Positions 1 through 64,000 of a stretch of 64,000 nucleotides of DNA are shown one piece after another. Each line of letters starts with the position of its first letter. Position 1 is the stretch's first letter. Both the position numbers and the translations under genes were made by a program. The DNA is from Ilex aquifolium (Eukaryota > Streptophyta > Magnoliopsida > Aquifoliales > Aquifoliaceae): NCBI GenBank assembly GCA_951799425.1, contig OX637391.1, forward strand, positions 28,453,701 through 28,517,700, read 5' to 3'. The notes beneath the pieces were generated by a model. That model did no database searches, was not told the origin of the DNA, and saw nothing but the letters and a program-made list of their open reading frames with translations.

Positions 1-875
1 ACGGGTGCCGTGTAAGAGGGTTAGTATACTAATGCCTGGGTTGGATACGTCACTGCCATTGGTGTGGCATACGCCCTTCCTAAAGGATGGATATCTTTGA
101 TAAGATTTGTGTGGGTGTGTGTGGGTTAGATATTACTCAATGTGTCGATTCATGGGGTTTGCCTTACATCATGTTTGAGATACATATACATATGGATGGA
201 TTGTTGTATTATTGTGGAGAATGGTTTCCTACAAGGACTTGTGGGAGTATGGGATTTCATAAGGTCTTGTGGGAAAATGGTTTATATTTTGGAAAATGGA
301 TATTGATTGGATCTTGGTTTCTTTTACTGTTTATGTAAATTACTGTTGCTACTTAAACTTGAGATCCATTTTAAAATGTCCCTGTTTTACCTCAAAGATT
401 ATGTATGCTATTTGTGAAATGAGACCGGCCATTTTATATGTTTTTATAAACCTTGTTTGAGTTTGGGAAGATTTTGCTACAGAGCTTCGTGCTCATCCCC
501 TACAATTAATATTTTTCTGATTTGGCTTTAGAGGAAGAGCTCGGTGTGAATGTGCCGGGCCTTGGGGAAGCTTCCTTGGAGGGGAACCTAGATCCCAAGG
601 TGGACATATAGAGATGTAGCTTCTTTTGTACTAGACTAGAGAATTTATTTTGAGATCATGTATTGTCTAGTATTCTGTTTATTCCGCTGCTAAGTTTAAG
701 TAGAATTCTTTTGGAATGTAATTGCCATAGCTTGGCTTATTCTTTTGGGATGATATTGTAAATTCTATGGATGATGAATGAAAAACTTTTCTTATTGATG
801 GATTATATTAGTGCTCTCATTATGTAAATGGTTTTAGAATGTAATGCCGTCCAGGGTGGTATTTGGGGCGTTACA
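1..875 (+). repeat. 3' part of a Gypsy LTR (left end outside window)
   Basis: No gene is seen in this stretch. It ends in GGGGCGTTACA, nearly the same end as the Tekay LTRs of E and F (GGGGCGTCACA). Immediately after it the sequence becomes family A LTR, starting with gaaac (876-880), the likely right copy of the target duplication. The left copy lies outside the window, so a solo LTR cannot be told from a full element. Assignment to the chromovirus lineage rests only on the terminal motif and is an inference. Confidence 0.55.
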
Positions 876-1077
876 GAAACTCTTCCACTTTTCTAGAGTT
901 TTGCCAAAGCCGTGAAGGGTGGAACGTGATTCACTTATTCGTCGTCGAAGATCGGCTCCTTGCTTATTGGGCTTTACTGTGTAACTCCTCTACTTAGAGG
1001 GATGAGCATCACTCACTTTTCTAGCTTTACCAAAGCCATGAAGAGTGAGTAGTTTCTCATTCCCTCTTTAGTAAGAG

Positions 1078-2760
1078 TGATTGGTTGGAAATGCGGTGTT
1101 GTATCCTAACCTCTAAACATCATCCCTAAATGTGTGTATGGCTTATAGGAATGGGTGAGTGTCACTCTCACTCGGAATGATGCAAAAGATTAGGCAACAA
1201 TGGAATGGTGATGGAAATGAATGGAATGAACAAAATGTATGGAATGAAATGTGGAATGGAATGCGTGTGAACAAAAGCGCTCCCCAATCGTAAGGAGTCT
1301 CTTGTTGTCGGTGTTTTACTTGGAAAAGTATTACAAGGTCGTCTCCTCAGGGAAGGAAAGGGAGTTTTGTGAAAGTGATTTTGCAAAAAGAGAAAAGAAA
1401 GTGTAAAATCTTGTATTTGTGTTTTGTTGAGTTTTGTTCAAAATGAAAATGCAAGAAAGCAAGTGTTGGCTAATCCAAGAGGTTCATTCCAATGGGAATA
1501 TCAAGCCAACTCAAAGCCTTCCTCCAATGGTGCCTAGAAGTACGATTGATTCATGGGAAGCTAGGGATAAAATGGTGAGTATCCAAGCATAAACCGTGAC
1601 TAGGCCTACGGAATATCAAAGACTCACCAATTTATCCACCCTCAACCCAATCAAACCGAGCCAACATACACCGAGAGAAGGAATGAAAGAGAGTTGGAAT
1701 GGAATCCCCAAATGGAATTCACCCTTGGACTAACCAACTTAAAAGCTAGCTACTTATGCATAAATGAAAGACAAGCATAATGTAAATAGACATATAAAGG
1801 AAATGGAGATTAAAGCATGAAACTTAACTTGAAGCAATAAATCTAAAACTATGAAGAAAAACATTCAATACCCATTTTAAGAAAAGCTTGAAGTGGAAAG
1901 ACTCATACAACAATGGTGAAAGCTAGAACATGTAACTAAAGTTGCAATGTACTTGAAAGGAATGGGATTAAAGACAATAAATTAAACTTAGAAGATCCTT
2001 ACAAGAGATTAAAAAATATTTCTACAACTTGAATGGAGAAGAAAATGCAAAAACGTCACTATTCATCATCTTCCTCCTTGGAGCTCCAAAAAACTAATCC
2101 TAAGCTTAGGTAGCCAACTCACTTTGCAATGCTGAATAATGCTGAGTATATGGAGTGTGAGCCTTCAATTTTCGTGCATGGTGGTCCCCACAAGCTGTGT
2201 GCAGAGCCTCCATCAATAGGTTGCAGGTGATGGCTTGGACAGGGCATGACAGGGCACTCCTCAAGACCCAGCAGCTCAACTTCTCACTCCTCTCATTAAT
2301 GCTCTCTTGCAATCAATAGTCCAAAGGAGGTGTGAACACAATGAATAGTGTTGTGGGCTTGCAGGAGGCAGGTGGGAGAAGACATGGTGGGGTCCACAAA
2401 AATCGGCTGAGACAAGTTCGCAGAATTTGGGCAAAATTCCTTCGGGCGTACCGGTACGCGTACCGGTACGCAGCACTCCAGTAGGGTCATCGTACCGGTA
2501 CGTGTACCGGTACGCTAGCCCTTTTTTTCCTGAATTTCTTCCTGTCCTCCCCTGTTGAGCTTGCCTTTGGTTTTCCTTCGCCCTTATTCATCTTGATGTA
2601 TTTGAGAAGCCTCAAGATGGTTATGTTGCGCACTTTTACCCTGCAATCATCAAATGCTAAATTGAGAAATTATGAAGTAAAACTCCATCTTTTAATTATA
2701 AAAACCATTCAATTAACATTGATTTGCACATGTGAATCATACAATATATTGTGCTAATCA
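1078..2760 (-). mobile_element. Solo LTR, Athila-like, related to G, minus strand
   Basis: The 1683-bp unit is bounded by TG...CA and flanked by the 5-bp duplication AAGAG (1073-1077 and 2761-2765). Removing it and one AAGAG restores a continuous A-family LTR. The sequence at 1140-1430 is the inverse of the LTR end seen in G (about 60160-60450). It carries four GTACCGGTAC palindromes at 2448-2513. There is no internal region, so it is a solo LTR left by LTR-LTR recombination. No coding frame in it looks real. Confidence 0.9.
2448..2513. repeat. Two pairs of GTACCGGTAC palindromes in solo LTR
   Basis: The 10-bp perfect palindrome occurs at 2448-2457, 2460-2469, 2492-2501 and 2504-2513. Each pair has a 2-bp spacer. 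The same paired arrangement occurs in D, F and G. Confidence 0.9.
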
Positions 2761-3280
2761 AAGAGGTAATGGACATGTATAAATCATCTGGAAGTTATAT
2801 CTGTGCATTTCGTTTATGCTTAATGCTTTATATTTCACTTGCTTATTGAATGATTGACTGCATCTAGCAAAACTAAGGTACTTTGTATAACCTTGAACAC
2901 TTTCTATAACATAGATAACTCTTGTATAGAAAGACTCATCGGTTCAAGGCAAGTACCCTGGCTAGATCTTCATGAATACCCTTAAATCTTCACCATTATT
3001 GTGCTTCAATTAAAGATATGGAAATGGAATATTAATGTCATGGTTGGATGCCTTGTAGAAACACTTGTTTGTAGACGGGTTGAGTCTCGGCACAGACGAT
3101 TAGTAGTTAAAATTAGCATATCACTATGCCTTTTTAAGACTAATTATACTTTGATGGAGTTTAAATGATGACATTTCATGTCCTAAAGTGAACAAGGGCT
3201 CAAGGGCAACAAATATCAAACTTGAATGTAACACCAGCATATTGGGGGACAAAATTGGAAAAGCTTGGAACAAAGCAAGA

Positions 3281-3605
3281 ACGTTCGAACGCCAACTCAC
3301 GTTGAATGTTCCCTTGAATTATTTGAAGACCTTACTGCTGAGATATGGCGCGTTGCATATGAGAAGAAAAACTTTGAAGTACTTGAGTACCACGTTCGAA
3401 CGCCCACTCACGTTCAAACATTCTCCTCCACTATTAAGGACTAGGCTAATGAGTGTAAAAGCAGTGGTTCAAAGCGTATGGAAGTAGATCTCCAGAAGAC
3501 TACAGGCCACTTGAGTGGGAAGATCAGACCCCATCTAGCATTCAAACGACCACCTAGCAAAGACAGAAGCAACGTTTGAACGTCAGACAACGTTCGAACG
3601 TTGTC
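3281..3605. repeat. Palindrome array ACGTTCGAACGT in 5' LTR of A
   Basis: Perfect or slightly decayed copies occur at 3281-3291, 3301-3310 (decayed), 3392-3402, 3410-3420, 3571-3583 and 3586-3605. The last is a perfect 20-bp palindrome, GACAACGTTCGAACGTTGTC. The array lies about 110 bp upstream of the LTR TATA box. The 3' LTR has the matching array at about 62596-62920, and an internal array of the same motif lies at 17053-17362. Confidence 0.85.
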
Positions 3606-3711
3606 CCAAGACAGACTGCAGAGTGGTTGATCTTCTCTCCGGACATTGGGACTTTCACTTGGACTTTCAAGGCCTTGTACTATTCCTCCACATTACCCCC
3701 TCCTCTTTACC

Positions 3712-3734
3712 TATAAATACTCCCATTGTGGGAG
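3712..3734 (+). promoter_or_regulatory. LTR promoter of A: TATAAATA with adjoining hairpin
   Basis: TATAAATA at 3712-3719 is followed at once by CTCCCA-TTG-TGGGAG (3720-3734), a 6-bp inverted repeat. The same pair is kept in the 3' LTR near 63051. This is the only strong TATA box in the LTR. The start site is inferred, not shown. Confidence 0.7.
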
Positions 3735-4888
3735 CTTCAAATGGGAGTTGGGTTTGCACTAGACCAACATTTTCTTACTTTGTTAGACTTAGGTTTTCAA
3801 TTACATGCATAGAGGGAGATAGATCACTTTTGGTTGAGGAGGAAACCCTCTAAAAGTGACTAGCTTTCTTCTACTTTGAATACTTGTTTCATTCACTTCC
3901 ATTGCTTGAGCTTCTTCCCTTAGAGGAGTGAAACTCTTCCACTTTTCTAGAGCTTCGCCAAAGCTGTGAATGATGGAACGTGATTCACTCATTCTTTGTC
4001 GAAGATCGGCTCCTTGTTTATTGTGCTTTACCTTGTAACTCCTCTACATGGAGGAATGAGCATCACTCACTTTTCTAGCTTTACCAAAGCCATGAAGAGT
4101 GAGTAGTTTCTCATTCACTTTTTAGAAAGAGGTGATGGACATGTATAAATTATCCGGAAGTTATATCTGTGCATTTTCGATTATGCTTAATGCTTTATAT
4201 TCCCCTTGCTTATTGAATGATTGATTGCATCTAGCAAAGCTAAGGTACTTTGTATAACCATGAGTACTTTCTATAACATAGATAACTCTTGCATAGAAAG
4301 ACTCATCGGTTCAAGGAAAGTACCCCGGCTAGATCTTCATGACTACCCTTCAATCTTCACCATTATTGTGCTTCAATTAAAGAATGAAAATGGAATATTA
4401 ATTCCATGGTTGGATGCCTTGTAGAAATACTTGCTTGTTTGTAGACAGGTTAAGTCTCGGCACAGACAATTCTTGTAAACTTTTAAAAAGACATCGGAAT
4501 CATGCTCTTAATTCTCACAATCCACATTTATCTTCCGATTAACTTGCTGTTGACACAGGGGTTAATTGAGTTATCAAGTACAAGTATAATAAATCGGATG
4601 ATTAACTTCATATCCAGATCCTCGAACTAAAGAATGACCTTTTTACATTTGAGCTTATATTTTTTCTAGAAAACCTTCTTGGAAGGAATCCTATATTCTG
4701 TCTAGGAAAATCCAATACACCACACAACTTCAAATCTCAAAGGTTACAATCATTTGGTCTCCACCACTGCTTACTTTGAAACACCAGCAATAGTTCCCTG
4801 TGGATTCGACTCCGGACTTAAACCAGATTATTACTAGAGCTTGACCGCCTGCACTTGGGTGTACACATTTCGAATCAAGATAAGTTTT

Positions 4889-4906
4889 TTGCGCCGTTGC
4901 CGGGGA
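4889..4906 (+). other. Primer-binding site of A (tRNA-Asp type)
   Basis: Eighteen bases match TGGCGCCGTTGCCGGGGA with one mismatch (second base T for G). The site lies 6 bp after the LTR end. A tRNA-Asp primer is characteristic of the Athila lineage. Confidence 0.85.
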
Positions 4907-4997
4907 ACCATAAAAGGTGTTTTAAGGTAAAAGGTAAAAAGACCTTCCTTTTTGTATATATTTTTAACTTTGGATAATTTTCTTTTACTTTTTTTTT

Positions 4998-6652
4998 ATG
5001 TCTGAGGACGCTCCTCGCTCTCAAAATTTGCCGGCAGAATCTTTTGGGTCTGTGAATCAGCCTGAACCATCTTCACTTAGATCAGTAGCAGACTCTTATG
5101 AAAATAATATGGCAAATAATGAGAGACAAGGAGATGTCCCTGTGAGAGAGGGGGAAGTGCCTAACATTCAAACGTTGCGGGATTACTTACATCCCACAAG
5201 AAATAGTGGCCCCTCTTGTTTTATCTTTCCTACAATTGCACCCCTCTTTAACGTACCCCTCTTTAACGTAAAGGCGGGGACAGTTCAACTACGTCCTCAA
5301 TTTCATGGACTCGAATATGAAAATCCGTATCTGCACATAAACGATTTTGAGGAAGTATGTGGAACATTTCAAGACAATTCTGAACTGGCCAAGATGAAAC
5401 TTTTTCCTTTCTCTATAAAGGATAAGCTAAACAATGGCTAAATTCTTTGAAAGCTCTTTCAATACCTGACTGGCAGGCATTACAGAATGAATTTTTCAGA
5501 AAGTTTTTTCCACTACACCGCACCAATGCACTAAAAAGGCAAATCATGAATTTTTCGGTTAAAGAAGGAGAAACATTTTACCAAAGTTGGGAAAGATTCA
5601 AAGATCTTCTCCAATCCTGCCCACACCATGCTTTTGAGAATTGGACTTTAGTAGGATTTTTCTATGACTCCTTGCCCACTAGACTACGTCAGTTTGTCGA
5701 AATGATGGCTCAAGGAGAGTTCATGGGTAAGAGTTTGGAGGACGCATTCAATTTTTTTGATACCATATCTGATAGTTCTCAAATGTAGGACTTAGCCTCT
5801 CCTACCACTGTTGAAGTCAGACCATCTACTTCCCAAGGGGGTAAGTATGTCTTGAAAGATGATGATGACCTAAGAGCGAAAATGTCCACCCTATCTCGAA
5901 AGCTTGAAGCTTTAGAGATGAAAAATGTCCATCACGTTGATGTTGGGCCTCCCACAGAACAAGTGTGTGGGATTTGTGCACTAACAGGACACCCTATTGG
6001 GGAGTGTCCAACCATTCTGGCATTCAAAGAGGTCTTGTTGGAACAGACAAATGCAATTTCCAACTTCAACAAACCTTACTCCAATCCCTATTCTGAAACA
6101 TACAATCTAGGGTGGCGGAATCATCCGAACTTCAGTTGGAGGAACACACAACCGACTCCCATGAACCAACAACAAAATTCACAACTACCACCTCAAGGAC
6201 CTCCCGCATATCAACCATACTAACCACCACACAAGAGGAGCCTTGAGGATACACTGAACCAGTTCATGCAAACCCAAATGAACTACAATACCCATTCCAC
6301 ACAGGCTTTCACCGATTTCAAAGCACAGACCACCCAGTCTTTCGAGGATATCAAAAGCCACATCAAAAAATTGACTCAATCCATGAGCACACACGAGAAG
6401 AGCAAGTTTCCTGCCCAACGATCCCATGCACTAAACCAATTGAGCCTGAACCTGTGATTGAAAAAGAGCCTGAACCATCAAAGGAAAAAAAACCTTCATG
6501 CCATATTCCTGCTCCTTTCCCTCATAGACTCAAAACAGTCCAGAAGGTGAGCAACCAGCCAGAAATTTATGAATTTTTAAGTAAGTAAAGATCAACATCC
6601 CACTTCTGGATGCAATCAAACAAGTTTCGTCTTATGCCATGTTTCTGAAAGA
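4998..6652 (+). pseudogene. Decayed gag and start of protease region of A
   Basis: The frame opens at 4998 and parallels B's gag (23454 on): a leader, the RDYLHPTRN segment, the retrotransposon gag domain (about 5270-5780), and a zinc knuckle CX2CX4HX4C near 5968-6009 (CGICALTGHPIGEC). A 1-bp loss at about 5412 shifts the frame and meets a stop at 5439. The next frame has stops at 5786 (a Trp codon in B) and 6221 (a Gln codon in B). After about 6424 the part encoding the conserved TLRSGK motif is deleted, and the match resumes with the pre-protease segment until element C interrupts it at 6658. Gag packages the element RNA into virus-like particles; this copy cannot make a full protein. Confidence 0.85.
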
Positions 6653-6657
6653 CTTGT

Positions 6658-8004
6658 TGATGAGTTGGTTTTATACCTACGAATTGAGTACTTTCGGCTT
6701 GAGGAATTTGCAAGTTTTCAATTATTTTATGTTCTTTTTTATTTGTTTTGTATGTTTTGATGTTATTTGAAAGGAATCATCATTTGGAAGCAAACAAGAT
6801 CATTTGGAAGGAAACAAGGTCAATTTGGAGCCTAAATGTTGGGTTTTTTAAGGCAAAACAACAAGGGAGCTGAAGGCTTAAAAGAGACCAGCGCTGTTCC
6901 AGCACCTTTTCAGCGCCCCTGCGCCCACTTACTGCCCATTCAGTGCTGATCCAGCACCTTTCCAGTGCAGTTGCGCTTGTGTTGGAAGTTGGACGTGAAT
7001 TATGACTTGTTTTGACCCGAAATTGGACTCTAATGCCTCATATATGCTAGGGTTTGAGGGGGACATAAAAAGACTGACTTTGGGGGCTGAAAAGAAGAGA
7101 AAAATACCAAGGATTGATAGAAAATTGAAGGCAAGAATCAAAGGAACCGACGCGAAGAAAATCGGACCTGAAGGTTAGAGAGGAGTTGAAGATTGCAACT
7201 AAGTTTTCATTCTTTTCTCTTACTTTTAGTTCTTGATTTTTTGAGGTGTTGTTTAATTTGAGGATGTTGTTTTTCAATTACATTATGAACTAAATTTTTA
7301 TTAAGATTGCAACGGAACCTAATGTCTAGTTAAATTGGTCTACTCTCGTTTCTAGTTCTTGTTGATCATAAATGAGTTGTTTGTCATATTTTGTGTTTAA
7401 TATATGATTGTGTGGCCAAAAATTAATTTGATAACTTAGATGAAATTGGAAGATGAATTCTAGGTTTAGATCTGAATATGATGACATGCGTCTGGTTAAT
7501 TCTTCTTAGGATTGAATTGTTGGGTTTGTGTATAGGATAGGAATATACCTATACGTCGTGTGTAAATTTTATGAGAGTTTGAACTTAATGAATCTATTCC
7601 AACTTATTTTGCATAGGAATATAGCAATTTAATTGGGAGAGATATGCTTATCTAACTATCGGAAGAGGTTTGATAAATAATTTTGAAGTTTCAGTTAACA
7701 ACTTATTTTGATCAATTAACTGGAAAGAGAGTGTAAAGATTTATACGAAGCATTAGGGGAAGTTGTAATCTTAAAATCTTTAATCTGTTAAATTCATTCC
7801 TTGATTATTAATTTTAGATTTAGTTTTAAACTAGTTATTCCATAGTTAATTCTAATTGTTTAAATAAAATTGAATTGATATAAAGTTAGTATTTGGAATT
7901 TATTAGTAATAATTCTCCGTGAGAACAATACTCTACTTATCACTTTATTACTTGTTGATCGTGTATACTTGCACGTAAATTGTCAATACCAAATTTGGAC
8001 AACA
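6658..8004 (+). repeat. 5' LTR of element C
   Basis: The 1347-bp LTR runs from TGATGAGTTGG to GGACAACA. It pairs with 11980-13297. Length differences come from small indels near 6900-6975 and 7917-7940. Confidence 0.92.
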
Positions 8005-8010
8005 AGTTTT

Positions 8011-8028
8011 TGGCGCCGTTGCTGGGGA
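8011..8028 (+). other. Primer-binding site of C (tRNA-Asp type)
   Basis: TGGCGCCGTTGCTGGGGA differs by one base from the tRNA-Asp complement in B (23341-23358). Confidence 0.88.
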
Positions 8029-8134
8029 ATTATTCTAGTAACTATTTCAATATTAATTTCAATGAATTTGATCTTAGTTTAAACTTATTTAATTTTCTGT
8101 TTTATTTTCTTTTGTTGGTACTCTGGAAATTTGT

Positions 8135-10540
8135 ATGCTAACACGATCTAAAGGTCAGGAGCTACTATCGTACGAAGACGAAATCGAGAGAAGGTGTCGA
8201 AACTTGCGAAAACAGTGTCAAGAAGAAAACAACCAAGAAGCTATGGCTGAAGATGAACAAAAATCGTTAAGGGATTATGCTATGCCGCTTGTGGCGAAAA
8301 TACAATCGAGCATTCGAAGGCCCGCAATTCAAGCAAACAATTTCGAGATCAAGTCGGGTACCATTCAAATGATCCAGAATTCAGTGCAATTTGGGGGTTT
8401 GCCTAACGATGACCCAAAAGATCATTTGAGGAGTTTTCTGGAGATATGCGACACATTCAGATACAATGGGGTTTCTGAAGATGCAATTAGACTTCGACTT
8501 TTCCCTTTCTCACTTCGTGATAAGGCGAAGAGTTGGTTGCATTCATTGCCGTCGAATTCTATTACTACGTGGTCAGAGTTAGCTCAAAAATTCTTAGCTA
8601 AATTTTTTCCACCAGCCAAAACTGCAAGGATGAGGAACGACATCACTTCATTCGCACAGCATGATTCTGAGACTCTCTATGAAGCTTGGGAGCGATTCAA
8701 AGACTTACTCCGAAAATGCCCTCACCATGGTATTCCTAATTGGTTGCAAGTTCAAACGTTCTACAACGGGTTGTTTAGTGCTACCCGAACTATTATCGAT
8801 GCAGCTGTAGGAGGGGCACTGATGGGGAAGAATTTCGATGAAGCCTACGAATTATTGGAGACGATGGCTGCCAACAATTAGCAGTGGCACTCTACAAAGA
8901 TCAATCAACCAAAGGTAACAGGGATTTATGAAGTTGATGCAGTTACTGCATTGGCTGCACAAGTTGCTACGTTATCAAAGAAAATTGATGCTCTAGGGGT
9001 ACAGCCTATTCAGAGTGTGGCAGTTGTCTGTGAATTGTGTGCAGAGAACCATCCGAGTAATCAATGTGCAATTAATCCTGAGTCGGTACAATACATTGGT
9101 AACCACAACAGGCAACAATATAGCAATAATTCCAACAATTATAACCCTGGTTGGAGGAATCATTCGGGCTTTTCATGGAATAATAATCAAGCCCAAACTT
9201 CTGCTCCAACACAATCATACCCACCAGGCTTTCAGAATCAAACTCCACCACAGTAGGAAAAGAAGTCGAATTTGGAGGAGTTGCTTTCCAAATATATAGC
9301 ACATAATGAGACCAGGATGAACAATCAGGAAGTATCAATTCGAAACCTGGAAAATCAAATGGGTCAGCTTGCTAATGCCATTAACAACCGACCTCAAGGA
9401 GCTTTACCTAGTGATACGAAGATCAATCCTAAGAGGGAAGGTAAGGAGCACTGCAATGCTATTACATTACGAAGCGGAAAAGAGTTACCTGAGGTTGTTG
9501 GTGGAACTCCAAGACAATCATATGGAGATGATAGTGAGGGTAAAGAAATAAAAGACAGCAGGAATGTGGACCATGAAAAGAAGGAATGTGATCCAGTTGT
9601 AAATTCTAATGGAGGCAATCCGAGACCTATTGTGCCTACCGTGCCGTTTCCACAACGTTTGCAGAAACATAAGTGGGATAAGCAGTTCTCGAAATTCATG
9701 GAAGTGTTTAAGAAGCTTCAAATAAATATCCCTTTCGCAGAAGCAGTGGAGAAAATGCCTAATTATGTGAAAATTTTGAAGGAAATTCTGTCAAGGAAGA
9801 GAAAACTAGGTGATTTTGAGACAGTGGCACTTACAGAGGAGTGCAGTGCTATTCTTCAAAAGAAGCTACCACCAAAGCTCAAACATTCGGGTAGCTTTAC
9901 AATTTCATGCACAATAGGCAACCAGATTTTCGGGAAAGCATTGTGTGACTTGGGAGCTAGTATCAACTTGATGCCACTCTCAATTTATCAGCAATTAGGT
10001 TTGAAGGAAGCGAAGCCGACTAATGTTACATTGCAGCTGGCGGATAGATCACTCACTTATCCAAGGGGCATAGTTGAGGACGTTCTAGTGAAAGTGGATA
10101 AATTCATTTTTCCAGCTGATTTCATAGTCTTAGATTGTGAGGAAGATAGAGAAATACCTATTATTCTTGGGCGACCATTCTTAGCAACGGGGAGAACACT
10201 TATCGATATACAAAAAGGTGAGCTAATTATGCGAGTCCAAGATCAAGAGGTTACATTCAATGTATTTTCAGCTATGAAATTTCCAAAGGAACCGGAAGAA
10301 TGTTTTAGGGTTGATATGGTTGACAAGGCAGTGAATGAGGTATTCGTAGGAAGTTGTATTTCAGATCCATTTGAGAACGCCAAGCTATGTAAAGAGGAGG
10401 TGTTCCTACATGGAGCGATTGAAGTCGAGAAAGCCAAGTCAAAAAGAACTTTCAAAGTAAACGGGCAGAGACTGAAGCACTATTGGGGTGGCGACATTGA
10501 TCCTCAAAAGACCTCAATTACCCTTGCCGACCCGGGATGA
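8135..10540 (+). pseudogene. gag-protease frame of C fused to an integrase tail
   Basis: One frame of about 800 codons runs from ATG 8135 to a stop at 10538, interrupted only by two amber codons (8879-8881 and 9254-9256). In order it holds the retrotransposon gag domain (about 8330-8880), a zinc knuckle CX2CX3HX4C (about 9030-9070), the Athila motif ITLRSGK (about 9465), and an aspartic protease with the active site DLGAS (Asp codon 9947-9949). After the protease the frame passes at about 10400, without a break, into a tail (HGAIEVE...VNGQRLK) that in B and D ends the integrase region. The whole RT-RNase H-integrase core is missing and the junction is in frame. The amber codons could be ordinary nonsense mutations; readthrough is possible but unproved. 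Confidence 0.88.
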
Positions 10541-11401
10541 AACAGGGAGTAGTCAGGCTGAAGACTATAAAACAAGCGCTAATTGGGAGGCAACCCAAAT
10601 TTTAGTTTCTGAGTTTTATTTCATTTTATTTTAATTTAGTTTTTTTTTTTAAGAAATAATGTAGTTAGTTAGTTAGTGCATTTTAATTTGTATATCAATT
10701 GCTTGCAGGTCCCAAGGATTGAACATAAAGTTGGAGCACACACAAAGCCTTATAGGGAGCCAAGAACAACCCACCTATGTTTCCCGAATACACTCCCAAC
10801 TCTGTGGACGACGAGGACGCTGACAAGGATGCAAACTAGCGAAGTCTCAGGGAAGTCCTCTGTCTTAATTTTTTTCTACTTTATACATTGAGGACAATGT
10901 TTAGTTTAAGTTTGTGGCTGTTTTCTTGTTTGCATTTGCATTATTTGGAATGCATTTAGATAGTATGTTTTGCATTTAGATTGCATGTTTTATTACGACT
11001 TGAGCAATGAGTTGATTGAATTTGATTATGGCCAATGATGAATGGGATTAATTGTCAATTCAAGGGAAATTGATGAACATGTTGAGTTTGTAGTTTGACA
11101 TACTAGCTGGTTTTACAATGTTTGTGATCTTTTCATGCATGAGCACATACCCATCTGTTTGGTTAGTCATTATTTAGAGAATTTATTTGGTTAAATGCTT
11201 GTGGGAGATATCATTGAAACTCTAGAAACTTTTTTAAGCATCATTCAAAGCAAATTGAGGTTTTCATATTAGTTTGGGGGAAATTTTTGATATGATGGTT
11301 ATTTGAGAAAAAAAATGAGAATTTTGAAAATTTGTTTGATTTGATCCTTCATGAAATAAAAAATTATTAGAGAAAAAAAAAACAAAAGAAAGGGGCATGT
11401 G
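10541..11401 (+). other. Noncoding 3' region of C with acceptor-like site and eroded internal PPT
   Basis: No gene is seen. A splice-acceptor-like site (pyrimidines, then GCTTGCAG ending at 10708) precedes GTCCCAAGGATTGAACA, and GAGGACAATGTTTAGTTTAAG (10890-10910) resembles the box before the true PPT. The same order follows integrase in A and B. The remaining sequence is AT-rich, with an A-rich stretch at 11309-11390. Confidence 0.5.
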
Positions 11402-11555
11402 GTGAGTAGAGATGGAGCGTAAAACGCACTCACTCATAAACACATGTTGAGAACGAGATGGAGCGTAAAACGCACTCGTTTAAGAAAATGCGAGATGAAG
11501 CGTAAAACGCATTCGCTCAATAGGAGGTGAGATGGAGCATAAACTGCACTCACCA
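11402..11555. repeat. Four tandem hairpins with covarying arms in C
   Basis: Four units share the plan GAG-ATGGA-GCGT-AAA-ACGC-A-CTC. The flanks of three units are complementary yet different: AAC/GTT (about 11454-11482), GCG/CGC (about 11490-11516) and GGT/ACC (about 11526-11554). In the last unit the inner stem changes from GCGT/ACGC to GCA/TGC and still pairs. The first unit (about 11402-11434) pairs less well at the flanks. The array lies between the coding frame and the 3' LTR, so it would be in the element's RNA. Confidence 0.8.
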
Positions 11556-11960
11556 AACGAATGGAAAAGAGAAAGAAAAAAAAAGGTGAGAGAAACAAAA
11601 ATATGTGGACCTTCTAGTTATATGGTTGCCTTAATAAGCGGAGATTGATGTGAAACGTAAGTGCATAGAGTTGATATTGAGTATCTCCTATGAAGTATTT
11701 GATTACGTAAATGTATTTGGGCGATGACTAGCTTGATAGTTCGGATATGTACATGTATTTAAAGGGTCATGACCGGAGGTAAAATTAAGAAGTATGTTTA
11801 ATTGATAGACTTTGCACTGTTTTGAAGTTTCCCGTGAATTAGTATTTGTAGTAACTTTTTGGGGCCATTATTCAAATTCATATTGATCCATTGTTTGAGT
11901 AGTTAGTTGATTAATTTTTATAGTTTTTGTTTTTAGTATTTTGCTTGAGGACAAGCAAAG

Positions 11961-11979
11961 ATTTAAGTTTGGGGGTATT
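11961..11979 (+). other. Polypurine tract region of C
   Basis: ATTTAAGTTTGGGGGTATT directly precedes the 3' LTR and is preceded by GAGGACAAG. This is the usual Athila plus-strand primer position. Confidence 0.8.
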
Positions 11980-13297
11980 TGATGAGTCGGTTTTATACCT
12001 ACGAATTGAGTACTTTCGGCTTGAGGAATTTGCAAGTTTTCAATTATTTTATGTTCTTTTTTATTTGTTTTGTGTGTTTTGATGTTATTTGATAGGAATC
12101 ATCATTTGGAAGCAAACAAGATCATTTAGAAGCAAACAAGGTCAATTTGGAGCCTAAATGTTGGGTTTTTTTAAGGCAAAACAACAAGGGAGCTGAAAGC
12201 TTAAAAGAGACCAGCGCTGTTCCAGCGCCCTTGCGCCCACTTACTGCCCATTCAGCGCTGATCCAGCGCTGCTGCGCTTGTGTTGGAAGTTGGACGCGAA
12301 TTATGACTTGTTTTGACCCGAAATTGGACTCTAATGCCTCATATATGCTAGGGTTTGAGGGGGATATAAAAAGACTGACTTTGGGGGCTGAAAATAAGAG
12401 AAAAAGACCAAGGATTGATAGAAAATTGAAGGTAAGAATCAAAGGAACCGATGCGAAGAAAATCGGACTTGAAGGCTAAAGAGGAGTTGAAGATTGCAAC
12501 TAAGTTTTCATTCTTTTCTCTTACTTTTAGTTCTTGATTTTTTGAGATGTTGTTTAATTTGAGGATGTTGTTTTTCAATTACATTATGAACTAAATTTTT
12601 ATTAAGATTGCAACGGAACCTAATGTCTAGTTAAATTGGTCTACTCTCGTTTCTAGTTCTTGTTGATCATACATGAGTTGTTTGCCATATTTTGTGCTTA
12701 ATATATGATTGTGTGGCCAACAATTAATTTGATAACTTAGATGAAATTGGAAGATGAATTATATGTTTAGATCTGAATATGATGACATGCGTCTGGTTAA
12801 TTCTTCTTAGGATTGAATTGTTGGGTTTGTGTATAGGATATGAATATACATATACGCCGTGTGTAACTTTAATGAGAGTTTGAACTTAATGAATCTATTC
12901 CAACTTATTTTGCATAGGAATATAGCAATTTAATTGGCAGAGATATGCTTATCTAACTATCGGAAGAGGTTTGATAAATAATTTTGAAGTCTTAGTTAAC
13001 AACTTATTTTGATCAATTAACTGGAAAGAGAGTGGAAAGATTTATACGAAGCATTAGAGGAAGTTGTAATCTTAAAATCTTTAATCTGTTAAATTCATTC
13101 CTTGATTATTAATTTTAGATTTAGTTTTAAACTAGTTATTCCATAGTTAATTCAAATTGTTTAAATAAAATTGAATTGATATAAAGTTAGTATTTGGAAT
13201 TTATTAGTAATAATTCTCCGTGGCTCTTCTTATCACTTTATTACTTGTTGATCGTGTATACTTGCACGTAAATTGTCAATACCAAATTTGGACAACA
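11980..13297 (+). repeat. 3' LTR of element C
   Basis: The 1318-bp LTR (TGATGAGTCGG...GGACAACA) is followed by CTTGT, the right target copy. Confidence 0.92.
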
Positions 13298-13302
13298 CTT
13301 GT

Positions 13303-15905
13303 GCACAATCAAGAGAAGACAAAATTTCCAAAAAAGAGCTTTCTTGACGGAACAAGCCAGTGCCTTACTTCAACATAAAACCCCTCCAAAATACACGGAC
13401 TAGGGGTGTTCAACTGTGGCGTGAGTCATTGGAAACTTCAGAATCGAACAAGCTTTGCTTGATCTTGGGGCAAGTGTCAATCTGCTTCCTTTCTCTGTTT
13501 ACTAACAGTTGGGTCTGGGTGAACTCAAACCCACTTGTGTCACACTCCAGTTGGCAGACAGATCTGTCAAAATTCCTAGGGGTATTGTTGAAGATGTATT
13601 TGTTCAAGTGGACAACTTTGTCTTCCCTGTTGACTTCATTGTTCTAGACACTCAGCCAGCAATGCATTCAGAGAATTAAATTCCCGTTATTCTTGGTCAA
13701 CCCTTCCTAGCAACTTCAAATGCTCTAATCAATTGCAGGAATGGAGTCATGAAATTAACTTTTAGAAATATGACTCTCGAGCTGAACATTTTTAATATTG
13801 CTAAGCACCTAGGAGAAGACAAGGAAGTGAGAGAAATAAATTCCATTGAGTCATTGGTTTACGAACATGTGAATGATACCTTTTGCAAAACCTCTGCTGA
13901 ATCATATCTGTTGGAACCTAGCACATCTGAGTCAACAGATGATGACCCAAATCCACAAAATTGCCCTACTCATGCTGTTGAGACATGGGCACCCAAATTC
14001 GAGGAACTTTCATCAAGTGGCACAAAGCCACTCTCATCAAGTGTCAAGCCACCCAAGCCTAAGCTAAAACCGCTTCCATCTGACCTCAAATATGCATTCT
14101 TAGGAGATGACGAGTCATACCCAGTGGTAATTTCATCTAAGCTTACGGACTTGCAAGAGTCTAAGCTGATTGAAGTTATCAAACTCCATAAAAGCACTAT
14201 TGGGTGGACCATCGCTGACTTAAAAGGTATAAGTCCGTTAATCTGTAATCATGCTATATACCTTGAAGATGATTCAAAACCCTCTCGTCAAATGCAGCGA
14301 CGACTGAACCCTCACATGAAGGAAGTTGTGAGAACTGATGTCCTCAAGCTACTAGATGCAGGGATAATCTTTCCCATCTCTGATAGAAAATGGGTGAGCC
14401 CAACTCAAGTTGTGCCCAAGAAATCTGGGGTCACAGTGGTCAAAAATGATGCCAATGAACTAGTATCAATTCGAGTCGTCACAGGATGGCGAATGTGCAT
14501 AGACTATCGAAAGCTCAATTTGGTAACTAGGAAAGACCATTTTCCTCTACAATTTTTGGACCAAGTCTTAGAAAGAATCGCAGGCCATGCATTCTACTGT
14601 TTCCTAGATGGGTATTCTGGGTACAATCAAATCGAGATATCACTAAATGACCAAGAGAAAACAACGTTCACATGTCCCTTTGGCACCTTTGCATTCAAAA
14701 GGATGCCTTTTGGACTTTGTAACGCTTCTGCAACATTCCAAAGATGCATGCTAAGCTTGTTCAGTGACATGGTTGAAAATTTTTTGGAAGTGTTCATGGA
14801 TGACTTCTCTGTATATGGTGACTCGTTTGATTGGTGTCTGACCAACCTAGAGAAAGTGTTAATAAGACGCAAGGAAGCTAATCTAGTGCTCAATTGGGAG
14901 AAATGTCATTTCATAGTAACACAAGGCATCGTCTTGGGTCACATTGTGTCGTCTGAAGGTATGAAAGTTGACAAGGCAAAAATAGATCTGATTGGAAATT
15001 TGCCCGCTCCTAAGACTATAAAGGATGTCCGATCATTCCTAGGACATGCAGGGTTTTACAGGAGATTCATAAAAGACTTTAGTACCATAGCTAAACCCAT
15101 GTGTTATCTCCTGAGTCAGGACGTAATTTTTGTGTGGAGTGAAGCATGCCAGAAAGCTTTTGAAAGGCTTAAAGGCATGTTAATTTTTGCTCCAATAATG
15201 CAACCCCCTGACTGGACTTTGCCATTTGAATTAATGTGTGATGCAAGTGATTACGTTGTAGGCGCTGTGTTAGGACAAAAAAAATATAAGAAACCCTGTG
15301 TGATTTACTATGCAAGCAAGACTTTGAATGATGCTCAAATGAATTATTCAACAACTGAAAAAGAATTGTTTCTTGTAGTTTTTGCTCTGGAGAAATTTCG
15401 ATCTTATCTTGTTGGTTCTTCTGTTATTGTATTTATTGACCATGCAGCGTTAAAATTTTTGCTCACAAAAAAAGATACCAAGCCAAGACTCTTAAGATGG
15501 ATACTCTTGCTCCAAGAGTTTGATCTGATCATTAAGGATAAGAAAGGTGTTAAGAATGTGGTAGCAGACCATCTGTCCAGGTTAACGTATGAATTTCATG
15601 AGGATGGACTGCCAATCAATGAAAATTTCCCTAATGAACAACTGTTCATAGTCATGGAAACACCATGGTACTCTGATATTACTAACTTTCTTGCTACTGG
15701 TACGTTTCCTCCTTCCTGTACATTGATGGATAAGAAGAAATTTCTGAGGGAGGTTCAAAATTTCTTTTAGGAAGATCCATATGTGTTTAAGTACTGTAAG
15801 GATCAAATCATAAGGCGTTGTATCCCAGAGCATGAAAGCAAGCACGTAATATCATTTTGTCATTCTGAAGCATGTGGTGGCTATTTCTCTTCAAAGAAAA
15901 TCGTT
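13303..15905 (+). pseudogene. Decayed protease, RT, RNase H and truncated integrase of A
   Basis: Protease sequence resumes after C with several frameshifts (13303-13748). A long clean frame from 13749 to 15770 follows. It holds the linker, RT ([13 protein letters not shown] at about 14393, DYRKLN at about 14505, catalytic FMDDFSVYG near 14797-14823) and RNase H (CDAS at about 15238, TEKE at about 15354, Asp in IDHAALK near 15436, ADHLSR near 15567), then a stop at 15768 where B has Trp. The integrase zinc-binding start (HSEACGG) is readable to about 15905, where the sequence jumps to the 3' noncoding region. The catalytic integrase core is deleted. The RT-RNase H part looks better kept than the flanks. 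It cannot support transposition on its own. Confidence 0.9.
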
Positions 15906-16060
15906 GAAGAAAAGGATTGTGTTTGTGGAGTGTGTGGTCATTGCTTTGCATTTTAATCTTGTATTTGCTCATGAGTATTCTACTCTTGTTCGCACTCACA
16001 CACAAGGATTTTCAGCCTACCCGAAACCCAGATCTGCGCAAAGATGATTAATTGTTGTGT

Positions 16061-16183
16061 TTTGTTTGTAGGTTTCGGCAGATGAACATATCTCTACCTT
16101 TCAACCTCATCTCCAAAGATCCATACACTGGTAAATTCAAAAAATTGGGGACAATGTTAAGTTTAGGTTGGGGGGGGGGGGGA
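16061..16183 (+). other. Acceptor-like site and internal polypurine tract of A
   Basis: TTTGTTTGTAG ends at 16071 and is followed by GTTTCGGCAGATGAACATATC. GGGGACAATG then starts at 16147 and leads into GTTTAGGTT followed by a G run to about 16182. The same order occurs in B (29368-29475). The tract resembles the true 3' PPT. The G run may be miscounted in the assembly. Confidence 0.6.
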
Positions 16184-16372
16184 GCTACAGTTCATATTTT
16201 TTGTCCATAAATTTTTTTGTTTTTGTTGTTGTTATTGCTATTTCTGATCATCTTGTGTACCTTGCCTCGTATTTTGTATAAATTGATGATTATGTCTGTG
16301 AGTTAGCTTCAATTGTCTTTGTGACTGACAGATGTTAAAGAACCAGATAGTGAGTCTTAAAGCTTAGAAAGC

Positions 16373-16783
16373 ATGGATGTTAAACTTTTTTGGTTTAGTC
16401 TGGGAGTTCTACACACTTTTCCATCTGATGTGCATACTGTGATCATGAGAAAAGCAAGACTGGTAAGGAAAGCCAAAATCTGAGAACAGCAAGCGAAACT
16501 ACTGTGTGGCAGAAGCACCTTCGCTAAACGCCGTCGTGCCAAAAGGCTTGGTGCCTATAAACAGTGTGGTAGAGTCTTTCACGAAAAAAGATATAATCAG
16601 TGTTCTGAACCAATTTTCAATCGCGCACTCAATCGATCAGACTAGATAGTGAATGAGCAAAGTAAGGATTATCCTGACACGCCATCCTATTCCGGTACTT
16701 TGCTTAACCGGTTTGTATGACAGGAAATTAGAAGAGTCACTGATGGTTCAAATGACACAGAGACAGAGGATGACTCAGATTAG
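16373..16783 (+). pseudogene. Decayed virus-like nucleic-acid-binding ORF of A
   Basis: This is homologous along its length to the two intact ORFs in B (29690-30100 and 31681-32085): the same MD start, an LFWFSLGVL segment, a basic CGRS...KRRR patch and a zinc-finger region. It is broken by a stop at 16481-16483, by loss of the first zinc ligand (Tyr codon at 16556-16558 where B has Cys), and by later changes before a stop at 16781. It shows that this accessory ORF was in the family before A and B separated. The likeness to the cysteine-rich nucleic-acid-binding protein of carla-like plant viruses is discussed under the B copies. Confidence 0.75.
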
Positions 16784-16905
16784 ACTGCTTTCTAACAAAA
16801 CAGTGAAAAAATTGTGTTTCGGGGATGAAAGCCAAGGGTCCGAATTTTTGTAAAAAAATGTAAAAAATCTTTTTGTACAAACTCTTTTGACTGAAATGAA
16901 AACAT

Positions 16906-16972
16906 GGGCCGAGTAAGGAATGTTCTAGAATACCAACCTAAAGCGTGGGTAGGGACTTATCCTGAGACGCCA
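16906..16972 (+). repeat. 67-nt conserved noncoding repeat, A copy
   Basis: The unit runs from GGCCGAGTAAGGA to GAGACGCCAT and has a central inverted repeat (TACCAAC...GTGGGTA). Two further copies lie in B at 32200-32268 and 32331-32400. In all three it follows the virus-like ORF. Confidence 0.6.
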
Positions 16973-17052
16973 TGAATTTTTGGTTCAAACTTGTGTATAT
17001 AGCCATCTCTTATTGTGTTTATTATTGTGCAGAAAAACTTTTGATTTTTTAT

Positions 17053-17362
17053 TTGACGTTCAAACACCAAGTGACGTTCGAACGTCACCTGCTTGCAATA
17101 CTCAGTCTCTGATGAAGCTTCTGATGGAAACAAAAAGTATTGGGAGCTCAGCACGTTCGAACCCCAATAGAACGTTTGAATGAGAGTACCACGTTCGCAC
17201 GCCAATAGCACGTTCGAACGAGAAGAACTTACAGTACTTTGGTCTTTGACAGAACTCAAAAGTACTGGGAGCTCACTATGTTCGATCGACAGCCTCACGT
17301 TCAAACGTTCTTTTTAAAATTCTACTACATATGTTCGAACGTCATCAACGTTCGAACGTCAA
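17053..17362. repeat. Internal palindrome array ACGTTCGAACGT of A
   Basis: The copies include a perfect 18-bp palindrome, GTGACGTTCGAACGTCAC, at 17071-17088, and others at about 17153, 17171, 17191, 17209-17220, 17296, 17331 and 17347. The motif is the one in the A LTR (3281-3605). The array ends 10 bp before a TATA box and about 230 bp before the start codon of the next ORF. Confidence 0.85.
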
Positions 17363-17371
17363 CTCTCAGGC

Positions 17372-17378
17372 TATAAAA
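17372..17378 (+). promoter_or_regulatory. Internal TATA box upstream of accessory ORF in A
   Basis: TATAAAA lies in AGGCTATAAAAGCCT, directly after the palindrome array and 214 bp before the ATG at 17592. Its placement suggests an internal promoter for the downstream ORF. Confidence 0.6.
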
Positions 17379-17591
17379 GCCTGGTTCGTCTTCCCCATTT
17401 CAGATACCCCAAAACCCTTCAAAAACCACTAAACCCTAGGTTGACCCTTCACTACCCAAGCCTCAAAATACCACTCATTCCCAATTTCTACCCCAAATCG
17501 ACCACACCAAGGCCATTCCCACATCAAAAATCCTCATTCTCATAAGAAAATCAAGTCTTTCAAGCCCTAACACTCCCAAAACCGAAAAACC

Positions 17592-18519
17592 ATGCCTCCA
17601 AGAGTCAAGCTCCCTGCTAGGCGCAACCCAATAAGTCAAGAGCCTAATATGGTGGAAGAAATCGTCGAGGAGAGAGAGGGGAGGCCCATTACGCGAAGAT
17701 ATGATCGAACCTGATTCCCCACCGCGCTCAAAGCAGACAGGTACGAAAACTTTTACCAAAATCATGTTGTGTTATGTGAGTGGGATGTGATTTTGAGTGA
17801 TTTTGTGGAGTTGGGAATCTTTGCGGATATGGAGAGGAGAGGTTGGATGTGGTACTTGCGAAACGGCGGAGAGGTCGTGGTTGACTTGGTGCGGGAGTTT
17901 TACTCCAACGCCGAAATAGTCAATGGGGCGCTAAAAAGCTATGTGTGGGGGACTCACAACGACGTGGATGAAGACTATATTCCAGAGATGAGACAAGAGG
18001 TACCAAGGCCTACCTACCCCCCAAGGAAGAACGTGGCAATGAACATTGTGGGGGCGGAGCTAACGGGGATGGCTGGTTTTTCTTAGATGGGGCGGAGATT
18101 TCTTCGACAAGGGGAGCTAACCGATAAGTACAAAATGTTAAATTTGATTGCGGTTTCGAACTTTGCCCCAATCGGATGAAAGAACGAGATCCTCCCCAAG
18201 ATTGCCCGTCTACTATACGCACTTGGGAAAGGCCACAACATAGACCTCCCATCGTTGATTTTGACAGAGATGAAGAAGGGATGCGATGTGAAGAGGAATT
18301 CGCTACCCTTCGGCACCTTAGTCACAGAGATATGCAAGGACCATGGGATTAGGGTGAGGCCGGAGATGACTATCCAAAAGCCAATGAGACCACTGAACAA
18401 GGTTCCTTTAGGAGGAGCCAAGGTCATAGTGGCGGCCCAGCGGTTAGACAGGAGATCCCCCTTACCCGAGGAGTTGGAGGAGAATGAGAGAGAGATTTCT
18501 GTTCTTGATTTGAGTGTTT
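17592..18519 (+). pseudogene. Decayed 'putative plant transposon protein' ORF of A
   Basis: The ATG at 17592 opens a short basic leader (MPPRVKLPARR), which ends in a stop after about 38 codons. A shifted frame from about 17769 gives LVREFYSN, and another from about 18225 gives a GTLVTEIC-type segment. These match in order the intact ORF of D (LVREFYRSL and GSLVTRLC). Breaks include stops near 17710, at 18084 and near 18178, and a frameshift. Element E interrupts the frame at 18520-18524; the A sequence continues at 43083. I recall this family as the Pfam Transposase_32 / 'putative plant transposon protein' domain. Its biochemical role is unknown to me, and it is not a DDE transposase by any motif I can see. 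Confidence 0.75.
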
Positions 18520-18913
18520 GTTTCTGTAAAACCCGAGAAAATTTAAACCTTTGTGAAAAAGGGGAAAACGGTAAATTGCCACTACGGTACAGGTTGTAAA
18601 CCTGAATTTTTCTAGAACTCGGATGACGAAACGGACCTCACCGTTGGATTCGTCTCGCGAAATCTAGTTACCACGTCAAATTTCGTTGAATTCTGAGATA
18701 GTCGGATTTTTCGCGTTTTACGAGACGAACGGGCCCCGGGTGACCCTGTACACGAAATTTTTATAAAATTTCCAAGTTTGGGGAAATATTAGAGACAAGT
18801 TAAAATAAAAATAATTCGAACTTGAACCGGAGCGAAATTTAGTCGTTTCGGGATTAAAACGGACCCGAAATTAAATAGGACGTGTGGCGAATTGTGGGCC
18901 AAGTATTCTAAAA

Positions 18914-18949
18914 TATAAATAGGGGCCTAAAGTCTGAAAAATCAGACTT
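18914..18949 (+). promoter_or_regulatory. TATA box and adjoining perfect hairpin of E LTR
   Basis: TATAAATA (18914-18921) is followed by AAGTCTGA-AAAA-TCAGACTT (18930-18949), an 8-bp perfect stem. The 3' LTR keeps both. The inverted repeat lies where the transcript start is expected. Confidence 0.7.
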
Positions 18950-20525
18950 CTCCTTCACCATTTCAGCCGGTTTCAGCCGAGAGAAAAGAAGAGAGGGAAA
19001 GTGAGAGAAAACTCAACTTCTCTCTACGATCTACTCCATTTTAGAGCTTGAATCCACTTGGGCCAAGAACAAAAATTGTTCTACTCGACGAGGGTTACGC
19101 ATGGGTACCAAAAACGATGGCTTTCACCGAACATTGGGAGGCCGAAAATTTGGAAGTGGAGGATTCAAGCTTGCTTTGAGTTCTAGGAGCTTCCCACGGC
19201 GATTCTACACGCTACAAGAGGTAGGGTTTCTTCCTACTAAGGTTTATTCCAAGCCTATAATATTTTTATGGAATGGGTAGGATGATAGCCTATGTATCTC
19301 TTGCCTATTGTCGTGAAATTGGGTGAATTGGGTATTGAAATGGGTAAAGGAAAATCCTAGCTTGGATAGGTATTTAGAAGTTACTAAATGTGATTTCTAT
19401 GATTGGATATGTGAAATGAACCCAATGTGAATTCATGTGTTATGTGAAAAGGTGGGCATGTTATGTGTTATATATGTATATGCCTTGAATTCTAGTATGT
19501 TGATAACATGCTTGAAATTTGTATTATGGGAATTATATGCTTATGATATGATTTCGCCATGAAATATGTGAAGTGTGATGAGAATGTTCATATGTCACTT
19601 ATACCATATCGAACATTAAATTATTGTTGCAATGGAGCATCACATTACATATGCACGGGAACATCGCATTTAGTGGGTGAGTGTGCATGATTGTTGTCCT
19701 CACCACGTGTGGTGGATGGCGAGTGGGCTCGGGTAATATGGGTCGGTGACCTAGTCGAGTCGCACGGTTTGCATGGTTAATAGGGTTGGGGTAGCAAGAA
19801 GGGCTAGACTATCCCTCGGGTGAGAGACCCGGTGATGGGATACGCACTCCCTTGGCTCGGTCCATGAAGTGTGTGGGTGTACGCGGAACCTTCGGTGGAA
19901 GTCCGTCAATTCCGTGTGGGTTGGGTGACCCTTGGTGTGAGTCCATGAACATCCACCCCTACAAAGACCCTAGAATGAAATGTCATTTGATGTGAAACAT
20001 AAATGACGGATTGGTACACATTGGCACTTGCATGTGTAGAGGAGCCGGGAAGGGCTCGGTTGATGTGCATGAGTGAGTCTCACCTCATTTCATAGCATGG
20101 CATTACATGTTTCAACATGGAATATATTCTTGTTGTGGATTGTTGATTGATAGCATGTGAACATTTCATATGCATTTAGGTTGGGGAGTAGCCTCTTTAG
20201 GAGATACCCTATTGAGCGTGGCTCACCCTTTATGGGAAAAATATTTCAGGTGTGGGTTTTGCACCGGCGGATGGCTCACTTGGAGAGCATCAAGCATGAA
20301 GGGGGCCGTCTTGTGGCCTTAGTTTGAGTTTTGTAAAACCTTTAACAAAATTCCATTTTGATGTATATGTATTATGGAATGAATTGTGATAGAGCTTGTA
20401 TGAGTTGTGTATTATATGGAAAATCTCATTAAACATGTGTTGGATGAGTTTGGAGTGTATGGGGTAGCTTTAAGGATGGTTTGGAGGGGAAAGAAATCCA
20501 TTTTTTTTGCTCACAGTCTGAAAAC

Positions 20526-20925
20526 CTACCGGAAGGTGTATGTCGGCCTTCCGGAAGGTTTTGCTAAAAACCCTGGATGCCTTGTTCACAGCTAATACCT
20601 TCCGGAAGGTTTTGCCCACTGGAATGAACCGTCCGGAAGATTTTAGCTACTGGAGTAAAACCTACCGGAAGGACTTGTCTACTGGATTGGACCTTCCGGA
20701 AGGTTTTGCCTTAGGTTTCTTTTTGATTGCCAAAATCTTCCGGAAGGTTTTGTTTTCTTGAATGAACCTTCCGGAAGGTTTTGGCTACTGGAATGAACCT
20801 TTCGGAAGGTTTTTGCTACTGATGTTGACCTTCCGGAAGTTCTTGCATTTGATTCTTTTCATTTAACTGTTCTTTCAGCGACCTTCCGGTAGGTGTATGT
20901 CGACCTTCCGGAAGGTTTTCCAAAA
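20526..20925. repeat. CCTTCCGGAAGG palindrome array in 5' LTR of E
   Basis: About twelve units occur in 400 bp, at least five of them perfect 12-bp palindromes, many followed by TTTTG and preceded by TGAA or GA. The array lies downstream of the TATA box and 225 bp before the LTR end. The 3' LTR copy is at about 42453-42845. Confidence 0.9.
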
Positions 20926-21153
20926 ATTTGAAATTTTCAAAATGCTTAGCCATGCTTTTGGGCTTTGTTTTCTTTGGTTCCTATGACATAAATGGACATA
21001 AATTGAGGTATAATTGACCTTGTGGATGGTAAATCCGGTTAAAAGCATGTGAATGACGTGGTGTCGGGTTATACGACTATCACGAGTATTTCCGCGGGTT
21101 GACGGATGGTCAACGGTTAATAAAGGACCCCCGGAAATTGGGGCGTCACAGCT

Positions 21154-21165
21154 TGGTATCAGAGC
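21154..21165 (+). other. Primer-binding site of E (tRNA-iMet type)
   Basis: TGGTATCAGAGC lies 3 bp after the LTR, the usual initiator tRNA-Met complement of chromoviruses. Confidence 0.9.
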
Positions 21166-21506
21166 ATAGGTATGCGATTTACCTAGGGCTTGATGGGGCA
21201 TGGGTCTAGACCATTGCATTCATTGTACATTACATGTTATGTGCTTAAATTGCTACATGTTATGTGATATGTGATATGTGTATTATATGTATGGTAAAAC
21301 GTGTATGAAAATGGGCACACTAGGGTTAGAGAACTTAACCTTGGAAGTGGGAAAGCAAATGAACGGGAAAGTTCAAAGAATAAATGTCTATTGGTGGTGG
21401 CATGCGCACTGCTAGTGAGGCAAGGGAAAAATTTTATAACGTTTCAACTTGATCCCAATCTCGGGATACTAAGTTAGTGTACCATTGCCACTTGACGTGT
21501 GTGTAG

Positions 21507-21521
21507 ATGGCAAGTGGAAGG
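21507..21521 (+). pseudogene. First five codons of E gag, cut off by element B
   Basis: ATG 21507 and four more codons reach the end of the target GAAGG (21517-21521). The frame resumes after the right target copy at 35797. The context AGATGGC is favourable for initiation. Insertion of B 15 bp into gag separates the start codon from the rest by 14 kb. Confidence 0.85.
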
Positions 21522-21785
21522 TGATTAACCCTAATTAATGCAAAATGTAATTAAATTAAAAGGTCAATTGTGTAATTAAATAAAGTTAAACTAGTCAAAA
21601 TAAATCTAATTAGGGTTAATGTGTGAATTAAGGATAATGCATTGAATGTTGTTCTTTTCAGGTTTTTATGCGTCAAAACGACAGGAGCCAATTATCAAAG
21701 CATGGAGAGCAACTTATCAAAGCATAGGGTGTAAATTATTAAAGCTCAAAACAAAGGGAGATCAAAGTGTAAATCAAGATCTTCT

Positions 21786-21996
21786 TGATATTTGTAAATA
21801 AATATCTTTTAGGATATTTGTATTTAAATATCTTTTAGGATATTTAAATATATTTTAGGATATTTGTAATTAAATATCTTTTAGGATAAATATCTTTTAA
21901 GATATTTGTAATTAAATATCTTTTAGGATAAATATCTTTTAGGATATTTGTAATTAAATATATTTTAGGATAAATATCTTTTAGGATATTTGTAAT
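21786..21996. repeat. AT-rich dyad array upstream of B LTR TATA box
   Basis: About eight overlapping units of AAATATC-TTTTAG-GATATTT, a 7-bp inverted repeat, are joined by TGTAATT or AAATAT. The array ends 10 bp before the TATA box. In the A LTR this slot upstream of the TATA box holds the ACGTTCGAACGT array instead. Confidence 0.8.
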
Positions 21997-22160
21997 TTGG
22001 ATGCCTATAAATACCCTCCTTGGGGGCTTGTAATAAAAATCCTTCTCTTGTTTCATTTTTCTTGTAAAGAACATTTCTTCCTAGTGGAAAACACTCCAAA
22101 GGTCTTGAATCTTTTTCTTGAATCATCTTTCAAGTATTATTGCTTTATTTACTTTCTTGA

Positions 22161-22435
22161 GTTATTGTTTTCTTTTTATTAGATCTTGGTTGTGAATTAA
22201 ACACCAAGAAGTTGTTGTTTTCTTTTTATTAGATCTTGGTTGTGAATTAAACACCAAGAAGTTGTTGTTTTCTTTTTATTAGATCTTGGTTGTGAATTAA
22301 ACACCAAGAAGTTATTGTTTTCTTTTATGTTTTTATTATATCTTGGTTGTGGATTAAACACCAAGAAGTTGTTGTTTTCTTTTATGTATTATCATCTCTT
22401 GGTTGTGGATTAAACACCAAGTATTTATTGCTTTC
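22161..22435. repeat. Five tandem ~50-bp units in B LTR
   Basis: Each unit contains CTTGGTTGTGRATTAAACACCAAG, whose ends (CTTGGT/ACCAAG) can pair. The 3' LTR keeps the same five units at about 34618-34890. They lie downstream of the TATA box, so they would be in the 5' leader. Confidence 0.85.
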
Positions 22436-23340
22436 TTTTAATTTAAGTATTGTTTTCTTTTACTTCCATTGTTGGAGCTTCCTTCTTCCCCTTAGAGGAG
22501 TGAAACTCTTCCACTTTTCTAGAGTTTTACCAAAGCCGTGAAGGGTGGAACGTGATTCACTCATTCTTTGTCGAAGATCGGCTCCTTGTTTAGCTATTTT
22601 ACTTTAAAGCATTTCACTTCTAGTGCTTGAGCATTTTACTTTGTAACACCTTTTGGGGATGAGTACCATTCATCATTCTAGCTTTACCATAACTATGAAG
22701 GGTGAGTAGTCCTCATTCACTCTTTGGGAAGGGATGATAGCTATGTAAAAGATTAATCCGGACATTATGTTTGTGTATCACCTTTATGCTTAAATGTTAT
22801 ATACTCCACTTGATTTTTGGGTGATTGAATGCACCTAGCAAAGTAAAGGTACTTTGTATAATCAACGGATCTTTCTATGATAAATGGATGACTCCTACAT
22901 GGAAAGATCCATTGATTCAAGGCAAGTACCCTAACTAACTCTTCATGACAAACTTTCAATGTCCACAATTATTGCACTTCATTCCTATCTTCCGATTAAT
23001 TTGCCGTTGACACGGGAGTTAATTGAGTTATAAAGCACAAACATAATGCACCGGACAATCAACTACATATTCTGATTCCCGAACCAAAGAGTGTTTGTTA
23101 CATTTAATCATCTTATATTTTGTCTAGCAAAATACCCATTGGAAAGAATCTTACATTCTATCCAAAACTTCCCACAACTTCAAAATCATAATATTTCCAA
23201 TTACAAGTCTTTCTCACTATTTACTTCAAAGAACACCAACCATAGTTCCCTGAGGATTCGACTCTGGACTCAAACCAGATTATTACTACAACTTGACCGC
23301 CTGCACTTGGGTGTACACATTTCGGATCAAGTCAAGTTTT

Positions 23341-23358
23341 TGGCGCCGTTGCCGGGGA
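23341..23358 (+). other. Primer-binding site of B (tRNA-Asp)
   Basis: TGGCGCCGTTGCCGGGGA lies 6 bp after the LTR, with no mismatch to the tRNA-Asp complement used by Athila elements. Confidence 0.92.
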
Positions 23359-23453
23359 ATCATAAAAGGTGTTTTTTTTAGAAAAAAAGTGAAAAAAAAA
23401 AAAAACCTCTCTTTTTGTTTATATTTTTGCCTTATTGTGAATAATTTTGTTTT

Positions 23454-25016
23454 ATGACTGACACCAATCGCCTCTTTCAAAATTTGCCTGCTGAATCTTC
23501 TGGGTCTATAAATCAACTTGAACCACCTTCACCCAAATCAGAAGCCGATTCTTGTAACTTCAATATGGCAAATATTGATAGGCAGGGTGAAGATCATGTG
23601 AGAGAGGGGGAAGTACCCAACATTCGAACATTGCGAGATTACTTACATCCCACAAGGAATAGTGTCCCCTCTTGTTTTATTTTTCCTGAAAATGCTCCCC
23701 TCTTTACTGTAAAGCCGGGGACAGTGCAGTTATTGCCCGTGTTTCATGGATTGGATGCAGAAAATCTGTATCTGCATATCAAAGACTTCGAAGAAGTGTG
23801 TGGAACATTTCAAGACAATTCTGAATTGACAAAAATGAAATTGTTTTCTTTCTCTTTGAGGGATAAAGCCAAACAATGGTTACATTCTTTAAAATCTCTT
23901 TCAATCCCTAATTGGCAGGCTCTACAGAATGAATTTTTCAGAAAATTCTTTCCTCTGCACCGCACTAATACACTCAAAAGACAAATCATGAATTTTTCGG
24001 TCAAAGAAGGGGAAACTTTTTATCAAAGCTGGGAGAGATTCAAAGATCTTCTCCAATCTTGTCCACACCATGCTTTTGAAAATTGGACTTTGGCAGGTTT
24101 TTTCTATGATTCCTTGCCCACTAGGTTACGACAGTTTGTCGAAATGATGGCTCAAGGAGAGTTCATGGGAAAAAGTCCGGAGGAGGCATTCAATTTTTTT
24201 GATACCATATCTGACAGTTCTCAAATGTGGGACTCAGCCTCTCCTACCATTGTAGAAGCCAAACCACCTACTTTCCAAGGGGGTAAGTATGTCTTGAGAG
24301 AAGATGATGATCTTAGAGCAAAAATGTCCACTTTGTCTCGAAAGCTTGAAGCTTTAGAGATGAAAAAGATCCATCAAGTTGATGTTATCCCTCCCACAGA
24401 ACAAGTATGTGGGATTTGTGCGCTAACAGGGCATCCTACTGGGGAATGCCCGACCATTCCGGCATTCAAAGAAGTTTTGTTTGAACAAACAAATGCCATT
24501 TCCAATTTCAACAAGCCTTACTCCAACCCATACTCTGAAACATACAATCCAAGGTGGCGGAACCACCCAAATTTCAGTTGGAGAAACACACAACCAACCC
24601 CCATGAATCAGCAACAAGGTCCACAACAACCACCTCAAGGACCTCCACAATATCCTCATCAACAAGGGCCACCACATCCACCTCAAGTACCTCCACAATA
24701 TCCTCCATATCAACCACCACACAAAAGGAGCCTTGAAGATACATTGAATCAATTCATGCAAACCCAAATGAGCTATAACAATAGTTCTACTCAGGCTTTT
24801 ATTGATTTTAAGGCCCAGACCACACAATCTTTTGAGGATCTCAAAGGCCACATTCAAAAGCTGACCCAGTCCATGAGCACACATGAGAAGGGAAAATTTC
24901 TTGCCCAACCAAAGCCTCCACAAGGCCAATTTCAGGTGGGAAATCCATCAACTATGGAAACTCCACAAGACCAAGCCAAAAACTGTCACCACATTGAGAA
25001 GTGGCAAAAAGATTGA
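23454..25016 (+). pseudogene. gag of B (frame shifts before protease)
   Basis: The ATG at 23454 opens a 520-codon frame. It has a polar leader, the retrotransposon gag domain (about residues 85-255), a zinc knuckle CX2CX4HX4C (codons 24408-24449, CGICALTGHPTGEC), and a Pro/Gln-rich stretch (about residues 385-425). The frame runs out at 25014, while the conserved TLRSGK motif that should follow is read in the next frame from about 24990. The extra base lies in an A run near 24979-24983. Gag forms the particle and binds element RNA. A and D have gag and protease in one frame, which suggests that the shift is a mutation. Confidence 0.9.
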
Positions 25017-27531
25017 CAAGTCCATCAGAAACATGCTGATTCCAGACCCAAAACCAGTCTCAATTCCAGCCAACCCATTAAGTGAGCCAGAACTTGAAAA
25101 AAAAAATGACTGTGATCCCATGATTGAACAAGAACCAGAGCCATCAAGGGAAGAAGAACCCTCGTGTTCTATTCCTGCTCCTTTCCCTCATAGACTCAAG
25201 AGCATACAGAAAGCAAACAATCAGTCTGAAATTTACGAGCTTTTCAAGCAAGTAAAAATCAACATCCCACTTCTGGATGCAATCCAACAGGTTCCAGCTT
25301 ATGCCAAGTTTCTAAAAGACTTGTGCACAGTCAAAAGAAGCCAAAATGTTCAAAAAAGAGCCTTCCTCACAGAGCAAGCCAGTGCCCTACTTCAACACAA
25401 AATCCCTTCAAAGTGCGAAGATCCAGGGTGTCCCACTGTGTCATGTGTCATTGGAAATTTCAAAATTGAGCAAGCATTGTTAGACCTTGGAGCTAGTGTC
25501 AACTTGCTTCCTTTCTCTGTCTACCAGCAGTTGGGTTTAGGTGAACTGAAACCCACTTGCACCACACTCCAATTGGCAGATAGATCTGTAAAAATTCCTA
25601 GGGGTATTGTTGAAGATGTACTTGTCCAAGTGGATAATTTTGTCTTCCCTGTAGACTTCATTGTTCTAGATACTCATCCAGAAGTTCATTCAGAAACTCC
25701 AATTCCTGTCATTCTTGGTCGACCTTTTCTAGCAACCTCCAATGCACTAATCAATTGCAGGAATGGTATTATGAAATTGACTTTTGGGGATATGACTCTC
25801 GAAATGAACGTCTTTGACATTGCAAAACACCCAAGAGAGTACGAGGAGGTAGGAGAAATAAATTCCATTGAGTCATTGATACAAGCACATCTGAATGACT
25901 CATTCTGTGAGGATCTTAGTGAATCAACTTTGTCAAAATCTGACTCATCTGACTCTCTGGAACAAAACTCCATTGAGTGTCCTACCTTCAATGTGGGGAC
26001 ATGGGCTCCTAAATTTGAAGAAATTTCATCAAGTGGTACAAAACCACTATCTTCAAGTGACAGGTCACCAAAGCCTGAACTGAAACCGCTCCCATCTGAT
26101 CTCAAGTATGCATTTTTAGGTGAGGATAAATCTTACCCAGTGGTAATTTCTTCAAAAATCACAGACTTGCAAGAAGCTCAATTAATTGAAGTTCTTAAAA
26201 GTCACAAAAGCACCATTGGGTGGACCATCGCTGATTTGAAAGGTATAAGCCCGTTAATTTGTAATCATGTCATATACCTTGAAGAGGACTCAAAACCCTC
26301 TCGTCAAATGCAGCGACGATTGAATCCTCACATGAAAGAGGTTGTGAGACTGGAAGTGCTCAAACTCCTGGATGCAGGGATAATTTTTCCTATCTCCGAT
26401 AGCAAATGGGTTAGTCCAACCCAAGTTGTACCAAAGAAATCTGGAGTCACAGTAGTCAAAAATGATGCAAATGAACTTGTGCCAACACGAGTCGTCACAA
26501 GATGGCGAATGTGCATTGACTATCGAAAACTCAATCTGGTGACTAGAAAAGACCATTTTCCTCTTCCCTTCCTTGACCAAGTCCTCGAGAGAATAGCAGG
26601 CCATGAATTTTACTGTTTCCTGGATGGGTATTCCGGATACAATCAAATTGAGATAGCTCTGAATGACCAAGAAAAGACCACATTCACATGTCCATTTGGC
26701 ACCTTTGCATTCAAAAGGATGCCATTCGGACTTTGTAACGCTCCTGCAACATTTCAAAGATGTATGCTGAGCTTGTTCAGTGACATGGTCGAAAAATTTT
26801 TGGAAATCTTCATGGATGATTTCTCGGTATATGGTGACTCATTTGATTTGTGTCTAGCTAACCTAGAAAAAGTTTTGATGAGATGCAAAGAGGCAAATCT
26901 GGTGCTTAACTGGGAGAAATGTCATTTCATGGTGAATCAAGGCATTGTCTTGGGTCACATTGTGTCGTCTGAAGGCATGAAAGTTGATAAAGCAAAAATT
27001 GATTTGATAAGGAATCTTCCTGCTCCTAGGGTTGTAAAGGATGTTCGATCATTCTTAGGTCATGCAGGATTCTACAGAAGGTTCATAAAAGACTTTAGGA
27101 CCATAGCAAAACCTATGTGTCATCTTTTGAGTCAGGATGTCATTTTCGACTGGAATGAAGCGTGCCAAAAATCCTTTGACAAACTCAAAGGCATGTTAAT
27201 TTCTGCCCCAATAATGCAACCTCCTGACTGGACTCTACCCTTTGAATTGATGTGTGATGCTAGTGACTATGTTGTAGGTGCTGTTTTGGGACAAAGAAAA
27301 GATAAGAAGCCACATGTGATTTACTATGCAAGTAAAACTTTAAATGATGCCCAAATGAATTACTCAACAACTGAAAAGGAATTACTTGCTGTAGTATTTG
27401 CATTGGAAAAATTTCGATCTTATCTTGTTGGTTCTTCTGTTACTGTATTTACTGACCATGCAGCACTGAAATTTTTGCTTACAAAAAAAGATGCCAAACC
27501 AAGGCTCTTGAGATGGATCCTCTTGCTCTAA
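24984..27531 (+). pseudogene. Protease, RT and RNase H of B
   Basis: This frame (positions 1 modulo 3) starts with TLRSGK, then the aspartic protease (DLGAS, Asp codon 25483-25485), a linker, RT ([13 protein letters not shown] at about 26407; DYRKLN at about 26518; catalytic FMDDFSVYG near 26809-26838) and RNase H (CDAS at about 27256; TEKE at about 27370; TDHAALK at about 27451). A TAA at 27529-27531 stands where A has CAA (Gln). The same frame continues after it with the last RNase H residues and integrase. Apart from this stop the enzyme motifs are intact. There is no separate start codon, so expression needed the gag start. Confidence 0.9.
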
Positions 27532-29055
27532 GAATTTGACTTAGTCATTAAGGACAAAAAGGGTGTGGAAAATGTGGTGGCAGATCATCTGTCGAGATTA
27601 ACTTATGAATTTCATGAGGATGGACTGCCAATTAATGAAAAATTCCCTGATGAACAACTATTCAGGATTGATGAGACCCCATGGTACGCTGATATTGCTA
27701 ATTTCCTTGCTACCAGAACACTTCCTCCATTTTTCACTCCCATGGACAAAAAGAAGTTTCTGAGGGAGGTCCGCAATTTCTTTTGGGAAGATCCCTACGT
27801 ATTCAAGTACTGTAAGGATCAGATCATAAGACATTGCATCCCCGCTCAGGAAAGTAGACAGGTAATAACATTTTGTCATTCAGAAGCATGCGGTGGTCAT
27901 TTTTCATCTCGAAAAACCGCTGCAAAAATCTTGCAGTGTGGATTTTACTGGCCCACACTTTTCCAAGATGTCCATGCTTTTTGCGTAACTTGCGATAGAT
28001 GTCAAAGGTTGGGAAACATTTCAAAAAGAAACATGATGCCCTTAAACCCAATTTTGGTGATCGAAATTTTTGACTGTTGGGGTATCAATTTTATGGGACC
28101 ATTTCCCCCCTCCTTTGGCTATCTATACATTTTAGTAGCCGTAGACTATGTATCCAAATGGGTTGAAGCAATTCCATGCCGAAATAATGATCATCAAACA
28201 GTGATCAAGTTTTTAAAAGAAAATATTTTATCTCGGTTTGGAATTCCAAAATCCATTATAAGTGATGGGGGTTCTCATTTTTGCAATCGTCCCTTCTGGA
28301 ATTTAATGAAAAAATACTTGATTTTTCACAAAATTGCAACCCCTTATCATCCACAGACCAGTGGACAAGCTGAGTTAGCTAATCGAGAGATCAAATTAAT
28401 TTTGGAAAAAACGGTGAACCCAGATCGCAAAGATTGGTCATTAAGACTAACTGATGCGCTCTGGGCATACCGAACTGCTTTTAAAACAATTTTGGGCATG
28501 TCTCCCTATCGATTAGTCTATGGAAAGCCATGTCACTTGCCTGTGGAATTGGAACATAGGGCATACTGGGCTATTAAAGCAATGAATTTTGACTTAGACA
28601 AGGCTGGACTGTCACGGAAGCTTTAGATTAATGAATTGGAGGAATTGAGAAATGAAGCATATGAAAATGCTAAGATTGCAAAAACCAGGATGAAAATTTT
28701 TCATGACAAGAACATAGTGCGAAAATCTTTTGAACCTGATCAAAAGGTTCTACTTTTCAATTCGAGACTTCGCCTATTTCCTGGTAAGTTGAAATCAAGA
28801 TGGACTGGACCATACATTGTTAAAAAGGTATTTGAACATGGGGCAGTGGAAGTGGAGAACCCATCAAACGGTAACATTTTTACTGTCAATGGTCAGCGAT
28901 TAAAACCCTTTGTGGAGAATTTTGTCCAAAATGTGGAGACCATTTTTTTTATGGATCCAGAAAGTATCTCCGGAAATCACTCCGGAGATTACGCTTGCCG
29001 ACACAAAAAAGGGTCGGGTCAATCAGACACCCGACACGATGGACTGCCTTTATAA
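27532..29055 (+). pseudogene. RNase H end and integrase of B
   Basis: The region continues in frame with ADHLSR, the integrase zinc-binding domain (HCIP...CHSEACGG...CVTCDRC, about 27830-28010), the DDE core and a C-terminal domain (LLFNSRLRLFPGKLKSRW, then VNGQRLKPF, to 29055). The first catalytic aspartate is changed: GINFMGP at 28081-28101 has Asn at 28087-28089, where D has Asp (GIDFMGP). The second (SDGGSHF) and third (QAELANRE) are kept. A TAG at 28624-28626 splits the C-terminal part where other copies have Gln. The integrase is therefore probably inactive for two independent reasons. Confidence 0.88.
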
Positions 29056-29689
29056 GGCCCCCATCGTTTTTTTTTTTTCCTTTTTCTTTTCCCCACCGCC
29101 TTTACTCTTTTCTTTTCTTTTTCTTCTTCTTTTTCTTCTCTTTTCTTCTTCTTCTCCACTGCATCTGGTCTTCTGTACCACGATCCAACCCATAACAGTA
29201 CCATGTCTGCATTTTTCGATGACCCTATCCTCCTTCTCATGATCTACATTTGTTTGTATTATTTACTTATGGCTGTTCTTCTTCGGGCCGCACTGATGAT
29301 CAAGGGTTTTTGTCCCAATGAAAACCCAGACCACCCCAAAGATGCTTAATCTCTGTTTTTTTTGGTATAGGTCATCGGCGATTGAACATATCTCCACAGT
29401 TAACTGCGTATTCAAGCTCTACAAACCGAAAAACTCGAAACATTGGGGACAATGTTCAGTCTAGGTTGGGGGGTGAGATCTACAGTTTACAGTAGTTGAT
29501 CTGCAGTTTACAGTAGTTGATCTGCGCAGGTTGAACCCGTAAAATTTTCTGTAAATTTTTTTGTTTTTATTGTTGTATCTGTTTAGATTATGTACCTTGT
29601 ATTAATGATAATATCTGTGGGTCAGTTTTGATCGTCTTTGTGACTGGAAGACGTAAAAGAACCAGATAGTGGGTTATAAAGTAGCAATC
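29056..29689 (+). other. B: pyrimidine-rich stretch, acceptor-like site and internal PPT
   Basis: No gene is seen. A long pyrimidine stretch (about 29065-29160) is followed by TTTTTTTTGGTATAG (AG at 29369-29370), then ATTGAACATATCTCCAC, and TTGGGGACAATG leading to CTAGGTTGGGGGGTGAG (29443-29475). The tract is nearly identical to the true 3' PPT (33963-33978). A 22-bp direct repeat occurs at about 29485-29525. The layout suggests a spliced or internally primed RNA for the next ORF. Confidence 0.55.
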
Positions 29690-30100
29690 ATGGATGTAAA
29701 TCTTTTTTGGTTTAGTCTAGGAGTCCTACGTACTTTTCCATCTGATGTACATACCATGATCATGAGAAAAGCAAGATTAGTAAGGAAGGCTGAAATCAAA
29801 GAAAAACAAGCGAAACCCCTCTGTGGCCGAAGCAGTTATTCTAAACGTCGTCGTGCTACACGACTTGGTGCCTGTAAACAGTGTGGCAGATACTTTCATG
29901 AGAAAAGATACAACAAATGTTCTGAACCAATTTCCGGTCGCGCAACCGATCGATTAAACTGGATAGTGAATGGGCTGAGTAAGGATTACCCTGATACGCC
30001 ATGCTATTCCGGTACTGTGCTTAACCGATTTGTGAGAGAGGAAGTTGGGAGAGTTACTGGTTGTCCATTTTACACAGATACGGAGGGGGAATCGGATTGA
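29690..30100 (+). CDS. Virus-like basic zinc-finger protein, copy 1 (B)
   Basis: An intact 136-codon ORF. I chose the ATG at 29690 because the MD start is shared with the copies at 31681 and 16373; an ATG 21 bp upstream is not shared. The protein has a hydrophobic/aromatic start (LFWFSLGVL, residues 5-13), a basic patch with CGRSSYSKRRR (residues 45-55), zinc ligands C62, C65, H70 and C77 (CX2CX4HX6C), a conserved stretch (DRLNWIV at about 87-93, KDYPDTP at about 98-104), and an acidic end. The order GRS-x-aromatic-basic-RRA followed by CX2C is that of the cysteine-rich nucleic-acid-binding proteins of carla-like plant viruses (Pfam Carla_C4 / Viral_NABP, recalled, not searched). In those viruses the protein binds nucleic acid and can affect silencing or transcription. 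A role here is inference. It lies in the env-like position but has no signal peptide or membrane segment. Confidence 0.75.
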   Translation: MDVNLFWFSLGVLRTFPSDVHTMIMRKARLVRKAEIKEKQAKPLCGRSSYSKRRRATRLGACKQCGRYFHEKRYNKCSEPISGRATDRLNWIVNGLSKDYPDTPCYSGTVLNRFVREEVGRVTGCPFYTDTEGESD

Positions 30101-30286
30101 CCTCTGTGGAAAAGTGTACTGAGGTTGGGAATGAGAGCTGAAGGTCCGAGTCTGTAAATTTTATTTTATTTTATTTTTTTTTATGTTCTGTACAAACTCT
30201 TTTGACTAAAATGAAAACATGGATTCCTTTTAGTATGCATAATGCAGTGTAGAAAAAAAAAAAAAAAATTTTTTTTTTTTGATTCG

Positions 30287-30298
30287 ACGTTCGAACGT
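30287..30298. repeat. ACGTTCGAACGT palindrome remnant in B
   Basis: One perfect 12-bp copy is followed by a decayed one (about 30304-30315). It lies after ORF copy 1, the same place as the array in A (17053-17362). This suggests that B's ancestor had the A-type internal array. Confidence 0.7.
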
Positions 30299-31680
30299 TA
30301 CAACACGTTTGAATGTTTTTGCTAAAATCCTTCTACAATAGTGTACAGTTGTTTTTATTTAATGTTATTTTTAATGCATGTCACTTTCTTTTGTTGTATA
30401 GTTTTGTTGTTCCTATTTTCAGATATCGGTGCCAGGTCAAAACTCAAGGGCAAGGTGTTCTCTTACCCTACTCATTTTTTTTTTATTGTGCGTCATTAAT
30501 TATCATATCTTTTTGTTACATTGAGGACAATGCATGAACCAAGTTAGGGGGTGAGGTTGCATTATTTGTGGGAATATTCTGCGTGGGTTGCATTATTTGT
30601 GGGAATATTCTGCGTGGATATCCACTCTGCCGACACTGCGCACCATTAAAAAAAAAAAAAAAAAAAATTTCAAGTCTGCACCATTATTGCGCCTGCTGCC
30701 ATGATTTGCGACTGCCGACACTGCCGAAAGTAAAAAGGGGGGGGGCCTCCCATTCTTTTTCTTCTTCTTTTTCTTTTCTTATGCCAACTCCTGCCGACAC
30801 TTTTTTAAAAAAAAAAAAAGTCTGAGGAATGCCTTTATTAGGCCTTCCACCTTTTTCTTTTTCTTCCACCATCACCGGTGTTGGTTCCCCCCTTTTCTCT
30901 TTCCCTTCTCTTCTTCTCTTTCTTTTTCTTCTCTTCTTCTTCGTCGTCGTTCTTTCTGTTCTCTGTAAAAACAACTCACCCCCTGTAAATCCATGACCAT
31001 ATACGCCGACGATCCAGTCTTTTGTTTAATAATTTGTCTTATATGTTTGTATGTGTACCTGGGTGCTCTTTGTGTTCTCACACTTAGGATGAGGAGTTTC
31101 CAGAGAAACCCAGATATTCCTTGAGTTGAGTAATTGTTGTATTTTGTTTGTAGGTTTCGGCAGATGAACAGATCTGTACCTTACAACCTTATCTCCACTA
31201 GCCCACTAGTGCTAGTGTTGTAAGTATTGCTTGTTTGTAATTTCATTTATATATATATTTGAAATTTGATATCTACAGCTTGTGATTCTCATGGCTATTT
31301 GTCTTTATAAAATTCCTTGTGAATTTGCTATGCCCTCCAATGACTATGTTGTAATTGCTGTTAGAGTAAGATCTGATAATTTGCCAAATAATCCTCCTCA
31401 ATCCTATGTATTCTGGGTTTATTCCTTCTTCGTTAATTTGTTTGTTTCATCCTAAATCTTCTTCCTTCCGCTTGTATTTTGGTATACTTTCTCTAGTTTC
31501 GTATTTGTAATTTTAGTTTTAGATTTGAAAAAAAAAAAAAAAATTTGTTTATTTTTTCTGGATCGCGTTTTTTTTAGTATTTGTACCTGTATTTCATGAT
31601 CACATCGGATGCAGCTTCAACTGTCTTTGTGACTGACAGACGTTAAAAAATCAGATAGAATGTCTTTAGTCTTAGCAAGC
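30299..31680 (+). other. B: second PPT/acceptor module, no gene
   Basis: 30455-30560 aligns with the region after integrase in D (minus strand, about 51100-50997): GGTGTTCTCTTACCCTACT, then ACATTGAGGACAATGCATG, then GTTAGGGGGTGAGG. A 30-bp tandem duplication (GCATTATTTGTGGGAATATT core) lies at about 30556-30617. Pyrimidine-rich stretches (30760-30790, 30850-30960) precede a second acceptor-like TTTTGTTTGTAG (AG at 31152-31153) followed by GTTTCGGCAGATGAAC. Poly-A and poly-T runs occur near 30250-30280, 30648-30668 and 31530-31545. I see no coding frame. Confidence 0.55.
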
Positions 31681-32085
31681 ATGGATCCTAAACTTTTTTG
31701 GTTTAGTCTAGGAGTTCTACGCATTTTCCCATCTGATGTGCATGCTGTGATAATGAGAAATGCAAGGGATGTGAGAAAAATTGAGATCCGAGAGAAACAA
31801 CAACAACCATTGTGTGGCAGAAGCAATTTTGCTAAACATCGTCGTTCCAAACGACTGAGTGCTTGTTACCATTGTGGCAGGATATTTCATATGAAAAAAC
31901 ATAATCAGTGTTCTGAACCAATTTCGGGTCGTGCAACCGATCGATTAAACTGGATAGTGTATGGGCTGAGTAAGGATTATCCTGACACGCCATCTTATGC
32001 CAGTCCAGGACTTACAAGTTATGTGCGACAAGAAGTTGGAAGGGTCACTGATAATGACATAGATCCAAGCGATGACTCAGATTAG
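31681..32085 (+). CDS. Virus-like basic zinc-finger protein, copy 2 (B)
   Basis: An intact 134-codon ORF, by eye roughly 70% identical to copy 1, without stop or frameshift. It keeps the MD start, LFWFSLGVL, the basic patch (CGRSNFAKHRR, residues 45-55), all four zinc ligands with the same spacing (C62, C65, H70, C77), DRLNWIV, KDYPDTP and an acidic end. An ATG 21 bp upstream (31660) is also in frame, but its context is not shared with copy 1. The two copies differ by many replacements yet keep the zinc ligands, the basic patch and the open frame. This points to selection on the protein before or after duplication. It lies between the second internal PPT and a pair of 70-nt repeats. Confidence 0.75.
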   Translation: MDPKLFWFSLGVLRIFPSDVHAVIMRNARDVRKIEIREKQQQPLCGRSNFAKHRRSKRLSACYHCGRIFHMKKHNQCSEPISGRATDRLNWIVYGLSKDYPDTPSYASPGLTSYVRQEVGRVTDNDIDPSDDSD

Positions 32086-32199
32086 ATTTTGACTATAAAA
32101 ACAAAGCTGTGGAAAAATGTGTTTTGGAATGAAGGTTAAGGGTCTGAACTCTTTTGTAAAATAGTTTTGTACAAAGTCTTGTTGTTGAAATAAAAATGT

Positions 32200-32400
32200 G
32201 GGCCGAGTAAGGAACGTCCCGAACTACCAACTAACAGTGTAGGTAGGGATTTGATCCTGAGACGCCATAAATTTCCAAGTTCAATTTGTGCATTTTATCT
32301 TCTTTCAATTTTCATAGATAAATGAGTATGTAGGCTGAGTAAGGAATGTCCTAAAATGCCAACCTGTAGTGTGGGTAGGGATTTTATCCTGAGACGCCAT
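32200..32400 (+). repeat. Two copies of the ~70-nt conserved repeat in B
   Basis: The copies at 32200-32268 and 32331-32400 run from GGCYGAGTAAGGA to GAGACGCCAT. The first has the inverted repeat CTACCAAC...GTAGGTAG. The longer units they belong to include a shared TTCAATTTTCATAGATAAATGAGTATG. The A copy is at 16906-16972. Confidence 0.65.
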
Positions 32401-33978
32401 AGTTTTTCAAGTTTAATTGGTGCATCTAGTCTTCTTTCAATTTTCATAGATAAATGAGTATGTTTATAATTTTGAATTTTATTTCTTCTTCTTTAAAAAA
32501 AAAAAAACTCACTTCCTTGAAAAATGGTATTTTCTCTATGCTTAAATGTCAAATGTATATTGCTATTTGTTATTCTTAAGGTACAGAATGACCAGACTCG
32601 AAAATAGAATTGGTATATAACCGACATTCCATGAAAAACCTGACATTACCAGTGGAGATGATAAAGAATACCATGGTAAGTTTTGAGCCTTATCATACTT
32701 TTGAGAGATAATTAATATTTATTCAAGTAAGGTCTTTCACTCTCTATTTTTGAATAATCTCATTAAATTTGCTTTGATTGATGCAATTAAGGTAATCTGT
32801 TGACATATCCCCAAGAAATCTGTTCATACGACACATACATGTTCACATACTTGAGAAAGGATTTTAGGCCATCTTTGATTTGATATTGAGCCTTAGCCAT
32901 TTTTTCTGCAAAATTATTTCCCTAGTCAGCCATGTTTGAGCCCTCAATGTATGATTTCTTCTTTGATAAACCCAAATATTTACCAAGCCACAAGAAAACA
33001 TACTGGACACACCATTGCTATCTAATTTTCTTGCACATTCTTATAAATCAATATGACACAGAAATGCAAAGAAATGGGGAAAACTGTGGAGATTACTTTT
33101 CGATGACAAGGAGAATCAATGGGAACAAATGAAAAAAAAAAAAAAAAAAAGAAATCATTTCTGGGCAAAATGTCGAAAAGCTAGAAAGAAGTGTGTTACA
33201 TTACAGAATGAAAGGATAGCTTTTGAAAATCATTGACGTCATTTCATTAGCCACTGACCTCTGGCCACGCTACAACCTATGAAAAGCCCTAATTGATCTC
33301 AAGTCTGTTACATGCGTGTGTTGTCAATCAAAATTGGGGTATGGTAAATAGTATTTCTTTAAATTGCAACAATATTCCTTCATGAGATTATGCCAAACAT
33401 GATTAGTTTGTTTCCTTAAACTTCACTCCCTTCCTAATTGTGCATGTGATTTTTCGATTGGCCACCTTCTGATCACATGCCCCGTGAGAGATTTAAGTCA
33501 CTATAATCGGAGTGAACTTTTGCTGAGAGCATTCTACGAGAGGTTTGTGAAATCGAAGCTATCCATGGAAGGTAGTAAAGTGGAGTGTTTGTTATATAAC
33601 AATTCTTGTTGCTAGAATGATCATTCTTACTACATAGGGAATTTCAAATATCAATATAACAAGTGTTTATTTTTGCATATATTACGTACCAATGACAGAG
33701 AAGTGTTTTATTTTGCTAAAAAAATAAATAAAAAATAAAAAATAAATAAAATTCGGCGTCTCAGCTATCATGGTGCTAATGCATATACATATTTTTTCAA
33801 ATGGAGTTTGTAGGTAGCTTCACTGAAAACCTTCACGAGACAAAACTCGTCCACTAGGAATCACCTAGGGGTTTAACGGCTTATTGCATATGCTAAATGC
33901 AATCGTGTTATCTACGAAAGTGATTTTGTTATGCTGTTATTTATTACTAGGGACTAGTAATGTTTAGGTTGGGGGGTG
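32401..33978 (+). other. B: noncoding 3' tail and polypurine tract
   Basis: No gene is seen. Much of it aligns with A at 43380-43600 and 61113-62418, showing common descent. The PPT is TTAGGTTGGGGGGTG (about 33964-33978), directly before the 3' LTR. Confidence 0.7.
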
Positions 33979-35791
33979 TGATTAACCCTAATTAATGCAA
34001 AATGTAATTAAATTAAAAGGTCAATTGTGTAATTAAATAAAGTTAAACTAGTCAAAATAAATCTAATTAGGGTTAATGTGTGAATTAAGGATAATGCATT
34101 GAATGTTGTTCTTTTCAGGTTTTTATGCGTCAAAACGACGGGAGCCAATTATCAAAGCATGGAGAGCAACTTATCAAAGCATAGGGTGTAAATTATTAAA
34201 GCTCAAAACAAAGGGAGATCAAAGTGTAAATCAAGATCTTCTTGATATTTGTAAATAAATATCTTTTAGGATATTTGTATTTAAATATCTTTTAGGATAT
34301 TTAAATATATTTTAGGATATTTGTAATTAAATATCTTTTAGGATAAATATCTTTTAAGATATTTGTAATTAAATATCTTTTAGGATAAATATCTTTTAGG
34401 ATATTTGTAATTAAATATATTTTAGGATAAATATCTTTTAGGATATTTGTAATTTGGATGCCTATAAATACCCTCCTTGGGGGCTTGTAATAAAAATCCT
34501 TCTCTTGTTTCATTTTTCTTGTAAAGAACATTTCTTCCTAGTGGAAAACACTCCAAAGGTCTTGAATCTTTTTCTTGAATCATCTTTCAAGTATTATTGC
34601 TTTATTTACTTTCTTGAGTTATTGTTTTCTTTTTATTAGATCTTGGTTGTGAATTAAACACCAAGAAATTGTTGTTTTCTTTTTATTAGATCTTGGTTGT
34701 GAATTAAACACCAAGAAGTTGTTGTTTTCTTTTTATTAGATCTTGGTTGTGAATTAAACACCAAGAAGTTATTATTTTCTTTTATGTTTTTATTATATCT
34801 TGGTTGTGGATTAAACACCAAGAAGTTGTTGTTTTCTTTTATGTATTATCATCTCTTGGTTGTGGATTAAACACCAAGTATTTATTGCTTTCTTTTAATT
34901 TAAGTATTGTTTTCTTTTACTTCCATTGTTGGAGCTTCCTTCTTCCCCTTAGAGGAGTGAAACTCTTCCACTTTTCTAGAGCTTTACCAAAGCCGTGAAG
35001 GGTGGAACGTGATTCACTCATTCTTTGTCGAAGATCGGCTCCTTGTTTAGCTATTTTACTTTAAAGCATTTCACTTCTAGTGCTTGAGCATTTTACTTTG
35101 TAACACCTTTTGGGGATGAGTACCATTCATCATTCTAGCTTTACCATAGCTATGAAGGGTGAGTAGTCCTCATTCACGCTTTGGGAAGGGATGATAGATA
35201 TGTAAAAGATTAATCCGGACATTATGTTTGTGTATCACCTTTATGCTTAAATGTTCTATACTCCACTTGATTTTTGGGTGATTGAATGCACCTAGCAAAG
35301 TAAAGGTACTTTGTATAATCAACGGATCTTTCTATGATAAATGGATGACTCCTACATGGAAAGATCCATTGATTCAAGGCAAGTACCCTAACTAACTCTT
35401 CATGACAAACTTTCAATGTCCACAATTATTGCACTTCATTCCTATCTTCCAATTAATTTGCCGTTGACACGGGAGTTAATTGAGTTATAAAGCACAAACA
35501 TAATGCACCGGACAATCAACTACATATTCTGATTCCCGAACCAAAGAGTGTTTGTTACATTTAATCATCTTATATTTTGTCTAGCAAAATACCCATTGGA
35601 AAGAATCTTACATTCTATCCAAAACTTCCCACAACTTCAAAATCATAATATTTTCAATTACAAGTCTTTCTCACTATTTACTTCAAAGAACACCAACCAT
35701 AGTTCCCTGAGGATTCGAATCTGGACTCAAACCAGATTATTACTACAACTTGACCGCCTGCACTTGGGTGTACACATTTCGGATCAAGTCA
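33979..35791 (+). repeat. 3' LTR of B
   Basis: The 1813-bp LTR has its TATA box at 34463-34470. It ends in ...AAGTCA, followed by GAAGG and the rest of E gag. A frame that opens at 35548 inside this LTR runs through its end into E gag-pol without a stop. Confidence 0.95.
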
Positions 35792-35796
35792 GAAGG

Positions 35797-38700
35797 AGAG
35801 GACGTCGGGGCGGTGGACGTAACAATAACCAACCACCACCGGTCTTCGATCAACAAGCATTTACGGAAACCATGGGTATGATGGCGGCTACAGTTGCACA
35901 AGCTAGTGCAAATGCCGGGCCGGGAGGCACGAGTAACCTCCAGCAGTTTAAAGCACACAAACCTCCAGTCTTCATGGGAGGGGCGGACCCGATGGTGGCC
36001 GACCATTGGTTCCGGCAAGTCAACAAGATCTTAGGGGCGATGGAGGTCACCTCAGACGCTACTAAGATAAGACTAGCTGCATTCCAGCTAGAGGGAGAAG
36101 CCCAATTGTGGTGGGATTGGGTGACGGCCTCGAAGAACTTAGAGGCCATGACATGGGGAGAGTTCAAGGAGCTCTTCATGGGTAAATATTTCCCAACGGC
36201 CGTTCGACATACAAAGGCCCGAGAGTTTCTAGATTTGAAGCAAGGGTCAATGACGGTGATGGAGTATGTGGCTAAGTTCACCGAATTAGCCCGATTTGCT
36301 GATGATTACGTGGCCACGGATATGGCCAAGGTAAGAAGGTTTGAGGATGGGTTGAAGCTATCCATCCGGGGAAATATTGTGGGCCTCCGCTTGCAAGACT
36401 TGGACTCTATGGTCGAGACAGCTATGGCCATTGAGAGGGAGGTTGACGATGCACGAAGCATCCGTGAGGCGGGTGCTAAGGATAAGAAGAAGGAGGGCCA
36501 ATCCTCTTCTTCTAGTTCGGGGAAGAAACAGAGGACCTCTGCTCCTCAAGGACAGGGCCGCGGCTATCAAGGCCAAGGCCAAGGTCAGCTTTCCCAAGGC
36601 GGGAGAAACTTCAGGACTACCTACCAGGCGGGCCAGAAGACATGGTTCCATTGCCACCAACCGGGGCATATGAGGCGGGATTGCCCGCAGAGGCAAGGAT
36701 CCCAGAACTATGGGACATCTCAGTCCCAGTCATCAGTGGGACAGCCGCATACACATTTTGTTCCTCACTACCCCACCATGGGCCAGGGAAGCCAGTATCA
36801 GTTCCAGGGCGCTACTCAGACCCCTACCACTTTCCGAGCGGGAACTCCAAAGACAGGCCAGATGGGCCAGGGCGTGGGTCGAGGCCGAGGACAGGGCATG
36901 CAGGCCGGGACTTCGGGGACCCAGGGGCGTGTCTACGCCATTACACCTCAGGCTGAGCCAGTGGACCAGTCAGTCATTCAGGGTACATTTCTACTTTCTC
37001 GCCTATGGGCTAAAGTGTTATTTGACTCTGGTGCATCACATTCATTCATTTCTGCATCATGTGTGAGGGATTTGGGCTTAGAGGTTGATACCTTGAAAGA
37101 GCCGTTGTATGTAAATTCACCCCTAGGAGCTAGGGTGTGCGTGAACCAGATATGTCGGGAGTGTGAGTTAGAGATCTCGGGGATTCTACTCACTGTGGAC
37201 CTTAGGTTTATGGACATGTTGGAGTTCGATGTCATCCTTGGGATGGACTGGTTGGCGGCACATCGGGTCGTGATTGACTGTGATAGGAAGAGGGTCACCG
37301 CCTATACACTGGACAGTGTTTGTTTCAAGTTTCAGGGGGAAAAACATGATGCTCTACCTCAAGTCGTGTATGATTCACGATGGCATGGGCAGTTGATGGG
37401 TTGGCTTGCGAGCCTTACTCTGGAGGACGAGGCGAGACAAGAATTGGGTCTACCTCGGGTGGTGTGTGAGTATGAGGACGTTTTTCTAGACGAGTTACCG
37501 GGATTACCTCCCCATAGGGATGTGGACTTCAGCATCGAGTTGCATCCGGGCACTTCTCCAATTTCTATGACTCCACATAGGATGTCACCTGCTGAGTTGC
37601 AAGAACTCAAGATCCAATTACAAGAACTGTTGGACAAGGGCTTTATTAGACCGAGCACTTCACCTTGGGGCGCTCCGGTATTATTTGCTAAAAAAAAGGA
37701 TAAGACTTTTCGGTTGTGTATAGACTATCGGCAGTTGAACCGGGTCACCATCAAGAATAGGTACCCTTTGCCGAGGATTGATGATCTGTTTGATCAGCTG
37801 AGGGGAGCACAGGTCTATTCCAAGATAGATCTCCGCACGGGCTACCATCAGTTGAGGATTAGGGAGGTAGATATCCCTAAGACGGCGTTCAGAACGCGGT
37901 ATGGACATTTTGAGTTCACAGTGATACCATTTGGATTGACGAATGCCCCAGCGACATTCATGGATCTCATGCATAGGGTGTTCCAGCCCTATTTAGATCA
38001 GTTCGTTGTGGTGTTTGTTGATGACATCCTGGTCTACTCCAAGACAGAGGAGGAGCATGAGGGTCACTTGAGGATTGTCCTCCAGACCTTGAGGGACCAT
38101 CAATTGTACGCCAAATTCAGTAAATGTGAATTTTGGCTTACGGAGGTGAAATTTTTGGGACACGTAGTGTCAGCTTCGGGGGTGTCAGTTGACCCGGAGA
38201 AAGTCGAGGCAGTCATGAATTGGGAGAGGCCGAAGTCAGTCTTCGAAATACGTAGTTTCTTGGGATTGGCAGGGTACTACCGGAGATTCATCGAGGACTT
38301 TTCCCGACTAGCCGCACCTATGACTAGATTGACCCGGAAGGAGGTCAAGTTCGAGTGGAATGACTCGTGTGAGAAGGCATTCCAGGAGCTTAAGAGGAGG
38401 CTTACTTCAGCTCCTATCTTGATTGTTCCGGAGAGGGGACAAAACTATACGGTGTACTGCGATGCCTCCAAGGACGGACTTGGTTGTGTCTTAATGCAGT
38501 CCGGGAGAGTGGTGGCTTATGGTTCTCGGCAGTTGAAGAATCACGAGCAGAATTACCCTACGCATGATATGGAGTTGGCGGCTATAGTTTTTGCCTTGAA
38601 GGCTTGGCGCCACTATTTATACGGTGAACAATTTGAGGTGTTTTCGGACCACAAAAGTCTGAAGTACATTTTTACTCAACGGGACCTCAACATGAGGCAG

Positions 38701-38856
38701 CGTAGGTGGATGGAGTTTCTGGAAGACTATGACTTCACTTTGCATTACCATCCCGGTAAGGCAAATGTAGTAGCTGACGCACTCAGCCGGAAGTCACGGG
38801 GAGTCTTGGCTAGTGTGGCTTCCCGAGAGTGGCAGATGCTCGAGACTGTGGGATAG
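35797..38856 (+). pseudogene. E gag (minus five codons), protease, RT and RNase H
   Basis: A single open frame of 1020 codons lies beyond the insertion. It has an RG-rich start, the retrotransposon gag domain (about 35960-36380), and a zinc knuckle with Trp in place of the first Cys (codon 36643-36645; [11 protein letters not shown] follows). Next come the aspartic protease (DSGAS, Asp codon 37024-37026), RT (LCIDYRQLN at about 37715; FVDD with the Asp pair at 38020-38025) and RNase H (CDAS at about 38458; MELAA at about 38569; SDHKSLKY at about 38645; ADALSRK at about 38773). A TAG at 38854 ends it before the integrase. The true start codon is at 21507, beyond B; the 83 codons upstream here are LTR sequence of B. 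The Trp substitution should weaken RNA binding by Gag. Confidence 0.92.
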
Positions 38857-40367
38857 TTCGGGCTATGTTATATGGGTCAGGCTCAGGGTACTTTGGGGAG
38901 CTTGGCGGCTACGCCTTCCCTACTGAGCAGGGTTATTGAATCCCAGAGTCAGGACACGGAGTTATCATCCATCAGGGACCGAGTGCAGGCGGGTACTGGT
39001 GATGAGGGTTGGGCCATTCACTCGGATGGCAGTCTTCTGTTTAGGGGAAGGGTTGTGGTTCCCCAGTCGGCGGACTGAGAGAGGAGATCCTCAGGGAGTT
39101 CCATTGCTCTCGTTTTGCGGTGCATCCAGGCGGCACGAAGATGTATCACGATCTTCGTCGCCAGTATTATTGGAGCGGGATGAAGAGGCAGATTGGCGAC
39201 TTCGTCAGTAGATGCCTCACGTGTCAGCAAATTAAGGCTGAACACCAAAGACCAGCTGGTTTGCTCTAACCATTGGAAGTGGCTGAGTGGAAGTGGGAAC
39301 ACATCACGATGGACTTTGTAACCCACTTGCCACGGACATCGCGGGGGCATGACGCGGTGTGGGTGATAGTGGACCGGCTCACGAAGTCGGCGCACTTTTT
39401 GGCGGTGCGGATGACCTTTACAATGGAGGAATTCTGCAGATTGTACATACGGGAGATAGTCCGGTTGCATGGAGTGCCCGTATCTATAGTATCGGATCGG
39501 GATCCCAGGTTTACAGCTCACTTTTGTGAGAGTTTCCAGAGAGCCATGGGGACTCAGTTGAGGATGAGCACAGCCTTCCATCCCCAAACGGACGGTCAGT
39601 CTGAACGGACCATCCAAACACTAGAGGACATGCTACGGGCATGCGTCCTAGATCTCAAGGGTTGTTGGGAAGAGCATTTACCCTTAGTGGAATTCGCCTA
39701 CAATAACAGTTATCAGGCGAGCATACGGATGGCACCCTATGAGGCGCTTTAAGGGAGGCCTTGTCGTTCTCCGGTTTGTTGGACTGAGGTTGGAGAAAGA
39801 CCCTCTACGGGTCCAGACTTAATAAGAGACATCTCGGAGAAGGTGGACCTGATAAGGAAGCGTCTTCTCATGGCACAAAGCCGCCAGAAGAGCTACGCCG
39901 ATAGACGGCGGCGACCTCTGGAGTTTGAGGCAGGGGATCATGTCTTCTTGAAGGTGATGCCTAAGAGAGGAGTGGTCAGATTCGGCAAGCGGGGAAAGCT
40001 GTCGCCGAGGTATATTGGGCCTTTCGAGATACTTGAGAGAGTTGGCACCGTGGCCTACAGATTGGCGTTACCGCCAACTTTATCGGGTGTTCACGCTGTA
40101 TTCCATGTTTCCATGCTCCGGAAGTATACTCCAGATCCGACGCATGTTGTGGATTGGGGCGAGCTCATAGTTGATGCGGATGGGACCTTCGAGGAGAGAC
40201 CAGTGCGTGTCATGGATAGCCGAGAGCAGGTTTTGCGAGGCAAGACCGTGAGGCTAGTGAAGGTGTTGTGGCAGCACCGAGGAGTGGAGGAGGTAACATG
40301 GGAGCGTGAGGACACCATACGTGCCAATTATCCTTTCTTATTTGAGGATGGAGGTACATTCTTATAG
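38857..40367 (+). pseudogene. E integrase and chromodomain
   Basis: After the TAG at 38854 the same frame continues to a 1-bp loss near 39075. The next frame holds the zinc-binding domain (VHPGGTKMYHDL...CLTCQQIK, about 39120-39235), a stop at 39268-39270, then the DDE core (TMDFVTHLPR; VSDRDPRF; QTDGQSERTIQ with the catalytic Glu), a stop at 39750-39752, the GPFEILERV region (about 40018) and the chromodomain (about 40190-40350, ending ANYPFLF). All catalytic residues are visible, but three nonsense or frameshift lesions break the protein. The chromodomain would target integration to marked chromatin and confirms the chromovirus lineage. Confidence 0.9.
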
Positions 40368-40446
40368 TCATTTAGTATTATATGACTGTTGCATATGCGT
40401 GTGATTGTGTGTGCATGAGTGTGTGAATTTCGGGGACGAAATTCTT

Positions 40447-40461
40447 TTAAGGGGGGAAGAA
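40447..40461 (+). other. Polypurine tract of E
   Basis: TTAAGGGGGGAAGAA lies directly before the 3' LTR. Confidence 0.88.
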
Positions 40462-43077
40462 TGTAAAACCCGAGAAAATTTAAACCTTTGTGAAAAAGGG
40501 GAAAACGGTACATTGCCACTACGGTACAGGTTGTAAACCTGAATTTTTCTAGAACTCGGATGACAAAACGGACCTCACCGTTGGATTCGTCTCGCGAAAT
40601 CTAGTTACCACGTCAAATTTCGTTGAATTCCGAGATAGTCGGATTTTTCGCGTTTTACGAGACGAACGGGCCCCGGGTGACCCTGTACACGAAATTTTTA
40701 TAAAATTTCCAAGTTTGGGGAAATATTAGAGACAAGTTAAAATAAAAATAATTCGAACTTGAACCGGAGCGAAATTTAGTCGTTTCGGGATTAAAACGGA
40801 CCCGAAATTAAATAGGACGTGTGGCGAATTGTGGGCCAAGTATTCTAAAATATAAATAGGGGCCTAAAGTCTGAAAAATCAGACTTCTCCTTCACCATTT
40901 CAGCCGAGAGAAAAGAAGAGAGGGAAAGTGAGAGAAAACTCAACTTCTCTCTACGATCTACTCCATTTTAGAGCTCGAATCCACTTGGGCCAAGAACAAA
41001 AATTGTTCTACTCGACGAGGGCTACGCGTGGGTACCAAAAACGACGGCTTTCACCGAACATTGGGAGGCCGAAAATTTGGAAGTGGAGGATTCAAGCTTG
41101 CTTTGAGTTCTAGGAGCTTCCCACGGCGATTCTACACGCTACAAGAGGTAGGGTTTCTTCCTACTAAGGTTTATTCCAAGCCTATAATGTTTTTATGGAA
41201 TGGGTAGGATGATAGCCTATGTATCTCTTGCCTATTGTCGTGAAATTGGGTGAATTGGGTATTGAAATGGGTAAAGGAAAATCCTAGCTTGGATAGGTAT
41301 TTAGAAGTTACTAAATGTGATTTCTATGATTGGATATGTGAAATGAACCCAATGTGAATTCATGTGTTATGTGAAAAGGTGGGCATGTTATGTGTTATAT
41401 ATGTATATGCCTTGAATTCTAGTATGTTGATAACATGCTTGAAATTTGTATTATGGGAATTATATGCTTATGATATGATTTCGCCATGAAATATGTGAAG
41501 TGTGATGAGAATGTTCATATGTCACTTATACCATATCGAACATTAAATTATTGTTGCAATGGAGCATCACATTACATATGCACGGGAACATCGCATTTAG
41601 TGGGTGAGTGTGCATGATTGTTGTCCTCACCACGTGTGGTGGATGGCGAGTGGGCTCGGGTAATATGGGTCGGTGACCTAGTCGAGTCGCACGGTTTGCA
41701 TGGTTAATAGGGTTGGGGTAGCAAGAAGGGCTAGACTATCCCTCGGGTGAGAGACCCGGTGATGGGATACGCACTCCCTTGGCTCGGTCCATGAAGTGTG
41801 TGGGTGTACGCGGAACCTTCGGTGGAAGTCCGTCAATTCCGTGTGGGTTGGGTGACCCTTGGTGTGAGTCCATGAACATCCACCCCTACAAAGACCCTAG
41901 AATGAAATGTCATTTGATGTGAAACATAAATGACGGATTGGTACACATTGGCACTTGCATGTGTAGAGGAGCCGGGAAGGGCTCGGTTGATGTGCATGAG
42001 TGAGTCTCACCTCATTTCATAGCATGGCATTACATGTTTCAACATGGAATATATTCTTGTTGTGGATTGTTGATTGATAGCATGTGAACATTTCATATGC
42101 ATTTAGGTTGGGGAGTAGCCTCTTTAGGAGATACCCTATTGAGCGTGGCTCACCCTTTATGGGAAAAATATTTCAGGTGTGGGTTTTGCACCGGCGGATG
42201 GCTCACTTGGAGAGCATCAAGCATGAAGGGGGCCGGCTTGTGGCCTTAGTTTGAGTTTTGTAAAACCTTTAACAAAATTCCATTTTGATGTATATGTATT
42301 ATGGAATGAATTGTGATAGAGCTTGTATGAGTTGTGTATTATATGGAAAATCTCATTAAACATGTGTTGGATGAGTTTGGAGTGTATGGGGTAGCTTTAA
42401 GGATGGTTTGGAGGGGAAAGAAATCCATTTTTTTTGCTCACAGTCTGAAAACCTACCGGAAGGTGTATGTCGGCCTTCCGGAAGGTTTTGCTAAAAACCC
42501 TGGATGCCTTGTTCACAACTAATACCTTCCGGAAGGTTTTGCCCACTGGAATGAACCTTCCGGAAGATTTTAGCTACTGGAGTAAAACCTACCGGAAGGA
42601 CTTGTCTACTAGATTGGACCTTCCGGAAGGTTTTGCCTTGGGTTTCTTTTTGACTGCCAAAATCTTACGGAAGGTTTTGTTTTCTGGAATGAACCTTTCG
42701 GAAGGTTTTGGCTACTGGAATGAACCTTCCGGAAGGTTTTTGCTACTGATGTCGACCTTCCGGAAGTTCTTGCATTTGATTCTTTTCATTTAACTGTTCT
42801 TTCAGCGACCTTCCGGTAGGTGTATGTCGACCTTCCGGAAGGTTTTCCAAAAATTTGAAATTTTCAAAATGCTTAGCCATGCTTTTGGGCTTTGTTTTCT
42901 TTGGTTCCTATGACATAAATGGACATAAATTGAGGTATAATTGACCTTGTGGATGGTAAATCCGGTTAAAAGCATGTGAATGACGTGGTGTCGGGTTATA
43001 CGACTATCACGAGTATTTCCGCGGGTTGACGGATGGTCAACGGTTAATAAAGGACCCTCGAAAATTGGGGCGTCACA
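40462..43077 (+). repeat. 3' LTR of E
   Basis: The 2616-bp LTR has its TATA box and hairpin at about 40851-40886 and its CCTTCCGGAAGG array at about 42453-42845. It is followed by GTTTC. Differences from the 5' LTR are concentrated in the array. Confidence 0.95.
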
Positions 43078-43082
43078 GTTTC

Positions 43083-43601
43083 TTCTTTTATGGATGAGCT
43101 TCTTCTTTTGTGGTTTGTTGTGGATGTTTAAGGTTTTTGTGTGTTACTTCTTTGGTTGGATGAATTGAATCCTTGGTTTTTGTGTTAAACGATCATATTT
43201 TGTGAAATGAATGGTTTAGTTTATCACTTTTATCTTTGTAAATGCATGTGTAGAATTAGCATGATATTGTTATTTGTTAATAAATGATGGAACAAATGTG
43301 GATTTTGAGACTGTTTGTTAAAGTGACTAATCACATGATCGCTTTGACACATAACTTAGCAATCTAGACTTAAAACCATAGATCCTTGAAAAATGGTATT
43401 TTCTCTATGCTTAAAATATCAAATGTACATTGGTATTTGTTATTCTTAAGGTACAAGATGCCAAACATGAAAAATGAATTGATATATAACCGACATCCCT
43501 TGAGAAACCTGACATAACCAGTGGAGATGACGAAAAGTACCATGGTAAGTTTCGAGCCTTGTGATACTTCTGAGAGATAATCAACATTTACTCAAGTAAG
43601 G
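43083..43601 (+). other. Element A internal sequence between E and F
   Basis: No gene is seen. It continues the A accessory ORF region (the frame ends within a few codons) and then the noncoding tail. 43380-43600 matches B at about 32515-32745. Confidence 0.7.
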
Positions 43602-43995
43602 TCTTTTGTAAAACCCGGGAAAATTTGAATTTTTTTCTGAAAAATGGCAAAACGGTAATTCGCCACTATAATGCGTATTTAAAATACTCATGTTTCTAGA
43701 GCTCGGATGACACAACGGACTTCGCCGTTGGATTCGTATCGCAAAATCGAGTCACCCAGACTAATTTCGTTAAATTCCGAGATAGTCAGATTTTTCACGT
43801 TTTATGAGACGACTATGTCGAATGACCTCACAAAGGTCCCCAAAAAAGGAAAATATAAAATTTCCTTATAATTGTATTAAAGTTCAAATAAAATCAATTT
43901 GAACTTAAACCGGGATGAAATTAATCGTTTCGGGGCGAAAACGGACCCGGACAAGTGGGGGACACTTGGCGCGACCTGAGCCAAGCCTTGGAAAA

Positions 43996-44048
43996 TATAA
44001 ATAGGCTTAAAAATCAGAATTTCAACAGAAATATCTGCTGAAATTCTG
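43996..44048 (+). promoter_or_regulatory. TATA box and long hairpin of F LTR
   Basis: TATAAATA (43996-44003) is followed by an inverted repeat at 44015-44048. It has arms CAGAATTTCA and TGAAATTCTG, then an inner CAGA/TCTG stem with an AATA loop. The hairpin is in the place of the E hairpin but has a different sequence. Confidence 0.7.
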
Positions 44049-45662
44049 GTCTTCAATGTGTGGGAGAAAGAGGGAGACAAAAGGGAGAAAACAAATTTTC
44101 TTTCAGCGATTCTCGGAGTTCCGTCGGTCGGAATCCGTCGAGCCAAGAATTAAACTTCATGTCCTCGACGAGGGCTACGCGTATGTACCAAGAACGAGGA
44201 GTTTCACCGAAGATCCAAGGGTGGAGATTTGGGGAAATCAAGTTTTGGGGTTGGTATTAGTGTTCTTGAAGTTCTAGCCTTCGTTTTTACGCTCCAAGAT
44301 GTAGGGTTCTCTCCTACTCGGGTTCATTCTAACCTAGAATGTCCATAAGGGATGGTTATGTGTAGGTGGTTATATATCACTTGCCTATCGTTATGGAAAT
44401 GAGAAAATGACTATAGAAATGGCTTAGGCTAACTTCTAGCTTGATTTTGATGTATGAAAGTTACTTGTGTAGTTTCTTGTAACTTGGTGAAATCTTGGGC
44501 ATGATATGTGTTTAACATGATTGTTGCCTTGAGGGTGTTTGATAAAATTCCTTGAGTGATTGGAAATTGTTGTTTTGATGCAATTGGAGTAACATGCTTA
44601 GACATTGTTGTTGACAAGTGGACATATGCTTCATGATATGTTAGCATGGTGATAGTTCATGGAAATTATATGCATATGATATAAATTGACATGATATATG
44701 TTGATATGTGGTTTAAATTGTCCATATGACATTCATTACATATGGGACATGACATTGATATGCAATGGTTCATTACATTGTATTTGCACGGGGACATCGC
44801 ATCATGAGGGTGTGTGTGCATGGTTGTAGTCACCACCTCACTTGGTGGATGACAGGTGGACTTGGAAAAGTTGGGTCGATGATCCGACTAAGTCGCGCGA
44901 TTGCATGAAAATTGGGTTGGAGTAGCAAGAAGGGCTAGATTGTCCCTCGGGTGAGAGACCCGGTGATTGGATACGCATTCCGTTGGTATAAGAGCCCATA
45001 AAGTGTGTCGGTGTACGCGGAACCGTTGGTGGAAGTCCATGAATTCCTTGTCGGTTGGATGTCGTTGGTGTAAGTCCATGAATATCCACCCCAAAGAAAG
45101 CCCCTAGATTTGTAAAAGTCATTTGAAGTGTAACATAGATGACAGAGTCATTCACATGGGCACTTGCATGTGTTGAGGAGTCGAGAAGGACTCGGGTTGA
45201 GTTGCATGAGTGAGTCTCATCTCATTTCATGGCATAACATGATAAATTCCAACATTGAATGCATATTCTTGCTTGGAATGTTATGGATTGTTGATTGTTG
45301 CATGTATACACTCCATATGCATCTAGGTGGGGAGTAGCCTCTGTAGGGGATACTCTATTGAGCATAGCTCACCCTATACGGGAAAACATTTCAGGTGTGG
45401 GACACACACTGGCGGACGGCTCTCATTTGGAGCCTCAAGGGTGAAGAAAGTCGGAATGTGGCTTTACTTGAAGTTTTTTTGTAAAAATATTTATGAAAAA
45501 CTTAGTTTTGGCATGTAAATTTATGTCAATAATTGTAATAGAACTTGTATCAATCATGTTTTAATGTATAAATACATGTTGTATAAGTTTGAGTTAGTTT
45601 TGGTAATGTTTGGAATGGATTGAAATTGGAAAACAGGAGAAATAGGCAAAAGTGAGTAGAGT

Positions 45663-45716
45663 GTACCGGTACAGAGCTGTCCAGAAGGCAGAGTGTACCG
45701 GTACGCGTACCGGTAC
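45663..45716. repeat. GTACCGGTAC palindromes in F (left part)
   Basis: Copies occur at 45663-45672, 45695-45704 and 45707-45716. After D, one perfect copy (60800-60809) and one decayed copy follow. This is the slot that holds CCTTCCGGAAGG in E. Confidence 0.88.
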
Positions 45717-45732
45717 TGCCAGGACCAGTGAG

Positions 45733-47429
45733 TGATTGAGCAAAAACAGTCATATTCCTAACCCTTTAACTTCTATCCCCCAAAATGTATGTGTGATGTA
45801 TATTCAGCCGGGAAGGGAGGTCATGCTCCCTTGGGATATTGTGAAAAGGAAGGGCAATAGGAAAGGAAATAAGTCAGTGGGAATGTGATAAGTGAATGCA
45901 CAAAAATGCTCTCCAATCGCAAGGAGACTTTCGTGGGTCGTCTTTTACTTGGTGGTATTCCAAGGTCGTTTCCACGGGGAAGGAAGTAAACCAATTTGGA
46001 AGTGATTTTGGGAAAAGAAAGTGTAAAATTCTTGTTGTTGGAAATTGTTTGTTGAAGTGTGTTTTGGTGAAATTAGAATGAGAAAACAAGCGTTGGCAAT
46101 TCCAAGAGCTCCCTCCAATGGGTATACTATCTCAACTCAAATCACTCATCCGATTGAGCAAGAATGAACGGTTGATTCACGGAAAGCCGAGGATGATGTT
46201 GGTGAATGCCTAAGCATAAACCGTGACTAGGCCTACGGATTATCAAAGATTCACCAATTCATCCACCTTCAATCCGGTCAAACCGAACCATGGGACTCTA
46301 AAGGAAGGGTGTAGAAAGAGTTGAAATGGTATACCCAAATGAGGATTTCCCTTGGTCTTGCCAACAAAAAGTGTTTAGCTACTCATACTCAAAATAGAAA
46401 TGACAATGTAAAGATAATGCATTGCAAGGATATGGAGTTTTGAAGTAACTAATGTGCAAGAAATCCTAGAGTAGAAGTGAATGAAATGAAAATCTATTTT
46501 ATATCTATGAGCAAGAATAACTTTGAAAGCATTAATGGTAGAACTTAAATGGAAGCATTAAACTAGCAATGACATAAGGGAAAATGACATTAATGACATT
46601 CATTGAAGATATAAAGGTTCCTACCATTGATTACAAGACAATGCAGTAAAAGAAATGCAAAAATCACAACTTTCTCTCTCTAAACTACTATTCATTGTCT
46701 TCCTCGCCCAGAGCTTCTCTCTCTATCTGCCTCTCTCTGCTATGGAAGAATTCTGATCATTGGAGAGCTCTTTCCCTCCAAAACCGTGCCTGGTCTGCTC
46801 CTGTAGCTCCCTGAAGTGGCCCCCATCAGTAGGGGGTAGCCTGGATGATCTGGACAAGGGAGTGCAGAATTGGTCTGCACACACCCAGCTCCTCCTCTTC
46901 TCTCTCTCTTCCTTTAAGGCTGTAGCTCTAGAGTGCAGAGTAAGGTGTGGGCCTGATGAACAGTGTTGTGGGCGTGTCAGAGGAGTGTGGGGGCATCTAT
47001 GGTGGGACCCTCGAAGTAGCTGAGCAGATCTGCAGACTTTGGGCTCATCAGGCAAATCGTACCGGTACTGAGTACCGGTACTGAGTACCGGTACCTCGAC
47101 TCCAGAAGGTTTGGCGTACCGGTACTGAGTACCGGTACTTCGACTCTAGAAGGTTTGGCGTACCGGTACTGAGTACCGGTACTGTTCTGCCTCCTTGTCT
47201 GAAACTTCTGATTCCTTTGCTCCTGAGCTGTCCCAAAGTTCTCTTTTCATCTCCTTTCATCCTAAGTGGTATGGGTGGGCTTTAACAACCATAATTAGCT
47301 CCTTTCAACTGCAAACACAAAATATTGTCGTTAAGACTTCAGTCATCATAACTCCTATCATTTAATCTTCAAAAACAAGTGAAATGAGCTGATTAGCACC
47401 TTATAATATACAAAGTTTTGTGCTAATCA
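45733..47429 (-). repeat. 3' LTR of D
   Basis: The 1697-bp LTR, read on the minus strand from TGATTAGCAC to CTCAATCA, has seven GTACCGGTAC palindromes at 47059-47182. On the minus strand the array lies in the first part of the LTR. A possible TATA box (TATAAAAT) lies near 46495-46510. Frames seen here are not real genes. Confidence 0.92.
47059..47182. repeat. GTACCGGTAC palindrome array in D 3' LTR
   Basis: There are seven perfect copies (47059, 47072, 47085, 47116, 47129, 47160, 47173), mostly paired by TGA spacers. The 5' LTR has nine, so the copy number has changed since insertion. Confidence 0.92.
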
Positions 47430-47455
47430 CACCCCCCAACTTAGGTTTTGCTAGT
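47430..47455 (-). other. Polypurine tract of D
   Basis: On the minus strand AACCTAAGTTGGGGGGTG directly precedes the 3' LTR, the same tract type as in B. Confidence 0.85.
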
Positions 47456-47709
47456 CCCTTAGCAAAAGATTCATTCCCCAGCACAACACAATGAAAATAG
47501 CACATATTCAATTCAAAACAATGATCATTCATTCAATCAATCAAAATGCAAGTAACAACATGAAAGTGAGTAAAATGGAACAATTGTGGGTTTATATTAA
47601 TGTGAACGAAATTGGAGTACAAAATGGAGTAGGTCATCAAAAAGAACAAAATAGCCTAAGCTCCCCCCCCCCCCAACTACACAAAATCCTAAACAAGCAC
47701 AGAAACTCC

Positions 47710-48942
47710 TCACTCTCCATCTCTCTCTTCATCATCACCCTCTGATTCTTCCCCTTCCTCAGACTCCTCATCATCTTCCTCATCCTCATTTGCCCTGGAG
47801 GTAGAAGGTGCAGTAGGCACTTCTGGGATGGGTCTCCCAGGGAATGTGTGCATGTACATCTCCTTCATCATCACCATCATTCCCTGAACTGAGGCCTCAA
47901 TCCCATGCACTGTCGTCTCTAGTGCATCAAGTCTCTTGGGGACTGAGCGTGCTGACACAGGCTTGAATGGCATGGTGGGTGCAGTTGGTACAACGTCCTC
48001 ATCAGACTCAAGCTGAGCTCGCTCCCCACGACCCATGGCCTTCCTCTTTTGGCTACTGGCCCTACCTATGGCCCCAGTCTCGGGTGGGGTGAGCTTGTCT
48101 GATGCGTAGCCCTTAACCTTAAAATGGTCACACAGTCGGGTAACCAAGCTCCCATACGGTAGGTTAGTCAATGGCTTCTCTGTGATGGCAAAGTCTTTCA
48201 TGACTTCCCAAATAACAAGGGCAAAATCGATTGTTTTGCCCGACACCACAACATCCAGAATGGCCAGCTTTTCCAGGTTTGGTTTCTTTTTCGCAGCCCT
48301 TGGGAGTAGGTTATAATGAAGCACTTTGTTGAGAAGCCCATAAACATGCTTCAACCCACCACTATGAACCACTCCCTTGAATTCAGTCGGATCCTCATAC
48401 ATCAAATCAACATACTCCGCCTTGGTCTTAGCTCTTCCCATGTTGTAGGGGTAGACAGGTGGGGAAGATGGAGGTCTCTGATAGTCTCCAAGAAGGGTGG
48501 CTATGACATCAGGGGTCACTGTAAACACCTTTCCCCTAACATTCACTCTCAGAACTTCCCCAACAGCAACCTCAACCAATTTCAATGAACGGTAAAATTC
48601 CCTCACCAATGCCAGGTTGTAACTCTCAACTTCCTTGAACCAGAAATGCATCCCATGCCCCTCAATGATTTTCACAACAGGATGAATGGGGGAAAGGGAA
48701 ATTTTATCCAAAAATCGTTCACAGGTCACATTCTTACCATCGATCAATTGGCGACGGGCATCCCTCTTAGCCCTCTTCCTCTGCTCCTCTGGGTCCTCAC
48801 TTGACCCTTCGCCTCCTCTCTTGCGGCTGGAGGAGACCTTGGCAGGAGGGGAAATGGGCTCTGGTTCTGGCCCTGGTCCAGCTCTCTTGGTGCGAACCAT
48901 TGAGATTATCCAATGAGGGTTGTCCAAAGAAGCCGAAATCAA
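47710..48942 (-). CDS. Accessory ORF of D, 'putative plant transposon protein' type
   Basis: An intact ORF on the strand of D's pol, between integrase and 3' LTR. It is 410 codons from 48942. The second Met at 48900 (396 codons) is the likelier start because it opens a basic leader (MVRTKRAG) like the A copy. The N-terminus has a bipartite nuclear signal (SSRKRGG...EEQRKRAKRDARRQ). The conserved core contains LVREFYRSL (about residue 93) and a later GSLVTRLCDHF segment. There is then a possible coiled coil (RLDALETTVHGIEASVQGM) and a Glu/Asp-rich C-terminus of about 25 residues. I recall the core as Pfam Transposase_32 / 'putative plant transposon protein'. No DDE or membrane motif is visible, so neither transposase nor envelope function is supported. 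A nuclear role is inferred. Roughly one lesion per 270 codons in gag-pol means that an open frame of this length is only weak evidence of selection. Confidence 0.8.
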   Translation of the reverse strand: MISASLDNPHWIISMVRTKRAGPGPEPEPISPPAKVSSSRKRGGEGSSEDPEEQRKRAKRDARRQLIDGKNVTCERFLDKISLSPIHPVVKIIEGHGMHFWFKEVESYNLALVREFYRSLKLVEVAVGEVLRVNVRGKVFTVTPDVIATLLGDYQRPPSSPPVYPYNMGRAKTKAEYVDLMYEDPTEFKGVVHSGGLKHVYGLLNKVLHYNLLPRAAKKKPNLEKLAILDVVVSGKTIDFALVIWEVMKDFAITEKPLTNLPYGSLVTRLCDHFKVKGYASDKLTPPETGAIGRASSQKRKAMGRGERAQLESDEDVVPTAPTMPFKPVSARSVPKRLDALETTVHGIEASVQGMMVMMKEMYMHTFPGRPIPEVPTAPSTSRANEDEEDDEESEEGEESEGDDEERDGE

Positions 48943-49106
48943 AGGGGGTTTTATGGATTGAGAGGGAAGTGGAGAGGGTTTTGGGAGTTCGGAGTGTTTT
49001 CGAGTGAGGGAGAGAGGAATAGGGCAGGAATAGGAATGGGGAAATGAAGGGTTTAACGAGGAGTTAAAATTAAAAAGCCCTAAAAAATTTTCGTGTCAGA
49101 CAAATC

Positions 49107-49173
49107 GTACCGGTACTGAGTACCGGTACTTCGACTCCAGAAGGTTTGGCGTACCGGTACTGAGTACCGGTAC
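49107..49173. repeat. Internal GTACCGGTAC array upstream of D accessory ORF
   Basis: Four perfect copies lie at 49107, 49120, 49151 and 49164. The stretch is nearly identical to part of the D LTR array, including CGACTCCAGAAGGTTTGGC between pairs and TGTTCTGC after it. It lies about 210 bp upstream (minus strand) of the Met at 48900. Confidence 0.9.
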
Positions 49174-49189
49174 TGTTCTGCTTTGTCAG

Positions 49190-51240
49190 ACAGACTCCTC
49201 CTACTGAGCATACCACCACTCCAATTCAGCTTAGGACCTTCCTAGACATTTCCTCACATTACTTGTGACTCCAACTCCCTTGAAAAAGATGTACTCCACT
49301 CAATTTCCACAATTTGATCCATCATGCCCAAGTTAAGTTCAAACTTGCAAAGTGATTTAAAACTTTGATGCATTCAACATCCAAGGAATGGATTTCTATT
49401 CTTTAATTTTCAAAATGAGTATCCAAAATGTAAAAATGGATTTAAACAACACACATAGTTCTAATCCTTTCCAAATATCAAAAACTTGAGCGATATTCCC
49501 TCATTGTTGTAAGCCCTAAGTTATTTGACAAATTTCTCAAATGATTTAACTAGGCTAACATGAGCAAAACCATAGTTTTAGATACTAGTCTAAAGTATGC
49601 ACCTAAACATTGATTTTCAACTTGTGTGTGTGTGAATTAAACAAGGAATTTGAACAGTTACACAACAGGATTCACATTTGAAAAATTGGACAAATTCAGC
49701 TTCAATGCAATAACTCACCAAGGGACACTCTTAAGCAATGAAATACACTCAAGTTATCCTGGTATGCACTCCATGTGTACATGTGAGATAGAGTCTTATG
49801 TTCAAAACAAAGTGTGCCCACATGTAATCCAAAAATGAAGTTAACAAATGAAAATGAAGCGAACTTGGCATAGTCTCATGAATAGAATATTAGGGCATTA
49901 GGTAGTAAGACTAAACTCATCATGTCCTTTGAAATATGCACCTCCCAACTTCTCTAGATCACTTAGGACTTTAAGGGTTAAAATGGGGCCTTGGGGTGGT
50001 ATCTAGGAAATTGAAATGAAGGATATAGGATAACAAAGAGGGTTGTTCCGAGTGAGAGACTTTTATTCTAGAAAAACACTTCCCTTTTCATGGGATTTTG
50101 ATTCTCACCCCGTCACCACATTCCTCGTTTCACCATTTTTTTTTTTTTCAACAATTTCCTTTTCTTTTTCTCTTTATTTTCTTCTTTCACCCATTTTCTT
50201 CCTTTTCTTGGATTTTCATTCTTTTTCCATTGAACTCTTTGAGTTTCAACATCATTTATCCCTTTTGTTTGGGTTTCCACACCATACATCCTTTACTTTT
50301 GCAATCACTCATTTCTGCTTTTAGGAACAACCAAGGTAAGGTATATCTTTCTTGTTTTCACAGGCTTGGTCAATTGCATGGCATAGAAACGAATTCCAAT
50401 TAAGCTCAATCACGGCACTAGGGATAATATTTGCACAAGAAAAAGGTTAAAGGCTCAAAAAATTCAAAGATGGCCTAAGATCACTTCCAGGTCCGCATGG
50501 GAGGGCATTATATGTTCAAGACAAATCAGTCTACTAGCCAAATGCACTAACCAACGCAAACATAATGAGACTATTGAACAATCTTGACAAAAAATATGTT
50601 CTTTGAGTAATTGTAAATTCCCTCCAAAAAGGATTTGGCACTAAAGCTCTCAAGGGTCTTTACTCGTCTCAACTACTTATGTCAAGCTTAAAAACATGAA
50701 TCCAATCCATAATTTGCCAAAATTACACGTTCAAGAGTCACATACAGTTGAGTTCAAAAATCAATACCTAAATGATACTCCTCCATAGGATCCACTTCCA
50801 TAGACTACTCATGTGCACAAAGTTCAAAACAAAGATCAACATGTCATCAACCTCACACAAACACATCATGAAGGAATACAGATCAACAATTAGATATTTT
50901 TCCATTGAAAATTTTCAAAAATTTCACCTATTTTTCACAATTGCAAACAAAAATCAAAAAAATTTCAAACAATCTTGGTGTATCAGACAAATGGTGCACC
51001 TCACCCCCCAACTAGAACCATGCATTGCCCTCAATGCAACAAAAAGATATAATATGCAATGGAAGACAATAAAAAAGATAAGTAGGGTAAGAGAACACCT
51101 CGCAATTTCGCTTTCGACAAAAGCACCAAGATCTGGATCTAAGAGAACCCAATCTATACAATCGCATCAAGTGAGTGACAAAAAATAACATTAACGTAAA
51201 TAAGTAAAAGTAACTGTACAGTAAAAGGAATAAACCCTAG
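49190..51240 (-). other. D: noncoding region after integrase with internal PPT
   Basis: No gene is seen. On the minus strand, 51040-50997 reads GCATTGAGGGCAATGCATG and then GTTGGGGGGTGAGG, an internal copy of the PPT type. The stretch just upstream (51100-51040) matches B at 30455-30540. A T-rich stretch lies at 50130-50290 on the plus strand. Confidence 0.6.
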
Positions 51241-54156
51241 CTAACCCTCCATCAAATCCGGGTATACCGGGTCAACTAAATCCTCCTCCACCACTTGTTC
51301 CTCGAAACCCTCAAAGAATGGCTTGAGTCTTTGGCCATTGACCTTGAATGTTTGGCCATCTTTAGGGTTTGTGATATCTACCGCTCCGTTGGGGTAGGCC
51401 GCCTCGACAAAATAGGGGCCATCCCAACGGGATCTTAATTTCCCTTGGAATACGGAGAGACGAGAATTATACAAGAGTACTTTTTGTCCGGGCTTAAATG
51501 ATTTCCGTGTGATGGAATTGTCATGAAAAACTTTAGCCCGTTCTTTTGAAATTTTGGAACTCTCATATGCATCTCTTCAGATCTCTTCCAATTCATTCAG
51601 TTGCAACTTTCTCTGTTCCCCGGCCATTCTCAAGTTAAAATTCAAGGTCTTTATGGCCCAGTAGGCCTTGTGCTCCATTTCAACCGGCAAATGGAAAGCT
51701 TTTCCATAAACCAGCTGGTAGGGAGACATACCCAAGACAGTCTTATAGGCAGTACGATACGCCCATAAGGCATCGGTCAATCTGACTGACCAATCCTTCC
51801 TGTCCGGGTTAACCATTTTTTATAAGATATTCTTTATCTCCCTATTGGCTAGTTCAGCTTGGCCATTGGTTTGTGGGTGGTAAGCGGTGGATACCTTGTG
51901 TGTAACGCCATATTTGAACATTAATGATGCAAATGGCCTATTACAGAAGTGGGATCCACCGTCACTGATCATTGCACGAGGCATCCCAAACCTCAAGAAA
52001 ATGTTCTCTTTAAGGAATTTGACTACAACCCGGTGGTCGTTAGTCTTGGTTGGGATTGCCTCTACCCACTTGGACACGTAGTCCACCGCCAGAAGAATGT
52101 ACAGATTACCAAACGACATGGGGAATGGACCCATGAAATCGATGCCCCAGCAATCAAATATTTCTATAATAAGAATGGGGGAAAGGGGCATCATATTTCT
52201 GCGAGTCACACTCCCTAATCGTTGGCATCTGTCGCATGCCTTACAGTATGAAACACAGTCTTTAATGAGAGAGGGCCAATAGAAACCTGACTGCAAAATC
52301 TTGGCCGAGGTTTTCTTTGCCGAGAAATGTCTGCCACAAGCTTGGGAATGGCAGAATGCAAGGATGTTCCGTTGTTCATCTTCGGGCACACATTTCCTCA
52401 TGACTTGATCTGGGCAATATTTGAACAAATACGAATTGTCGAAGTAAAAATACTTCACATCCGCCATGAATCGTCTTTTGTCCTCCAGGCTCCATTGTGG
52501 CGGTATTTGTCCTGTTGCAAGGTAATTACAAATGTCAGCATACCAAGGACAAACTGAATGGATTGAAAGTAATTGTTCATCAGGAAAAGAGTCGGGAATA
52601 GGAATATGTTCATTAGTCTCCTGCACCACCAGCCGGGATAAGTGATCCGCCACAACATTCTCAACTCCTTTTTTGTCTTTAATTGTCAAATCAAACTCTT
52701 GTAGGAGGAGGATCCACCTAATGAGTCTTGGCTTCGCATCCTGCTTAGATAACAAGTACTTTAAGGCAGAATGGTCAGTGAAGATAACAATAGGTGAACC
52801 AATGATATATGAACGGAATTTATCAAGAGCAAACACTACAGCTAGCAATTCTTTTTCAGTGGTAGTGTAATTCATTTGAGCCTCATTAAGTGTTTTGCTA
52901 GCGTAGTGTATAACATGCGGTCGATTGTCCTTCCTCTGACCAAGCACTGCGCCAACCACGTAGTCACTCGCGTCGCACATGAGCTCGAAAGGTAGATCCC
53001 AATTGGGTGGTCGCATGATAGGAGGCGTGACAAGCATGCTTTTTAGTTTTTTGAATGATGCCTCACACTCATCCGACCACTCAAAAGGAATCTCCTTAGA
53101 CAGTAAATTTGTCAGAGGTCGGGCCAATGCACTAAAATTTTGAATGAAACGACGATAAAAACCTGCATGGCCCAAAAATGACCGGATACCCTTGATGGTT
53201 GTTGGCGTGGGAAGGTTGGAGATGGCCTCCACCTTGGATTTGTCAACTTCGATGCCCCTCGCCAATACTATGTGGCCCAAGACTATTCCTTCCGTCACCA
53301 TGAAGTGACACTTCTCCCAATTAAGCACAAGATCCTTTTCTTCACATCTCTCCAATACTCTCTCCAAGTTATTTAAGCATCCATCAAAGGAATCACCAAA
53401 CACGGAAAAATCGTCCATGAAGACCTCCAAAATTTTCTCCACCATATCGCTAAAAATCCCCATCATGCACCGTTGAAAGGTCCCCGGGGCATTGCATAAT
53501 CCGAACGGCATACGGCGATAGGCAAAGGTGCCATATGGGCAGGTGAAGGTAGTCTTCTCTTGGTCCTCCAATGCGATCTCGATTTGGTTGTAGCCAGAGT
53601 ACCCGTCAAGGAAATAATAAAATAGGTGCCCTGCTACCCTTTCCAAGACTTGATCGAGAAACGGCATTGGAAAATGATCTTTCCGTGTGCAAGCATTGAG
53701 CTTCCGGTAGTCGATGCAAACTCTTCATCCGGTAATGACTCTTGTAGGTATGAGTTCATTTTCCTCATTTTCAATCACTGTGACTCCGGATTTCTTTGGG
53801 ACGACTTGTGTGGGGCTTACCCATTTGCTATCCGCGATTGGAAAGATAATGCCCACATCAAGTAGCTTTAACACCCCATCCTTCACTACTTCTTTCATGC
53901 TCGGATTCAATCTCCTTTGAGGTTGTCGGGAGGTTTTAGCATCTTCCTCAAGATAGATGCAATGGGTGCAAATTATAGGACTGATTCCCTTGATATCTGC
54001 AATAGTCCACCCGATCGCTCCCTTATGCTTTCTCAATACCCCCAAAAGTTTTTCTTCTTGTTCCATGGTTAGGGTAGAGCTAAGGACTACCGGGAAAGTC
54101 TCATCATTGCCAAGATAAGCATATTTCAAATGTGCAGGCAATGACTTCAATTCCAA
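51241..54156 (-). pseudogene. RT, RNase H and integrase of D
   Basis: One frame (minus) from 54156 to a natural-looking stop at 51241 is cut by TGA at 53725-53727 (Trp in B), TAA at 51820-51822 and TGA at 51577-51579 (Arg in B). It holds the pre-RT linker, RT ([22 protein letters not shown] near 53410), RNase H ([31 protein letters not shown]), the integrase zinc domain ([10 protein letters not shown]...CKACDRC), the core ([22 protein letters not shown]; all three acidic residues kept) and the C-terminal VNGQRLKPF. The protein is better kept than gag-protease but cannot be made whole. Confidence 0.92.
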
Positions 54157-57046
54157 TTTTGGATTTTCTCATCCGAAGGGAAAATTTTCTTCTCTTGTTT
54201 GGGTAGCTCTTCAAATGTGGGGATCCACCTTTCCATCCCTTTCAACTCTTCCACATTTTCTTGATCATCAAACTTCTCTAATTCAACCAATTCTTCCTCC
54301 TTGAGTTTCAACATCCCTTCAAACTCCAAATTCTCCTCAATCAACGTGTCAATTCTATTGACCTCATGTGCCTCCTCGTCATCCCCTGGTTGCCTTGCCA
54401 AATTGAAAATGTTAAGTTCCATGGTCATGTTCCCGAATGCTAATTTCATCAGACCATTCCTGCAATTTATCACTGCGTTAGATGTAGCAAGGAAAGGTCA
54501 CCCAAGTATTACGGGGATTTGAGAACTAAGATTAGCAACAGGATGAGTGTCTAAGACAATAAAATCGACTGGAAAATAAAACTTATCAACTTGAACCAAC
54601 ACATCTTCCACTACTCCCCTTGGTGTGCGGATGCTACGATCCGCAAGTTGAAGTGTGATTGCAGTAGGTTTCAACTCCTCAAGCTTGAGTTGTTGATACA
54701 CGGAGTAGGGAAGGAGATTGACACTTGCTCCCAAATCAAGCAATGCTTGTTCAACCTGGCAATCTCCTATAGTGATGGCAATGGTTGGGCAACCGGGATC
54801 TTTGAATTTGGGGGGAGTGTTGGTCCTCAGAATGGAGCTCACTTGTTCCGTCAAGAATGCCTTCTTCCGTACATTTAGCCTCCGCTTTACCGTGCATAGA
54901 TCTTTCAAAATTTTGGCACATGACGGTATTTGCTTGATGGCATCAAGAAGCGGGATATTGATTTTTACCTGCTTAAACATGTCTAAAATGTCAGAATAAT
55001 TAGCCACCTTGACAGGTGACTTCAAACGATGGGGAAAGGGGGCAGGCATAGAGGGAAAACACAAGCTATCATCAACCACATGTTCATTTTCAATTTGGTC
55101 ATTTTCTTTGTCTTTGCTCATCCCACCTTTTTCAGCCACACGTTCCTTGGCCTCACCCTCAATGGACTCACCCTCAATGGACTCTTCTATTGGCAATTGT
55201 GCCTTGGGTGGAACCTTTGGCACTATGGTCTTTTCAACTTGTTTGCCACTACGAAGAGTGGTGACCGCCTTAAGGTGCTCACAACTCTCTTGGGTGGGCT
55301 CAACTGATTCAATCACATTTTGGCCATTGGGATTTTGTTGTGGTTGAGAGGGGAATTTCCCTTTCTCTTGTTGAGTCAAGCCTATGTGATTGGTGATCTT
55401 TGTGAGTTGAGCCGTAATGTCCTTATTGAAGGCGGTTTGGCTTTGGATGAAGGCGTGGAGCACATCTTCTAGACTCCTTTTATGAGGTGGTTGGTAGCTA
55501 GAAGAGCTAGATGGGCCTTGTTGGGAGAAATTCTGTGGGGGGGGGGGGGGGGATTGGATTAGTACCCTTGCGGATTGGCCCGTGGGTATTGGGAGCTAGA
55601 AGCTTGCCCTTGGCCTTGATGTTGGGATTGGTACTGACCTTGCTTGGGAAGTGTAGGAGAGGTGTATGTATTGGAACCAAAGGGGATGGGGTTCTCATTC
55701 CTCCAACTGAAATTAGGGTGATCACGATACCCCGAATTGTAAGTGTTGGAATTTGAAGGAAATGATTGCCTTGGTTGGTTGAAGGCATTGACTTGTTCAT
55801 GATATGCTTCTCTAAGTGTCGGAATGCTCGGACACTCCGATGTGGGATGCTCGACACCACCACAAATAGAACAAGTCTCCTCGGTTTTTGACACATGAGA
55901 CACCTCTCGTCTCCTTTCCACCTCAAGGCTATCTACTTTCCTAGACAATTTGGAAATTTGTGAAAGTAGGTCCTCCCGGTCTTTCAAATCATATATCCCT
56001 CCCCTTTGAGATTGACCACTCACTGGCAACGTCCTAGGTACATCACTTGGATCCCTAACATCCCACGATTGTGCATTTTCAGCCAAGGTACCAAAGTAGT
56101 CAAGGGCCTCGTTAGGGTCTTTGTTCAAAAATTCACCATTGCACATCATGTCAATGAATTGCCTATGGTTTGGTGAGATTCCTTCGTAGAAGAAACTCAC
56201 CAATTGCCACGATTTAAAACCATGATGTGGTATGGATTGAATCAAATCTTTATAGCGATCCCAACACTGATAGAATTGTTCATTGGGTTTTTCAGAAAAG
56301 TTTTGAATGTCCTTTTTCAAAGAAGTGGTTCTATGAACCGGAAAAAACTTTTTTAAAAAGAATGAAACTATGTGGTCCCAAGATAGCATGGTCCGAGGCC
56401 CCATGGAATCAAACCAAATCTTTGTTTTACCCTCCAACGAAAAAGAGAACAATTTCATCCTTGCTATCTCTTCCATGTTGTAATTTGGGATAAAGGTTGC
56501 AACTATTTCCTCATAAGACTTTAGATGACTATAAGGGTTTTCCTTCTCGACCCCATGAAATTTAGGGAGTAGTTGCAACATCCATGGTTTGATTACAAAG
56601 AGATGTGCTTGGACAGGAAGAACAAGGCATCATGGTGTGGAGCTACGGGTCGGCTGAAGGAACTCCCGCATTGTCCTTGGTGGAGGGTCAAGTTGGATGT
56701 TCCCTTCATTCCTAGGAGGGGGAAATTGCACTCGTGGGTTGGGCATCCTAGGTGGTTGAAATCCCCCACCCATTTGCCTATTCGGGTTAGCATCCTCATT
56801 ATCAAAAGCATCGGGAGGGGGATATTGCATTCTTGGGTTAGGCATCCTATTTTCAGGTAATCCCCCACCCCTTTGAGCATTTGGATTTGCACCGACATTG
56901 TCAAAGTTTTCACCCCCTTGCATGTTTGGGTTGACATCCACATTTTCAAAATTGTCACCCGCATCCTCGGGTGGGTCTTGGTCGATGTTCATGTTAGGGC
57001 CTAAGGGTTGTCTAACTAATCGGTGATAGTCGTCCCTTCCCCACAT
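54147..57046 (-). pseudogene. gag and protease of D
   Basis: The ATG at 57046 (minus) opens a leader rich in Asn/Pro repeats, followed by the TMREFLQPTRSS segment and a TGA at 56630-56632. The frame resumes with the gag domain (about 56580-56050), a zinc knuckle CX2CX4HX4C (CSICGGVEHPTSEC near 55860-55820) and a Gln/Ser-rich end. A run of 15 G (55538-55552, plus strand) shifts the frame. The next frame has TTLRSGK (about 55255) and the protease (DLGAS near 54735), a TGA at 54498-54500 (Arg in B), a Glu-rich linker and a frameshift near 54150-54160. The G run may be an assembly or polymerase slip. Confidence 0.9.
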
Positions 57047-57183
57047 GCAACAAAATATCTATACAAATGAAATTATAAACAAACAAGAATATGTACACGA
57101 GACAACGTACCTCAGCCCGTGATGAAGATCACGGGACTTACCTCCGTTGTTCGGAAATCACTTCCTTGATTTGACACTTGCCT

Positions 57184-57201
57184 TCCCCGGCAACGGCGCC
57201 A
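57184..57201 (-). other. Primer-binding site of D (tRNA-Asp)
   Basis: On the minus strand it is TGGCGCCGTTGCCGGGGA, a perfect match to the site in B, 3 bp from the LTR end. Confidence 0.92.
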
Positions 57202-57204
57202 AAA

Positions 57205-60200
57205 TTATTGAGCAAAAACAGTCCTATTCCTAACCCTTTAACTACTATCCCCCAAAATGTATGTGTGATGTATATTAAGCCGGGAAGGGAGGTCATGCTC
57301 CCTTGGGATAGTGTGAAAAGGAAGGGCAATAGGAAAGGAAATAAGTCAGTGGGAATGTGATAAGTGAATGCACAAAAATGCTCCCCAATCGCAAGGAGAC
57401 TTTCGTGGGTCGTCTTTTACTTGGTGGTATTCCAAGGTCGTTTCCACGGGGAAGGAAGTAAACCAATTTGGAAGTGATTTTGGGAAAAGAAAGTGTAAAA
57501 TTCTTGTTGTTGGAAATTGTTTGTTGAAGTGTGTTTTGGTGAAATTAGAATGAGAAAACAAGCGTTGGCAATTCCAAGAGCTCTCTCCAATGGGTATACT
57601 ATCTCAACTCAAATCACTCATCCGATTGAGCAAGAATGAACGGTTGATTCACGGAAAGCCGAGGATGATGTTGGTGAATGCCTAAGCATAAACCGTGACT
57701 AGGCCTACGGATTATCAAAGATTCACCAATTCATCCACCTTCAATCCGGTCAAACCGAACCATGGGACTCTAAAGGGAGGGTGTAGAAAGAGTTGAAATG
57801 GTATACCCAAATGAGGATTTCCCTTGGTCTTGCCAACAAAAAGTGTTTAGCTACTCATACTCAAAATAGAAATGACAATGTAAAGATAATGCATTGCAAG
57901 GATATGGAGTTTTGAAGTAACTAATGTGCAAGAAATCCTAGACTAGAAGTGAATGAAATGAAAATCTATTTTATATCTATGAGCAAGAATAACTTTGAAA
58001 GCATTAATGGTAGAACTTAAATGGAAGCATTAAACTAGCAATGACATAAGGGAAAATGACATTAATGACATTCATTGAAGATATAAAGGTTCCTACCATT
58101 GATTACAAGACAATGCAGTAAAAGAAATGCAAAAATCACAACTTTCTCTCTCTAAAACTACTATTTATTGTCTTCCTCGCCCAGAGCTTCTCTCTCTATC
58201 TGCCTCTCTCTGCTATGGAAGAATTCTGATCATTGGAGAGCTCTTTCCCTCCAAAACCGTGCCTGGTCTGCTCCTGTAGCTCCCTGAAGTGACCCCCATC
58301 AGTAGGGGGTAGCCTGGATGATCTGGACAAGGGAGTGCAGAATTGGTCTGCACACACCCAGCTCCTCCTCTTCTCTCTCTCTTCCTTTAAGGTTGTAGCT
58401 CTAGAGTGCAGAGTAAGGTGTGGGCCTGATGAACAGTGTTGTGGGCGTGTCAGAGGAGTGTGGGGGCATCTATGGTGGGACCCTCGAAGTAGCTGAGCAG
58501 ATCTGTAGACTCTGGGCTCATCAGGCAAATCGTACCGGTACTGAGTACCGGTACCATACAGTACCGGTACTGAGTACCGGTACCTCGACTCCAGAAGGTT
58601 TGGCGTACCGGTACTTCGACTCCAGAAGGTTTGGCGTACCGGTACTGAGTACCGGTACTGATGAGCGCATAATATTGCATATTTGAAGGGCTCATTACAT
58701 GCATTATAACTCAACTTTTGCATTTAAATACTTAGTGTTAGCCAAAATTGTCTATAATGTTGATATTTTGATGTTGCAACATTTTATAGCTTAAATGATT
58801 GATTTTAGGACATTGCAACCTTGATGGATGTGTGGTGAAGGCATGGACACAATACATGAAGAATTGGACGCTTAAAAGTGAAGAAATCAAGAAGGCATTG
58901 GTGCTTGGGAACAAGGGCACCAGCTGCAGCAACAATTGGAAGCACTACCTCGGAATTCCTCCATTTTTACCATGATCTACTCAGAATTTGGAAAAGTTAA
59001 AAACATGAAAGTTGTAGATATGGGTGTCTTCTGTTTGGTGTCAAAATTTCAGCCCAATCCAACGGTTAGATCAAGAGTTATTCCGATTCTACCGAAGGTG
59101 GTCCAGTGCAGAAAAACAGTACCGGTACCTAGTACCGGTACTCCGGACCTTCTGGTCGCGAAAACAGCCTGTAACTCAACTTTGAGGCTTGGGGGTCCCA
59201 CCTACACTTCTCCCACACCTATCCCAACATTTCCTTACACATTTACAGGCCTCCTACACTCAAGTGGAAGACTTTAAAGGCCAATGCATTAAAGGAGGAA
59301 TGGGGGGAAGTGGGCTGCCCAGGCTATGATCTCCTAGCCTGTCAAAGCCATCCATTCAGCCCTCTCTTGATGGGAGCTCGTACACACAGCTAGGGGGGAG
59401 CCTCATGGACGAAAATGCAACTCTCTCACACCATTATATTCAGCATTCCATTCATTTGTAAAGAGTTGGCTACCTAAGCTTAGGAGTAGATATAGAGAGA
59501 GAGTTCCAAGGTTGAAGATGATGAATAGTAATTTCGTTTTTGCATTTTCTTCATCCATGTCATTGCTGTAAGCTACATTCCTCTTGTAATCTTCATTTCT
59601 TACATTGTAATCTCCTTTATTTCAAGTATATTGCAAGTTAGTTACATGTTCTTCATTTCACCATTTATGCTTTCAAGTTCTTCATTTTCATGTTTTAAAT
59701 TGGGTATTGTATTTCTTTCTTCTTAGTTTAAGATTTCTTGCATTTAGTTAAGTTCCATGCTTCATTTCTTCTACATGTCTTCCATTTACATTAATGTCTT
59801 TCCTTTCAAGCATGAGTAGCTAGATTTAAGTTGGTTAATCCAAGGGAAAATTCCTCTTGGGAATACCATTTTCAACTCTTCTTCATTCCTCCCTTTAGAG
59901 TCAAATGGTTCGGTTTGACGGGGTTGAAAGTGGATGAGTTGGTGAGCCTTTGATATTCCGTAGGCCTAGTCACGGTTTATGCTTAGATACTCACCAATCT
60001 CGTCCCTAGCTTCCCCCGAATCAATCGTTCATTCATGCTCAATCGGAGGAAGGCTTTGAGTTGATTTGGTATTCCCATTGGAATGAACCCTTTGGATTAG
60101 CCAACACTTGCTTTATTTGCATTTTCATTTACAAACCAAACACAAAACTCAAACAAAAGATTTTACATTTTCTTTTCACTTTTGCAAAATCACTTTCACA

Positions 60201-60788
60201 AAACTCCCTTTCCTTCCCTGAGGAGACGACCTTGGAATATTTTCCAAGTAAAACACACGACCACAAAAGACTCCTTGCGATTGGGGAGCATTTTTGTGCA
60301 CACCGCATCTCATTCCATCTATTTTGTTCATCACATTTCCATTCACATCCATTTTGTTGTTGTTTCCTATCTTCTTGCATCATCCGGAGGGAGAGTGACA
60401 CTCCCCCATCACTATAAGCCACATACACACATTGAGGGTGAGGGTGATGTTTAGAGGTTAGGAACGACGTAATTATCAACCAATCAACAACATTTTCCAA
60501 TCAATCAGGTACCATATGGTACCGGTACTCAGTACCGGTACTGTTCTGCCTCCTTGTCTGAAACTTCTGATTCCTTTGCTCCTGAGATGTCCCAAAGTTC
60601 TCTTTTCATCTACTTTCATCCTAAGTGGTATGGGTGGGCTTTAACAACCATAATTAGCTCCTTTCAACTGCAAACGCAAAATATTATCGTTAAGACTTCA
60701 GTCATCATAACTCCTATCATTTAATCTTCAAAAACAAGTGAAATGAGCTGATTAGCACCTTATAATATACAAAGTTTTGTGCTAATCA
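57205..60788 (-). repeat. 5' LTR of D, split by solo LTR G
   Basis: 57205-58658 plus 60513-60788 make about 1730 bp and match 45733-47429. The difference in length comes mainly from the palindrome array (nine copies here: seven at 58532-58658, two at 60519-60541). Confidence 0.92.
58659..60507 (+). mobile_element. Element G: solo LTR inside D's palindrome array
   Basis: The 1849-bp unit runs TGATGAGCGC...CAATCA and is flanked by GGTAC (58654-58658 and 60508-60512), the right half of a GTACCGGTAC palindrome. It is related, in opposite orientation, to the solo LTR at 1078-2760. It has its own pair of palindromes at 59119-59141. No PBS, PPT or gene is seen; frames in it are not convincing. Confidence 0.9.
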
Positions 60789-61112
60789 GTGAGCCCACCG
60801 TACCGGTACGCGTACTGGTACACTCTCCAAAACTCAGAATTTTTTTTATTCTTTTGCCAAGTCTTTGGGCTATGTTTTCCTTCCTTCCAATGTTATAAAT
60901 GGACAATAGTAGGATACCAATGGTGGTTTATTGGACCTCGGATGGGTCAGCCAACTGAGAGAGAAATTGGAAGGTATTTTTTTTATAAATCCCGGTAAAG
61001 GGAATGTGGTGCCGCGGTGTGGGGTTAACCGGCATCCACGGGTATTTTCGCGGGTTGATGGGTAATCATGGGTTGATCAATGGACCCCCGAATTTTGGGG
61101 CGTCACATCTTT

Positions 61113-62418
61113 CACTCTCAATTTTTAAATAATCTCATTAAATTTGCTTTGATTGACGCATCTAAGACAATCTGTTGACGTATCCCACAAGGAATCTGTT
61201 CATACGACACATACATGTGCACATACTTGAGAAAGGATTTTAGGCCATCTTTGACTTAATTTTGAGCCTTAAGTCATTTCTTTTACAAAATTATATCCCT
61301 AGTTAACCGTGATTGAGCCTTTAATGTACGATCTTTTTCCAAATAGCCCGTATGATAACCAAGCCACAAGAAAATGTACTTGACACACCTTTGCTATCTT
61401 ATTTTCTTACACCCTCTTATAAATCAATATGATACAGAAATGCAAGATAAGGGAAAAATACTATGGTGGTTGCTTTTCAATGACAAGAGAAGTCAGTGGA
61501 AACAATTGAAAAAGAAAAGAAACAGAAAGGCAAGAAATTGCCAAGAAAGTGAAAAATGAAAGAAAGAAATACCATTTATGGGGAAAATGTCGAAAAGCTA
61601 GAAAGAGGTGTGCTACATTACAGAATGAAAAGATAGCTTTTGAATACCATTGACGTCATATCGTTAGCCATTGACCTCTGGCCACATTACAACCTATAAA
61701 AAGCCCTAATTGATCTCAAATATGATGCATGTATGTGTCGTCAACCAAAAGTAGGGTATGGTAAATAGTATTTCTTTATTTCCATCAATTTTCCTCCATG
61801 AGATTATGCCAAAACATGATTAGTTTGTTTCCTTAAACTTCACTCCCTTACTAATTGTGCATGTGATTTTTCGATTGGCCATCTTCTGTTCACATGTCCC
61901 TTGAGAGACAAGTCACTATAATCGGAGCGAATTTTTGCTGAGAGCATTCTAAGAGAAGTTTGTGAAATCAAAGCTATCCATGAAAGGTGGTAACGTGGAA
62001 TGTTTGTTATATAACAATTCTTGTTGCTAGAATGATCATTCCTGATACACAGGGAATTTCAAATACCAATGTGACAGATGCTAATTTTTGCATAGAATAA
62101 ATACCTATGGAAAAGAAATGTGCAGGATATAAGTCGAAATTGAGGGTTGGGTGTCCCAACGACCATGATACTAACTTACTTTAACCAGCAATCCCACATA
62201 CACATTTGTTCGACTGAAGTTTGTGGGTAGCTTCACTGAAAATCCTCACGAGACAACACTCGTCCACTAGGGTAAACCTAGTGGTTTAACGACTTGTTGC
62301 ATACGCTAAATGCAATCGGATGACCTACAAAAAAGGCATTATAAATAGATTTTTATTCAATTGTTGTTGTATTACTAAAGACTAGCAATATTTAGGTTTG
62401 GGGGGGGGGGGGGGCGTG
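61113..62418 (+). other. Element A noncoding 3' tail and polypurine tract
   Basis: No gene is seen. It aligns with B at about 32745-33978. The tract is ATTTAGGTTT followed by a G run and CGTG before the LTR at 62419. The G run length may be unreliable. Confidence 0.75.
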
Positions 62419-64000
62419 TGATTAGTAGTTAAAATTAGCATATCACTATGCCTTTTTAAGACTAATTATACTTTGATGGAGTTTAAATGATGACGTTTCA
62501 GGTCCTAAAGTGAACAAGGGCTCAAGGGAAACAAATATCAAACTTGAATGTAACACCAACATATTGGGGGACAAAATTGGAAAACAAAGCAATAACGTTC
62601 AAATGCCAACTCACGTTCGAACATTCCCTTGAATTATTTGAAGACCATACTGCTGAGACATGGCGTGTTGCAGATGAGAAGAAAAACATTGAAGTACTTG
62701 AGTACCACGTTTGAATGCCAACTCACGTTCAAACGTTATCCTCCACTATTAAGGACCAGGCTAATGAGTGCAAAGGCAGTGGTTCAAAGCGTATGAAAGT
62801 AGATCTCCAGAAGATCACAGGCCACTTGAGTGGGAAGATCAGACCCCATCTGACGTTCGAACGACCACCTAGCAAAGACAGAAGCAACATTCGAATGCCA
62901 GACAACGTTCGAACGTTGTCCCAAGACAGGCTGCATAGTGGTTAATCTTCTCTACGGACATTAGGACTTTCACTTGGTCTTTCAAGGCCTTATACAATTC
63001 CTCCACATTACCTCCCCCTCCTCCCCCCCCTCCTCCCCCTCCTTTTTGCCTATAAATACTCCCATTGTGGGAGCTTCAAAGGGGAGTTGGGTTTGCACTA
63101 GACCAACATTTTCTTACTTTGTTAGACTTAGGTTTTCAATTACATGCATAGAGGGCGATAGATTACTTTTGGTGTAGGAGGAAACCCTCCAAAAGTAACT
63201 AGCTTTCTTCTACTTTCAATACTTGTTTCATTCACTTCCATTGCTTGAGCTTCTTCCCTTAGAGGAGTGAAACTCTTCCACTTTTCTAGAGCTTCGCCAA
63301 AGCCGTGAAGGGTGGAACGTGATTCACTCATTCTTTGTCGAAGATCGGCTCCTTATTTATTGTGCTTTATATTGTAACTCCTCTACTTGGAGGAATGAGC
63401 ATCACTCACTTTTTTAGCTTTACCAAAGCCATGAAGAGTGAGTAGTTTCTCATTCACTCTTTAGTAAGAGGTGCTGGACATGTATAAATTATCCAGAAGT
63501 TATATCTGTGCACTTTTTATTATGCTTAATGCTTTATATTCCCCTTGCTTATTGAATGATTGATTGCATCTAGCAAAGCTAAGGTACTCTGTATAACCAT
63601 GAGTACTTTCTATAACATAGATAACTCTTGCATAGAAAGACTCATCAGTTCAAGGAAAGTATCCCGGCTAGATCTTCATGACTACCCTTCAATCTTCACC
63701 ATTATTGTGCTTCAATTAAAGAATGGAAATGGAATATTAATTCCATGGTTGGATGCCTTGAAGAAACACTTGCTTGTTTGTAGACGGGTTAAGTCTTGGC
63801 ACAAACAATTCTTGTAAACTTCTAGAAAGACATCGGAATCATGCTCTTAATTCTCACAATCCACCTTTATCTTCCAATTAACTTGCTGTTGACACAGGGG
63901 TTAATTGAGTTATCAAGTACAAGTATAATAAATCGGATGATTAACTCCATGTCCAGATCCTCGAACTAAAGAGTGACCTTTTTACATTTGAGCTTATATT
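62419..64000 (+). repeat. 3' LTR of A (cut by window edge)
   Basis: It starts TGATTAGTAG and matches 3097-4660, with many substitutions and a CT-rich expansion near 63010-63045. The ACGTTCGAACGT array is at about 62596-62920 and TATAAATA at about 63051-63058. About 220 bp of the LTR lie beyond the window. Confidence 0.92.

What the first reader, a model, noticed from the sequence alone, without database searches (positions are those of the whole stretch)
29690..32085. Duplicated virus-like zinc-finger ORF in the env position of an Athila element
Seen: two intact ORFs of 136 and 134 codons in B share an MD start, LFWFSLGVL, a basic CGRS-x-aromatic-x-K patch, zinc ligands C62/C65/H70/C77, DRLNWIV and KDYPDTP. 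By eye they are about 70% identical and carry no stop, although the polyprotein is broken. Known: carla-like plant RNA viruses encode a small cysteine-rich nucleic-acid-binding protein with the same order of basic GRS/RRA patch and CX2C finger, and such proteins have been linked to silencing suppression and transcription control. Inference: an Athila family captured such a gene, perhaps to counter host silencing, and then doubled it.
Basis: partly seen in the sequence, partly recalled or inferred. Interest (0 to 1): 0.88.

Follow-up and report, generated by a model that had tools for sequence, protein, structure and literature searches.

The report
Virus-type zinc-finger gene in plant retrotransposons
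A plant retrotransposon carries two copies of a small zinc-finger gene related to one that plant RNA viruses use against RNA silencing, and relatives of it sit in the same place in other retrotransposons, so it looks like a working part of these elements rather than a stray fragment.

Summary
Observation confirmed. N1 (29690-30100) and N2 (31681-32085) are intact tandem paralogues, 72% identical, and both exceed Pfam cut-offs for Viral_NABP and Carla_C4. They lie between pol and the 3' LTR of a recent Athila-type insertion (LTRs differ at 11 of 1813 bases; 5-bp target duplication).

Interpretation partly right. A profile of this family alone finds Grapevine virus A RNA-binding protein, a described silencing suppressor, at E=2e-7 among 5.8 billion proteins. 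But this is not one element's recent capture. NABP-like ORFs follow pol in at least two other Athila lineages (L063/L064 in this genome, L001 elsewhere). The genome gave 3,095 first-look candidates; all 150 scored passed the Pfam cut-off. N1 and N2 each have closer relatives in other sequences than each other, so the duplication is old. N1/N2 dN/dS is 0.28. A 21-base leader lies upstream of these genes; its pattern occurs 1,860 times in the genome (reversed control 0).

Most likely it is a conserved nucleic-acid-binding accessory gene that shields the element from silencing. Homology and conservation are shown; function is inferred; direction of virus-element transfer is open. My searches of an open-access library found no report of it.

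The parts
29690..30100 (+). N1, NABP-type ORF, 136 codons
   Evidence: Viral_NABP 41.1 bits (cut-off 23), Carla_C4 26.4 bits (cut-off 20.9)
31681..32085 (+). N2, NABP-type ORF, 134 codons, paralogue of N1
   Evidence: Viral_NABP 47.5 bits, Carla_C4 23.1 bits
29634..29654 (+). conserved leader upstream of N1 (candidate 3' splice site, inferred)
31623..31643 (+). conserved leader upstream of N2
21522..23334 (+). 5' LTR of element B
   Evidence: 11 mismatches in 1813 against the 3' LTR; TG...CA ends; target duplication 21517-21521
33979..35791 (+). 3' LTR of element B
   Evidence: target duplication 35792-35796
23341..23358 (+). primer binding site, tRNA-Asp type (type recalled)
   Evidence: sequence after the 5' LTR
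33962..33978 (+). polypurine tract before the 3' LTR
   Evidence: sequence
23454..25016 (+). gag
   Evidence: Retrotrans_gag 1e-16
24883..29055 (+). protease, RT, RNase H, integrase; stops at 27529 and 28624
16373..16780 (+). third NABP-type copy, decayed (three stops, C62 lost)
17715..18599 (+). two pieces of Transposase_32, the usual Athila-type extra ORF, downstream of the decayed NABP (same element inferred)
   Evidence: 28.2 and 34.5 bits, each below the cut-off of 45
47710..48942 (-). intact Transposase_32 ORF of a second Athila-type element (C), which has no detectable NABP

Best explanation
N1 and N2 are tandem paralogues of a small basic zinc-finger gene carried by several Athila Ty3/gypsy lineages and homologous to the nucleic-acid-binding (NABP, cysteine-rich) proteins of flexiviruses. 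Shown: homology, position after pol, a duplication older than the spread of this family, purifying selection between the paralogues, a conserved leader before the genes of this type, recent spread of the family. Inferred: the gene is translated from a spliced (env-like) mRNA that uses the AG in the conserved leader; the protein binds RNA or DNA through the CGRS/RRR patch and the CX2CX4HX6C finger; its main benefit is to blunt host RNA silencing of the element, as viral relatives do for viruses; two diverged copies may split this work. I put about 0.95 on homology, 0.85 on a conserved functional gene of these elements and 0.45 on silencing suppression as its function.
For: Pfam matches above cut-off. 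A profile of 12 family members, no virus among them, finds GVA RNA-binding protein at 2.0e-7. NABP-like ORF after integrase in L001, L063, L064. 150 of 150 scored genome loci over the Pfam cut-off, 147 without a stop in the matched stretch. dN/dS 0.28 (0.16-0.45) for N1/N2 and 0.23-0.27 against L063/L064. Leader before 7 of 7 genes of this type looked at, 1,860 exact occurrences in the genome, control 0. Viral relatives described as silencing suppressors (PMC3712444 and PMC12172455, passages).
Against: No expression, binding or silencing data. Constraint is weak among recent copies (pooled pN/pS 0.73 for N1, 0.44 for N2; shared N2 variants 11 nonsynonymous to 2 synonymous), and open-frame rates of recent copies are what ORF length alone predicts. 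L064 has lost one zinc ligand. Element C lives without NABP. The splice-site reading has no transcript behind it and no convincing donor.
Confidence: 0.55

Rival explanations
1. The protein is a nucleic-acid chaperone, packaging or nuclear-transport factor (an accessory nucleocapsid), not a silencing suppressor.
For: Basic patch plus a CX2CX4HX6C finger close to a retroviral zinc knuckle (comparison from memory); conserved next to gag-pol. Viral relatives are multifunctional (passages).
Against: The gag of element B already has a CX2CX4HX4C motif (visible). The named viral relatives with a described role are suppressors.
Confidence: 0.3
2. The transfer went the other way: flexivirus NABP genes descend from an Athila gene, or both pools exchanged it repeatedly.
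For: The three non-viral groups differ from each other as much as from the viruses; the unrooted tree joins the two vitivirus rows to this family (93/85) with the other groups further out.
Against: Only two viral rows, long branches flagged by the program (P0029, P0018), no root; the 129-aa group has no known context.
Confidence: 0.25
3. One reading: one Athila family recently captured a carla-like virus gene and then doubled it.
For: Match to Carla_C4 and Viral_NABP; tandem copies.
Against: NABP-like genes in other Athila lineages; N1-like and N2-like relatives in other contigs; nearest named viruses are not carlaviruses.
Confidence: 0.07
4. A non-functional hitch-hiking ORF that is open only because it is short and the copies are young.
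For: Open-frame rates fit neutral decay; weak constraint among recent copies.
Against: dN/dS 0.20-0.44 in every comparison among genes of this type with dS of 0.29 or more; conserved ligands; retention across lineages.
Confidence: 0.05
5. Chance or convergent resemblance of a zinc ribbon, for example of ribosomal protein eL43/L37Ae.
For: Weak sequence matches to eL43 chains (best E=0.0045); a source names one relative L37AE/L43A (P0009).
Against: 12.9 bits against a cut-off of 95.8 for TIGR00280, while the viral families are well over theirs; similarity to GVA extends past the finger.
Confidence: 0.02

Closest known systems
Flexivirus NABP / cysteine-rich proteins (Pfam PF05515, PF01623; e.g. 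Grapevine virus A P10)
   Same: Same Pfam families over cut-off; GVA P10 shares the patch, finger, SISG...DRL.FV segment and acidic end; predicted-structure search ranks these proteins first
   Different: Encoded by an LTR retrotransposon, in tandem duplicate; GVA P10 lacks the first 40 residues; suppressor activity not tested here
Athila elements with the usual extra ORF (Transposase_32 / Athila ORF-1)
   Same: Same gag-pol and position class; element C in this window is one
   Different: The NABP ORF is unrelated to Transposase_32 by Pfam and, near 16373, lies upstream of its remnants
AlkB domain in orchid Ty3/Gypsy elements (PMC9289625, abstract start and passages)
   Same: A plant gypsy element with an added domain that flexiviruses also carry; a role in the element's control was proposed
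   Different: Different domain and family; described there as a functional m6A demethylase, whereas function is untested here
Tekay and Athila extra ORFs of sunflower (PMC11728184, passages)
   Same: Extra ORF conserved in a retrotransposon group, with a suggested role in RNA-silencing modulation
   Different: Suggestion rests on predicted structure; no viral homology is reported in the passages seen
Endogenous flexivirus replicase-like sequence in cucumber (PMC3136472, passages)
   Same: Flexivirus-related sequence in a plant genome
   Different: An integrated replicase fragment, not a gene carried and multiplied by a retrotransposon

Membership tests
Viral_NABP (PF05515) | Score over Pfam's curated cut-off of 23 bits | tested here: met
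   N1 41.1, N2 47.5; L001 ORF 34.2
Carla_C4 (PF01623) | Score over Pfam's curated cut-off of 20.9 bits | tested here: met
   N1 26.4, N2 23.1. Not met by the L001 ORF, 19.8
Flexivirus NABP (as a viral gene) | Lies in a flexivirus genome beside replicase, movement and coat genes | tested here: not met
   Lies in an LTR retrotransposon with gag-pol and LTRs; the ORFs listed around it are retrotransposon ORFs or small unassigned ones
Flexivirus NABP (function) | Nucleic-acid binding and suppression of RNA silencing | not testable with these tools
   Literature on viral relatives only
Athila (Ty3/gypsy, OTA) | gag, protease, RT, RNase H, integrase in order, between LTRs | tested here: met
   Pfam matches and LTRs; no chromodomain among the Pfam matches listed
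Athila (Ty3/gypsy, OTA) | Placement in the Athila clade by an RT/INT tree | not tested
Athila with the usual extra ORF | Transposase_32 / Athila ORF-1 downstream of pol | tested here: not met
   No such match in element B by tblastn with element C's ORF; met in C, remnants near 17715-18599
eL43/L37Ae zinc ribbon | Score over the NCBIfam cut-off of 95.8 bits | tested here: not met
   N2 12.9 bits, N1 no match to that model

The most novel reading that the evidence does not exclude
NABP is an old gene of Athila retrotransposons, used against plant RNA silencing, and flexiviruses obtained their cysteine-rich silencing suppressor from such an element (or the two pools exchanged it repeatedly), so plant RNA viruses and retrotransposons draw on one anti-silencing gene pool.
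Probability: 0.25. Interest if true: 0.93.

Novelty: new variant of a known kind. Interest (0 to 1): 0.8.

Why it matters
What extra ORFs of plant LTR retrotransposons do is an open question: one review calls an env-like function controversial (PMC7264820, part 1 of 3 read) and a large survey asks whether such ORFs have any function (PMC6317226, passages). Here an extra ORF has a clear and testable relative, a viral protein family with described silencing suppressors. That turns 'does a plant retrotransposon encode an anti-silencing protein?' into a simple expression assay, and asks whether viruses and retrotransposons trade such genes. The survey counted extra ORFs of at least 250 codons, so genes of 130-180 codons would have been passed over by design.

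Tried and rejected
Scans of IMG/VR with N1, alignment A2, GVA P10 and the 182-aa alignment found no relative, so no broad viral tree could be built. The first structure model, from 12 sequences, was poor (pLDDT 46); the second, from 80, is fair at best (pLDDT 68, pTM 0.37), so I do not argue from fold. The PDB fold search gave two matches, both at E above 7. I dropped 'open ORFs in a broken element show selection': of 20 other copies (three only partly covered) gag-pol is one open stretch of 1869 codons or more in 5, and the same per-codon decay predicts about 90% open for ORFs this short, against 36/39 and 38/40 seen (arithmetic mine). An RNA hairpin at the leader was not adopted: the folds of the seven copies differ. 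Splice donors were scanned with a recalled matrix; AAG|GTGTTT at 23369 recurs at 4917 in element A, too weak to claim. The 129-aa group (P0016) stays without context: in this genome its 150 scored matches are at 44-47% identity and largely fall at loci of the N2 kind. The 182-aa group finds only 29-37% matches here.

Full report
WHAT IS THERE. The two ORFs are real and as described. They lie in a young Athila-type element (B): LTRs 21522-23334 and 33979-35791 with 11 mismatches in 1813 bases, 5-bp target duplication GAAGG, primer site at 23341, and gag, protease, RT, RNase H and integrase in order. Its gag-pol has a frame change and stops at 27529 and 28624. It lies between two copies of another repeat, 18525-21154 and 40462-43081, 98.8% identical, which I read as the LTRs of a Tekay-type element into which B inserted (lineage recalled, not tested).

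WHAT THE ORFS ARE. Both pass Pfam's cut-offs for Viral_NABP (2.6e-10, 2.8e-12) and Carla_C4 (6.8e-6, 7.5e-5). A protein search with N2 gave 10 relatives of 64-87% identity on contigs of 528-2941 bases, all 10 with both viral Pfam domains in the precomputed table. A profile of these plus N1 and N2 (12 sequences, no virus among them) gave 29 proteins at E up to 1 among 771 candidates, including Grapevine virus A RNA-binding protein (2.0e-7) and a Carrot vitivirus 1 protein (0.03), in a database of 5.8 billion. In the alignment GVA P10 shares the patch, the finger, the SISG...DRL.FV segment and an acidic end, but lacks the first 40 residues. A wider profile (A2, which contained the two viral rows) gave 694 proteins at E up to 1, 120 of them listed; among these is a group of mostly 182-aa proteins, four of them named by their source as Populus alba, Populus x canadensis (two) and Xanthoceras sorbifolium hypothetical proteins, with two clusters of over 300 sequences. 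Of the 26 rows of A2, 20 match each viral Pfam family at E up to 0.01.

RELATIVES IN THE SAME PLACE ELSEWHERE. A 3330-base contig in a public MAG that reads as plant DNA (L001) has an Athila-type RNase H-integrase end, 71.6% identical in DNA to window 27381-28922, and about 200 bases after its stop the 182-aa NABP-like ORF. That ORF scores 34.2 bits for Viral_NABP; its Carla_C4 score of 19.8 is under the cut-off. It was the only confirmed locus among 33 pattern matches in the genome collection. Within the host genome I took three further NABP loci, chosen for long open frames, so not at random: L062 is a 90-95% relative of element B with both copies; L063 and L064 (pol 73-78% identical to B) have one NABP downstream of integrase in the 3.1-3.3 kb read. 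L063 and L064 may belong to one lineage. In the window, the element around 13279-16979 (pol 82% identical to B) has a decayed NABP with three stops, and downstream of it two pieces of Transposase_32, each below the Pfam cut-off; element C has an intact Transposase_32 ORF and no NABP detectable with four profiles. So NABP appears to be an additional gene between pol and the usual extra ORF, kept in some lineages and absent in others.

COPY NUMBER. With PF05515 the genome (800 Mb, 103 contigs, organism not named) gave 3,095 first-look candidates; 150 were scored, all 150 pass the cut-off and 147 have no stop in the match; none of 14 control genomes rang, but I do not know that these include plants. 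The 29690-32085 stretch has at least 40 copies, 11 of them full length at 96-100%, the window's own included.

SELECTION. N1 against N2: dS 0.75, dN 0.21, ratio 0.28 (codon bootstrap 0.16-0.45); N1 against the decayed copy 0.24, N2 against it 0.38. N1 and N2 against L063 and L064: 0.23-0.27, with dS 1.4-1.6, so near saturation; L063 against L064 0.44. Of 2000 neutral simulations with the observed 98 differences, 68 kept the frame open. Against this: recent copies show weaker constraint (pooled pN/pS 0.73 in 39 N1, 0.44 in 40 N2; non-singleton N2 changes 11 nonsynonymous, 2 synonymous); N1 and N2 of the close relative L062 give 0.81 and 0.57; and intactness (N1 36 of 39, N2 38 of 40; one locus whose best N1 match was under 85% was left out) is what short length predicts from gag-pol (5 of 20 copies fully open, three of the 20 only partly covered). 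I rest selection on the deeper comparisons only.

AGE OF THE DUPLICATION. In a tree of 41 rows, eight rows including N1 form a group (98/96); N2 joins P0001 and P0002 (85/83, below the program's mark for firm support); P0003-P0005 are unresolved but carry the N2-type end. Relatives of each copy in other sequences are thus closer than the copies are to each other. The plants behind those contigs are unknown.

A SHARED LEADER. Upstream of N1, N2, the decayed copy, both L062 copies, L063 and L064 lies GTCTTTGTGACTGRMAGACGT or a one-base variant (7 of 7 genes of this type looked at; not found before the L001 ORF). The 13-base core occurs three times in the window, each before a NABP copy, against 0.13 expected. 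The 21-base pattern occurs 1,860 times in the genome, 0 for the reversed control. The first 100 places are listed; in that stretch of contig C1 a same-strand leader lies within 79 bases upstream of 11 of 15 NABP matches known; four have none. Of 40 copies, 38 show two leaders and 2 show one (looser pattern). The bases before AG vary (GA, AC, GC) while AG stays, which fits a 3' splice site; this is inference.

HOW IT MOST LIKELY WORKS. Viral relatives are described as silencing suppressors: GVA P10 is tabulated as acting on siRNA (PMC3712444, passages); SPCFV, CVB and CYVCV proteins are described as suppressors, the CVB one also as a transcription factor (PMC12172455, passages). By homology I propose that N1 and N2 bind nucleic acid and blunt host silencing of the element. 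A nucleocapsid-like chaperone role is the main rival.

STRUCTURE. AlphaFold2 on 80 sequences gives helices 3-15, 18-39, 49-59, 83-94 and 109-122 (pLDDT 68, pTM 0.37). Against predicted viral structures there are 42 matches at E up to 10 and 4 at E up to 0.001 (two pruneviruses, Garlic virus X, Cherry mottle leaf virus). Of the first 26 rows 23 are named, all flexivirus proteins by my knowledge of the names; TM-scores over the query are 0.23-0.37 in those rows, so sequence drives this.

DIRECTION. The unrooted tree joins the two vitivirus rows to this family (93/85) with the 129-aa and 182-aa groups further out; the program warns of long branches (P0018, P0019, P0029). With two viral rows it cannot tell capture by elements from capture by viruses.

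LITERATURE. Searches on NABP, its Pfam names, Athila, extra ORFs, flexiviruses, suppressors and retrotransposons listed no paper that I could recognise, from titles, abstract starts and the passages I read, as describing an NABP-like gene in a retrotransposon. Several listings were capped, the library is open-access only, and the 2011 Genetica paper on extra ORFs in plant Ty3/gypsy elements, cited in PMC11963269, was not found under the PubMed id I tried.

Noticed in passing
29437-29475, 30514-30557, 33951-33978; element C about 51036-50998; L001 2575-2614: A polypurine-tract-like motif (CATTG(A/G)GGACAATG ... AGTTNGGGGGGTG) recurs inside element B and in other Athila-type elements, including just after the NABP genes; possible internal second-strand priming sites.
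   Followed up: partly
G000:C12:1122188-1128912: Four NABP matches in the same orientation at steps of 2137, 2137 and 2139 bases, which suggests local tandem amplification of the NABP unit.
   Followed up: no
L062 2564-2968: In this relative of element B a stretch of N2 (SSYSKRRRATRLGAC) reads as in N1, which suggests gene conversion between the two copies.
   Followed up: no
L001 (DAIEQH010000041.1): A contig filed under a Candidatus Nomurabacteria MAG in the species-genome collection is plant retrotransposon DNA.
   Followed up: partly
21803-22039 and 22110-22489, repeated at 34260-34496 and 34567-34946: Two sets of short tandem repeats inside the LTRs of element B, with steps of about 10-26 and about 50 bases.
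   Followed up: no
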